Origin: Apostichopus japonicus
Lineage: Eukaryota; Echinodermata; Holothuroidea; Aspidochirotida; Stichopodidae
Length of the DNA: 64,000 nucleotides
Reading direction: 5' to 3'
Assembly: GCF_037975245.1 (NCBI RefSeq)
Contig: NC_092576.1
Coordinates: 4,356,001 to 4,420,000 of the forward strand
In this document: positions 1 to 64,000 of the stretch, one piece after another
Numbering within the stretch: position 1 is the first letter of the stretch
Layout: each line of letters opens with the position of its first letter
The notes under the pieces: model-generated
What the model was told of the DNA's origin: nothing
Database searches by the model: none
Seen by the model: the letters and a program-made list of their open reading frames with translations, nothing else
Program-made: the position numbers and the translations under genes

Positions 1-1758
1 TAATTCGATTCATTTAAATTATTACTTTATACTTTTATCGGCTATCAGCGTCAATAAGTCAACTTTCAAAGATTTTTTTGTGAATAATAATATTGTAGAT
101 TTTATCGTTTACTACATTGCATAGGTATTATAAAACATGCATCTTAGTCCATGGTTAATGTTGGCCTATTCAAATAGTGATATAGTTAATCCATCAAAAT
201 GTTGACTGGAGTCAAAATCGAGTGTCTACCCAGTTTCTCTGTTTGTTTATTGTTGGCCAGAAATGTATTAAATAGCTAAATAAAAGGGTTCTTTTTTTTG
301 GATCGCACTTTAATTCCTCCCACTATTAACTAAAAGAATTCCAAAATTACCTCGAATGTTACAGAATGACTCCATATCACTACATGGTATGTAATTGAAT
401 CCTTTTGAATTTTTCTTTAAGGGACTTTCTTTCCTGCACTGTTGGCTTCAAATTGTGTTTAAAATTATCCATACCCGCATCTTCGTCAATGCACCATTTT
501 TGATGACGTTACATGATATAGATATAAACTGAAGTTATACTCATGACTTCTATAGTCGAAGAGGAGCTTAAGAAAAGTCGAATAAGTATTGCTTAACTCC
601 ATTCTTCCTTTATAACTGCCTTCGCGACACTTTTGTAAGTCCAACTTTTTTGAAATTATACTCTATAAAGACATGTTACTATTATTCTATATATTTTTTC
701 TTATACTCAAATTCATGTGATCAAATGAAGTCAACTTATAACCTTTCATGTTAGGGGAGAGGTTGAATCTTATCTTCGGTGAACAAAAGGTTATTCACGA
801 TTATTCGAACGTAATTTCGAATCATTGAACATAATTATGTGAATATATATTGTGCAAATAGTATTGCGCAAAGGCGGCAAAATAGGGTTGATTGATTACA
901 AATCCTGGACGTGGGACGGAAGGGGGTGGGGGTTAGTTCATACTTCGATGGTTAATATGATAAGATATATTTTTGAAGGGACGCCAAACAAAGATAACTA
1001 AAAGCTTTTCGACAAATAGATGGTCTATGCAAATATAACACTTGTCACATATAAAATTCATGGTTTACCTTTGGGAAAGAGGCACTTGGCATTAATAAAG
1101 AAAAGGAGGGAGCACCTTTTGAGGTTTTTCCACAAAGCACTTTCCCCTGTATCCCCCGGCTGTTCCAACCCTGGTATTGAACTTTTTTTATTAAGATTAA
1201 GCGTTGATGTGTTACAGCTAATTGTAACGAAATATAATCAAATGAAAAGATTAAAAGGTAAATGTTATAGTTTTACAGACATACTATATTACGTTCCAAC
1301 TTTTTATTTCAAAAATCTGGACTACAGACTGATCTTTTGATGCATTTAAACAGGGTTGAGAACAGCGGAAAGTATTAAGGCGTATACAGTTCACAAATGT
1401 TGGGCCTTTTCGATCACCGTGTGTGGTAATTCAGATTGCTGTAAAATACATTCATAAGTTGAGATAGGTTTTACGTTTCTTCTTCTGGTGGTTTTGACTT
1501 TATCACAAACATCTAGAATTAGAAACTGCCTTTCGATGCAGACTACATCTAGAAGTTGCCTGATATATTGGGAAGCAACAATATTTTAGTATTTTAGTCG
1601 AGAATCATCTTAATCATCCGACGATGATTAGTACATTCATCAGCTGAACTATGATACTAAAAGTTGTTTACATTTTGATTAAAAACGAAGTCACCTATTT
1701 TAATAAGCGAGACGCAATATATACAAATCAAGATGTTGCTTTCCAATTCTGATAACAG

Positions 1759-4700
1759 GACTTTGGGCGGATGGCTTAAAGCTTTCTTTCGATCCAAACC
1801 CACTAAGGCTTGACGTCCAGGAAACCATAGATATTTCTCTTTACGTGTGTAAGTATTAAACTGTGTGCAACAATTGAGTGCCTATTGTTCTCATATCCCC
1901 ATGAGCTCATCAGCAATAACCTCTTAATTTCACCGATTAAACCAATGCAATATATTCCAATCATCATTTTTGATCAAATATTTTAGAAAAAAAACATCCT
2001 CAATGAACAGTTGTATGTATTGATGCAGTTGTTAAGAAGTCCAACTTAAATGCGATCATACTTGAAGCAGTTCTTTACAATAAAGGAGTTTACCCCTGTT
2101 CGACCTCGCAAGAGGTCCTACGGGGGATAATATTTAAGTTTTGTAGAATAGACCCTTTTTTTCTAGGGAAAGTTGTCTATTATTCAAACAGGGAGATGCT
2201 GAGAAGTGAAGTATTGTTCGATTAACATTGTTAAGAAGCCATAAATAAACAGGAGGTCGGAACTGAGGAGCCAATTAGGTAGGGATCACTAAAGGGGGAG
2301 GAATTTCTAATTAAATGGGAATACAAGACAGAGCGGTTTCTATTGTTTGGGTCGGAAGTGGTTGCTACTTAGTTGGAGTTTTGGAGTTGTACTTAGTGTA
2401 TAAGTACACCTGGAATTTGGGGGCTAGACCCACTATAGTCCAAATTACATCATTATCTATTGATGTTAATGGTGATTAGGTCACTTCATACTTCCGCGAC
2501 AGGACGGCTGAAAACCTAGTAGCGTCTAACAGAGCTAGTAATATACTTTATTAGTATCGGTTTATTAATTATTAACTTCCTGTACTATAGTTTGTAAATG
2601 AACAAATGAAATAAGCCCACTATGAGCGGAAAACATATTTAAAAAATGAGGTATGATAACCTTTAGTAGTTTGATAGAAAATGAATCTCTATTCTCGTAA
2701 ATTTCTAACGGAAATATCTGGAACAGAAACAATATGGTAACTTTCTGTTTTCCGTTTTTCGATTTCTTTTTCATTATCCATTATAAAGAGTATTACGCCG
2801 AAAGGTTATTGGGTGGGTTTCACTCTGTTTCAATCACGTTATGGATATATTATTGTTAAATACATCGATTTTACTCACTAAAAAGGCACTGACACACACA
2901 CACAAATTAATTAAAAGAAAACCCTTGTAATTTCCCGATTTTGTAATCCTTCTTCCCAGATGAAGACTTGTGGTTTGGTACTTTTACCCTCCATTTGGAA
3001 AACAAACTAAGTGGTGAGACATACGAAGAACTTGGATCTCTCTGTGGACATGGGAGCCCGTTCTGCCCATCACAGAAAGGAGGTAAGTCTTCAAGCATGG
3101 ATTTTAAATTAATTTTAGTCTTCATTGTAACAAATTGCAACCACTGTGTTTTTCTTTATATTATATTCATGGTTACACGACATTAAGTTTAGAACTTTCT
3201 AACGCTAAACTTTTTTTTTAACGCTAAACTAATGATAATTTAAATATAAACATTTATCCATTAATTATGCTAATAAATTGTCCACACTGCATACTTATAA
3301 ATTTGTGAAACTACATGACATCGTTTAGTTGACACTGAACACCATGTAAATGTTTTGTACAAGCAATGCGTGCGTTGTTCAATTGTTGCCTGAAGTCGCT
3401 GCAAGTTTTCCTATGGAATTTTGCGGAGTATCTGAGTAACTGACACAGTCCTGTAAAGGCTCATTTCGAACAAAACTATAGATGTAGAAATACCCCTGGA
3501 CTGGCGGTATACAATATATATTACTTCATGGTGCCATCCTTTAACTGCTAAGAATCTCAGTTAGCTCTAAAAATGTCTTTGCTTTGGTGCAAAATGAGAC
3601 TGAATATGTTCAATGTATTATTCATTATTCATTAAGATTAGGTAATTTGTGGTACCTATTATTATATTAAACACAATTTAAGAAGCGACGTTCACGTCTC
3701 CCAAACTAATAATCTTCTAGAAAAAAAAAATGCATTGTATTACTCGGAGAACAATAACTCCGATCTGTCAGCCCATGCCAGGCCTAATTAAATACGTTTA
3801 ATCAATATAATAAATTTGTATTCCATTGTCTTTCAAAGTATTAACGTCGTACCAGAGACTTAATTTATCGGGTTCGAATATGTACATTTGTCTTGCTGCT
3901 TCCTAAATTTTTATTATCTCGTAAAATTCGACTTATCAAGTATTGCTGTAAATCTATAGGCCCAATGAGAGGATTATCCCATGCTTAGTTGACATGGAAG
4001 TGCTAACGTTTGGAGCGACAATGTTATCAAGAAAAGCTTTAAACAGCCAAATTGATCACAAAAGGTATTCTGTAACCTGCTATTTTTTAAGGTACATTGT
4101 AATTCAACGCAGATATAAAGCAAAAAATACAAGGTGGTCGTGTTGCAACTAAAACATATCAGACATATTTAAGGGGGGAAAAAAGATAATTAAAATTGGC
4201 AAACCTATCATATTTACTTTGTCCATTTGAGTTGTAACAAAGCAAGGGCAATCTAATGCGAATAAGTAATAAATTATTATATATGCTAATTTTTTTTTCT
4301 ATTTGTGAGACGATCGAGCAACGACGTTGAGTTGTATGATCGGCTGTTATCAGCTGTGTAAACCTTTTTATAAATCTGAGAACATCCTATATCTCACTAT
4401 ATCTTATTAGAATTGGAAACGCAAAAATACTAGCAGTATACTAAAGCTTAAACGTACTGTTTTAAACTTGATAGCTTTTATTAAGGGCTTACTTTTACAT
4501 CTAAACTTATATTTATTTCGTGTTTATATGGCAACTCTATCATTAAGGGCTTAGCTTATGTCTTAATTTAAACTTATTTTGTTTGATAGAAACTCTATCC
4601 TTTGATAGCTTTTGTTAAGGGCTTACTTTATATCTTAACTTATATTTATTTTGTTTTATAGAAAATCTCTCATTTCACGAGACAGCGGTGATTCCATCGA

Positions 4701-5562
4701 CTTTTGTGGACAAGGTGTGTTCAAATTTACGTATTTGTTTTCTAAACGTATAGACAAATTCTTCATTTCGAATATTGATTATAAGAAACACCTGTGAATT
4801 CTAAGCACACTGACGTTTGCCATTTTGTGAACCTTATGTCATGTATGCCAATTGCTTAGTTTATCTACGAAGTTAAACGCATTTTGAGTTTTACATTGTT
4901 GCATTTTTAATGTTATATATTCAAAAACAATTTGGTTAGGTAGTTACTGAAAGACGTTGCGATGTTATCAAACGATCGAGGACTTTTGCGTATTGTGTTC
5001 AACAAATGTTATATTTACAGAAGAAACTGTTAATCTTATCCGGTGGGGTCTGTGAAGGAAATAGTGTTTCAATCATGCCAGCAATGACAAGAACTGCGAA
5101 TACGTATAATGATATGCACATATTATTACTTGGATGTGCAGACTATATATTAGGAAGGGTTATATACCGGTAATAGATAATTGAAGTAGTCTCTTTGCGA
5201 TAAGTTATCAATTCCGGGGGCCTAAATATACCATTACAGAATGTGTTAGACAACGACCATAGATTCAAATAGTTTTAAGCCTTGTAACGAGAGCAGAGCT
5301 AACAGATTATGTAGCTTTTATACAATTAAACATATATGTTATTAATGTTCCAAGGTACGATTTCATATCAATCTTATATTTCTTTTATATCATATATGAT
5401 ACAAATGCATAGGACTATTCGCAAAGATCATCCCCTGTTCATTATAACTTTTATTTGTTATATTTTGTATTTCAGGGAATCTATTCTGGCAACATCAAAG
5501 CCTTCAATGAAGATGACGTTGTTATCATTGGGCTGTACATTTCCAACTGCAGTGTATCTTAG
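1759..5562 (+). CDS. ML-domain lipid-binding protein, copy A (exons 2-5; exon 1 off window)
   Basis: Four exons: 1759-1848, 2960-3082, 4662-4714 and 5476-5562 (stop TAG). All have AG acceptors, GT donors and agreeing phases. The reading runs from LWADGLKLSFDPNPLR through EDLWFGTFTLHLENK, a two-cysteine segment SLCG..FCP, LSFHETAVIPSTF and GIYSGNIKAFNEDD to a C-terminal NCSVS. Order, spacing and cysteines resemble the ML fold (MD-2-related lipid recognition; GM2 activator, NPC2). In that family a secreted or lysosomal beta-sandwich holds a single lipid. Exon 1, with signal peptide and first cysteine, is expected about 425 bases left of the window, judging from copy B. GM2-activator-like versus NPC2-like cannot be settled by eye. 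Compared with copy B, exons 2 and 5 are identical, exon 4 differs by one residue and exon 3 differs strongly. Confidence 0.75.
2102..2117 (+). other. Short hairpin with GCAA loop, in both duplicate copies
   Basis: GACCTC, then GCAA, then GAGGTC forms a perfect 6-bp stem closed by a GNRA-type tetraloop, with C-rich and G-rich flanks that could extend it. The same hairpin sits at 13055-13070 in copy B, in intron 2 of the ML gene. No function is implied by the sequence. Confidence 0.4.
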
Positions 5563-6138
5563 ACAATTTATCGGCGCACTACCTTTTGCACTACATGCTA
5601 AGTAAATTAAAAGCGAGCGTAGCTTCCAAAGCTAGATTCCGATCAATTTCAGCCTATTTTTCCTTCAGCCTACCTTTAGCGCATTATAGTCCAGTTCTAC
5701 AGTTTCCTGCAAAGTAGCTTTTACACTTGTCGTATGTTATAGAATGTAATTAATTACATGCCTTTGGTTTTAAAATGTTAATAGATTTGACGATTTTTAT
5801 TTCACCATTAGGTGAAAGGAAGTTAAAAGGACACAGAGTCCAGAATATATACAAGGAAAGCTACAAGAGGTGTTAATATTATGCTACTTAAATCGCATAT
5901 TAACATGTTATCATACACAAGGAATGTATCAGTTGCGATCCTCTTCTGTGAATTTCGTAAGGAATTGTAAACGGCCAGCAGAAAAAGTTATTATTTCTCA
6001 GTGAGAACTGACTTCCGTGTTAATAAGCACAGTGTTGCTATGAACAGCGTTAATATGAACAAGTGTTATAATATTGCCAAAAACTGTTATATTGTTAAAG
6101 TAACATTGTTATACTATTGAGCTATAACTTGATATACA

Positions 6139-6174
<36 letters not shown>

Positions 6175-8551
6175 GCTGCTAAGGACTTGCAAGTTACTCG
6201 AAGTATACTAACTAACGACATTGTTAACTCTTTCTTAATTAATCATTTATCAAGGGGACTTTCCAGCGTTTGATGAGAGATCGTTGTCATATCGGTGCTA
6301 ATGTAGGCTACGTGATATCTTTGCAGATCTCTAAACTAAGGTAACACGATTGCGTGAAACCGCTCATCAGTAGGCCCTATGCGATCACGCTGGTGAGCTT
6401 GCTTATACAGACGCGCTTGGTGATTGACTAATTCAAACTTCAAGGTTCTACAAAAGTGCTTTAGAAACACAATTTACGATGCTTAAAACTAATAGTCTGA
6501 GCCGAAGTTCACAACTATGTTTCAAAATATATAGCCCTTCAATAAGTTCGAAGAGCATTGTATATACTACTAGTGATTAACTCACCGTACCGTTATGATA
6601 TGCATTCAGAGACTGCAACTTGTTAAGTTAGGACAAATATGACATCAGCACGGCCCTCTGTTCATTTTGGGCGCGGCTGGAGAGGGCTATTGGTAATGAT
6701 TTGAACATATCGTAAAATATAATATTACGTTAGTGTTTGAGACTTGTAATAATAGTTTTCCAGCCGATGCTCTGATACTTAACCTGTGAGGGAATTTAAT
6801 TATTTCAGTTTAATTTACAATTTAGTATCCAATACAAATAACCAGAGATAAAATTGGTCAAATTTTAATTGGTTCTCGAAGTAGTTATGTAGCATTCATT
6901 AACGTTAACTATTTTTTTGTGTCTTAAATAACCTTTGTACAATAATTGGCTCAAGTACAAGTGTTTTTGTACTCTTCAGCAAACATCGAAATTTCTCATT
7001 TCACATTTCGTATTAGTTTGCAAAGTAGGAAGCAAAACTTAAATATAAGAAAGATCAACAAAGATTACTAACATTGCAAGCACTGATCATATCTTATCGT
7101 AAACGGAAAGAAAAAATACTTGTCATTATAAGCAATAGTAATTGAATCGACACTGCTTTTAGGTTACCTATAGAGAAAAAAAAACTTTGAGTTTTGCTGT
7201 ATTCTAACCCAAATAAAATATCAAATGCAAACAATTAAATCTGTTTGTTATTTCTCGTTGTCTCCTACTCTTTAAAATCATTGTTCACGTATCACAACAT
7301 GAAAAGTAACAGTCCTGATTTTTTTTTTTTTAATTCAGAAAGAAAAACATGATTCAGAAAAGAATTTTCAACACTTTCTTAATTCTGACGACTTTTGGTT
7401 AACAGGTCACGAGGTATATGTCAAAATGATACCGAAAGTTTCCACCAGTTTGACCGGAAGCGAGTAATTCTCTTGGTAAAAACTATATTAGATACTTCCT
7501 TTTCCGTTCTTGGATAAAGTGGTACCATTTCAACATCTAATTGAAAGCTAATGACATCCATTGTTATGAAAGGGGGTTAATGGGGCATAAAGCTTGTTTG
7601 GTGCAACAGGTCAAAGGTCGACAAGTTCATGACACACATTTTTACTAGAAAATGCATTTTGCGAGAATGCACTTTGCGAGAATACTTATACCAACGGATC
7701 AAAACAGTACAGAGGCAGTCTCGGTGAACGTACTGCTTATAAATATATGTGTTCGTTTGATATTATATATTTATAGAGAATATAAGAGTATACACTTAGG
7801 GCATGTATTCTCCACGGGATAATGTTATTTTATATGAATTGGCCAAAACAAATGTTGTTTTTCTTCATATGTAATTTTAATACGTTACGTAATCCACTTA
7901 TTGCAAATTGTCCCATGGAAAACAAAATTGTCCCTTTGAACACCGTTGCTTATTACTTGGACGAATATGTGGAGAAAAGACTTTCAAATAGGCCTACTGT
8001 TTCAATCTTCGAAATTGAGTTAGTATTAGGCCTACAATGAGCCCTAAAGAGAAAAAATTGGGGTTGACACGAGGACAAGCCTAAAGGTATGGCAAGACAT
8101 AGCGAAGCGTATCATGGTAAAACCTTGTTTAAAACCTATTTGACACAATTTTCTTTGTATTTCCTGCTTTTTTTGTTTTGTCCCACTAAGTAACACTGTG
8201 CTTTATAAAGGTCAACGGAAACGCTCTTGTTTGTACAGACAAACGAAATCTTCGTACTAACAGTGATAGCTGGAACCGGACCAACCCAGTATACATGGTC
8301 AAATATTAAATGACATGTAGCTAGCTAACTTCCACCATGTACCAATACAAAACTAATCAATACAAACTAATCAATAAGAGAGTGTGTATCTAGATTTCCT
8401 TTAGCCCTGCAGCGCGATCATCAACCTCGAAGTACGCCATTTGAGAACGTTAATTCTACCGGTAGCGTTGACAGCATGATAATCTATAGCATGATAATCA
8501 ATAGCACGATAATCGTAAACGTAGTAATATATAGATAGCATGTCCACTTAT
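5563..8551. other. Intergenic DNA downstream of ML copy A, no gene seen
   Basis: Duplicated non-coding DNA; the counterpart is 16505-19912. It contains AT-rich DNA and the AT microsatellite. An open frame at 7822-8040 is altered by a small indel near its start in copy B and resembles no known protein. I see no exon with supporting homology. Confidence 0.6.
6134..6170. repeat. AT dinucleotide microsatellite (copy A allele)
   Basis: An (AT)n tract lies downstream of ML copy A. The matching tract in copy B (17461-17518) is clearly longer, so it expanded or contracted after the duplication. Confidence 0.9.
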
Positions 8552-8848
8552 CAGTCGCGTAGCCAGGAATTTGCCAAGGGAGGGGCGAAACTGTAGATTC
8601 GGCATTGCAAACTATCTAAGCGTAGCGCCACCATGTTTGGCGCGAAGCGCACAAGAAAATTTTGGCTGAAAATGCCTCCCAGATCGCTGGAAATGGCACT
8701 TCCCAGGCCTTGTAAGTTGCATCTTAGCATTTTCTCTTTTGTAAATACTAGTGATATCATACAAACATTAAAAAAAAAATTAAAAAAATATGCTCAAGGG
8801 GGCGGGGGCAGCTGCCCCCTTCGGCCCCCCCCCCTGGCTACGCGCCTG
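8552..8848. mobile_element. hAT-type MITE inserted only in duplicate copy A
   Basis: The element starts CAGTCGCGTAGCCAGG and ends CCTGGCTACGCGCCTG, which are near-perfect inverted termini. It is flanked by an exact 8-bp target duplication CCACTTAT (8544-8551 and 8849-8856). Copy B has the unoccupied site with a single CCACTTAT at 19905-19912. An 8-bp duplication with CAG...CTG ends is typical of the hAT superfamily. It has no transposase, so it is non-autonomous. Confidence 0.93.
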
Positions 8849-9331
8849 CCACTTATATCATAAAGGCATATATCCCCGCAGTACCCGCAGTTCCCTACGT
8901 ACGTCATATATAGTGACGAATACTACTGGTAATAATGATAACATGATCATCGAAATCGTAAACATAGAAAGCCAGTTTCATTGATTGTATGTCACAAATT
9001 ACATGATCACTGATAGCATATATGCAACAGCAACATCCGCCATCAACAGTGCAACACGATGGTCAAGCGAGTAAAATATGGAACGCCTTGTCAACGATAG
9101 CATGTCCACTAGTAGCACAGCCACTTATGGCCTGGCCCACCGATAACGAGCATGACCATAGGTTTTTACCCGAATCTCCCGGCCTCCTGGTTTCATATTC
9201 TATTCTCCCGGTTTTTTAATCTTTCATCACTTGCGACATTTCTGACAATAGCCAACAGTTAGTCCTATGCTTAGTAATTCCCCACAGTAACGCTGAACAG
9301 GAAAGGCTATTCAGTGTAGTTCGCAAGAATA

Positions 9332-10528
9332 GTGTCCACTATCGGGTTACACACTTCCATGCGATACCTGTTCACTGGGTCCGTTTTACCGGAAGGGACT
9401 CTTCCATAACAAGATCTTCTTTCATTTCTTCCAGTTGGTCATTAGCCAATTGAACAAACTTTGCAGCTGCATAATGAGTAGCATGAAGTCATCCCGTAGC
9501 TTCCGCATATTCTTCAGCAATTAGTCCACCATACACAGCCCGTCTGGATTCTATTAACTACTGTGAATATGGGCTGTAAATTTTACCAAGCTCCCCAGCC
9601 CACCGGCCCACCAGGCCACCGGCCCACTGGCCCACCGGGCATTGCCCAAATGCCGGTGTGGCCAGTCCGCCACTGCTGCTCAGTATCGCATTTAGCTATG
9701 ATCAAATACTGTCAACGTCTCCTACGGACAAAGAGATCATTTAACATAGTTTGGATTACTGCAGGTTTGGCCGATAACCTTTGGTGGCTACTGTCAATGG
9801 GCACCAAGATTAAGGATATTCCGAGGTCGAGGAGCCTCCAGAAAATCCGCCAATCAACTTTCCATTTCAAGTTCTTTCAACCAGATTTATCGCGGGTCCC
9901 AAGTAATGTTCATCCCATACTGCATGAAATATCTTATTTGAAGTCTTTCATGCTAATAAATTGCCCAAAATGACAATTTAAAGGAAATGTAGCCAATTGA
10001 ACTCTACTAGTGTCGGTATCAAAATTTCGTGACAGGATTTTTACTGGCAATGTAACAAAATTTACAATTACAAACTGTTATCACAAATGATGTTCACACC
10101 AATAAAATGTATGCATATGTTTTTCAGAGATGGAAATATTTAACTCTGTTAATGGCATCATATGAAAATATGTCATAATATTTATTCTTTAAGAGTATCT
10201 ACTTAATAATGAATGAAACTACAGAACAAAGAGGCAGACATTATTCGAGTAACTGGAATTTTCTTCCTTGTTGTTTTAGATTTATTATATATTTGTGTCA
10301 TCGTAGCGCACTATGGGAAGTTCCTCTTTCGATTCGTTTATCTATCTTCGGATGGAATAGAAACGATTAAAATTTTATGACGATAGTAAGTTTCGGCAAA
10401 CGCAATAAAAGTATCCAGTTATCTTTGTTCCTTATTGTGAAGAGCTTGAAAATAGCATCGATATTAAACTTGTTCCACTCCCACGCAAGCGTTTGTGTTC
10501 TATACTATCGATCTGCTTCTATACCAAG
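9332..10528. other. Presumed duplication junction and upstream region of ML copy B
   Basis: Homology between copies ends at 9331/20376, so the head-to-tail junction probably lies at about 9332. The region contains a proline-rich open frame (9563-9973) with a short GPPGHRPTGPPG repeat but no recognisable domain; I do not call it a gene. The last several hundred bases should include the ML copy B promoter, but no clear TATA box or initiator stands out. Confidence 0.5.
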
Positions 10529-13500
10529 ATGATTTGTTGTAATGCCGCTGTGTGGCGTCTGAATCTTGTCCTGCTGATGACTGCCAGTGTGGCCTTCATG
10601 TTTCGAATAAGTGGGCCGGATGATCCATGTGAAGTTAAAATTACAGGTCAGTAAAACCAAAGTATCTTATTCCCCGTGGCGTGAGCAAGGGTGTGTGTGG
10701 GTGGGGGGGGGGGGTATGAACCGACTCTATCGTCAGGCTGAAACAAACCGTTCATGCCGGGGAATTTGTGCTTCACATTTCAGTAGGAAATGAATTAAAG
10801 CACTTCCTCGGAGTATATGATAAAGGGGTTTGTCGTTACCTAAATTTTTTGGAGAACTTTAGACTCCCACCTCCCCTCACCTCTTCCTTATATTTGAAAT
10901 AATTTTCACGTGCCTGTTTAATTTACATTTGTCTTTTGAGAGTGTGATCTCTATTAATTCGATTCATTTAAATTATTACTTTATACTTTTATCGGCTATC
11001 AGCGTCAATAAGTCAACTTTCAAAGATTTTTTTGTGAATAATAATATTGTAGATTTTATCGTTTACTACATTGCATAGGTATTATAAAACATGCATCTTA
11101 GTCCATGGTTAATGTTGGCCTATTCAAATAGTGATATAGTTAATCCATCAAAATGTTGACTGGAGTCAAAATCGAGTGTCTACCCAGTTTCTCTGTTTGT
11201 TTATTGTTGGCCAGAAATGTATTAAATAGCTAAATAAAAGGGTTCTTTTTTTTGGGATCGCACTTTAATTCCTCCCACTATTAACTAAAAGAATTCCAAA
11301 ATTACCTCGAATGTTACAGAATGACTCCATATCACTACATGGTATGTAATTGAATCCTTTTGAATTTTTCTTTAAGGGACTTTCTTTCCTGCACTGTTGG
11401 CTTCAAATTGTGTTTAAAATTATCCATACCCGCATCTTCGTCAATGCACCATTTTTGATGACGTTACATGATATAGATATAAACTGAAGTTATACTCATG
11501 ACTTCTATAGTCGAAGAGGAGCTTAAGAAAAGTCGAATAAGTATTAACTCCATTCTTCCTTTATAACTGCCTTCGCGACACTTTTGTAAGTCCAACTTTT
11601 TTGAAATTATACTCTATAAAGACATGTTACTATTATTCTATATATTTTTTCTTATACTCAAATTCATGTGATCAAATGAAGTCAACTTATAACCTTTCAT
11701 GTTAGGGGAGAGGTTGAATCTTATCTTCGGTGAACAAAAGGTTATTCACGATTATTCGAACGTAATTTCGAATCATTGAACATAATTATGTGAATATATA
11801 TTGTGCAAATAGTATTGTGCAAAGGCGGCAAAATAGGGTTGATTGATTACAAATCAGGGACGTGGGACGGAAGGGGGTGGGGGTTAGTTCATACTTCGAT
11901 GGTTAATATGATAAGATATATTTTTGAAGGGACGCCAAACAAAGATAACTAAAAGCTTTTCGACAAATAGATGGTCTATGCAAATATAACACTTGTCACA
12001 TATAAAATTCAAGGTTTACCTTTGGGAAAGAGGCACTTGGTATTAATAAAGAAAAGGAGGGAGCACCTTTTGAGGTTTTTCCACAAAGCACTTTCCCCTG
12101 TATCCCCCGGCTGTTCCAACCCTGGTATTGAACTTTTTTTATTAAGATTAAGCGTTGATGTGTTACAGCTAATTGTAACGAAATATAATCAAATGAAAAG
12201 ATTAAAAGGTAAATGTTATAGTTTTACAGACATACTATATTACGTTCCAACTTTTTATTTCAAAAATCTGGACTACAGACTGATCTTTTGATGCATTTAA
12301 ACAGGGTTGAGAACAGCGGAAAGTATTAAGGCGTATACAGTTCACAAATGTTGGGCCTTTTCGATCACCGTGTGTGGTAATTCATATTGCTGTAAAAATA
12401 CATTCATAAGTTGAGATAGGTTTTACGTTTCTTCTTCTGGTGGTTTTGACTTTATCACAAACATCTAGAATTAGAAACTGCCTTTCGATGCAGACTACAT
12501 CTAGAAGTTGCCTGATATATTGGGAAGCAACAATATTTTAGTATTTTAGTCGAGAATCATCTTAATCATCCGACGATGATTAGTACATTCATCAGCTGAA
12601 CTATGATACTAAAAGTTGTTTACATTTTGATTAAAAACGAAGTCACCTATTTTAATAAGCGAGACGCAATATATACAAAATCAAGATGTTGCTTTCCAAT
12701 TCTGATAACAGGACTTTGGGCGGATGGCTTAAAGCTTTCTTTCGATCCAAACCCACTAAGGCTTGACGTCCAGGAAACCATAGATATTTCTCTTTACGTG
12801 TGTAAGTATTAAACTGTGTGCAACAATTGAGTGCCTATTGTTCTCATATCCCCATGAGCTCATCAGCAATAACCTCTTAATTTCACCGATTAAACCAATG
12901 CAATATATTCCAATCATCATTTTTGATCAAATATTTTAGAAAAAAAACATCCTCAATGAACAGTTGTATGTATTGATGCAGTTGTTAAAAAGTCCAACTT
13001 AAATGCGATCATACTTGAAGCAGTTCTTTACAATAAAGGAGTTTACCCCTGTTCGACCTCGCAAGAGGTCCTACGGGGGATAATATTTAAGTTTTGTAGA
13101 ATAGACCCTTTTTTTCTAGGGAAAGTTGTCTATTATTCAAACAGGGAGATGCTGAGAAGTGAAGTATTGTTCGATTAACATTGTTAAGAAGCCATAAATA
13201 AACAGGAGGTCGGAACTGAGGAGCCAATTAGGTAGGGATCACTAAAGGGGGAGGAATTTCTAATTAAATGGGAATACAAGACAGAGCGGTTTCTATTGTT
13301 TGGGTCGGAAGTGGTTGCTACTTAGTTGGAGTTTTGGAGTTGTACTTAGTGTATAAGTACACCTGGAATTTGGGGGCTAGACCCACTTTAGTCCAAATTA
13401 CATCATTATCTATTGATGTTAATGGTGATTAGGTCAGTTCATACTTCCGCGACAGGACGGCTGAAAACCTAGTAGCGTCTAACAGAGCTAGTAATATACT

Positions 13501-16500
13501 TTATTAGTATCGGTTTATTAATTATTAACTCCCTGTACTATAGTTGGTAAATAAACAAATCAAATAAGCCCACTATGAGCGGAAAACATATTTCAAAAAA
13601 TGAGGTATGATAACCTTTAGTAGTTTGATAGAAAATGAATCTCTATTCTCGTAAATTTCAAACGGAAATATCTGGAACAGAAACAATATGGTAACTTTCT
13701 GTTTTCCGTTTTTCGATTTCTTTTTCATTATCCATTATAAAGAGTATTACGCCGAAAGGTTATTGGGTGGGTTTCACTCTGTTTCAATCACGTTATGGAT
13801 ATATTATTGTTAAATACATCGATTTTACTCACTAAAAAGGCACTGACACACACACACACAAATTAATTAAAAGAAAACCCTTGTAATTTCCCGATTTTGT
13901 AATCCTTCTTCCTAGATGAAGACTTGTGGTTTGGTACTTTTACCGTCCATTTGGAAAACAAACTAAGTGGTGAGACATACGAAAATGTTGGATCTCTCTG
14001 TGGTAAACATGAAAGCCCGCTCTGCCCATTAAAGAAAGGAGGTAAGTCTTCAAGCATGGATTTTAAATTAATTTTAGTCTTCATTGCAACAAATTGCAAC
14101 CACTGTGTTTTTCTTTATATTATATTCATGGTTACACGACATTAAGTTTAGAACTTTGTAACGCTAAACTTTTTTTTAACGCTAAACTAATGATAATTTA
14201 AATATAAACATTTATCCATTAATTATGCTAATAAATTGTCCACACTGCATACTTATAAATTTGTGAAACTACATGACATCGTTTAGTTGACACTGAACAC
14301 CATGTAAATGTTTTGTACAAGCAATGCGTGCGTTGTTCAATTGTTGCTTGAAGTCGCTGCAAGTTTTCCTATGGAATTTTGCGGAGTATCTGAGTAACTG
14401 ACACAGTCCTGTAAAGGCTCATTTCGAACAAAACTATAGATGTAGAAATACCCCTGGACTGGCGGTATACAATATATATTACTTCATGGTGCCATCCTTT
14501 AACTGCTAAGAATCTCAGTTAGCTCTAAAAATGTCTTTGCTTTGGTGCAAAATGAGACTGAATATGTTCAATGTATTATTCATTAAGATTAGGTAATTTG
14601 TGGTACCTATTATTATATTAAAAACAATTTAAGAAGCGACGTTCACGTCTCCCAAACTAATAATCTTCTAGAAAAAAAAAATGCATTGTATTACTCGGAG
14701 AACAATAACTCCGATCTGTCAGCCCATGCCAGGCCTAATTAAATACGTTTAATCAATATAATAAATTTGTATTCCATTGTCTTTCAAAGTATTAACGTCG
14801 TACCAGAGACTTAATTTATCGGGTTCGAATATGTACATTTGTCTTGCTGCTTCCTAAATTTTTATTATCTCGTAAAATTCGACTTATCAAGTATTGCTGT
14901 AAATCTATAGGCCCAATGAGAGGATTATCCCATGCTTAGTTGACATGGAAGTGCTAACGTTTGGAGCGACAATGTTATCAAGAAAAGCTTTAAACAGCCA
15001 AATTGATCACAAAAGGTATTCTGTAACCTGCTATTTTTTAAGGTACATTGTAATTCAACGCAGATATAAAGCAAAAAATACAAGGTGGTCGTGTTGCAAC
15101 TAAAACATATCAGACATATTTAAGGGGGAAAAAAAAGATAATTAAAATTGGCAAACCTATCATATTTACTTTGTCCATTTGAGTTGTAACAAAGCAAGGG
15201 CAATCTAATGCGAATAAGTAATAAATTATTATACATGCTAATTTTTTTTTCTATTTGTGAGACGATCGAGCAACGACGTTGAGTTGTATGATCGGCTGTT
15301 ATCAGCTGTGTAAACCTTTTTATAAATCTGAGAACATCCTATATCTCACTATATCTTATTAGAATTGGAAACGCAAAAATACTAGCAGTATACTAAAGCT
15401 TAAACGTACTGTTTTAAACTTGATAGCTTTTATTAAGGGCTTACTTTTACATCTAAACTTATATTTATTTCGTGTTTATATGGCAACTCTATCATTAAGG
15501 GCTTAGCTTATGTCTTAATTTAAACTTATTTCGTTTGATAGAAACTCTATCCTTTGATAGCTTTTGTTAAGGGCTTACTTTATATCTTTACTTATATTTA
15601 TTTTGTTTTATAGAAACTCTCTCATTTCACGAGACAGCGGTGATTCCATCGACTTTTGTGGACAAGGTGTGTTCAAATTTACGTATTTGTTTTCTAAACG
15701 TATAGACAAATTCTTCATTTCGAATATTGATTATAAGAAACACCTGTGAATTCTAAGCACACTGACGTTTGCCATTTTGTGAACCTTATGTCATGTATGC
15801 CAATTGCTTAGTTCATCTACGAAGTTAAACGCATTTTGAGTTTTACATTGTTGCATTTTTAATGTTATATATTTAAAAACAATTTGGTTAGGTATAGTTA
15901 CTGAAAGACGTTGCGATGTTATCAAATGATCGAGGACTTTTGCGTATTGTGTTATATTTACAGAAGAAACTGTTAATCTTATCCGGTGGTCTGTGAAGGA
16001 AATAGTGTTTCAATCATGCCAGCAATGACAAGAACTGCGAATACGTATAATGATATGCACATATTATTACTTGGATGTGCAGACTATATATTAGGAAGGG
16101 TTATATACCGGTAATAGATAATTGAAGTATAGTCTCTTTGCGATAAGTTATCAATTCCGGGGGCCTAAATACCATTACAGAATGTGTTAGACAACGACCC
16201 AAGATTCAAATAGTTTTAAGCCTTGTAACGCGAGCAGAGCTAACAGATTATGTAGCTTTTATACAATTAAACATATATGTTATTAATGTTCCAAGGTACG
16301 ATTTCATATCAATCTTTTATAATCTTTTATATCATATATGATACAAATGCATAGGACTATTCGCAAAGGTCACCCCCTGTTCATTATAACTTTTATTTGT
16401 TATATTTTGTATTTCAGGGAATCTATTCTGGCAACATCAAAGCCTTCAATGAAGATGACGTTGTTATCATTGGGCTGTACATTTCCAACTGCAGTGTATC

Positions 16501-16504
16501 TTAG
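10529..16504 (+). CDS. ML-domain lipid-binding protein, copy B (complete, 5 exons, 157 aa)
   Basis: Exons 10529-10646, 12712-12801, 13916-14041, 15614-15666 and 16418-16504 total 474 nt, giving 157 residues plus TAG; every junction is GT-AG with matching phase. Exon 1 starts at an ATG and encodes a hydrophobic N-terminus (LNLVLLMTASVAFMF) that looks like a signal peptide, followed by DDPCEVKI with the first conserved cysteine. Exon 2 gives WADGLKLSFDPNPL, exon 3 the SLCGKHESPLCP cysteine pair, exon 4 a short IPSTF strand and exon 5 the C-terminal strands ending in NCSVS. Length and cysteine layout suit a secreted ML-domain protein (GM2 activator/NPC2/MD-2 superfamily), expected to bind a lipid or glycolipid. 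Exon 3 carries one extra codon and seven replacements relative to copy A. The exact ligand and subfamily cannot be told from sequence alone. Confidence 0.82.
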
Positions 16505-16832
16505 ACAATTTATCGGCGCACTATACCTTTTGCACTACATGCTAAGTACATTAAAAGCGAGCGTAGCTTCCAAAGCTAGATTCCGATCAATTTCAGCCTA
16601 CTTTTCCTTCAGCCTAACTTTAGCGCATTATAGTCCAGTTCTACAGTTTCTTGCAAAGTAGCTTTTACACTTGTCGTATGTTATAGAATATAATTAATTA
16701 CATGCCTTTGGTTTTAAAATGTTAATGGATTTGACGATTTTTATTTCACCATTAGGTGAAAGGAAATTAAAAGGACACAGAGTTCTGAATATATACAAGG
16801 AAAGCTACAAGAGGTGTTAATATTATGCTACT

Positions 16833-17184
16833 CAAGGGCGTAGGAACCAGGGGGCTGGGGGCGCCAGCCCCCCCCTCCCCAGTGAAAAACATGGAGGGGC
16901 GGAAGTATCATTCCGCCCCCCCCCCGCTTCGCAAGTCAAAAAACCCCTTTTTCATTTCCAAATGAGAAAAAAATCTCATTTGGAGCACCAAATTGCATCT
17001 AAGGCCAGGTGAAAATGCAAAATTATATACAAAATGGAGTGGGTGGGTTGAAGTGTGCTATATTGCACCAAATTGCATCTGAGGCCACCTGGAAATGCAA
17101 AAAAAAAACCTCCCCTTACACCCCTCCCCCAGGCCGGCCATCAGCCTTCAGCCCCCCACTCAAAAGTACCTTCCTACGCCACTG
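16833..17184. mobile_element. hAT-type MITE inserted only in duplicate copy B
   Basis: The termini are CAAGGGCGTAGGAA and TTCCTACGCCACTG, imperfect inverted repeats. It is flanked by an exact 8-bp duplication ATGCTACT (16825-16832 and 17185-17192). Copy A keeps the empty site with one ATGCTACT at 5881-5888. The interior is C/G-rich near both ends and contains an AATGAGA...TCTCATT inverted motif. The same family recurs at 24315-24675. Confidence 0.93.
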
Positions 17185-17460
17185 ATGCTACTTAAATCGC
17201 ATATTAACATGTTATCATACACAGGGAATGTATCAGTTGCGATCCTCTTCTGTGAATTTCGTAAGGAATTGTAAACGGCCAGCAGAAAAAGTTATTATTT
17301 CTCAGTGAGAACTGACTTCCGTGTTAATAAGCACAGTGTTACTATGAACAGCGTTAATATGAACATGTTAATATGAACAAGTGTTATAATATGGCAAAAA
17401 ACTGTTATATTGTTTAAGTAACATTGTTATACTATTGAGCTATAACTTGATATACAATTT

Positions 17461-17461
17461 A

Positions 17462-17518
<57 letters not shown>
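17461..17518. repeat. AT dinucleotide microsatellite (copy B allele)
   Basis: Longer counterpart of the (AT)n tract at 6134-6170, in the otherwise matching region of the duplicate. Confidence 0.9.
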
Positions 17519-17522
<4 letters not shown>

Positions 17523-20500
17523 GCTGCTAAGGACTTCCAAGTTACTCGAAGTTTACTAACTAACGACATTGTTTACTCTTTCTTAATTAATCATTTATCA
17601 AGGGGACTTTCCAGCGTTTGATGAGAGATCGTTGTCATATCGGTGCTAATGTAGGCTACGTGATATATTTGCAGATCTCTAAACTAAGCCGGGTAACACG
17701 ATTGCGTGAAACCGCGTATCAGTAGGCCCTATGCGATCACGCTTGGTGAGCTAGCTTATACAGACGCGCTTGGTGATTGACTAATTCAAACTTTCAAGGT
17801 TCTACAAAAGTGCTTTAGAAACACAATTTACGATGCTTAAAACTAATAGTCTGAGCCGAAGTTCACATTTATGTTTCAAAATATATAGCCCTTCAATAAG
17901 TTCGAAGAGCATTGTATATACTATTAGTGATTAACTCACCGTGCCGTTATGATATGCATTCAGAGACTGCAACTTGCTAAGTTAGGACAAATATGACATC
18001 AGCACGGCCCTCTGTTCATTTTGGGCGTGGCGGAAAGGGCAATTGGTAATGATTTGAACATATCGTAAAATATAATATTACGTTAGTGTTTGAGACTTGT
18101 AATAATAGTTTTCCAACCGATGGTCTGATACTTAACCTGTGAGGGTATTTTAATTTTTTCAGTTTAGTTTAAAATTTAGTATCCAATACAAATAACCAGA
18201 GATAAAATTGGTCAAATTTTAATTGGTTCTCGAAGTAGTTATGTAGCATTCATTAACGTTAACTATTTTTTTTTTGTCTTAAATAACCTTTGTACAATAA
18301 TTGGCTCAAGTACAAGTGTTTTTGTAGAACTCTTCAGCAAACAACGAAATTTCTCATTTCACATTTCGTATTAGTTTGCAAAGTAGGAAGCAAAACTTAA
18401 ATATAAGAAAGATCAACGAAGATTACTAACGTTGCAAGCACTGATCATATCTTATCGTAAACGGAAATAAAAAATACTTGTCATTATAAGCAATAGTAAT
18501 TGAATCGACACTGCTTTTAGGTTACCTATAGAGGAAAAAAAAACTTTGAGTTTTGCTGTATTCTAACCCAAATAAAATATCAAATGCAAACAATTAAATC
18601 TTTTTGTTATTTCTCGTTGTCTCCTACTCTTTAAAATCATTGTTCACGTATCACAACATGAAAAGTAACAGTCCTGATTTTTTTTTTTTTTAATTCAGAA
18701 AGAAAAACATGAATCAGAAAAAAATTTCAACACTTTCTTAATTCTGATGACTTTCGGTTAACAGGTCACGAGGTATACGTCAAAATGATACCGAAAGTTT
18801 CCACCCAGTTTGACCGGAAGCGAGTAATTCTCTTGGTAAAAACTATATTAGATACTTTCTTTTCCGTTCTTGGATAAAGTGGTACCATTTCAACATCTAA
18901 TTGAAAGCTATAATGACATCCATTGTTATGAAAGGGGGTTAATGGGACAAAAAGCTTGTTTGGTGCAACAGGTCAAAGGTCGACAAGTTCATGACACACA
19001 TTTTTACTAGAAAATGCACTTTGCGAGAATGCACTTTGCGAGAATACTTATACCAACGGATCAAAACAGTACAAAGGCAGTCTCGGTGAACGTACTGCTT
19101 ATAAATATATGTGTTCGTTTGATATTATATATTTATAGAGAACATAAGAGTATACACTTAGGGCATGTATTCTCCACGGGATAATGTTATTTTATATGAA
19201 TTAGCCCAAAAAATGTTGTTTTTCTTTATATGTAATTTTAATACGTTACGTAATCCACTTATTGCAAATTGTCCCATGGAAAACAAAAATGTCCCTTTGA
19301 ACACCGTTGCTTATTACTTGGACGAATATGTGGAGAAAAGACTTTCAAATAGGCCTACTGTTTCAATCTTCGAAATTGAGTTAGTATTAGGCCTACAATG
19401 AGCCCTAAAGAGAAAAAAATGGGGTTGACACGAGGACAAGCCTAAAGGTATGGCAAGACATAACGAAGCGTATCATGGTAAAACCTTGTTTAAAATTAAC
19501 CCATTTGACACAATTTTCTTTGTATTTCCTGCTTTTTTTTGTCCCACTAAGTTACACTGTGCTTTATAAAGGTCAACAGAAACGCTCTCGTTTGTACAAA
19601 CGAACGAAATCTTCGTACTAACAGTGATAGCTGGAACCGGACCAACCCAGTATACATGGTCAAATATTAAATGACATATGTAGCCTAACTTCCACTATGT
19701 ACCAATACAAAACTAATCAATACAAACTAATCAATAAGAGAGTGTGTATCTAGATTTCCTTTAGACCTGCAGCGCGATCATCAACCTCGAAGTACGCCAC
19801 TTTGAGAACGTTAATTCTACCGGTAGCGTTGACAGCATGATAATCTATAGCATGATAATCAATAGCACGATAATCGTAAACGTAGTAATCTATAGATAGC
19901 ATGTCCACTTATATCATAAAGGCATATATATCCCGCAGCTACGTACGTCATATATAGTGACGAATACTACTGGTAATCATGATAACATGATCATCGATAT
20001 CGTAAACATAGAAAGCCAGTTTCATTGATTGTATGTCACAAATTACATGATCACCGATAGCATATATGCAACAGCAGCATCCGCCATCAACAGTGCAACA
20101 CGATGGTCAAGCAAGTAAAATATGGAACGCCTTGTCAACGATAGCATGTTCACCAGTAGCACAGCCACTTATGGCCTGGCCCACCGATAACGAGCATGAC
20201 CATAGGTTTTTACCCGAATCTCCCGGCCTCCTGGTTTCATATTCTATTCTCCCGGTTTTTTTAATCTTTCATCACTTGCGACATTTCTGACAATAGCCAA
20301 AAGTTAGTCCTATGCTTAGTAATTCCCCACAGTAACGCTGAACAGGAAAGGCTATTCAGTGTAGTTCGCAAGAATAAGACAGAGACAATCGGTCAAGTCT
20401 CAAGCTTGATGGGACTCTATCTAGCATATACTAGCCATGAAGTCACAGTACCCAGAGTCCACTGTTCCCTGTTTCAAATGGAAGCATATATACTGAAGAA

Positions 20501-21240
20501 ACCCTGTAGAAAGCGAAGCGAGCTGCTGTAAACTGCAACAAGAAACACTGATTGGACGATTCTCTCACTGTATTGCATAAGTAGACTATACTTATTTAGG
20601 AGTATTTATATCATTTCAGTTGAAAATTACCAACCTCCCTATTTTCCACTTGTTCTCCCTATTTTTTGGCTCTGAAAAATGTTATTCTCCCTATTTTGGG
20701 GTCAAACAGGTTGACATGTCTGATATTATGACCAACGTCATCTCATGATCAATGATATATTGACCATCTGAGGCGTGTCTGTCTATAGTGTGCATCAACA
20801 CTGCATATTCTCCATCAAGGGTACCATTGTAAGTTAGGTTTAGGGTGAACATACATATGACAACCTCAAGTTCTGTCTAACGCAACAACATCTCTCAAAC
20901 ATCAACTGCAACAATACCGAGTTTTATTATGGCCGTATAATGAACTTTAAGTTTCTATTTCAATAAAAATGGTTGTGATATTGTGTTATCGCTCACCAGA
21001 CAGTGCTCTTAATGGCATAGTTCTACGGGGTTTTCCCAATGATTAAGTAAAATAATATTGAAAAAAATGTATATATACAAAGGACTAGCACAAGTCGCTT
21101 GAATAAAGCAAACAAGGCAACACGATGAATAAGCTTATGTAAGCTGTTTTAAGAGCGAGAGAGGTGATCATAAATTAAATAAAAGAATATATGTTACACT
21201 AACTATGAAGCTGTCATATCTGAGTGGATCAGAGTTATTC

Positions 21241-21799
21241 AGGGGCCCAGGGGGTCCGGACCCCCCCTGCTCTTGGCCAAAAAAAAGAGGAAAAAAAAGA
21301 GAGGTGCTTTGCATGGCTAAATTGAAGGTTCCCTGTTGTACTTAAATATCCAAGAATTTCACAATGGAAAGAGGGAAACCTACTCCCCTGCGACCCTAGG
21401 ATCACTGGCGGCCAAACCCCTCACCCTTCCAGAATCCTGGATCCGGCCCTGCATCAAACAGTGGTGACGGAACGGGAGGGGGATTGGGGGCTAAAGGCAT
21501 TATGATTTTTGTATCATCTCAACTCATCTGATATGTATTACCATATTTCATACATTGTTTTTTTCTCATCAATTGAGAAATTGCAGACATGAGATCCATA
21601 TTTTCAGGCTAGGTACATGCAGCTTAGAATACTCGGGAAGTGCCGTTTCCGGCCATCTGGGGGGGTTTGTAAAGCCAAACATTTTCTGGTACGCTCCGCG
21701 CCAACCGATGGTGGCGCTCCGCTTAGATAGTCTTACGTTCAGGCGCTGCTGGACCAGTCAGACCCCCCCCCCCCTGTCACAAATCCTGCATCCGCCCCT
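21241..21799. mobile_element. Composite or degenerate MITE region
   Basis: It begins CAGGGGCCC and ends CGCCCCTG. Internally it holds a reverse-strand copy of the roughly 110-bp core shared by other MITEs in the window (about 21616-21738, containing GCGCCAACCGATGGTGGCGC). Another terminus-like boundary (GGATCCGGCCCTG, about 21440-21452) suggests two elements side by side or nested. No clean 8-bp duplication was found. Confidence 0.55.
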
Positions 21800-22029
21800 G
21801 TTATTGTTACACAGGACGCAACTGCTAATAATTACAAGGGCATGCTAGACATCGAGAGAGGAAATAAAAAAGCAAGTAATGGAAAAGTTTGTAAACTGTT
21901 AGCAATGAATACCTTTAACTTCATTCTTGGAAGTAACTACTTTGGTTTCGATACTAGTTAATGAGCAACCAGATGCTTCTTCAACTCCCAGCGTGGCAAG
22001 TCATAGACAAGTGAATCTTCTTTATTATA

Positions 22030-22481
22030 CAGGGATGAGACTGAGCCGGGGAAAAAAATCTGAAATTTATCGATCGCCGTCCTGGGGGAGGGGTTTAAGA
22101 GGAGGGGGTGTCCCCCTCCCCTTTAGAATTTTTTTGTCAGGTAAGGAGGGCTTAAATGCAAAATGGTGGACTCTAGATGGAATTTATCATATCACGTAAC
22201 TCGCCAAAAAAGTGTGGAATTTCTGCTTGTATAATTTATCCATTAGCTTTTTTGAACCAAAAAAAGGCTTTTTTGCTTGCTTTGTGCTACTTGATTCCAC
22301 CACTGGTCAAATTCGGTGTTCCTTCCCTTCACAGTCCAGCATGTTCGGCCAAAAAAAAAATAAAAATAAAAAAATAAAAAATAATAAAAAATAATAAAAA
22401 ACGCGAATTACAAGAAAAAACGCGAAAATGAAAAAAAAAATAATCGGAAATCCGCGTTTCCGCGGAAGAGTCTCATGCCTG
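22030..22481. mobile_element. MITE with CAGGGATGAGACT-type termini
   Basis: It starts CAGGGATGAGACT and ends AGAGTCTCATGCCTG, imperfect inverted termini. The flanks share ATTATA on both sides, a possible eroded target duplication. The interior is A-rich with a CCGCGTTTCCGCGG palindromic patch near the right end. No coding capacity. Confidence 0.6.
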
Positions 22482-22804
22482 ATTATAGCAAAAAAATCAT
22501 TATTGATTTGACTTAACGTTTTTCCAAAGTCTCGAGCCAGGGATGTGTCCCCCACTAATATCTTCTTATCCTGTGTGCAGCTTATGCATGGTTGTATGTC
22601 AACTAGTTGATTCTGTTAAAAACGCTTCCCAATTGCATTGAAAATACCTTCAAAAAAAGGATGACTTCATTTAAACAACAAAAAAATATAAAAGTATATT
22701 TAGTAGGTCCCATCGATAACACTGATGATTGGTTGATTATCCTGTTCCTTTCTCACTTTATTCAATTGTAGTTTTCCCGCTGTAGAGTCAGAAAATTAAT
22801 AAAC

Positions 22805-22990
22805 ACTAGAATGAAACACTGATGAACTATTACAACTGCTGGTTACCTCTTGTAAACAGTGTTTGAATCATGTCAAAGGTCATTATACAGGTTTACATAC
22901 ACATTCATGACAATATCTCCACAAATCGCTAAGATTGAAACACTGATGAACTCTTTAAAACTGCTGGTTACCTCTTGTAAACATACTCTA
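22805..22990. repeat. Two-copy tandem repeat (about 118-bp period)
   Basis: The phrase GAAACACTGATGAACT, followed shortly by CTGCTGGTTACCTCTTGTAA, occurs twice in direct orientation about 118 bases apart. Confidence 0.7.
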
Positions 22991-24314
22991 TTTCTCACAA
23001 GATCCTCTCCACAAGGTACATGAGATGCTATATCCTGTACACAAATTCAATATAGCCATTTTGGATCGTTTGAGGCAGGATGAGACACTACTTAGTCTTG
23101 ACACTTCATAACAAAAAATGATTTCACCCTAGATTACAATATTCACAGTATTGGAAGTTATAGGCACATCTGCCTTAGGGAACGTAGCCAAATCGAGTCG
23201 GCGCCCGGCGGCGTCACAACTGCACAATGACCCCTAAACACTCTGTAGACACACACCGTGAAAAGAGCTCCCTTGCCCTGCATAAGTCCTATGCAGAATG
23301 GGAGGGGCTTAACGATATGCATGAGTAACTCTCCGAAGCAACTTGGAAGATCCTGGCACCAGCGTTGCTACGTTCTTTTGTTCTGCATACAATACACTTT
23401 ATCGTGGCAAATGTATGCCGATCTTTTGTATAGTTTATCTTTGCGCAAACGGATACCTTTCCAGTGTTTAAACACAGACTAATAATGAGAAAATTGTTTG
23501 TTTTGTTTCATTTCGATCTTCTTATTTTCATGTTCACATGTAAATTATAATAAACCCGAACGAACTTCCACCCCAGTCGCACTCACAAAGAAAACAAACA
23601 GAAAAGAAGAAGGAATAGAAAATATATGCCTACATTTGCAATACCGACCTTCTTGTGATACATTACTACCAAGTTTATACTGTAAATTGCATTTGTTTTA
23701 TTAACATTGTCTTACACAAACTTCGTTCAAAAATGCGAGACTATGCTCTGGGACCGGTTTTGCGATACGTAGTTACGTGTCAGCTAGCTGAAGACAAAAT
23801 TTACGCGTTTATACAGTACTTCAACGAAAATGCGCAAGAGACTTAACTGTATGTGAGACTCGGTATTAATTTTCCATAGATATTTAGTATCAGCGCGGCA
23901 GTGGTGCTCGTCGCGTTATTTGATTGGACAATTATATTCCGCTATACTTGGGCTATGTGTGTGAAGAATTCGACATTTTTTAAGCTAGGCCACTTAGAAA
24001 AAGTTATCGTGCAGTTGGTATACGATGTGCGTAACTTAAATATTTGCTAACATGACCACGTACAAACACAGTACGACAGGTAAAAGGCTATGACCATTAA
24101 AAAAGGAAAGGAAAACCAGTAATGTTGAGAGCAATAAGAGGAATATAATGGTTTTGTTAAAAAAAAAAATTCTTTCTACATTCAATTTTTTTTCGACTAA
24201 GTCTTAAAAAAAAACTTTTGTCTAAGTCTCCCTTATATAGTAACATAATCTGTATAGACTAAAGGCTGATATATCTTAGTTTGAAAGAAACCAGACTTTG
24301 AACATATAGCACGT

Positions 24315-24675
24315 CATGGGCGTAGGAACCGGGGGGCTGGGGGGGCGCCAGCCCCCCAGTGAAAAATGTGGAGGGGCGGAAGTATTATTCCGCCCCCCCG
24401 GTTCGCAAGTCAGAAAACCCCTTTTTCATTTCCAAATGAGAAAAAAAATCTCATTTGGAGCACCAAATTGCATCTAAGGCCAGGGGAAAATACAAAATTA
24501 AGTTTACAAAATGGAGTGGGTGTTGAAGTGTGCTATATTGCACCAAATTGCATCTGAGGCCACCTGGAAATGCAAAAAAATCCAAAGGGGGGACACCCCC
24601 TCCCCTTAGACCCCTCCCCCAGGCCGGCCATCAATCTTCAGCCCCCCCTCTCAAAAGTACCTTCCTACGCCACTG
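24315..24675. mobile_element. hAT-type MITE, same family as 16833-17184
   Basis: It starts CATGGGCGTAGGAACC and ends CTTCCTACGCCACTG. The flanks are TAGCACGT (24307-24314) and TAGTACGT (24676-24683), an 8-bp duplication with one mismatch. The internal sequence closely follows the copy at 16833-17184, so these are two members of one non-autonomous family. Confidence 0.88.
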
Positions 24676-24918
24676 TAGTACGTTCAAAATCTGCTGTGAG
24701 ATTAATGTGACTTTACTACTGATTTAATGGTTTCTGTTCAAGCATTTCTTGTTGGCAAGAGCATAATGCCGCAAGAAAGCAGAATGTTTAGGCACCCGTT
24801 TTAGAACAGAACTTACAGTACAACGCATTTGAACCTAAATAAATTCAGGGAATGTGCTCAACAGGAGTTGACACGTTTTAGCATTCTGAGAACGAGCACT
24901 ATACTTCAAATAATAAGC

Positions 24919-27900
24919 TCATTTTGGAATGAAACCTTTTCGCCTTGGTATTCCTGCAAGGAGGGCAGAGGTCCAGTCTCCATCGAGGTAGAAATTCAGT
25001 AAGATGTCAAAAACTGAAAAAAGAAAAAGTATGATGTTAAATGAAACATCAATTATGCTGACAGCAGGTATTTTCAGCAAATTCTAGATGCATGAGTCCA
25101 AGTAGTGAGTGAGAAATAATATGCCATCATTAAGGCATGGTCTCATAATTCTTGTTGAATGAGCTTAAATAGTGAGTGAGAAATATTATGCCATCATTAA
25201 GGCATGGTCTCATAATTCTTGTTGAATGAGTCCCAAGTAGTGAGTGAGAAAAATATGCTATCTTTAAGGCATGTTCTTAGAATTTTGCATACCAAATAAA
25301 CTGACATGGGCACTGAAAGCATTTTCCTCAGTGCCCCAACCTCTTGCTGTTATGCCCATTAAGTAGCCATGTCTTTTTGGTGGCAAGAACTGACATGCCC
25401 CTTTAATCAAATTACAATATGTGCCCTAGGCTTATCATTTTCTTGAGCACAGCTCAAAAAATTGTACAAAACTTCAGAGATATTTGCACCTTATATTTGG
25501 AGCTGTAGGAAATGAACAGATCTACATGGAGAATTTGCAAATGCTTCCCTGAATTGGTCCTTTAATTGTCTGTCATTTCTGTTCATGTTTTCTCCTACTT
25601 TGAAACAATGCAGAGTTAATTATACCATCATGAAATTATTCTACAAGTCAATCATCCAAAGTGTCATAACGTCTAGTATTATATGTTTCTTTGGCAGTAT
25701 GCCGAAGAAGTACAGGGCAGAGCTGGAACGTGTTCGGAAGTTAGCTGAACGCTGGATTGGTTCAAGCCTTCAGTCACTCTCATCCATATATGAAGAGAGT
25801 CTGATGAAGAAACTAAATAATATAAAAGAAGATCACACACACCCTTTTCATAGTATTATCATGTTCAACAGATCCAGGATACGATTACAGGTGCCCCATA
25901 CTAAAACGTCCAGGTTCCGTAATTCTTTCTTACCTGAGGCAAAACACTTGTTTAACTCGCATGCAAAGCGATTTGGCCACAGTGTGTGATCTGTCACTTG
26001 CAACCCTCTGTGCTGCCTCTGTTACTGTTCTGGTTCTGCTTATTTAGTTTTATTCTCTTAGTTGTTCACAAATAGCTTGTTTATTGTATAGGTTTGTTTG
26101 TATTCACTACTCTGTTATGTTTACTGTCGACGGGAAATAATTTCCGTTTTCTGAAATGGACAATAAAGTTTCTATCTGTAATGCATCGATTCCATTTCAA
26201 TTGACTGTCAATAACCTTGGTGCCCTTTCAAAGGGATAAAAAGTGCTGTGGTGCTTTGCTAATACAGTGCAAATCCATGATAATTTCTAACTTGCACTGT
26301 AAAAGTTGCCACGCCCCTTTCAACCTCTTTTCGCAGTCTTTTACAACATTCAAAGAAATTTGACCATCAATAAATATGATATCAGACAAGCTGCCAGAAC
26401 TTTCTCTACCGCCCATAAGATACAGACCACTGTCACTTAAAATAGCTTCTTTGATTTTACATCAGTCAAGTTCTATGAACATAACTGTTTATTTCTCAAC
26501 ATATGAAGGCAACACTTTGGTCACATTAATTACAGAAAGTCTGCCAGACAGTTATACCAATTGAATATCAATAGGCAAGTAACTGGTGATTTCATTCCAT
26601 GTTGACAAATATTGTTGCCAAGACAGTTTTGCATGATGATATTGATTACAGGCAGACCTCTGTTGACCTTTGACCTCCACCAATATCAAACAGGCTTTTT
26701 TACCCATCACGCGGAACGTATGGACCAAGCGTGAACTTCAACCAGGATGTCCTTTTTGAGGTAACGTTTTTAATAGTTTTCAGATTTTGACCTCTGTTGA
26801 CCATCGACCTCTACCAAATTTTTCTTGTACTCATCATGCAGAAATGTATGGAATAAGTGGGAAATTCTACCAAGAATTCATTTTTAAGTTAATGTATTTA
26901 AAGTTTTTTCAGACTTTGACCTCTGTTGACCTCAAATGAGCTTTGACCTTAGCAAATATATCAAAGGGTTTCTTGTATTCACCAAGAGGGATCTACATAT
27001 CAAGTATGGCCTTCAACTAAGATGCACTTTAGTACTTAACGAAAAATTGGCAATAATTAATGCAAAGATGCAAGCAACTTTGAGCTTACTTTGGTTGATG
27101 GATAAGATTTTGTTGTAGGATCCAGTCTCAGCATGCTGTAAGTATTCACTGATTGGAAGTCTGGCAGTCTTTAGTCCCCACTGACTGGCCATTTGTAAAG
27201 TATAGTTCTGACCAAATAAATAAAAGAGATCAAGAACAATGATAAAATAAACAACACAGAGAATCAGATGTGGCCAGTGTCATGGTTAATTGTAAACATT
27301 CATTGATTGGTAAATAAGGTAACAAAGGGTTTTAGTCATGCTGTTTCATTATTAACTAATCCATTTGCAGTTATTCTCCTTTAGATCAAAGAAAATGTGG
27401 GCAGTGAATTAGACAGTCACAGAAATTATAACTCCTTACTGTTTCCTAGCAACTACAATGATGGGCAATGACCCTCAATGAGTGGCATGGAATCATTAAT
27501 TTCTGAATGCTGGCTGAAGTGACAATGCTAGAATAGATATTTATTTACAGTAGCAAAGGCATCATAGGTTGATTTACCCTACACAATTATTATTGAATGT
27601 GACAATGCTGGAATAGGTATTTATTTACAGTAGCGAAGGCATCATAGTTGCTTGACCATACACAATAATTTTTGAATAATCAATACATCAATACTTCTGC
27701 TGACATTGATCAAACGTTGCAACCCATTCAAAAACTGGGATGAATAACATCCATACCATATTTTGAATTTTTTAATCTCTTGTAATAATGAGTGAAGATT
27801 ACCTTACTAGGGGATTCATCTACTAGACCTCCCAGGATGTAAACTCTACCTTCCTCCAACCTTGTTAACACTGCAGAAGAAAAGGCAACACATCTCCTTA

Positions 27901-30900
27901 AAACAATCATGAAATGTTGGATGGGGTGGGGACGGGGAGGGGTGTGAGAGGTGTATGGTATCCTTGATGAGGGTTGAATTGATTAAAGAATCAAAATATG
28001 TAACTGAAGTCTGAAATACTTAACACTGAAATACTATAATTTAAATGAATGGTTCAGAGCTTTGTCACATTAATCATGGGGCACTATTGAGGTTTTTCAA
28101 AATACTCTGTGTGTGTGTATGTGGGAGGGGGTTACAAATGCCAATCAATATAGAGACTAAACCATTACTCCTAGCTGAATTTTTTTTTTAAGGGTGATCA
28201 ATCGATATTACACTAGTGATGTCTGACCTGTTTCTGAGTCCGGAGTTAAATATGTTATCCTCTCCAGAGGAAACATATCAAGATGGCTTTCGCTTGTCAT
28301 GTGGACCTACAGCAAAGAAAGAAATATTAGCCAAAAGAATCAATCGATACTACTGTGCACGGCAAGGATGAATCAATTACATCAAATGACACAGATATCT
28401 CGGTAGTAGACCAGCAGTGCCTATTTGTTAACATGATGACGTTGAGATCATTCAGATGACATGATCACATTATTACCTTGTAGTTACGGAAGCCATCATT
28501 TTTCCTCTCACAAGCTTGGTAAACCAAACTCCCTGGCTCTAGATTTGTGAGAGTTACATGCAGCGGCTTGGGAGATCTTCGGTTGGAGCCATACAATCTC
28601 CTCAATTGACCGGCCAGACGATCAATTTCCTGAAAAGATTGAACAGTGAGGATACGATGAGTCAATAAATTCCACTGCACTGCACGGTTATGGGTATATT
28701 TCCAGGTGTTGCAACTTTTCACATAACCTTGAGCTATGGTTTAACATTCTTATCCACTTGTGGAATAGTCATAGAGCAGTACAATATTTATGCGTCTGGA
28801 CTACTCTCATTCCACTTGTGGAATAGTTTTAGAACAGTATAATCAATAATAGTCGGGACTACTTGGATCTGCTTGTGGAACAGTTTTAGAACAGTATAGT
28901 CACTATGAGTCGGGACTATTCTCATGCACTTGTGGAATAGTTTAGAACAGTATAGTCACTATGAGTCGGGACTATTCTCATCCACTTGTGGAATAGTCAT
29001 AGAGCAGTACAATCACTATAAGTCTGGACTACTCTCATCCACTTGTGAAATAGTTTTAGAACAGTATAATCAATATTAGTCGGGACTACTTGGATCTGCT
29101 TGTGGAATAGTTTTAGAACAGTATAGTTACTATGAGTCGGGACTATTCTCATGCACTTGTGGAATAGTTTAGAACAGTATAGTCACTATGAGTCGGGACT
29201 ATTCTCATCCACTTGTGGAATAGTCATAGAGCAGTACAATCACTATGAGTCAGGACTATTCTCATCCACTTGTGGAATAGTTTGGAACAGTATAGTCACT
29301 ATAAGTCTGGACTACTCTCATCCACTTGTGAAATAGTTTTAGAACAGTATAATCAATATTAGTCGGGACTACTTGGATCTGCTTGTGGAATAGTTTTAGA
29401 ACAGTATAGTCACTATGAGTCGGGACTATTCTCATGCACTTGTGGAATAGTTTAGAACAGTATAGTCACTATGAGTCGGGACTATTCTCATCCACTTGTG
29501 GTATAGTCATAGAGCAGTACAATCACTATGAGTCTGCACTACTCTCATCCACTTGTGGAATAGTTTGGAACAGTATAGTCAATATAAGTCTGGACTACTC
29601 TCATCCACTTGTGAAATAGTTTTAAAACAGTATAATCAATATTAGTCGGAACTACTTGGATCTGCTTGTGGAATAGTTTTAGAACAGTAGTCACTATGAG
29701 TCGGGACTATTCTCATGCACTTGTGGAATAGTCATAGAGCAGTACAATCACTATGAGTCAGGACTATTCTCATTCACTTGTGGAATAGTTTAGAACAGTA
29801 TAGTCACTATGAGTCGGGACTATTCTCATCCACTTGTGGAATAGTCATAGAGTAGTACAATCACTATGAGTCAGGACTATTCTCATTCACTTGTGGAATA
29901 GTTTGGAACAGTGTAGTCACTAGGAGTCGGGACTATTCTCATCCACTTGTGGAATAGTCATACAGCAGTACAATCACTATGAGTCTGCACTACTCTCATC
30001 CACTTGTGGAATAGTTTAGAACAGTGTAGTCACTATGAGTCGGGACTATTCTCATGCACTTGTGGAATAGTTTAGAACAGTGTAGTCACTATGCGTCGAG
30101 GCTATTCCACTATGAAAAACACAAGTTCTAGGTAGATGAAAAGGAAAGGCAAGGTACAGATATTCCAGTGATGTCACAATCTGCCACCATGCAATGCTCG
30201 AATTGTTTTCATTAAAATTGTAAGAGGGCATGATAGGTGGGTGGGAGTGGGTCAAATTGTAAATCCCACTTACTGATTTATGTAGGGGCATCAAACTGTA
30301 TGGGATGATAATCTGCACCTTAAAGAACTATTTTATCCTAATATTTCCCCAAATGCACAAAATCCCACAACAATTTAGACAGACTTGCAATGAAGGACGG
30401 ATACCATACTTTACCCCCACTCCACCTCCCCCCACCCCCCTCTCACCTCCTCCAGCCTGTTACATTTCTCGGTATTGTTGCTTCTTGTTATCTAATTCTG
30501 TAAGTTAAACTTGATCTTTAGTACTGCCAATATGTGATCAATGCAATAAATCATTTACTGTGCTTTATAAAACATTCATTTTCAGTTTTATTAACATTCA
30601 TATCTACCTTTTCACTCATGAAACCAGTCAGACCCATATCAACACAGATCTTTGGTATTGTTTCACTTCTCTGGACACTATCAAGTCTTGCATTAATCAT
30701 GTCTTTAATCTCCTTCTTCGTTGGTTTGTCGCTCTTCGTCAAACTGTCTGTTTGTTCTACAGTTAGGAGGCAATGAAACAGTTGACAAATGTTGCTTTCA
30801 AATGAAGTGAATAATTTCAAAATAAAGTGAACAACTTTCTGCTATAAACTTGTCAGTAAAGAGAGCATGAAAAAGAATAGAAAATGGTGACATTTTGTGA

Positions 30901-31632
30901 AGGAAAGCTGATGTCTACAAAACAAACACTGAAGATTAAACTTGAAAGTTGTAAACCTGATGGATTGTGTTAACAATGTTCAGTGAGAGAACTGAACATA
31001 GTTGGAAAAATAGGTCAATTATTTAACAAAATTTGAAAGAAAGATTGGATTGACATGCAGCAATAAAACTACTGTTTACATGCATGTTTACAGCAGATAA
31101 TAAGACAAAAACCTTCACAATGCTGTAACTGCTTGTGTTGCTGTTCCTTTAATTGTTGCTTTTCCTTCTGTTTCATCTTTTTCCATTTCTTGCTTCGCTC
31201 AAATCTCTCCAACCTTCGAGCTGACTTCCTCTGCAGAGTGAAAATGAAAGTATCTAAAGTCACGAAAAGAGAAACAAACATAGTACGTACAGATCATCTT
31301 ACAACATGTTACTTGGACAGAATAGTGATTGTTTCAATGCGATTATCTGCAATAATAAACACTGAGGTCTGGAATGTTTTAACAGTTCATTCAGTTACAA
31401 GATATTGTCACATTTGTTTGATTTTGGTTGGGTTAGTTTAGGGTGGGGGGGGGGGGTTGGGGGATATGATCACCACCTGGTGATTAGATGTCAGTTGACT
31501 CACAGTAAGTTTATTACACTCCTCTGGTGAGGGTGCGTCGTTATCTTTATTACAGCTGACCTCATCTTCATCTGTGTCTGAACTCCAGTAGCCTTGCATT
31601 AACCCATGTAACCATCCTTCCTTACAATCCAT
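24919..31632 (-). CDS. TRMT10B: tRNA (guanine-9-N1)-methyltransferase, TRMT10B homologue (8 exons, 302 aa)
   Basis: Exons in transcript order: 31632-31504, 31230-31113, 30756-30608, 28629-28477, 28306-28228, 27870-27803, 27207-27090 and 25013-24919 (stop TGA). All junctions are GT-AG with agreeing phase; the total is 909 nt. The start MDCKEGW resembles the vertebrate TRMT10B start. Exon 2 is a lysine-rich coiled segment (KKWKKMKQKEKQQLKEQQ). Exons 3-8 form the TRM10 SPOUT methyltransferase domain, with KICVDMGLTGFMSEK, RLAGQLRRLYGSN, RKNDGFRNYK, FPLERITYLTPDSE, VYILGGLVDES (cofactor-pocket motif with the conserved Asp), TARLPISEY, KILSINQIFDIL and a C-terminal PRRKGF. The RRLYGSN and GGLVDES blocks fit TRMT10B better than TRMT10A/C. 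Human TRMT10B makes m1G9 on tRNA-Asp; the same role here is inferred. The upstream 5' UTR is not resolved. Confidence 0.93.
25083..25270. repeat. Short tandem repeat in TRMT10B intron 7
   Basis: About 2.5 copies of a roughly 66-bp unit containing AGTGAGTGAGAAATA and ATCATTAAGGCATGGTCTCA. Confidence 0.8.
25585..26183 (+). mobile_element. 5'-truncated LINE tail (CR1/L2-like reverse transcriptase C-terminus)
   Basis: The frame 25585-25989 reads LFYKSIIQSVITSSIICFFG, then RVRKLAERWIG, SLQSLSSIYEESLMKK, HPFHSIIMFNRSRIRL and KTSRFRNSFLPEAKHLFN. This is the standard C-terminal segment of CR1/L2-type non-LTR retrotransposon reverse transcriptases. A short 3' region follows, with an AATAAAG motif and a terminal TCTATCTGTAATG. 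Catalytic domains are missing, so the copy is 5'-truncated and inactive. It lies in intron 7 of TRMT10B, in the opposite orientation to that gene. Confidence 0.85.
26655..26945. repeat. Tandem repeat containing GACCTCTGTTGACC
   Basis: About 2.5 diverged copies of a roughly 120-bp unit; GACCTCTGTTGACC recurs near 26657, 26791 and 26919. It lies in intron 7 of TRMT10B. Confidence 0.7.
27510..27670. repeat. Two-copy tandem repeat in TRMT10B intron 6
   Basis: A segment with GTGACAATGCT, GAATAG, TATTTATTTACAGTAGC and AAGGCATCATAG is repeated twice in direct orientation, about 78 bases apart. Confidence 0.7.
28745..30105. repeat. Minisatellite array (55-58 bp unit) in TRMT10B intron 3
   Basis: About two dozen copies of a unit built around CACTTGTGGAATAGT, AGAACAGTATAGTCACTATG and AGTCGGGACTATTCTCATC. 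Within the unit, ATAGTC and GACTAT are inverted. Variant units recur in order; two long matching stretches lie 283 bases apart (29151 and 29434), indicating a five-unit higher-order repeat. Open frames through the array are by-products of the repeat. Confidence 0.93.
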
Positions 31633-32561
31633 GCATGTTTGCTTGAAAACGGAGTAAATGAGAATTAGAGTTAACACATTTATGATGCCTGGCATGTATA
31701 GCAGTCAATGTAAAAAGTAGGCTAAATTTGTAGTCAATTATTGACTGTGGAAAGAAACTGTATTCAATGACAGTAGGCCTATACTTCAATGATTCCGACT
31801 ACAGTTAGTTAAAGTTATCCAACTGTTAAGTGTGAATATTAATCACCAGTGTGTATCATTTACTGTAAAGAGAACTAGCCAATATACCTAAACCTTAGTA
31901 TCAACCTAGAGTAGACAAACTGTTCAAGTCCTCGTTGAACTCCCAAGTTGAGACATGTGTGATAAAGCTTTTGTATCATATCCCTTGGCTTCAGGGATTG
32001 AAATTGTACATACTGTACCCTACAATTGTCTTTGAATTAACACTAACAGGCTTATCCTGACTATTTTAGCTGTATTCCTATAAATATTTAATATATAAAT
32101 CTTAGTCTTAGTCTTACCCTGTACTATATAGCCTCTTAAACCTGCCTCTAGAGGCCTAGCGTTTGGCTTAGCCTGAAGTTCAAAGCGATATGAAACATGA
32201 TGACTTACAGTAGGTATCATAAGCCAGACCCAAGGTTTCTGAGGTCTGCCTCAGTGCAACAGGGAGCCAGGCCAACAAAAAAAAATGTCGATTATTGCTA
32301 ACTTGGATCGATTGCTCAACTGACTGAAGACTTGGTATGAACTGCGGAACTGGCCCTATCCGTCGTTGGGTCCCGTCACATGTAATGTAAGGTGGTTGTA
32401 TTAGTTTTGTGGTACACTACGCACTAACCGCGCACATTCTATCACACGGTACTGATTCCACTACATTCGATCATACTTCGTGTCTAGTCGATCCTGTTGC
32501 ATGTCTCACTCTCATATTTCCATATCTGACCCAATTCAGATTTACAACATTCCTTAGAAAA
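31633..32561. promoter_or_regulatory. Putative shared promoter between TRMT10B (minus) and CWF19L1 (plus)
   Basis: The two start codons point away from each other and are 929 bases apart, the arrangement expected of a bidirectional promoter. The sequence includes repeated GGCCTA/TAGGCCT-like words around 31770 and 32140-32160. No TATA box or other decisive element is visible. Non-coding first exons may lie inside, because the TRMT10B coding exon has an acceptor-like stretch just upstream (TTTTCAAG near 31644). Confidence 0.5.
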
Positions 32562-35500
32562 ATGGGAGATTCTGCATTAAAACTGTGAGGGTATATTATT
32601 TGTTAACAAATGTTTATGGTGATTGGTGATTATATCTTGCTTGTGTAAACTAGCGTCGGGACTAGGCTTAGTAAGTTTGGCCGAGGCTAGGCTAGAGGCT
32701 AATTCAGGCTAGGCCTAAGTTACACTATGCATCTAGTCCTTAGCTATGCCTAGCCGACATTACTAACATATATGGCTAAACAAAAAATCTTACGCCTATA
32801 CGTAGAACTGGTTACGGTGTTACTGGTCTAATACAGTATACGGGCAATCGTGGATTGTACCTCAGTAATTTACCCTTTGAATATGATGTGCAACTGTGTG
32901 TTTTGACAAGCCCCTCATTTCTGAATCGGATGAATGGTTCAGGCCACTGAAAGTGAAACATAAATTAAACAGAACATTTGTATAAAGATTGACTTAAGAA
33001 AGTATTTGCATTATCTCTAGTAATATTATGTTAAAAAGAAAATTTGGACAGGTTATCTTAAGACAGTAGGCTCATTAGTATTATATAATTAGGCTGGCAA
33101 AAATAAATAAATGAGGTGGAAAACACACATATGGACATAGTACTGAGCTAATAAATTTCTTTGAAATCAACGCAAGCACTAATTGCCATACACCTGCTGT
33201 ACAGACTTTGAGGGAATTTGTAGGACAAGCCTAGAATACCAAGTTTATATACTTCAAACGTTCAAGAAGATTATTTTTTTCTTCCAATTCCAATTCCTCA
33301 TCCATTCAACTATTATTAGTATTACCATATTAGACTCCTTTCTTATTTCTATTGAAGTATGCCAAAGTTGGACAGAATTCATAATTAGAATTTAATAAAG
33401 TTAGTTCAGTTACAATTAGAGAAATTTATCTTCCCATTCACTGCATTTTCACCTTTTTCATTGAAGTCTCATCACAGGAGATGTAGATGGAAACTTTAAG
33501 CAGCTGTTCAAACGGGTCCAAAATGTAAACAAGAAAGCAGGACCATTTGAGGTAAGCTACTGTTTTGTATCTGATACTTAAACAAGTGTATTATATAAAG
33601 GTTCAATCTCTTTCCTTCTCAGCAAAGATTTTTATGTTTTAACTACGCTTTCTAAATTTCCCTGAAATCAGATGAATACTACATGCTCTAGACTAGCACT
33701 TATACTATGTACCCAAGCTGATTGGCAAATAACTTAACTCTTCCAAGAAAGAGTAGTCTAGCTACAGTAGTACCTGCCTGTCAATCTGCTGGGGAAATAA
33801 AGTTGACCATTTTGCCTTTTGACCAAGAATTAGAAAATCAAAGATAGATTCCATTTGGTAAAAGACTCAAAGCAGTGTGTCGTCTGGATTTGAATGGTGT
33901 CTCTTGACAGTTCGTTTAAAAGTGAATAAGGATGGATTCAGTACAATTGTGGGTCATTCTTTAATATACAGTATTGGGTTGTCTTTAGTGTCTTTATCAT
34001 TTTGGTGATCATGCAACTGTTAAAACAGGCAAATGTATCATCAGCCTAATTAAGTCCATTCAATTCATCTTTATTAACTTTTTTATCATTTTGAAATTAA
34101 AAATTCTGCAGCATGTACATAAATGCAAATAATGAATTTGACAAAATTATTCAAACCATGGCTGTTTGAGGATTATTCAAGATACTGTTTCTAATCTGTA
34201 TTGCAAATATTAATATTATTTCATGTTTTCTTGGTATTTGTGTGTGTTTTTTTTTTGTGTGTATTCTTATTTAATGAGTTAATTTCTCATCTAGATGTTG
34301 CTGTGTGTTGGCAGCTTTTTTTCGACTGATCCTGAGAAGATGGAAGTCTGGTCAAAGTATATGAATGGTGAAGAACAAGGTAAAAGAGCAAATGAATTAA
34401 ACAATAACTGAACATTAATAATAATTAAAACATAAAATTATGACCATGGTTATATGCCTACAGTAGTTTTAATAACTCACAGTGTAACAGTTAAACATAC
34501 TGTGTACAGTATAGAAGGAAGCTATGCCATCCCTAGTTTTAAAGATGTTTGTTCTTATACGGTCTCTCAGTCTTGGTGTACACTTTGACTGTATTTTGCT
34601 TTGTATTATTTTGTTTATACCATATCAATGTCATATATTCTGTATTACAGTTTCACTGTACATACAAACACATACAAACATACAAATACATACAAATACA
34701 TATACAAATACAATATACAAATACAAAATACATACAAATACATATACCAATACAATATACAAATAGAAAATACATACAAATACAAATACAATATACAAAT
34801 ACAAAAATACATACAAATACATATACCAATACAATATACAAATAGAAAATACATACAAATACATATACAAATACAATATACAAATACAAAAATACATACA
34901 AATACATATACCAATACAATATACAAATAGAAAATACATACAAATACATATACAATATACAAATACAAAAATACATACCAATACATATACCAATACAATA
35001 TACAAATAGAAAATACATACAAATACATATACAAATATACAATATACAAAAATACATACATACTGTAATACAATTATTAATGAAAGCAAAAGTATGTTTA
35101 CAGTAGCTTATAGTGAATGCTTTTGGACACTATACTGCGGTGAGTGACATCCAGCCAGGATACTTAAATTGTAATTAAAAAAATCTTAAAGAGACTTATT
35201 TTTCTCTTCTTTCGTTCAGTTCCTCTTCCAACATATATCCTTGGGCCAACCATCTCAAATCACGTCCAGTTTTACAAAGACTTGAAAGGCTGTGAGCTAT
35301 GTGAGAATGTTACATATCTGGGTGAGTTTACTGGTATTAAATCTAATTCTTTTCCAACCACCTTAATCAACAGCTGAAAATTAAAAATAAGAAAGTTTTT
35401 TTTATTGTTGCTATGGATAGACATCCTTCTACTTTGCAAACTAAGGTATATCCAGTCTTAACATCGTGTCATAGCATCACACACATTGAAACCTGACTTT

Positions 35501-38500
35501 GTACTACAATCGCAAGTAACAACTGAGATATATCCTGCCCTCAGATGTTGGTAATGCCCTAGGAACCATTTCTTTTTGAGATAGGCTAATTAGAAATCAT
35601 TGCACATTACCTACAAGGTTACTTTCAATGTCCTAAATGCAACTCAAATTGTGACAAGGAAGGGATTTCAAGTGACATTACTGTACGTATTGTAACAAAT
35701 TAGTGGCCCAAAACAAAAAGGGACTTCTTGTCGAGAAAGTCAATGCAATTCTCAAATATATGTTTATCACCGAGTGGTGTAGCAGTTGATGCAGATAAGC
35801 TTAAAACTGTTATTTTAGTTTGTCTGTTTGCCCTTTTTATTGGTTCATTGCTGGAAGCAAAGGATCATCTGCAGTCAGGTTGGCGAGTGTGTGACACTTG
35901 CTGTGTGTTTGTGTGCGTCTGTGACACTTTGTGTGTATGTGTGTGCGCCTGTGACATTTGCTTGGGTGTGCGATGACTCAACAACGGAGTGATGGATATT
36001 AGTCATACCTGTACCTGTTATGTAGATGTAGTACAGTGAGGTGTGCCTTATTGTTTTTCATACTGACCTTATGAATATTAATGAGGTAATGGGGTCAATC
36101 GTAAAAATTGTTACATTGCAATACCTCTTCAACAGTAAGTCAGATTGTAATTGTAAAAATTGTAACAACTCCCACCACCTTAAAATCAGATTATATCCAA
36201 AGTTGAAAACAGTCGTTGGTTTAATAATAGCTTGTTCATGTGGGCATGAATATAAGGATATTGTGTTATGACATACAACGCTTTAAATATATCACTAAGC
36301 AAGGAACCATAGTGCCGGTTAGGCTCTTGTTTGTTAACACTATCTATCCTTTTTTGTCATGGCAGGAAAGAAAGGTCTGTTTACGGGAACATCAGGCCTC
36401 AAAATAGCTTACTTGAGTGGTTTGGAAGGGGAATCACCGTCATCTCATCAGTTCACTAAATCCGACATTGATGCCTTGGGATTGCCCTTAGTTTCTAACT
36501 CTTCCTTCAAAGGAGTGGACATCCTCCTGACCTCACACTGGCCGAAAGGAGTGACAAAGTATGCCGTACCACAGGTAAGTAAAATCATTTGTGGACCTTC
36601 TAGTCTCTCTCCATCTGGATCAGAGTTAGGGGAGACAGGGAGGGGAGGTTAAACTTTAAGAGGAAAAGGCTTGAGCTATGGTTCAGTTCAATTTCAAATT
36701 AAAAGGACTATAAGGATGTTTGATTCATTAACTTAAATTACAAGTTAAAGTACTTTTTACAGATCTGTTCACCCTGCAGTGAATGTAGTTTTGTTAAATT
36801 TTGGGCTTGGTAAAAGAGATGTTGTACAACATTCCCTTCTTTTCATGTTTCAAAAAAATAGTATAAAAGATCTCTCTCCTTGAAATTGTAAGTTCTCTTA
36901 AATATTTATTTTCCCTCTTTGCTTAGGAGAGAATCAATGTAAACTCAACAGGATCATCCTTGATTGCAGACTTGGCCCTGGCTCTAAGACCTAGGTACCA
37001 CTTTGCTGGCCAAGAGGGCCTTTACTACGAACGGCTTCCATACCGCAACCACAGGGTTCTGGCTGAAAATGCAAGACATGCGACCCGATTTGTTGGACTG
37101 GCAAAAGTTGGGAATGATACAAAGCTGAAGGTATGTAGGCAATATGATATATACAATTGCAAATCATCTCTTCTCTGTGATATTATCTGAATTTAATATG
37201 AAGTTACAGAAAGTTTACATCTAAGAGAAACTGTGAGTCAGAAGGAAGGGGAAAATAAAAGGAAGAGCCTCTTAATATCCCGAAGCAAGGGAAGCTAAGT
37301 CTGTGACTTCTGTTTGTAAATACAAACTAATCTGCACTAATAGCACTGAAATATGCAGATTCCCACCAATAGCCGCTAGAATGTACACATTGATGAAACA
37401 GATAAATATTCAGTAGAGCTTTATAGACCTGTATAGACAAAGTACCTCATATGCACCACTGGTCAAACTTAGTCACTGTAACAGTACAGTAGAAACTTTT
37501 GCTAACTAGCGCACAAACGTTTCCAAAAGATCTTCACATTTTACCTCCAAAATAATGTTTGAATAACTCAGTGGCAGGTCATTCTTCACTGTCACAAGTT
37601 TCCAACTTGTGACAGTTTTGGTTTGGCTATCACTGTGTGACAGTATTTAAAGCAGGGTTGTCCAACCTACGGCCCGCGGGCCACAGTCCGGCCCGCCGCC
37701 AGAGATGCTCTACGGTGTGAAATTTAGTGAGCAGATTTATTGATAACAATTTGAAGCTATATAATCAATCATGCGAACCTTCTGGGTCCAAAAACTGCAT
37801 ACAGGTCAGTTTATGTGACATTCTCTCAGCGGAGGGGAGGGGGGGGGCGGCTGGACTTTATTCATCTGTTTTATCAGGAAGGAAAATAAATCAGTGCGCT
37901 CCGCTAGCAGTGCTCACATTTTGTTGCCTTGGGCTTCGCGCAAAAAATCGAAAAAATCGAGGGTACGGTTCATGCGGCCCCCTCCTTCATCATAATCATT
38001 CCATGTGGCCCTCCTCTGCAAAAGGCTGGACAATCCTGATTTAAAGTATGACCCTTTAATCTACATTGTTGTTAGTTGTGTGTGTTTTTACACATTTAAT
38101 AAATTGTTTGTTGTTTTTGTCTACTTCTCTTTTATAGTAAACTATTGTTTTGTTTCTGTTGTTGTTTTTTTCTTTCTCAAAACAGTCGTTATATGCCTTC
38201 AACATGGTGCCAATGTGCAGTATGACTGATGATGACTTGAACAAACAGCCAGAAGATGTCACTGAATGTCCCTACAGCTTCTCAGAAAAAGCCCAATCGG
38301 TACGCTGAAAACAAACTTTAACCACACCTTGGACAGGTTTTATACAATGGATGTCAGAAGATGTATAAAAATAATACTGACATGCAGGGATGTGCTCACA
38401 CTGGGCGGCACCGGGCGGCTCTGCCCAGCAGTTCTGAGTGCCGCCCAGCACAAACAGTATTTTAAACATTTCTGCCAGGCACTTTTTTGATGATGATTTA

Positions 38501-41500
38501 ACAAATTTTACCATAACCAAAATCTGGGAGAATACATGGCACAGAATAGAAAAAAAAAAACCACCTAAGCATACTTCATGTGCAAAATTTGTCCAGTGGG
38601 GAGGAGGAACCCCACCCATGAGATCCCTCCCCCTGGGTGTGGACCACACTACTGCACAATCTGCCCGGCACTCAAATATTCCTGAGCACATCCCTGGAGA
38701 TGATGAAAATTTGTTGAGGGTACATCATAGCGGTTCATTTGTAATTGCATTAAGAGATCAACTCTTAATGTTTTGGGGGGACAGTGTGCGATATATCAGG
38801 AACACACTTAAGGTTAATTAAGTCTTCTCTGTTTAATATTATTTTTAACCATTAAATTTCCATTTTTTTTTTTTTTTTGTGTGTTAGGCTGACATGTCCA
38901 ACCAGTATTTCTATTCAACAAATCAACAACACAAAGGTCAGAAGAGACAGAGTGACCAAGGTCAAGGTCAGAGGAAACAGCACAGAAGGCCTGGTAAGTA
39001 TATTGACTTCAAATCCTCAAATCCGGAACATTTAAATGTTTCACTTTTGTGGTAGTAGACTGCGTAGTTTTGCACTAATTGATTGATAGTTACAGGAAAG
39101 GAATATTCTAGTGGCTGAAGTTGTTTGCTTAAAACTTATTGATTGGTAGTCACAGGAAAGGAATATTCTAGTGGCTGAAATTGTTTGCGTAACACTTATT
39201 GATTGATAGTTACAGGGAAGGAATATTCTAGTGGCTGAAGTTGTTTGCGTAACACCTATTGATTGATAGTTACAGGGAAGGAATATTCTAGTGGCTGAAG
39301 TTGTTTGCGTAACACTTATTGATTGGTAGTCACAGGGAAGGAATATTCCAGTGGCTGAAGTTGTTTGCTTAACACTTATAAATTGGTAATCACAGGGAAG
39401 GAATATTCCAGTGGCTGAAGTTGCTTGCTCCACATACAGCTTGTGATATAACAATGGTCAAATGAAGACGGATTTTTCATGGACTTCTGCATATCTTCAT
39501 TATCCATACTTGATTTCAATGAGGTCAAGTTACTATATATATAGGGTGGCAAGACCTCCCGCACGATGCCGGACATGCCATTTCATATCCGTCATTAACT
39601 CTTGCCAGACCCATGTATATCCGGCGTTTCTAACAAAAATAATTTGAAGGAAAAAACTAAACAATCTTATATTCACAATTATGAAACTCTATCGCTACAG
39701 ATATTTTAAAATTCTATTTGTACGATACGGTATGATACGGATAAAGAGTATACTGTACTGGTGTCAGCCATCTTTGATCTCGTCATTTATGGTTTTGCGG
39801 TTTCTTTGTCTATTTTTTTGGTTCATAGCACAACCGTCTGGTCCGTGTTGGTTCTGTTTGAGTAGTCCAGAGGTTGAGAAACACATGGTAGTCAGTGTAG
39901 GAACACATGTAAGTATGCTTGCTCTTTTAGACCCTACCAACTTTCTTCGTGTTTCTGGGAGAATCCTGGTCTTCAAAGCAATCTCACAATCTCCTGAAGT
40001 GACTTAACGTGAAAATCGATTGGACGTTAGATCTCAAAATTGGGATCAGAAATAGACAAAGGTATCATGTTTTTACCTGTGTCAGGAACATGTTGAAAAT
40101 TCACTTTGTCTTGGTGCGACAAGGGTGTAAAATGCTCCTGCCATTGTGTACAGTGTTACTGGGTATTGCAAGGTTGGGCAGGATTGGGGTAGAGCTGGGT
40201 GAGGTGGGGTGGGGGGGGGGAGTTGTGACGTCTGAGGGGCTTTGGATTCTATCAGGTGGAAGCAATCTTTTCAGGTTCATTGCTTTTTCTCACTTTTCAA
40301 ATCTTGTGAGTAAATGAACAATGAAATCCTGACGTTTAACAAACTTGAAAAATGCAAAGGTCTTGTAATTCTGTCGTCATTGGTTTCTTCTCCTGCAATA
40401 TAACTTCTTTCCATTTTTGAAACCTATTCAGACATATGTTGCTATAGCAAAGGGAGGTCTCGTACCAGATCATGTGTTAATCCTACCAATAGGACACTAC
40501 CAATCTACTGTAGAATTATCTCAGGTGAGTACCTTCTTCAACCATTTTGAGTCTGATTGGACCTCCGTGTTATCATTTACGTTAATAACTGCCACCACAT
40601 TACACCTCCCATACCCTCTTGTCAGAGCAACATCACTAGATACACTCTCATACTGTACAAAATCACTCATTGATGCATAAAAAGAAATGGAATGTCATTT
40701 GCACATAATGGAATGCCATTTGTGTATCTTTGTACCAGACTTCCTATGAATCTGTTGATGTTTTGGTGTCTTGTTTGTAGTTTAATACTCACACAGGGGC
40801 AGTGGCAGAGCTAAGGGTATTGGTCAGGAGGGGCGAAAATGGTCTGTAGGGGCGCTTTCGACACTATCTAAGCAGAGCGCCACCACAGGTTGGCGCATAG
40901 CGTACAGAAATTTCTTTGAGTAAAGATACTCCCTAGATCGCCGGAAGTGACCCTTTCCGGGCCTGGCTAATTTGCAGATAAACGAAGAATAAATAGGTGT
41001 CATCACCAAATTACACCAACAAAATGTGACAAATGTCAATAGGTAGATGAGAGCGCAATCAAAAAGTCAATAATTGCGAATAAGTAAAAAGTGTTAAAGA
41101 GCTGAAAAGGGCGCCAGCAGTCCATATGAGTCCGTCAGGGGGGGCTTCCGCCCCCTGACTGTATGGACGCTCCGCCACTGCACAGGGGCACATGCCGAGG
41201 ACCACCATACACCATCATATCTTAAGGTAGAGATTATAGCCATGTTACCATAGTGACTTCATTATGCAATGATCACAGAGTTAATATAAAGCAATGTTAA
41301 TTGATGACCAACTGTCTCTAGTTTGGAGGATTAATATATGAAGAGTAATCAGCTGGTAACGACAATTTGAGAATTAGGATATGATGAGTCATCTGGTGAT
41401 AACAATCAATTCTAGAATTGCTATGGACAACATCCTCTCCACCTCCAGCGAACTCAGTCAGCTAATGAACTGTGCACAAATCATATGCAATTATATATTG

Positions 41501-44500
41501 TTAGCAAAATGTGAACAATGATGTCAGATTGAGTGATAATGTTGCCATTTAACGATGGTGAATAACTATGTTTTGTCTAAGTAAATCATCAAAATTGAAA
41601 CTATTTGCCACAAACGTGGTGGATGTTAAGAAGATATAAATCTGGTACATACGTACATTGCTCCAATCGACAGGTGAGAACCAAGAAAAGGAATTTGGTT
41701 GAAATTAGAGTAAAGAAATCTAATTATTCTTTCTTTCTTTTTGGCCCACAGGAGATAGTCTTAGAACTGGAGCAGTACAAATCGTCGTTGAAGAAATATT
41801 TCCGATCTGTTGGAAAGAACTGTGTCGTCTTTGAAAGGAACTTCAAAACGTCACATTTGCAGCTGCAGGTTTGTGAACTTTCAAGCTGTAATACATTTTA
41901 TTATGTTATCTCATGAAAACCTAATATGAAAATGGAAATTTAATGAAATGCATCGGTTGGCTTCTGACTACTGTTCTTTTATTCGTTAAATCTTTTGTTT
42001 TATTTTTTTGACCCCACACCTGTTAGTTGTTCTCTTTGAATCATTACTTAGGTGGTGCCTGTTGATGATGTTGTAACAGACCTGTTAGTTGTTCTCTATG
42101 CATCATTACTTAGGTGGTGCCTGTTGATGATGTTGTAACATACCTGTTAGTTGTTCTCTTTGCATCATTACTTAGGTGGTGCCTGTTGATGATGTTGTAA
42201 CAGACCTGCTAGTTGTTCTCTTTGCATCATTACTAAGGTGGTGCCTGTTGATGATGTTGTAACAGACCTGTTAGTTGTTCTCTTTGCATCATTACTAAGG
42301 TGGTGCCTGTTGATGATGTTGTAACAGACCTGTTAGTTGTTCTCTTTGCATCATTACTTAGGTGGTGCCTGTTGATGATGTTGTAACAGACCTGTTAGTT
42401 GTTCTCTATGCATCATTACTTAGGTGGTGCCTGTTGATGATGTTGTAACAGACCTGTTAGTTGTTCTCTATGCATCATTACTTAGGTGGTGCCTGTTGAT
42501 GATGTTGTAACAGACCTGCTGTTAGTTGTTCTCTTTGCATCATTACTAAGGTGGTGCCTGTTGATGATGTTGTAACAGACCTGTTAGTTGTTCTCTTTGC
42601 ATCATTACTTAGGTGGTGCCTGTTGATGATGTTGTAACAGACCTGTTAGTTGTTCTCTATGCATCATTACTTAGGTGGTGCCTGTTGATGATGTTGTAAC
42701 AGACCTGTTAGTTGTTCTCTATGCATCATTACTTAGGTGGTGCCTGTTGATGATGTTGTAACAGACCTGCTGTTAGTTGTTCTCTTTGCATCATTACTTA
42801 GGTGGTGCCTGTTGATGATGTTGTAACAGACCTGTTAGTTGTTCTCTTTGCATCATTACTTAGGTGGTGCCTGTTGATGATGTTGTAACAGACCTGCTGT
42901 TAGTTGTTCTCTATGCATCATCACTTAGGTGGTGCCTGTTGATGATGTTGTAGCAGACCTGTTAGTTGTTCTCTTTGCATCATTACTTAGGTGGTGCCTG
43001 TTGATGATGTTGTAACAGACCTGTTAGTTGTTCTTTTTGCATCATTACTTAGGTGGTGCCTGTTGATGATGTTGTAACAGACCTGTTAGTTGTTCTCTTT
43101 GCATCATTACTTAGGTGGTGCCTGTTGATGATGTTGTAACAGACCTGTTAGTTGTTCTCTATGCATCATTACTTAGGTGGTGCCTGTTGATGATGTTGTA
43201 ACAGACCTGTTAGTTGTTCTCTATGCATCATTACTTAGGTGGTGCCTGTTGATGATGTTGTAACAGACCTGCTGTTAGTTGTTCTCTTTGCATCATTACT
43301 AAGGTGGTGCCTGTTGATGATGTTGTAACAGACCTGTTAGTTGTTCTCTTTGCATCATTACTTAGGTGGTGCCTGTTGATGATGTTGTAACAGACCTGTT
43401 AGTTGTTCTCTATGCATCATTACTTAGGTGGTGCCTGTTGATGATGTTGTAACAGACCTGTTAGTTGTTCTCTATGCATCATTACTTAGGTGGTGCCTGT
43501 TGATGATGTTGTAACAGACCTGCTGTTAGTTGTTCTCTTTGCATCATTACTTAGGTGGTGCCTGTTGATGATGTTGTAACAGACCTGTTAGTTGTTCTCT
43601 TTGCATCATTACTTAGGTGGTGCCTGTTGATGATGTTGTAACAGACCTGCTGTTAGTTGTTCTCTATGCATCATCACTTAGGTGGTGCCTGTTGATGATG
43701 TTGTAGCAGACCTGTTAGTTGTTCTCTTTGCATCATTACTTAGGTGGTGCCTGTTGATGATGTTGTAACAGACCTGTTAGTTGTTCTTTTTGCATCATTA
43801 CTTAGGTGGTGCCTGTTGATGATGTTGTAACAGACCTGTTAGTTGTTCTCTGTGCATCATTACTTAGGTGGTGCCTGTTGATGATGTTGTAACAGACCTG
43901 TTAGTTGTTCTCTTTGCATCATTACTTAGGTGGTGCCTGTTGATGATGTTGTAACAGACCTGTTAGTTGTTCTCTGTGCATCATTACTTAGGTGGTGCCT
44001 GTTGATGATGTTGTAACAGACCTGTTAGTTGTTCTCTATGCATCATTACTTAGGTGGTGCCTGTTGATGATGTTGTAACAGAGGACATTCTAGAAGAGTT
44101 TCAGAGATTGGCTGATGAACATAACATAGAATTGAACCAGATTCCTAGTCTCAGCGACCTCAAACAGGTTTGTAATATTAAGCATAATATATATTGGTTT
44201 TTGTAGTACTGTGACACTGGAAAACATACCAGCCATGGCCCACTAGGTACTGTGACACTGGTTCACATACCAGCCATGGCCCAGTAGGTACTGTGACATG
44301 GGTAACCCTACCAGCCATGACCCACTAGGAACTGTGACACTGGTACACCTACAAGCCATGGCCCACTAGGTACTGTGACACGGGTAACCCTACCAGCCAT
44401 GGACCACTAGGTACTGTGAAACTGGTACACCTACCAGCCATGGCCCACTAGGTACTGTGACACAGGTAACCCTACCAGCCATGGCCCAGTAGGTACTGTG

Positions 44501-45192
44501 ACAATGGTGAAAGTACTTGGTAGACTGAATGAAGGGTTACCATATATCTATGGTTGAAATGTGGAACACCACACATCACGGGGGAGGGATCTAAGAAGAA
44601 AACTGTTTTGTTAGTTTTGGAAGAATTTTTTTGACTTTTTAGAAGGCCTAACACCAAAATTGTTTAAAATAGTGAGCTTGACTTGGAAGAACTTCCAAAA
44701 TATGTTTCAAAAGGTCTCTTCTTCAGTAATTACAAAGATTTTTTGTATATATACTACTATTGATCACCTTGTTGTACTGGACCTTAAATATATAGGACCA
44801 GTGTGACATTGCCCTCTATTAATGTCTGCTGTGTCTGGAGAGCCCCCTCTTTATCTGAGTTGTCTCGTGCAAAACTACACTCCAGCGCGCCGTCTAAGGT
44901 CTGGTACAAAGTTATTACTGGTATCACACCCGGTATCCACAAAATCATACGGCCAACCCTTTCCTTTCAATATGCTTCGGCTTTTCTATGTAATAGTCTC
45001 CCAGAACATGTCAAATGTGCTCAATATGTTAATAACTTTAAAACTGTACTCAAGACTCATGTTTTCACGGTTGTAGTGTATTATATTTTGTGTACTTGTT
45101 TGTTTTGTGTACAGTGCATCGAGACTCTGCTGTATGTTGTTCTTCATAAGAACTTTTTTATTATTATGATTATTATGATTATTATGATTATG

Positions 45193-45224
<32 letters not shown>

Positions 45225-45225
45225 G

Positions 45226-45260
<35 letters not shown>

Positions 45261-45399
45261 GATTATTATTTTTATTATTATTATTATTATGATTATTATT
45301 ATGATTATTATTATTATTATGATTATTATTATGATTATTATTATTATTATTATTATTATTTTTATTTTTATTATTTTTATTATTATTATTATGATTATG

Positions 45400-45458
<59 letters not shown>

Positions 45459-45465
45459 GATTATT

Positions 45466-45496
<31 letters not shown>

Positions 45497-45534
45497 GTAT
45501 TATGATTATTATGATTATTATTATTATTATTATG

Positions 45535-45584
<50 letters not shown>

Positions 45585-45627
45585 GATTATTATTATGATT
45601 ATTATTATGATTATTATGATTATTATG

Positions 45628-45665
<38 letters not shown>

Positions 45666-47563
45666 GATTATTATCATTATTATCATTATTATGATTATTA
45701 TTATTATTATTATTATAATATGTTAATATTATAGATCTTTGGTCAAAGTGACATTCAGACACCAATAGTGGCATTTCTACAATGATCAGAACCCATTTTG
45801 TCATCCTTTTAGTCAGATGTGGTATTTCTTTGGTTGGCCCCTTGGTTGAATGTAAACTATGTAACAACAATGTTACCAAATGTAAATATCATCTGCAAGT
45901 TCTCCTCATTCCCTCTTACACAAACATACAACATTTGGGGGGGGGGGGGGGGGGGGTTAACATCATTTTATTTATTTCATTCATGTAAAGAAAGAGTAAA
46001 GGTTGGAAATTTCAAGCCCAGTTTGGTTCCATAGAATAAATGTGTTAATCATGAATGTTGTAGCGTCACATATATTAATCACTCTAAATCCAATTGACAG
46101 AGGTTCACTTCTCCTTGTACCCAACAGATCATCTCTGTCGGCGCTCCTTATTTTTACGTCGAGTTGGACAGCGGAGAGAAGCTCCTTCATCGGGTGAAGA
46201 AATTTTTCCCATTGCAGTTTGGCAGGTATTTGTCAATCAATCAATAGTCATAAGCCAAATTGGCCAGTTGACCTCCCCGAAGATTATAAACAATCTTAGG
46301 TTTGTAACCTTTTATAATGTTAATCCGGTGCCTGCCATCTTCGAGTAGCTGGGCTGCAGAATGGCCGGACCAATTGGTTAAATTGTCAATCCATCGTAAA
46401 TGCGGTCGGCCTGGCTTACGTTTGTAACCACAGGGTAGCCCACAGAATACAGCACATGTAAGGCCTCCACAATGTACATGTAAGGCCTCCACAACGTACA
46501 TGTAAGGCCTCCACAACGTACTGCATACAGGTATTTGTGCTCACATATAATACCAATTTGCAGATCTTTCCTTCCTTTTAACCCTTCCATTTTGAACCAA
46601 AAAAAAACAAGCTGTATTGACATGGATTCCACTGTCACCGAGGCAGACCTCGAGTTCTTCAATTGTAACAGGACCAGGTTGTGGCTAACTGGCTACAGAG
46701 CAAATTCAATAAACCGCACCGTTTTGGTCGTGGATCACTCGATTGATTTGAGTTTATGTCTCACAATATTTCATGGAGAGGACAAACTGAAAGATGCAAA
46801 ATAGTTTTGAAGAGAACAAGAGAATTGAGAACAACAAAACAGATGAACAGCACTGAGCAAATGTCCCATTACCCTAATGGAGGGCGGGATGGGTGGGGGA
46901 ATGGGTATGTGTTAAAATAGCACTCCACAAGTAATAAATCTGCTACCTTTAAGCGATGTTTGCCGTTTCTAATCCATTTAACGAAGAATATCATATGGTA
47001 GGTAAAAGGTTGAATTTCTATGGTCCATTGCCAACTTTACTACTAAGGCACATTATCTAGCCATTCGGTGAATGTTAATCTCAAATGTAGCACTAATAGT
47101 CTGCTTGAAATTCGAATGGGGGGGCGAATGGGGCGACCGCATATTTTTTTTTTATGATATCGCTAGTAATTTCAAAATAGAAAATGCTTAGATGCAACTT
47201 ACAAGGCCTGGGAAGTGCCATTTCCTGCGATCTGGGAGGCATTTTCTGCCAAAATTTTCTAGTACGCTTCGTGCCAACTCATGGTGGCGCTACGCTTAGA
47301 TAGTTTGCCTACAAGCTTTGCAACTCCCTTGGCAAATTCCTCGCTACCCGCCAATGTATTTTCATTCCTTTTTTCAGGTATTACTGTAACATTTTTCTAT
47401 TTTTTTTCATTCTTTTTTCAGGGAGGTTCTTGCAGGGAGGGCGCTCTTGAATATGCCGGACCGAGTAGACTGGAAGAATTGTAAGAGCAGTAAAGAAGAC
47501 GAAAAGAATATGGCCGATGAATTCAGATCAAGGTTTAAAAAGTTTGACCCAAATGCGATGTAG
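32562..47563 (+). CDS. CWF19L1: CWF19-like protein 1 homologue (14 exons, 523 aa)
   Basis: Exons: 32562-32584, 33467-33551, 34295-34379, 35220-35321, 36366-36574, 36927-37130, 38186-38299, 38888-38993, 39829-39908, 40432-40524, 41752-41868, 44054-44167, 46128-46225, 47422-47563. They total 1572 nt with every phase consistent; human CWF19L1 is 538 residues. Residues 1-236 form the metallophosphatase-like N-terminal region ([59 protein letters not shown]). A variable linker follows (about 240-309), then a HIT-like CwfJ_C_1 domain ([44 protein letters not shown]) and CwfJ_C_2 ([28 protein letters not shown]). Yeast and human relatives (Drn1, CWF19L1) associate with spliceosome or lariat-debranching machinery; that role here is inferred. 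Intron 11 contains the array of duplicated splice sites described separately. Confidence 0.95.
34658..35060. repeat. ACATACAAATAC-type microsatellite array in CWF19L1 intron 3
   Basis: About 400 bases of ATACAAATAC, ATATACCAAT and AAATAGAAAATACAT variants, arranged as an irregular higher-order repeat of roughly 65-75 bases. All six-frame open frames here ([11 protein letters not shown] and similar) are artefacts of the repeat. Confidence 0.95.
37653..38038. mobile_element. hAT-type MITE in CWF19L1 intron 6
   Basis: It begins CAGGGTTGTCCAACC, followed by TACGGCCCGCGGGCC, and ends GGCTGGACAATCCTG. It is flanked by an exact 8-bp duplication ATTTAAAG (37645-37652 and 38039-38046). This terminus style is shared with hAT/Charlie-type non-autonomous elements of other animals. 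It has no transposase. Confidence 0.92.
38385..38696. mobile_element. MITE with CAGGGATGTGCTCA termini in CWF19L1 intron 7
   Basis: It starts CAGGGATGTGCTCA and ends TGAGCACATCCCTG, a perfect 14-bp inverted terminal repeat. The interior has repeated GGGCGGCACCGGGCGG-type and GCCCAGCA words. No convincing target duplication is visible. Confidence 0.8.
39060..39440. repeat. 60-bp minisatellite in CWF19L1 intron 8
   Basis: About 6.5 copies of a 60-base unit with TTGATTGATAGTTACAGG, GAAGGAATATTCTAGTGGC and TGAAGTTGTTTGCGTAACAC. Because 60 is divisible by 3, a long reverse-strand frame ([17 protein letters not shown]-like) runs through it; it is not a gene. Confidence 0.93.
40800..41180. mobile_element. 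hAT-type MITE in CWF19L1 intron 10
   Basis: It starts CAGTGGCAGAGC and ends GCTCCGCCACTG, with an exact 8-bp duplication CACAGGGG on both sides (40792-40799 and 41181-41188). It includes a forward copy of the shared MITE core (about 40862-40970). Confidence 0.93.
42018..44053 (+). repeat. 62-bp minisatellite duplicating the 3' splice site and start of CWF19L1 exon 12
   Basis: Each unit holds GTGGTGCCTGTTGATGATGT, then TGTAACAGA (together the first 29 bases of exon 12), then a pyrimidine-rich stretch ending CATCATTACTTAG, which is the acceptor of exon 12. From the first GTGGTG at 42052 to the true exon at 44054 is 2002 bases: 26 units of 62 and 6 units of 65 (extra CTG). Units vary at CTCTTTG/CTCTATG/CTCTGTG, TACTTAG/TACTAAG and TTACTT/TCACTT. 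Every unit border is AG followed by GT. Confidence 0.97.
44205..44510. repeat. Minisatellite (about 45-bp unit) in CWF19L1 intron 12
   Basis: About seven copies of a unit with ACTAGGTACTGTGACACTGG and ACACCTACCAGCCATGGCCC, directly after exon 12. Confidence 0.93.
44820..45158 (+). mobile_element. Degenerate LINE 3' fragment (CR1/L2-like) in CWF19L1 intron 12
   Basis: The frame reads [20 protein letters not shown], then [18 protein letters not shown] and, further on, QCIETLLYV. This matches the typical C-terminal tail of CR1/L2-like reverse transcriptases (pattern: aromatic..W/C NSLP..., FK..LKTHLF). The rest of the element is missing. It leads straight into the ATT trinucleotide array, as expected if the array grew from the microsatellite 3' end of such a LINE. 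Confidence 0.75.
45159..45720. repeat. ATT/ATG trinucleotide array, about 560 bp
   Basis: Uninterrupted (TTA)n with scattered GAT, TTT and AGT variants. Open frames of poly-isoleucine (plus) and poly-asparagine (minus) cross it and are artefacts. It directly follows the LINE tail. Confidence 0.97.
46230..46440 (-). mobile_element. Degenerate LINE fragment (endonuclease-reverse transcriptase C-terminus)
   Basis: The minus-strand frame reads [20 protein letters not shown] followed by [15 protein letters not shown]. This is the characteristic C-terminal motif of many LINE open reading frames (basic GRP..RW.DN...W.G). It lies in CWF19L1 intron 13 and is short and inactive. A three-copy repeat of ACATGTAAGGCCTCCACAA follows at about 46452-46516. 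Confidence 0.65.
47137..47345. mobile_element. Degenerate MITE copy with shared core, CWF19L1 intron 13
   Basis: A reverse-strand copy of the shared MITE core lies at about 47189-47310, including TTTCTAGTACGCTTCG, ATGGTGGCGCTACGC and TTAGATAG. It most resembles the element at 8552-8848. It ends with CTTGGCAAATTCCTCGCTACC, resembling the left part of that element in reverse. No intact termini were found. It ends about 75 bases before exon 14. Confidence 0.7.
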
Positions 47564-47597
47564 AATTAGTGGAGGCGCACATGATAGTAACATAATG

Positions 47598-48177
47598 CAG
47601 GGTTCTGCCAAGGGTGGATTGAGTGCCGGCAGGACTATCTAAGCTGAGCGTACAAGAAAATTTTGGGTTTTGGAAACCCCCAGATGGCCGGAAACGGCCC
47701 TTCCCGAGTATTCTGAGCCACATGTAGACAGCTTTGAAATGAGATCTCATGTCTGGAATTTTTCATAATTAATGAAAAAAGTTAGGTGGTGCCTATTAAA
47801 TAAATCATTCAGGCTGAGATGATAATTTTAGATGGACAGTTATTTACGACAGTTATGATATACACACTGAGCGACTAACGCTGCTTCTCATGTATCGAGT
47901 AGTGAATACAAAATCTGAGTGTAATTTCATGTACAAATAAACAGTAAACTAGTGAATAACTCCGATCAACTGCGCGATATCATGCAGTGAACCTGCGAAC
48001 AGCGTTTATTACTGCAGTGTTACTGTACGTTCGACCCTCCGGCTATGGAGCTGTTTTTTGGAGTTCCTATCGAAAATAAGTGCCGGTCGGAAAAGTCACT
48101 CCGGCAGATTGTGGCGGTCGGTAGTTCAGCGTGCTGGTCGGGCCCGACCGGCGCCGACCGGCAGCGGCAGAACCCTG
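47598..48177. mobile_element. MITE just downstream of CWF19L1
   Basis: It starts CAGGGTTCTGCCAAGG and ends CGGCAGAACCCTG, inverted termini. ATAATG occurs on both sides, a possible target duplication. It contains a shortened forward copy of the shared core (about 47632-47725). It begins only 34 bases after the CWF19L1 stop codon and contains AATAAA at 47799-47804 and 47936-47941. Confidence 0.82.
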
Positions 48178-48727
48178 ATAATGTATCTGACCAGGCTATT
48201 CAGGCATACATCCCCAAGTGAGCATCATTGTCTTGGCAAAGGCAAACATACCTCAAGGAACATAAGCAGGAGTCTCCCCCCCCCAAAAAAAAAAGTATAT
48301 GTATGTTCATGGAGGAATAAAGGATATTTTGTACTTACAGAGTAACATGAGAGCAGGGGGGTGGGGGTGGGGATGGAGTGAACTCTCTTCCACCCTTATT
48401 TTTCATCTTTTTTTTCATTGAAGGTTCTCTGTTATGGACCGGTGTAGAGAGGATTGGAAAGGAAGTAATTTTATTAACTTATTTTTTTAACTTTCCAAAC
48501 TATATCTAGCTACTGATTTTATACAGTTCATTAAACATTCTATACTGAGCCAAACTGGTTACTGGCATGAGAAGTGATATTTTATTTTGTTATCCTAAGT
48601 TGATTTGTATGCTTAGGATTACTCAGTGGTGTCATAACTAAATCTAAAAACTGAATCTTGTAGACATTGATATATCTTCATGCTAAAGAAGACTGTCACA
48701 GCACAAGCTCTATTTGGCGTATGTTTT

Positions 48728-49040
48728 AGATCAACTCCCATTGGTATTAGTATGGGGTACAAGGCTGTAAACACAGGTCTGGTAGTATGGGGTACAAGGC
48801 GGTGAGCACAGGTTTGGTAGTATGGGGTACAAGGCTGTACGCACAGGTTTATGTACAATTCCCCTTGGCTTTAGTATGGAGTACAAGACTGTAAGTACAG
48901 GTTTGGTAATAGGGTAAAAGGCTGTAAACACAGGTCTGTTAGTATGGGGTACAAGGCTGTAAGCACAGGTATGGTAGTATGGGGTACAAGGCTGTAAGCA
49001 CAGGTATGGTAGTATGAGGTTCAAGGCTCTAAGCACTGCT
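48728..49040. repeat. Minisatellite, about 37-bp unit
   Basis: Repeated GTAGTATGGGGTACAAGGCT followed by GTAAGCACAGG with drift; about eight copies. Confidence 0.9.
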
Positions 49041-49174
49041 ATGGGTAGAAATTCCCTTGGTATGAGTACACGTTACAAAGCTCTAAGCACCAGTATCTTA
49101 TTCCCCTCAATTTCAGTACAGATACAAGGCTCTCAAGAGCACAAGTACTCAAAATAACTGAATGGCTACACCTC

Positions 49175-49375
49175 CATATTTGAGAGTACAAGTACAGGTA
49201 ACTATGCTGGAATCCAAATGCAGACTCACTACAGTACAAGTACAGGTAACTATGCTGGAATCCAAATACAGACTCACTACTGTACAAGTTCAAGTAACTA
49301 TGCTGTTATCCAAGTACAGACTCACTACAGTACAAGTACAGGTCACTATGCTGGAATCCCAAGTTGAGACTCACT
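49175..49375. repeat. Minisatellite, about 50-bp unit
   Basis: Four copies of a unit with GTACAAGTACAGGTAACTAT, GCTGGAATCCAA and CAGACTCACTAC. Confidence 0.9.
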
Positions 49376-49639
49376 ACAATACAAGGACACATTTTGTGAA
49401 ATGCTGTAACTGTTGTGTACTGAGGGTTTTGCTTACAATCACTATACTAACTTTTTTGTTTTTTTTAAGTTTATTGACCTATTATCATCAACTGAATGAA
49501 TGAATGAATGTACATTGTTTTTAATGAATGAATTTTTAATAAACTTGTGTTACTATGGTTGCCCTATTCAGTAAGTTATACTCTATGAACATGTCCTCCT
49601 GGTGTCTTGCATTTGAGGGAGTTCCTGAAGCCCCTGTGC

Positions 49640-50830
49640 CCATCTCCCCTTTTATCATGCCCATACCAAATATTCCCCTATTCTCATCTAAGTATTCCCA
49701 TACCACATACCAGTTATTCCCCTGGCCTGTACCAAGGATAACACATCCCCATATCAAATATTCCCATAGCCCAGACCAAGTATTGCCATAGTCCATAACA
49801 ATAAGTCACAGAGCCATAGCAAGTACTCCACTTCCCCTATACAAAGGACTCCACTTCCCCCATACAAAGGACTCCACTTCCCCCATACAAAGGACTCCAC
49901 TTCCCCTATACAAAGGACTCCACTTCCCCATACCAAGTATTCCCATAGCCCATACATGTTATTCCCCTTGCCTGTACCAAGGATTACACATCCCCATATC
50001 AAATATTCCCATAGCCCATACCAAGTATTGCCATAGTCCATAACAAGTCACGAAGCCATAGCAAGTACTCCACTTACCCCATACAAAGGACTCCACTTCC
50101 CCCATACAAAGGACTCCACTTCCCCTATACAAAGGACTCCACTTCCCCATACCAAGTATTCCCATAGCCCATACATGTTATTCCCCTTGCCTGTACCAAG
50201 AATTACACATCCCCATATCAAATATTCCCATAGCCCATACCAAGTATTGCCATAGTCCATAACAAGTCACAGAGCCATAGCAAGTATTCCACTTCCCCCA
50301 TACAAAGGACTCCACTTCCCCCGTACAAAGGACTCCACTTCCCCTGTACAAAGGACTCCACTTCCATACCAAGTATTCCCATAGCCCATACATGTTATTC
50401 CCCTTGCCTGTACCAAGGATTACACATCCCCATATCAAATATTCCCATAGCCCATACCAAGTATTGCCATAGTCCATAATAATAAGTCACAGAGCCATAG
50501 CAGGTACTCCACTTCCCCTATACAAAGGACTCCACTTCCCCCATACAAAGGACTCCACTTCCCCTGTACAAAGGACTCCACTTCCATACCAAGTATTCCC
50601 ATAGCCCATACATGTTATTCCCCTTGCCTGTACCAAGGATAACACATCCCCATATCAAATATTCCCATAGCCCATACCAAGTATTGCCATAGTCCATAAC
50701 AATAAGTCACAGAGCCATAGCAAGTACTCCACTTCCCCTATACAAAGGACTCCACTTCCCCCATACAAAGGACTCCACTTCCCCATACCAAGTTATTCCA
50801 CTTCCCTGTTTCAAGTATTCCCTGTAGCAA
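49640..50830. repeat. Nested minisatellite with 25-bp and about 220-bp periods
   Basis: The inner unit is ATACAAAGGACTCCACTTCC(CC). These short runs sit inside a larger unit that starts with CCATAACAAGTCACAGAGCC and continues through CCATACCAAGTATTCCCATA, CATGTTATTCCCCTTGCC and ACACATCCCCATATCAAATA. The larger unit repeats about five times (starts near 49792, 50036, 50254, 50473 and 50693). Confidence 0.93.
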
Positions 50831-51218
50831 GTCAAAACCAGAAAGAGTGTCTGATGCACATGGCCCTTGAGCCGGGATCTGGGTTATCTTTTTCTTTAGA
50901 GGGGCCTTAAACAAAGTGTCATTAAAGAAATACATTAAAAACAAAAGGAAAACAAGTTAAATATGGTGTGTTTTCTCTATTAAATTATACTCTCAAATTC
51001 GTATTTCAAATGTAACCAGTTATGTATTCTCTCATCATAAGGAATTGAATCTTTCCCATCCTTTCCCTGTCTGAAATTAGCACTTGCCAGTCATAACATA
51101 CAGGTTTTCCAAGATGGGTGGACAGCAACAGGAAGGCTCCAAAACCTGCAAAGTTTTACAAAATAAAGTTGTTTTTTTTTTCCATGGAGCTGCCACTTTG
51201 CTTTGATAGTCTTTGGTA

Positions 51219-52688
51219 TTATTTAGCGACCGGCTGCGCTATCCTGTGTTTCGCCATGTCTGATTCTATATCGTAAAAAGAGAATTCACTGTATTCATAG
51301 TACTCTGGGACCTGGTAGGTCTTCCCTGAAGAAGCAGAGTCACTTGAAGGGGGAGGCTTCTTATCTGATGACAAAAGAACACAAAGCAAGGATTTCATCA
51401 CAAAGTATAATTAACTTCAATAATAGACCACAAACATTTGCAGTCTTCTTCAACATTATGTGTTGCTTTTCTATCTCACAAATTTCTTTCTTTGCTTTTC
51501 CCAAACTACTGCAAATGTCAAACAGGGAACACAACCACTTTCAGCATTTTTTTTCAGGCCTGCATGCTCAGTTTGTTTTAAATGAACTGATGCTTGACTA
51601 TGTCTTACATTGTTGATTATATGATCCATGGAATTACATACTCCATGAATTACATATTGATAACAGCTTACTTCATTGTCATAGTAACATCTACTACTTT
51701 CATCTTCAAGTAAGTTATCTGTGGATATTTTTTGTGTTATGTTCACTCAAATATCGTTTCACAAATAATTTTTTTTTTTTTTAAACTACTGCATAAAGCA
51801 TTGCACATCAACTCCCTGATCCTTACAAGCCATAAGAATGCTCCATTAAAGATTTAAGTGGACATCTTTAACTTACAGTTAACATTTAGACGATAAGGAC
51901 ATCCTGTCCGACTCCTACCCATTAAAATACTCAGAATTTTTTTTTTTTTTAACTACTGCATAAAGCATTGCACATCAACTCCCTGATCCTTACAAGCCAT
52001 AAGAATGCTCCATTAAAGATTTAAGTGGACATCTTTAACTTACAGTTAACATTAAGACGATTTAAGGACATCCTGTCCGACTCCTACCCCATTAAAATAC
52101 TGAGAATTGTATTTTCTTCATTTTCCTTCTAAACAATTCTACAGTTACAAGTTATTGTACACATACAGTAGCTAACCAACTTACAATTTCCTCCAACATA
52201 TACAGAGTTCTATGGATGGCCTTTCTAAGATAAGAATCAATATCTACTTTACAACATTTTTCGATTACGAGGAAGAACAAATATCACTGTTAGTAAGTTT
52301 CAATATCCCTGATGTTGACTTCATTTACATTGTTCATTGTAAGCTGCTCTTTAAAACAAATTCTTTTGAAGGAATCATGAGGATCCTTTACAAAGTGGTG
52401 GACATGTTATGAATCCTTTGTTAGCAATTCAATTTCCAGCTATTTCAAAACCTTGTGACATTATGAAAATTATGTGCAAGTATTATAAGGCCCATCCATC
52501 CTTACTTTCCAATCCCACCACCCTCCCCCCACGTTCCCAACTTTCACCCCCCCCCACCCTTCCAACCCATAGATCTCCAGTGAAAGAAATATATTACCAG
52601 TTGACTTTGCTGTGGTAGGAGCAGGTTCTTTAGATGTTAATCCTCTCACAAGAATTTGAGCCATAGGTGAAATGGATGGACTTTGAAC
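51219..52688 (-). CDS. NDUFV3: NADH dehydrogenase flavoprotein 3 homologue, C-terminal exons (complex I)
   Basis: Two minus-strand exons fit together: 52688-52598 (91 nt, starts in phase 0) and 51364-51219 (146 nt, ending TAA). They read VQSPSISPMAQILVRGLTSK... and then KKPPPSSDSASSGKTYQVPE, YYEYSEFSFYDIESDMAKHR and IAQPVAK. The last block matches the conserved C-terminus of NDUFV3 (Y..L..HDYS.YTF.DL...L.K.R.PQP), a small accessory subunit on the NADH-binding module of mitochondrial complex I. The N-terminal mitochondrial presequence exon is not established. One candidate is 54445-54366 (KLSRRLFTSTGFATLSFSKY, basic and presequence-like, joining in phase), but its upstream start was not found. 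The gene converges on CWF19L1. Confidence 0.8.
51769..52110. repeat. Direct tandem duplication (about 170 bp x 2) in NDUFV3 intron
   Basis: Two nearly identical copies each start with a T-run, then ACTACTGCATAAAGCATTGC, and end with CATCCTGTCCGACTCCTACC. They differ by only a few bases, so the duplication is recent. Confidence 0.92.
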
Positions 52689-53070
52689 CTAAGACAGAAA
52701 ATAGTGAATGACATATAAACTGAATGGGTTAGGAATGGATACTGCAGATACCTAGAAAAGCTGCACTCACTTACCCACTACAGTACAGGAGTGTTAAACT
52801 GTACTGTAGAGAGCTATTTAAATACATTGAATGACAGTAACATCAGGATATTCTCACAATCTGCCTTAATCTCAACTCTACTAAAGAGGATACTATTCAC
52901 TGCTACATTAAAGTCAATTGCAAGAACAATGAATTTTATAAATTGAGAAAATGGTTCCGATACATAATTTAAGTTTGCATTTTCAGGATATTTTTCGTAA
53001 CAATTCCGAAAGATGATGAAGCATGTAAACATCTACTTGTGCAGTAATGATCAAAAGAGCTGAATATAAT

Positions 53071-53240
53071 GTGTAAAAGTAAGTTGGCCTGACGTTTCGA
53101 TCCTAGCAAGATCTTCTTCATAGGTTAACCCGTCTGTATTCTGTACGTGTTTTTGTCCCTTCTGTTACTGTTACTTGTCATTTAGCCTTTGAAGAAGATC
53201 CTGCTAGGATCGAAACGTCTGGCCAACTTACTTTTACACA
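53071..53240. mobile_element. Foldback element with about 53-bp inverted arms
   Basis: The left arm contains GTGTAAAAGTAAGTTGGCC, ACGTTTCGATCCTAGCA and GATCTTCTTCA. The right arm (53184-53240) is its reverse complement with a few mismatches. A loop of about 60 bases separates them. This is a short foldback or MITE-like element. Confidence 0.85.
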
Positions 53241-56200
53241 TTCTCCTACACAGGCTCTCTAGTGTATAAGCAGTTTGCTAACAGTTATATTTTATTTTTA
53301 TTTGAGCTGAATATACCAATGCATTTCCTATCCTCTGTCAGCTACCAAGAAAAGAAGTGTAGCAATGGTTGAATATTGCCTACTATGTATTTCACAAAGT
53401 GCAAAATCATCAACATAATTTAATTAGTGAGATGTTTTACCTACATAAGTAATGGCAAAATCCAACAGAACTATGGGACAAAGTAAAGTGCTACGTTGTT
53501 TTCGTAGTGTAAAATCTACCTCTGCAAAGACACATTCTGCACAGTAGCATGGTGGGCTCATAATTGATGCACTTAAGGATTTGATCAACGATGTCTATCA
53601 AGGAAAAAACCAAATCACTCAACTGTATGTGTTTTTCATATGTGTAGTTCCTCAGAAATGTTATGATCTCAAAATATTTAAGGTTCTGTGCTTATGCACC
53701 GTACAATTGAGCAGAATTTGACCACAAAATGTCTGCCGTGTCAAGTTCTTTCATACCCCTAAATTGACACATCTTTCGATAAGCTAACTGTACTATAGGC
53801 CTTAGTATACATCCATTGACTTCAGATGCTGATTGTTATGCTCTGAGCCTCTAAGCTCAGACAGGTCAGGTCCCAGAGAGAGGTTTTATCATACTGAGGT
53901 ATTTTTGGTTTCTATTAGGGTGAAAGATTTCCAAATGCAAAAAAAAATGTGCAAAACTGGGGGGAAGGTGTTAAAAGCTTAAAAAATACCACAATTTGGT
54001 CAGCAAATAGCTGAAATGAATTCAAACTCATGAAATATGTAATTCTACTTGACTGCAAAAAGTTTAGGTGGCCTGCTGTATCGTTGCTAGTAATAATTGA
54101 AGATGCGTCAATTACGGGGGTGCGTCAATTATGAAGCTTTTACTATACAGTAGGCTTATATTTTTCCTGAGAAATTGTACCAAGCGTTAACTTCCAGAGA
54201 TTGCCCACAATTTAATTAATGCTTCGTGGAAATAAAATTGTATATATCTGCAGAGACGTAACGGAATGTTATATGTTACATATAGACTGGCCTATTATTA
54301 TTCACTGACTATGGATTAAAATACATTAGCGTTGCAGTATACTCTATAGGCTGGTTAGGCTTCACAGTATATTTACTGAAGGATAGTGTCGCAAAACCAG
54401 TACTTGTGAATAACCTTCGAGACAACTTAGTTACAGTGCAGAACTCTGTAAGAACGGACAGAAAAGGTGGTTCACATTGCTTATGTCTCATATTTTCACA
54501 GGGGAAAAATAAAATCATATTCCTTCAAGTGGTTTGGAAACCTACCAAGCCCATACTCTTTCGGAATAAAGCCATCTCGGCGGTTGTATTTTATGTGTTT
54601 ATATCCAGGCAAAAATTAGTAGAAAGAGCTAAAAGACATAAATAGTCAAGGTTGACCCAGCGTTTTGTATCGGCAATTACATGTTACTCTACAGTAAGAC
54701 TGGCAAATCGACGAGCGTCTCATATCACGCCGTTAGTGTCATATACATCTCCTTTCAACGCACTCGTGATACGCACTCGTGATTTTGACGTAATATCGTC
54801 ATGATTACACGGTCACGATCTCTGTGTAAAGCGACCTGGCTGAGATTGGATCTGTTAATCAGTTTGGTCGGTTCCCAAGTTCTAGCTTGTGGGACTTTTC
54901 TTATAAAGTATCTCCTCGCGTCTCAGTAACTTCTTGGACGTCTTATTCAGGTCTTCCATGCAAAATCAGGCTCGTTCAAAGCCGATCGATCGGTAGAACT
55001 GTTTCTGCTGTAAAAAATACACCCGTAAAGCAATCCTTCCTGAAATTTCCTGTCCTTGTGTTCCAACTAAGTGCAATATTTCTCTATCGATGGTTTCTGC
55101 GCCAAAACTGCTTTGAGGCGATGCTGCTACCATCTTACCTATGTAAGCCAATCTACGTGAAAGTAGATCCTACTTTACCTACGATTGGGGTCAGCAAAAG
55201 ATCCTTAGTTTATTGACCCCAAATTTGGATTGAAACGCGTGACTCGCAAACAATGGAGAGGTGCTGTAATAGAAGTAAGATATAACTGTGAAACTTGAAA
55301 AATAAGGGGTTAATCAACGGTCTAGCGTGCGTTACTCACAGGATTAATGCACGATCGGGGGATAATGCAAGCGATGCACGAGGGCGGAGCCCGAGTGCAT
55401 CCAGCGATAGCATTAACACCCGGAGTGAAACTGTTGAAACTATTGAAACTGATGCCTGGCCCATTACGTTTATTCTTGTAATAATTATTCTTTACCGACA
55501 CTCTTTAGGTGATATTAAACATTAATACGAAACTGTAAATAATTATCAAAACAAGAACAAGCATCCTTCGTGTTATTTATTGTAGTTTCGCAGCAATTAC
55601 TAATCAAACGGGGAAGTTCTTTCTTAATTAGTTTTGTATAGCGTTCTCAATGAGCTTAACCGCTCTGGGTGGGGGGGGGGGGTTATATCTCTCCTTCAAC
55701 TCCATTGTCAGCCAGGGGATTTTTCCATAATTCAATAGTAAGCACAATCATGTGTTAAAGAACTAATTTATATCTGATTTATGGTCTAAATATGCCCTGG
55801 ATACAGCATTTGACCTATGAGCATTGACTATTTGTCTGCGGGTGGACCATCAAATCTCCCATTCAGTATGTATTGACCCAACAACCACACCTCCTCATTA
55901 GAAAATGTTTTAATCCGTGTTAAATACCCATTCATAAAGGCTTTTGCCAGTACCTTACTCAATCGGGTGGTGGGGGGGGGGGGGGATTTGGAATTCACCC
56001 AACCCCTCCCATATATACTTACATTATGTCATTTGATGTCATATGTAAGTCATTGCAGCTTGAAGCAATTGTGATGATACCAAACCATATATAATGTAAA
56101 TATATGTATCTTTAAAGTAAATTAATCATCAAAAAAAAATACGTACGTTTTTTGGTGGACCTTAACTACCCTAACGTTATTTTGACGAGATTTTTTACAG

Positions 56201-57424
56201 ATTGGATTTTTGGACCCTTAAATCCGACTGAGTGAATTAATTGTCCCCGACTGTAGCCTACCCGTCTCTCTAACCCCTGCCCCCATCCCTGACTCGCCCA
56301 TCCCTTATCCCCCCCCCCTTCCTCCACCTCTCTTAATATACCATACTCACCTGCAAGGGAGTTTTTCAGGGAATTAAAACAAATAAGGTACACTCATAAA
56401 GTAGTTTATAACTTAGACGTATTGAGAGGAACACAGATAAACCTTCAAAAAGATATTGGTGTGGAATTATCCTTAAAAAGTCAAACAGTGGATTTTGAAA
56501 GATATCACACCCATATATATATATATATATATATATATACATTCACACACATTGCACGTGCAACCAGGTTGTTATGAAATGTATGGATACTCTTAAAAAC
56601 CATTGTAAAAGTAAAAGACGTGTAGTCTACGGTACCTCACTTCACCCTTTGGAACATACTGACCTTCCTTTGTGTTGAATTAAGTCTCATAAGGAAGTTG
56701 TTGCGTCAATAAATACCCGTCACAATTCATGACGTCATAATAGGTAACTAAATACGGAACCTTTTCGTCACGGTTACCTGACAGCTCCCATTATCCTATC
56801 TCCGGCATGTTTGGTTCAAGTTGATTGCGGTAGTTCCGTGTTCTTGGCAGCATCTTATCGGACTTAATATTTTCAGTTAATATTACTTTACAAAACAACA
56901 AGAAGGGCACTTTATTCGACATTTTCCACGTTACTGAAAGGCTGAGAAGAATGGAAAGTCTGGGGAATTTTCCACTGCAGCACCAAAAATAATCACTGTT
57001 GTGGTTTTTTGTCCTTGTTCTATGTGGCTGCTGTGATGTTTTTGTCGATGTGTTACTACGTTGACTTGTTGTATTGATTTATTCCAAACGCACTGTGATA
57101 CTGTTGGTCTCATATACTATACATAATAGGCGAATTTATATGTCATATTTCATACAAAAAAAGACCTATTTATGTGAAAGTTGGTCACGATAGAGCAGTA
57201 TATATACCAAATTATAAATACTAGTATAACTCTAACTAAATTGTTTATGACATCTATTAGCATGCCAGTTTTGTTTGTGGTGTCTGAGAAGATAATATTC
57301 TTCTACTGAGTTACATGTAAGCAGTCTGTTACACACTATAACAATATATATTATATTACACTAACTACATAAACTACGACAAGAATTTGTATTGCGCTTC
57401 CCACTATCTACCTTTCTCACTTTG

Positions 57425-57665
57425 CCTGCAGTAAGTGTTTCTGTTCTCACTACATATTTCTATACACTGCTTCCAATCTTACTTTGCCTGCACTAAGTGT
57501 TTTTGTTCTCACTACATATTTCTGTACACTGCTTCCAATCTCACTTTGCCTGCAGTAAGTGTTTCTGTTCTCACTACATATTTCTATACACTGCTTCCAA
57601 TCTCACTTTGCCTGCAGTAAGTGTTTCTGTTCTCACTACATATTTCTATACACTGCTTCCAATCT
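57425..57665. repeat. 60-bp minisatellite, four copies
   Basis: Unit: ACTTTGCCTGCAGTAAGTGT, TTCTGTTCTCACTACATATT, TCTATACACTGCTTCCAATC. Each copy includes CTGCAG and GTAAGT, resembling joined acceptor and donor signals. A 61-residue frame through it is a by-product. Confidence 0.95.
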
Positions 57666-57691
57666 AACTATATACCAACTATGATTGACTC

Positions 57692-58360
57692 CAGTGGCGG
57701 CGGAACCGGGGGGCTTGGGGGGCTCAGCCCCCAATGAAAAAGTTGAGGGGGCAAATGCATGATAAGCCCCCCCCCCCAATATTTACCAAGGCTCCGAAAC
57801 GTGCATCTGCCCATTTTTCAATGCATACTTGTCGATCTGTCCGATGCACACGTTTACTATATAGGTGTAATAATTTTAGTAAATGCTGGGGGTACATGCA
57901 TTCGTGACAGTGCTTGGTTCATAGAAATTTGTTGGCAACTGCACATGGTTTTAGAATTACCCATTTGTTGACATTAAGAAATGCTTTCTGTTTTTTCTTA
58001 TGACATTTATTTAATTATTGCATTTAATTGCAAGTAGTAATTTACTACACTCAAAAACGTCTTTGCGAGTACACTACGAATTATAGCTACTCTCTTAAAA
58101 CACCATCGAATATACAAATTGAAATGTTTTTACAGATTTTTACGTGCAATCTGAGAAATTGTAGGCTTGAGACCCATATTTTAGGGCTAGGTATTCGCAG
58201 CATAAAACACTCGGGAAGTGCCGTTTCCGGCCATCTGGGGGTTTGAAAAACCCAAAATTTTCTTGTACGCTCCGCGCCAACCGATGGTGGCGCCCCGCTT
58301 AGATAGTCTCCACACATTAGCCCCCCCCCCCCCAATAATTTTCCCGTTCCGCCGCGCCTG
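57692..58360. mobile_element. hAT-type MITE, 669 bp
   Basis: It starts CAGTGGCGGCGGAACC and ends CCGTTCCGCCGCGCCTG. The flanks are ATTGACTC (57684-57691) and CTTGACTC (58361-58368), an 8-bp duplication with one mismatch. A reverse-strand copy of the shared core lies at about 58190-58312. Short frames inside are non-coding. Confidence 0.9.
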
Positions 58361-61233
58361 CTTGACTCTCCTTGCTCTTAGTATACCTGTTTGTCTCGTT
58401 ACATGAAGCTTGTAAATGTTATTTACTTTAAGATAAATGTCCCTGTTTAATAAACTGTACTAGTTCATTTAAGCCTTTACGTGTAGCATGGGTATAAGAG
58501 AAGGGTGGCTTTTGGCACGGTGGTTATCGAATGTTGCACCTAATGTCAAAAACCTCGTATTATATATTCAAATATTGCATATCATACTGATTATACCCCT
58601 ATGGGTAAGAGTGATCGAAGAAAGGAAAGTAATTCATTCTGAAACATTTTTATATATATCTTTTGTACTGATAAAATTAATTGTTAAGTTTGTCATTTAA
58701 ACCCACCTCAGCAACCAGGCACTACGAAAAGACACTATTCCTCAGTTTGTTACCAGAGGTGAGTCCACTACATGATGGCACCTGCATCTAGTAATTTCAA
58801 ACTGTTAGTTAAACATATCATTTAAAATCATGGCAATTAATGAATTGTAGGCTAGGTAACTAAATTGTTAGAATGGCTTACTCGAAAGGCGTATCAACAG
58901 AACGCGTGAATAACGTGACATTGTATACAGATAAGCCGCTTATACGATGCACTGTAACTATATTATATCATATAACTGCCATGAAGTTCTGCCGACATTG
59001 ATTCTACCTTTCATTTTGACATTTCTTCCAATCCATAATTTACCGGACGAGAAAGTCATCTATATTCTCGCAGTGCAAGTCGAGTGCGAAGTCGCGAAAA
59101 ATAAATACCGAAATCGAAAATATCCTAGGTTTGTTACTTTGGTGTTATAGAATATATTGCATGTAACACGTACTTTTAAACTAGCGGAAGTATGAGCTCA
59201 TACGCATTACATGCATATAATCAAAGCAGCTTACTAACTATATACATATATGTCTACGTGAAGTGCAAACTGGACGTTACATGTGTTCTAACACAGAAAT
59301 GAATCTTGTCCGAACTCATTATTATGGAGTAAGTTAGTCAATTCTCTAGGCTTCATACTTACTATAGAAACGGTTCAAGGCTTGTTTATGTTCTGTAAGT
59401 TATTGTTTTTTATGATTCCATTAGACTATTGTTTTTAATTATGAGTAAATATATCCATGAACCAGCTTCCCATCATATCATGGCCGGGACCAACCAATTG
59501 ATTCTTTAGTTTACACTGACACTGTCATACATACTCGATGTGGAATTTCTGCAGTATACGTTTTACATTAATGAATATATTTCTTGCCGTTTTCTCTCTT
59601 TTCAGGGCAATTATTAAGCTTTCGTTGATGTTCGTTGTGAAGATGACGTGGAATTAGCCAAGGTTCGTTTCGGTCCGTGCTTCCTTAAATAATTAACATA
59701 GTCTACGTCACAAACGAACACGCCCTGGAGATAGAATGAATTAATGAAAACATAGTGATTGTATGGTAAGATGAGCAAAACTGATTATCATTGTAAGGTT
59801 TTAAAACTGAATTTATTTCATTACGTTTGCCTTCCTCCATGAGCGTAGATAACTTTTCTGAGGTGGGGGGGGGGTGCCGAAACCAGTCGGATCAATCGAA
59901 GATGACTTCACATGGGAAGCAGAATCATCTCATGCTACAACACATTCGTCGCTGATATCAATAACCGGATATCCATAATATGGTCAAATCAGTTCCATTT
60001 ATTCTAGTGACTGTTATCAAGAGCCTCTGTAACATCAACAGTCTTCGTGAGACATTGCACGATATTGACAGTGCTGGATATTTCCAATGTACCTTTTCCT
60101 TCTTACACGCATAGGCGTAGGAGCCCAATTTGATGTGGGGTGGGGGTGGGGCTGTAACGACTTGCCCGAAAAATATAACCAAAGTTTTCCGCGGGCTCCA
60201 AGCGCGTTCAACATGTTAAAGTACATATCATATAGGCATGCAACGGTTATTAAATCGCATGCCAATAACATACCATAATTTCCCGTGTTATTACCCTTCC
60301 ATATTAGTTATGATTTTGGGGGGAGTTGTTACAACAATAATAATAGTAAGTTTAACTATTGAAATACACATTGCAATTTATTTTTCAAAAATATTTGGTC
60401 GGGAGGGGGGGGGGGGGAGGTGCTGCAATAGAGTCTAGTTGTTGAGAAGATAATATATTTTTGTTGTGAGCATGGGATAAACCTATTAATAAGACAGGTA
60501 TCATGTATTTATTAAGGAGACACATTATAACAACTATAAACGAGTTCTTGTTTAGATTACAAGTATTGTTGTATGTATTGATCACCAGAATGGCGAATGT
60601 GATGCAAAATTAGTAATTTTCTTGTTGACTCTGATTCCTCTCCGATATAAAAAGGTAGCTATATATATATGTGATGGTAAATCCGTGTGTAAAATTGTAT
60701 GGATATGTAAATGTGGGTCACGTGATGTTGCAAACGAGATAACGTGTATACCAGGTAGGCTAAGTACATTTCTATTGATTCTTGGTTTAGGGACTGTATT
60801 TCAAAGGTCTTTTTACCTATATGGTAACAAGGTTGAGACGTGATAACACACAACTATACAGCCGTTCACTCTGCAAGTTTGCAATCATTAAATGACGTTG
60901 CATGAACAAGGAACTTCCGCAATTGTGTCAGCGCGTTGCGTTGGCTAGCCATTCATTACCAATATACCAAGTAATACATGAAATTAGATCAATACAATAT
61001 TGAACAAGAGCAATATAAGTTGAGATCTAGAAGGAATTTCCGTAATTGTATGATAGTGTTCGTGTACTTGTGCTCCATTGTCGGTAGAATCAAAACTAAT
61101 GTAATAAGTTGTGATTTGAGCTACGTGCAAATTCCCATATCAGTATTCACTACACTTACTTCATGAAAGCAACAAGCTAAGATCACTTCTTCAATAGCAT
61201 ATAGCTTCGTTACAGAACGTATACTAACCTACA

Positions 61234-62764
61234 ATGATGTACGTTTTCTTCTTGTTCCTGATAGCGTTTCCAGCAGTAAATTATTTGGCTGCGTCTCCGG
61301 TTGACAGTCCTGTCTTCAGAGCATTCGGTAATGATGAGTCCTTGAATAAGGCTACTAAGCCAAGCCATACTAAACCATGTGCCGTTCAAATTTCGGGTAA
61401 GTCAATACGTACGTAGTCCCATTAAATCTAAACATTTCTAATCTACAAAGTATTTCATAATGAAGTGCAACATTAAAAAAAAAAAAATAAGTTGTTTGGA
61501 TTTCTGAAAATTGTACCAAGTTTTCTAACGGTTAGTGAAAGAATAACAAATGTTAAGTTTGTTATAAGAACACATGTATAAAATGTTTATCAACTTTTGC
61601 AGATAGTAGGACTTTGATGGTGAATTGTTAAGAAAACAATAGTTCATGTTTGCATATTTCTCGTTCTTCCAGTTAGCTTTTCGAGAACAGTGTCGATCAT
61701 TTTCTACAAAGCCCAAAACAAATCTCAGTGAAATTGCAACGAAAAAGCTATCAACCCTTATAATCATGTTCATCACAAAATAGACATGTCATGGGACACT
61801 CATTAATTTGTTTTGTAATATTCCTCAGACTAGCAGGCCCACAATAACATTATTGTCATTAAAATTACTATTTGTAAGATCCCATTGAAACTACCATAGT
61901 AACTATGCAGTAATGGTTCAAGATAATCCTAATTGGATCTTTTTTTTTATGATGGACTGGTAGAACTATTTAGTTCTAATCTGACAAAGAGTTACATAAT
62001 GGCTATCATCCAGTGTTGTTGCTGTGACTAACTCTTCTCTCAAATATGGGAGTTTTGCTCTGGGTCACGGAACGATGTCCGCTGAATATTAATGGTACCA
62101 TTTATACTTTACCGTCTTGTATCAAAAATATTATTCAAAACCAAGTTTGAAGAGAAATACAAAAATCTGCAAATGCTGAATGGACAAGTGCTTGTTCAAA
62201 TGGTTGCACCCACGGGGTTGTGAACTATTAACATTTACACAATACCTAATTGAATTCTGGTCATTTGATTGGTCAATAACTCGTTGATTGCATGCAAAAT
62301 CCGCTCTATTCCACTCTATGAAATAGAACCATGGGTTATACTTTTTTGATAGCACTTTTTACAATGGTTAGAGAGCAGAGAAACCTGTCTGTTCAAAACA
62401 ATCTGTTTTATGAGTGCATTTTACATCCAATTATATCCAAACTTGAAGGTGTTGTATAAAACAAATAATGAATGGTTTCCATTCGTGCAATAGTGCAAAT
62501 ATTTCATTCGTTGACAGATGTAATTTGTTCCGTTCAACTCGGCTGCGCCTCGTTGAATGGAACATTCCATTTTTCAACTCATGAAATATTTGCACTATTG
62601 CACTCATAACCATTCATTATTTGAATAATGTTATGATATCGTACACATATTTATTGTATATTTTAATTTTGTAGGTCCTTGGGCTGACGTCATCAACATA
62701 ACAGCTGAACCAAATCCACCGAGAACCGACAAGTTGTTAAAATTTACTTTTAATTTTTCTTTCA
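61234..62764 (+). CDS. ML-domain lipid-binding protein, third paralogue (exons 1-2 only; runs off right edge)
   Basis: Exon 1 at 61234-61396 begins with two adjacent ATG codons and a hydrophobic signal peptide (VFFLFLIAFPAVNYLAA). A hydrophilic stretch follows, ending in KPCAVQIS, which parallels DDPCEVKI in copy B. Exon 2 at 62675-62764 is 90 nt with the same entry and exit phases as exon 2 of copies A and B. It reads PWADVINITAEPNPPRTDK, which aligns with LWADGLKLSFDPNPLRLD. The donor after 62764 is GTAAGT. Further exons are not found before 64000, and the last kilobase is a tandem repeat. Identity with copies A/B is low outside the motif, so this is an older paralogue. The family assignment rests on motif, phase and exon-size agreement. 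Confidence 0.72.
62461..62623. mobile_element. Foldback element with about 60-bp arms in intron 1 of the third ML gene
   Basis: CAAATAATGAATGGTT, GTGCAATAGTGCAAATATTT and CAT..GTTGA in the left arm reappear as the reverse complement in the right arm (TGAAATATTTGCACTATTGC through ACCATTCATTATTTG). The loop is about 45 bases and contains CAACTCGGCTGCGCCTCGTTG, itself palindromic. Confidence 0.88.
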
Positions 62765-63074
62765 GTAAGTACTATATGATTTATATGAATATGCCTAAGA
62801 TAAACATTATGGTTAAGCCTTATTAATATGCAACATTATTTTTTTGTGCTAAAAAAAAGGGATGATCCTTGGGCTCACTTTGTGTCCCCAACGAACTTAA
62901 TCAGATTTACACCGGTCTGACTAGTTTAATTCAAGGTTCATATCAGATAAACTACCCAGGTAGAAGTAAACATATCCCTCAATGTGATAGGAGAAGTAGC
63001 CTAGTCTTAACAGAGATAAGAGAGGGGTACCATCACAGTCGGAAACATGCTCAATGACAATTCAAGCATCATAT

Positions 63075-64000
63075 AATTATTTTATTTTACATTTAGTAGA
63101 TTGATACTAGCAGTACATAATTGACTTCTTTTTTTGTTTACTTGATTGATTCTAGCATTACTTAACTAACTTCGTTTCTTCTTGATTGATTCTAGCACTT
63201 TATAGGCCTATTTGACATTTTTATACTTTGATTGATTCTAGCATTACATAATTAACTTCTTGTTTATTTTCTAGATTGATTCTAGCAGTACATAATTAAC
63301 TTCTTGTTTATTTTCTTGAGTCGGATTCTAGCATTACAAATAATTGACTTCTTGTTTATCTTTTTGATTGATTCTAGCAGTACATAATTAACTATTTGTT
63401 TATTTTCTTGAGTCGGATTCTAGCATTACAAATAATTGACTTCTTGTTTATTTTCTTGATTAATTCTAGCAGTACATAATTAACTTCTTGTTTATTTTCT
63501 TGAGTCGGATTCTAGCATTACAAATAATTGACTTCTTGTTTATTTTCTTGATTAATTCTAGCATTACATAATTGACTTCTTGTTTATTTTCTTGATTAAT
63601 TCTAGCATTACATAATTGACTTCTTGTTTATTTTCTTGATTGAATCTAGCAGTACATAATTAACTATTTGTTTATTTTCTTGAGTCGGATTCTAGCATTA
63701 CAAATAATTGACTTCTTGTTTATCTTTTTGATTGATTCTAGCAGTACATAATTAACTATTTGTTTATTTTCTTGAGTCGGATTCTAGCATTACAAATAAT
63801 TGACTTCTTGTTTATTTTCTTGATTAATTCTAGCAGTACATAATTAACTTCTTGTTTATTTTCTTGAGTCGGATTCTAGCATTACAAATAATTGACTTCT
63901 TGTTTATTTTCTTGATTAATTCTAGCATTACATAATTGACTTCTTGTTTATTTTCTTGATTAATTCTAGCATTACATAATTGACTTCTTGTTTATTTTCT
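63075..64000. repeat. Minisatellite (44-50 bp unit) at the right edge
   Basis: About 20 copies of a unit with TTGATTAATTCTAGCATTAC and ATAATTGACTTCTTGTTTAT, alternating with a longer variant carrying GAGTCGGATTCTAGCATTAC and AAATAATTG. The alternation gives a higher-order pattern. The array runs off the window inside the third ML gene. Confidence 0.95.

Follow-up and report, generated by a model that had tools for sequence, protein, structure and literature searches.

Tandem repeats that extend across an intron-exon boundary are known from amphioxus, where they were named mirages in the Adh3 gene and were also described in globin genes (PMC3087553). Another mirage was reported for amphioxus PGBD5, in an article which mentions TnC as well (PMC3902484). 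According to the first report many of the copies, not all of them, hold AG/GT signals, and regular splicing is reportedly left undisturbed (PMC3087553). Here we describe an array of this kind in the CWF19L1 gene, located in a 64-kb stretch of echinoderm DNA (64,000 nucleotides, analysed as a whole and called the window from now on). As judged from its letters, the array would be a mirage: the repeat unit spans the intron-exon boundary, the AG|GT splice signals are kept in all 33 copies, and the intact, open exon of a real gene lies alongside. It has the structural features that were tested and differs in its host. A sequence-only reading of this DNA had known of no named class for such a structure, but the class exists in the form of the amphioxus mirages (PMC3087553, PMC3902484). 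In the open-licence PMC literature no echinoderm mirage was found among the matches listed, which is weak evidence of absence.

CWF19L1, itself a spliceosome protein, is encoded on the forward strand of the window. CWF19-like protein 1 of PDB 8ro2 is matched by exon segments located between approximately 33.5 kb and 47.6 kb. When six C-terminal segments were joined, their peptide gave an E-value of 1.8e-88 with this protein, with the match running across the junction HLQLQ|V.PV, and the remaining segments were matched via the reading frames of 27–41.9 kb. The gene carries the Pfam domains CwfJ_C_1 and CwfJ_C_2. Altogether 11 exon segments were matched, three of them weakly (domain E-values of 2.2, 0.0027 and 0.028), and the reference residues of approximately 42–60 and 281–322 were without a match. 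The intron that holds the array (41869–44053, 2185 nt) is located between an exon of 117 nt (41752–41868) and an exon of 114 nt (44054–44167), both of which end at the donor CAG|GTTTGT. We retain the numbers 11 and 12 which the sequence-only reading gave to these exons; exon 12 is the ninth of the 11 matched segments, a rank that has to be read with the three weak segments and the two unmatched protein stretches in mind. It is intact and in frame, starts in phase 0 with 38 open codons, and conserved residues span its junction with exon 11.

The array was called by TRF at positions 42018–44082 of the forward strand with a period of 62, 33.0 copies and 96% matches. Its 62-nt unit consists of 34 nt of intron end and 28 nt of exon start, and one further base is common to the unit at the junction. 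The window contains 33 occurrences of GGTGGTGCCTGTTGATGATGTTGTA, the first G of which is the G of the acceptor AG; this G is found at 42051 for the first occurrence and, 2002 nt further on, at 44053 for the last. Thirty-two units (42018–44019, acceptor G at 42051, 42113 and so on to 43991) precede the last one (44020–44081, type F), which contains the genuine acceptor and exon start. The 32 extra acceptor copies are called decoys in the following, a label with no functional sense implied. The spacing of the units is 62 nt in 26 of 32 cases and 65 nt in the other six, where an extra CTG is present. Eleven unit types follow each other in the order ABCDE CFFGCFFHCICJ CFFGCFFHCICJ KCKF. Units 6–17 are thus the same series as units 18–29: a 12-unit block of 753 bp (42328–43080) is followed by an identical copy of itself (43081–43833), and the first of the two blocks lies in an exact repeat of 801 bp at an offset of 753, which starts at 42298. 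Because the 12-unit block is exactly doubled, the array looks young and unstable, and the exact internal repeat fits a recent change of array length, as seen in one assembly only.

The splice signals were retained throughout the array. The exon start GTGGTGCC was found in 33 of 33 copies, and the acceptor is TTAG in 29 copies and TAAG in four. Pyrimidines account for 14 or 15 of the 20 nt scored in the array copies and for 14 in the real copy, compared with 14–17 in four other CWF19L1 acceptors. Decoys 7, 8, 11, 12, 19, 20, 23 and 24 are identical to the real site over 77 nt on its upstream and 29 nt on its downstream side; consequently, local signals are unable to distinguish these eight from the genuine acceptor. 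A genome search with positions 42018–42300, in which only the best candidates were scored and common words were skipped, returned nine places, all of them inside the array. When a 70-nt window at the real boundary was compared with the DNA upstream of it, a score of 128 was obtained, and the best of 40 shuffles reached 28. The other 13 of the 14 CWF19L1 boundaries tested scored no higher than their best shuffle (three of these were placed 1–3 nt off, which is minor for 70 nt), so that one boundary of 14 in this gene is duplicated.

The core of the sequence-only reading, that the unit combines the 3′ splice site of CWF19L1 itself with the start of the exon and is present in 32 extra copies next to the intact exon, was thus upheld by the TRF call, the count of GGTGGTGCCTGTTGATGATGTTGTA and the boundary score, and the 32 extra tandem acceptors before the exon are confirmed. 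The E-value given above supports its identification of the gene. It had named a lack of exon homology in the unit as something that would speak against it, and the joined peptide matches across the junction. It was right that each copy keeps the exon start, and it was right on the composition of the unit, whereas the lengths of some 33 intron and 29 exon bases needed correction; its statement that TTAG is kept in every copy was wrong.

Exon 11 ends in phase 0. Simple splicing from its donor to a decoy leads in the predicted products to a stop 28–29 codons past the junction, and this holds for all 32 decoys. The predicted product of decoy copy 32 retains CwfJ_C_1 and loses CwfJ_C_2. Only the first decoy retains unique intron upstream, which contains a branch-point-like TTGAC at −41. 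Upstream of the real copy there is nothing but repeat sequence, and the motif there reads TTGAT, at −49. The first acceptor copy follows the exon-11 donor at a distance of 183 nt, which is likely the length of the intron before the array arose.

Several further readings were tried and discarded. RNA structure does not appear to hide the decoys: in folding, the advantage of six tiled units over tiled shuffles is small (11 of 200 were as good). Neither is the real site opened by structure: its probability of being unpaired is 0.0079, barely above that of the decoys (mean 0.0060, range 0.0001–0.0109), and two other CWF19L1 acceptors, with 0.016 and 0.019, lie above both. The real site is therefore not singled out by RNA structure. 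A single fold near it gave a z-score of −2.45 (3 of 200 shuffles as good) against a null that ignores repeats. Apart from AG|GT, donors within the unit were dismissed because of their weak U1 energies, and selection on the exonic half because the share of exonic mutations, about two of ten by a hand count from the unit types, is not significant. Folded as DNA, the hairpin at the unit junction has −1.5 kcal/mol in 62-nt units (z −1.17) and −3.5 kcal/mol in 65-nt units (z −3.49); such a hairpin may aid slippage. At the array's left end no hairpin was found, and the window, scanned against Rfam and for tRNAs, gave no matches.

Duplicated boundaries were also found elsewhere in this genome. A search of the genome for the myosin head family yielded 70 matches, and the best 40 windows, with flanks of 300 bp on each side, covered 42 of them. 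In four of these 40 windows an exon boundary was spanned by a direct repeat (confidence interval 2.8–23.7%). At locus L038 a donor boundary is duplicated on the intron side with a 53-bp unit, giving six donors in the window of that locus including the real one. At L063 (G000:C4:23995869-23997087) approximately 89 nt of exon and donor are present on the intron side in three copies including the real one; its three successive donors CAG|GTGAGA have equal U1 energy (−11.1). At L059 the donor boundary is duplicated on the intron side in two copies, 95.5% identical and 220 bp apart, and L065 has a donor copy within the upstream intron, approximately 400 nt off and 80% identical over 55 nt. As L038 and L063 are less than 15 kb apart on contig 4 and perhaps belong to one gene, the four cases perhaps represent three genes; one of the four is non-tandem, and the confidence interval leaves room for enrichment or depletion. 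As background, two fixed points were examined in each of 480 half-overlapping windows of 20 arbitrary 10-kb stretches; a direct repeat crossed one or both of them in 38 windows, and 50 of the 960 points were hit in all. The Fisher p for 4/40 versus 38/480 is 0.55, so that boundaries and other points are duplicated at similar rates; the limits are wide, and the criterion applied to exon windows, a distance of up to 20 nt from the hit edge, was more lenient than the one for random points.

Minisatellites occupy 7210 bp of the 64-kb window versus 3.0% of the 20 arbitrary stretches. Among 38 minisatellites of the window and loci L009–L028, AGGT was present in nine on the forward and five on the reverse strand versus 6.1 expected per strand, which leaves an enrichment unclear. 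TAGGT occurred in seven units forward and four reverse versus 1.8 expected per strand; the sample is small, and the selected window is part of it. A second minisatellite (44206–44508, 41-bp unit, 7.4 copies) lies 39 nt past the donor of exon 12, and several of its copies contain TAG|GTACTG. A TTA-type array of 575 bp is located at 45158–45732; a stop-to-stop frame of 312 residues (44788–45723) runs into and along it. On the minus strand a match to the NDUFV3 family was found at 51231–51323 (Pfam PF15880, E-value 1.1e-9), which makes a second, oppositely oriented gene downstream probable. At the beginning of the window, positions 1–9331 recur at 10955–20376 as a large, directly oriented segmental duplication, 94.9–98.4% identical in three pieces, which could be real or a haplotype duplication of the assembly.

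We consider the array to be probably a passive mirage, the last copy of which is chosen by exon definition. This reading is favoured because of the background rate of duplications and because a proper donor at a normal distance is available for the last copy only. The genome appears to be rich in tandem duplications, some of which would strike splice boundaries and be tolerated. Here, a 62-bp segment across the intron-exon boundary would have been duplicated in tandem to form a minisatellite, which would have grown to 33 copies by unequal exchange or slippage, including the recent exact doubling of 12 units. An origin of this kind would be neutral, and most likely the array is carried passively. 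Exon definition is our best guess for how the last acceptor is found: the last copy would be selected because it alone precedes a real exon, whose donor follows after 114 nt. The other 32 acceptors would be skipped and, if used, would give early-stop transcripts.

Alternatively, the decoys could serve as a recursive ladder. Exon 11 would then be joined to any decoy, and the regenerated CAG|GTGGTG would be spliced onward to the real exon without leaving a trace, which we regard as unlikely. All 33 copies offer AG|GT for this purpose, and transcription reaches the decoys ahead of the real site. The U1 energy of the regenerated site is −7.4 kcal/mol; the exon-11 and exon-12 donors both have −7.0 kcal/mol, two other CWF19L1 donors have −5.0 and −11.7 kcal/mol, and −7.0 is reached by 1.9% of the 3832 GT sites in the window. 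Re-splicing at regenerated sites has been reported for human and fly cells, where the exon junction complex restrains it (PMC6224609, PMC8184009). However, GTGGTG is far from the consensus (−11.6 kcal/mol), the known fly recursive sites are described from long introns (PMC8184009) whereas the array intron has 2.2 kb, and the myosin duplications lie at donors, where repair by re-splicing is inapplicable. Moreover, the correct junction rebuilds the identical site, and the real exon would consequently risk being skipped. It seems doubtful to us that the 32 decoys work as successive recursive splice points, with the GT of the exon start making acceptor arrays self-correcting. If it were true, it would mean, together with the myosin cases, that duplicated boundaries are frequent here and harmless through splicing correction, acceptors being corrected by re-splicing and donors by other means.

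A regulated use of the decoys as poison acceptors, which would cut CWF19L1 output via premature stops and perhaps act as feedback, is very unlikely. It would agree with the stop reached from 32 of 32 decoys, with the copy-32 product that keeps CwfJ_C_1 without CwfJ_C_2, and with the presence of CWF19-like proteins 1 and 2 in PDB 8ro2, but a premature stop is the ordinary outcome of a 62-nt unit and makes selection unnecessary, and unrelated myosin exons show duplicated boundaries too. We find it hard to credit that an intron or exon is being created here according to the tandem-duplication model. Every simple decoy product meets a stop, and the GT sites scored in the unit have −3.8 or weaker, except for the AG|GT itself (−5.8, or −5.9 in TAAG copies), with no second strong donor among them. 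Support for such a process comes from the AGGT in the unit, from the potato RdRp intron that was created by a duplication over an intron-exon boundary (PMC4974935) and from the proposal of mirages as intron precursors (PMC3087553). It is most improbable that the whole array or its copy number is an assembly artefact, with some small room for error in the exact number of copies. The exact 801-bp repeat could equal a duplication made in assembly, and a supplementary legend records that one amphioxus mirage was aberrantly assembled in the genome draft (PMC3087553). Against this, the small number of contigs in the assembly, 35 for 671.6 Mb, suggests that it was built from long reads, which can bridge 2 kb; the 11 unit types stand in a structured order, and duplicated boundaries occur elsewhere in the genome. 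What counts against the passive mirage with exon definition is that local signals fail to separate eight decoys from the real site, and also the position of the first decoy, just 183 nt from the exon-11 donor and preceded by unique intron. If short introns are recognised as units, that is by intron definition, this decoy should win.

The cephalochordate host, which marks the reported range of mirages and not their mechanism, is not found here, as AAA reads Asn in cox1 and the genes stand in the order cox1-nad4L-cox2. Contig C35 (16,099 bp) is a mitochondrial genome. In its cox1, AAA at residues 42, 67, 85, 86, 150, 157, 201, 203 and 438 stands opposite asparagine of COX1 in PDB 7o37 in nine of nine cases, and thus AAA is read as Asn. 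The genes follow in the order cox1, nad4L, cox2, atp6, cox3, nad3, nad4, nad5, nad6 (other strand), cob and trnF, where the names except cox1 and the tRNAs were read from translations. Gene order and AAA as Asn form what we take to be the echinoderm pattern, and the tRNAs after trnF presumably fit the sea urchin and sea cucumber arrangement, not that of sea stars. Pieces of cox1 with TGA codons were also seen at G000:C29:14745-16086 and 30842-31219, which are nuclear mitochondrial DNA or a mitochondrial concatemer.

The array would extend mirages beyond lancelets. It also offers a natural test of splice-site choice, with a 2-kb series of near-identical acceptors separating a donor from its exon: the first copy at 183 nt should win where introns are read from the donor, the last one under exon definition, and recursive splicing should leave intermediates in nascent RNA. 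The four of 40 myosin windows suggest that boundary duplication is frequent in this genome, which bears on the origin of introns and exon boundaries.

In comparison with known systems, recursive splicing at zero-nucleotide sites and RS-exons has the same combination of acceptor and partial donor, with AG|GT rebuilt after splicing (PMC6224609, PMC8184009), and this back-to-back arrangement is present in each of the 33 copies. The array differs in being a tandem minisatellite in an intron of 2.2 kb with a donor motif far from consensus. Intron gain by tandem duplication, as described for ATP2A1, potato RdRp and fission yeast genes, starts from a duplicated segment that also contains AGGT, and in potato RdRp this segment likewise spans an intron-exon boundary; there, a single tandem duplication gave a new intron, in contrast to 33 copies and no new intron known here (PMC4974935). 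The amphioxus mirages of Adh3, BflGb6, BflGb9, TnC and PGBD5 show the same minisatellite-like boundary duplication, with many AG/GT copies and an intact exon alongside, and both acceptor and donor boundaries are affected in the cases reported (PMC3087553, PMC3902484). The unit has 62 nt here versus 150–160 in BflGb6, 157 in BflGb9 and 10–72 in Adh3 (the latter as cited in PMC3087553), and 32 extra copies compare with six and three units in two amphioxus BflGb6 haplotypes, in an echinoderm instead of a lancelet.
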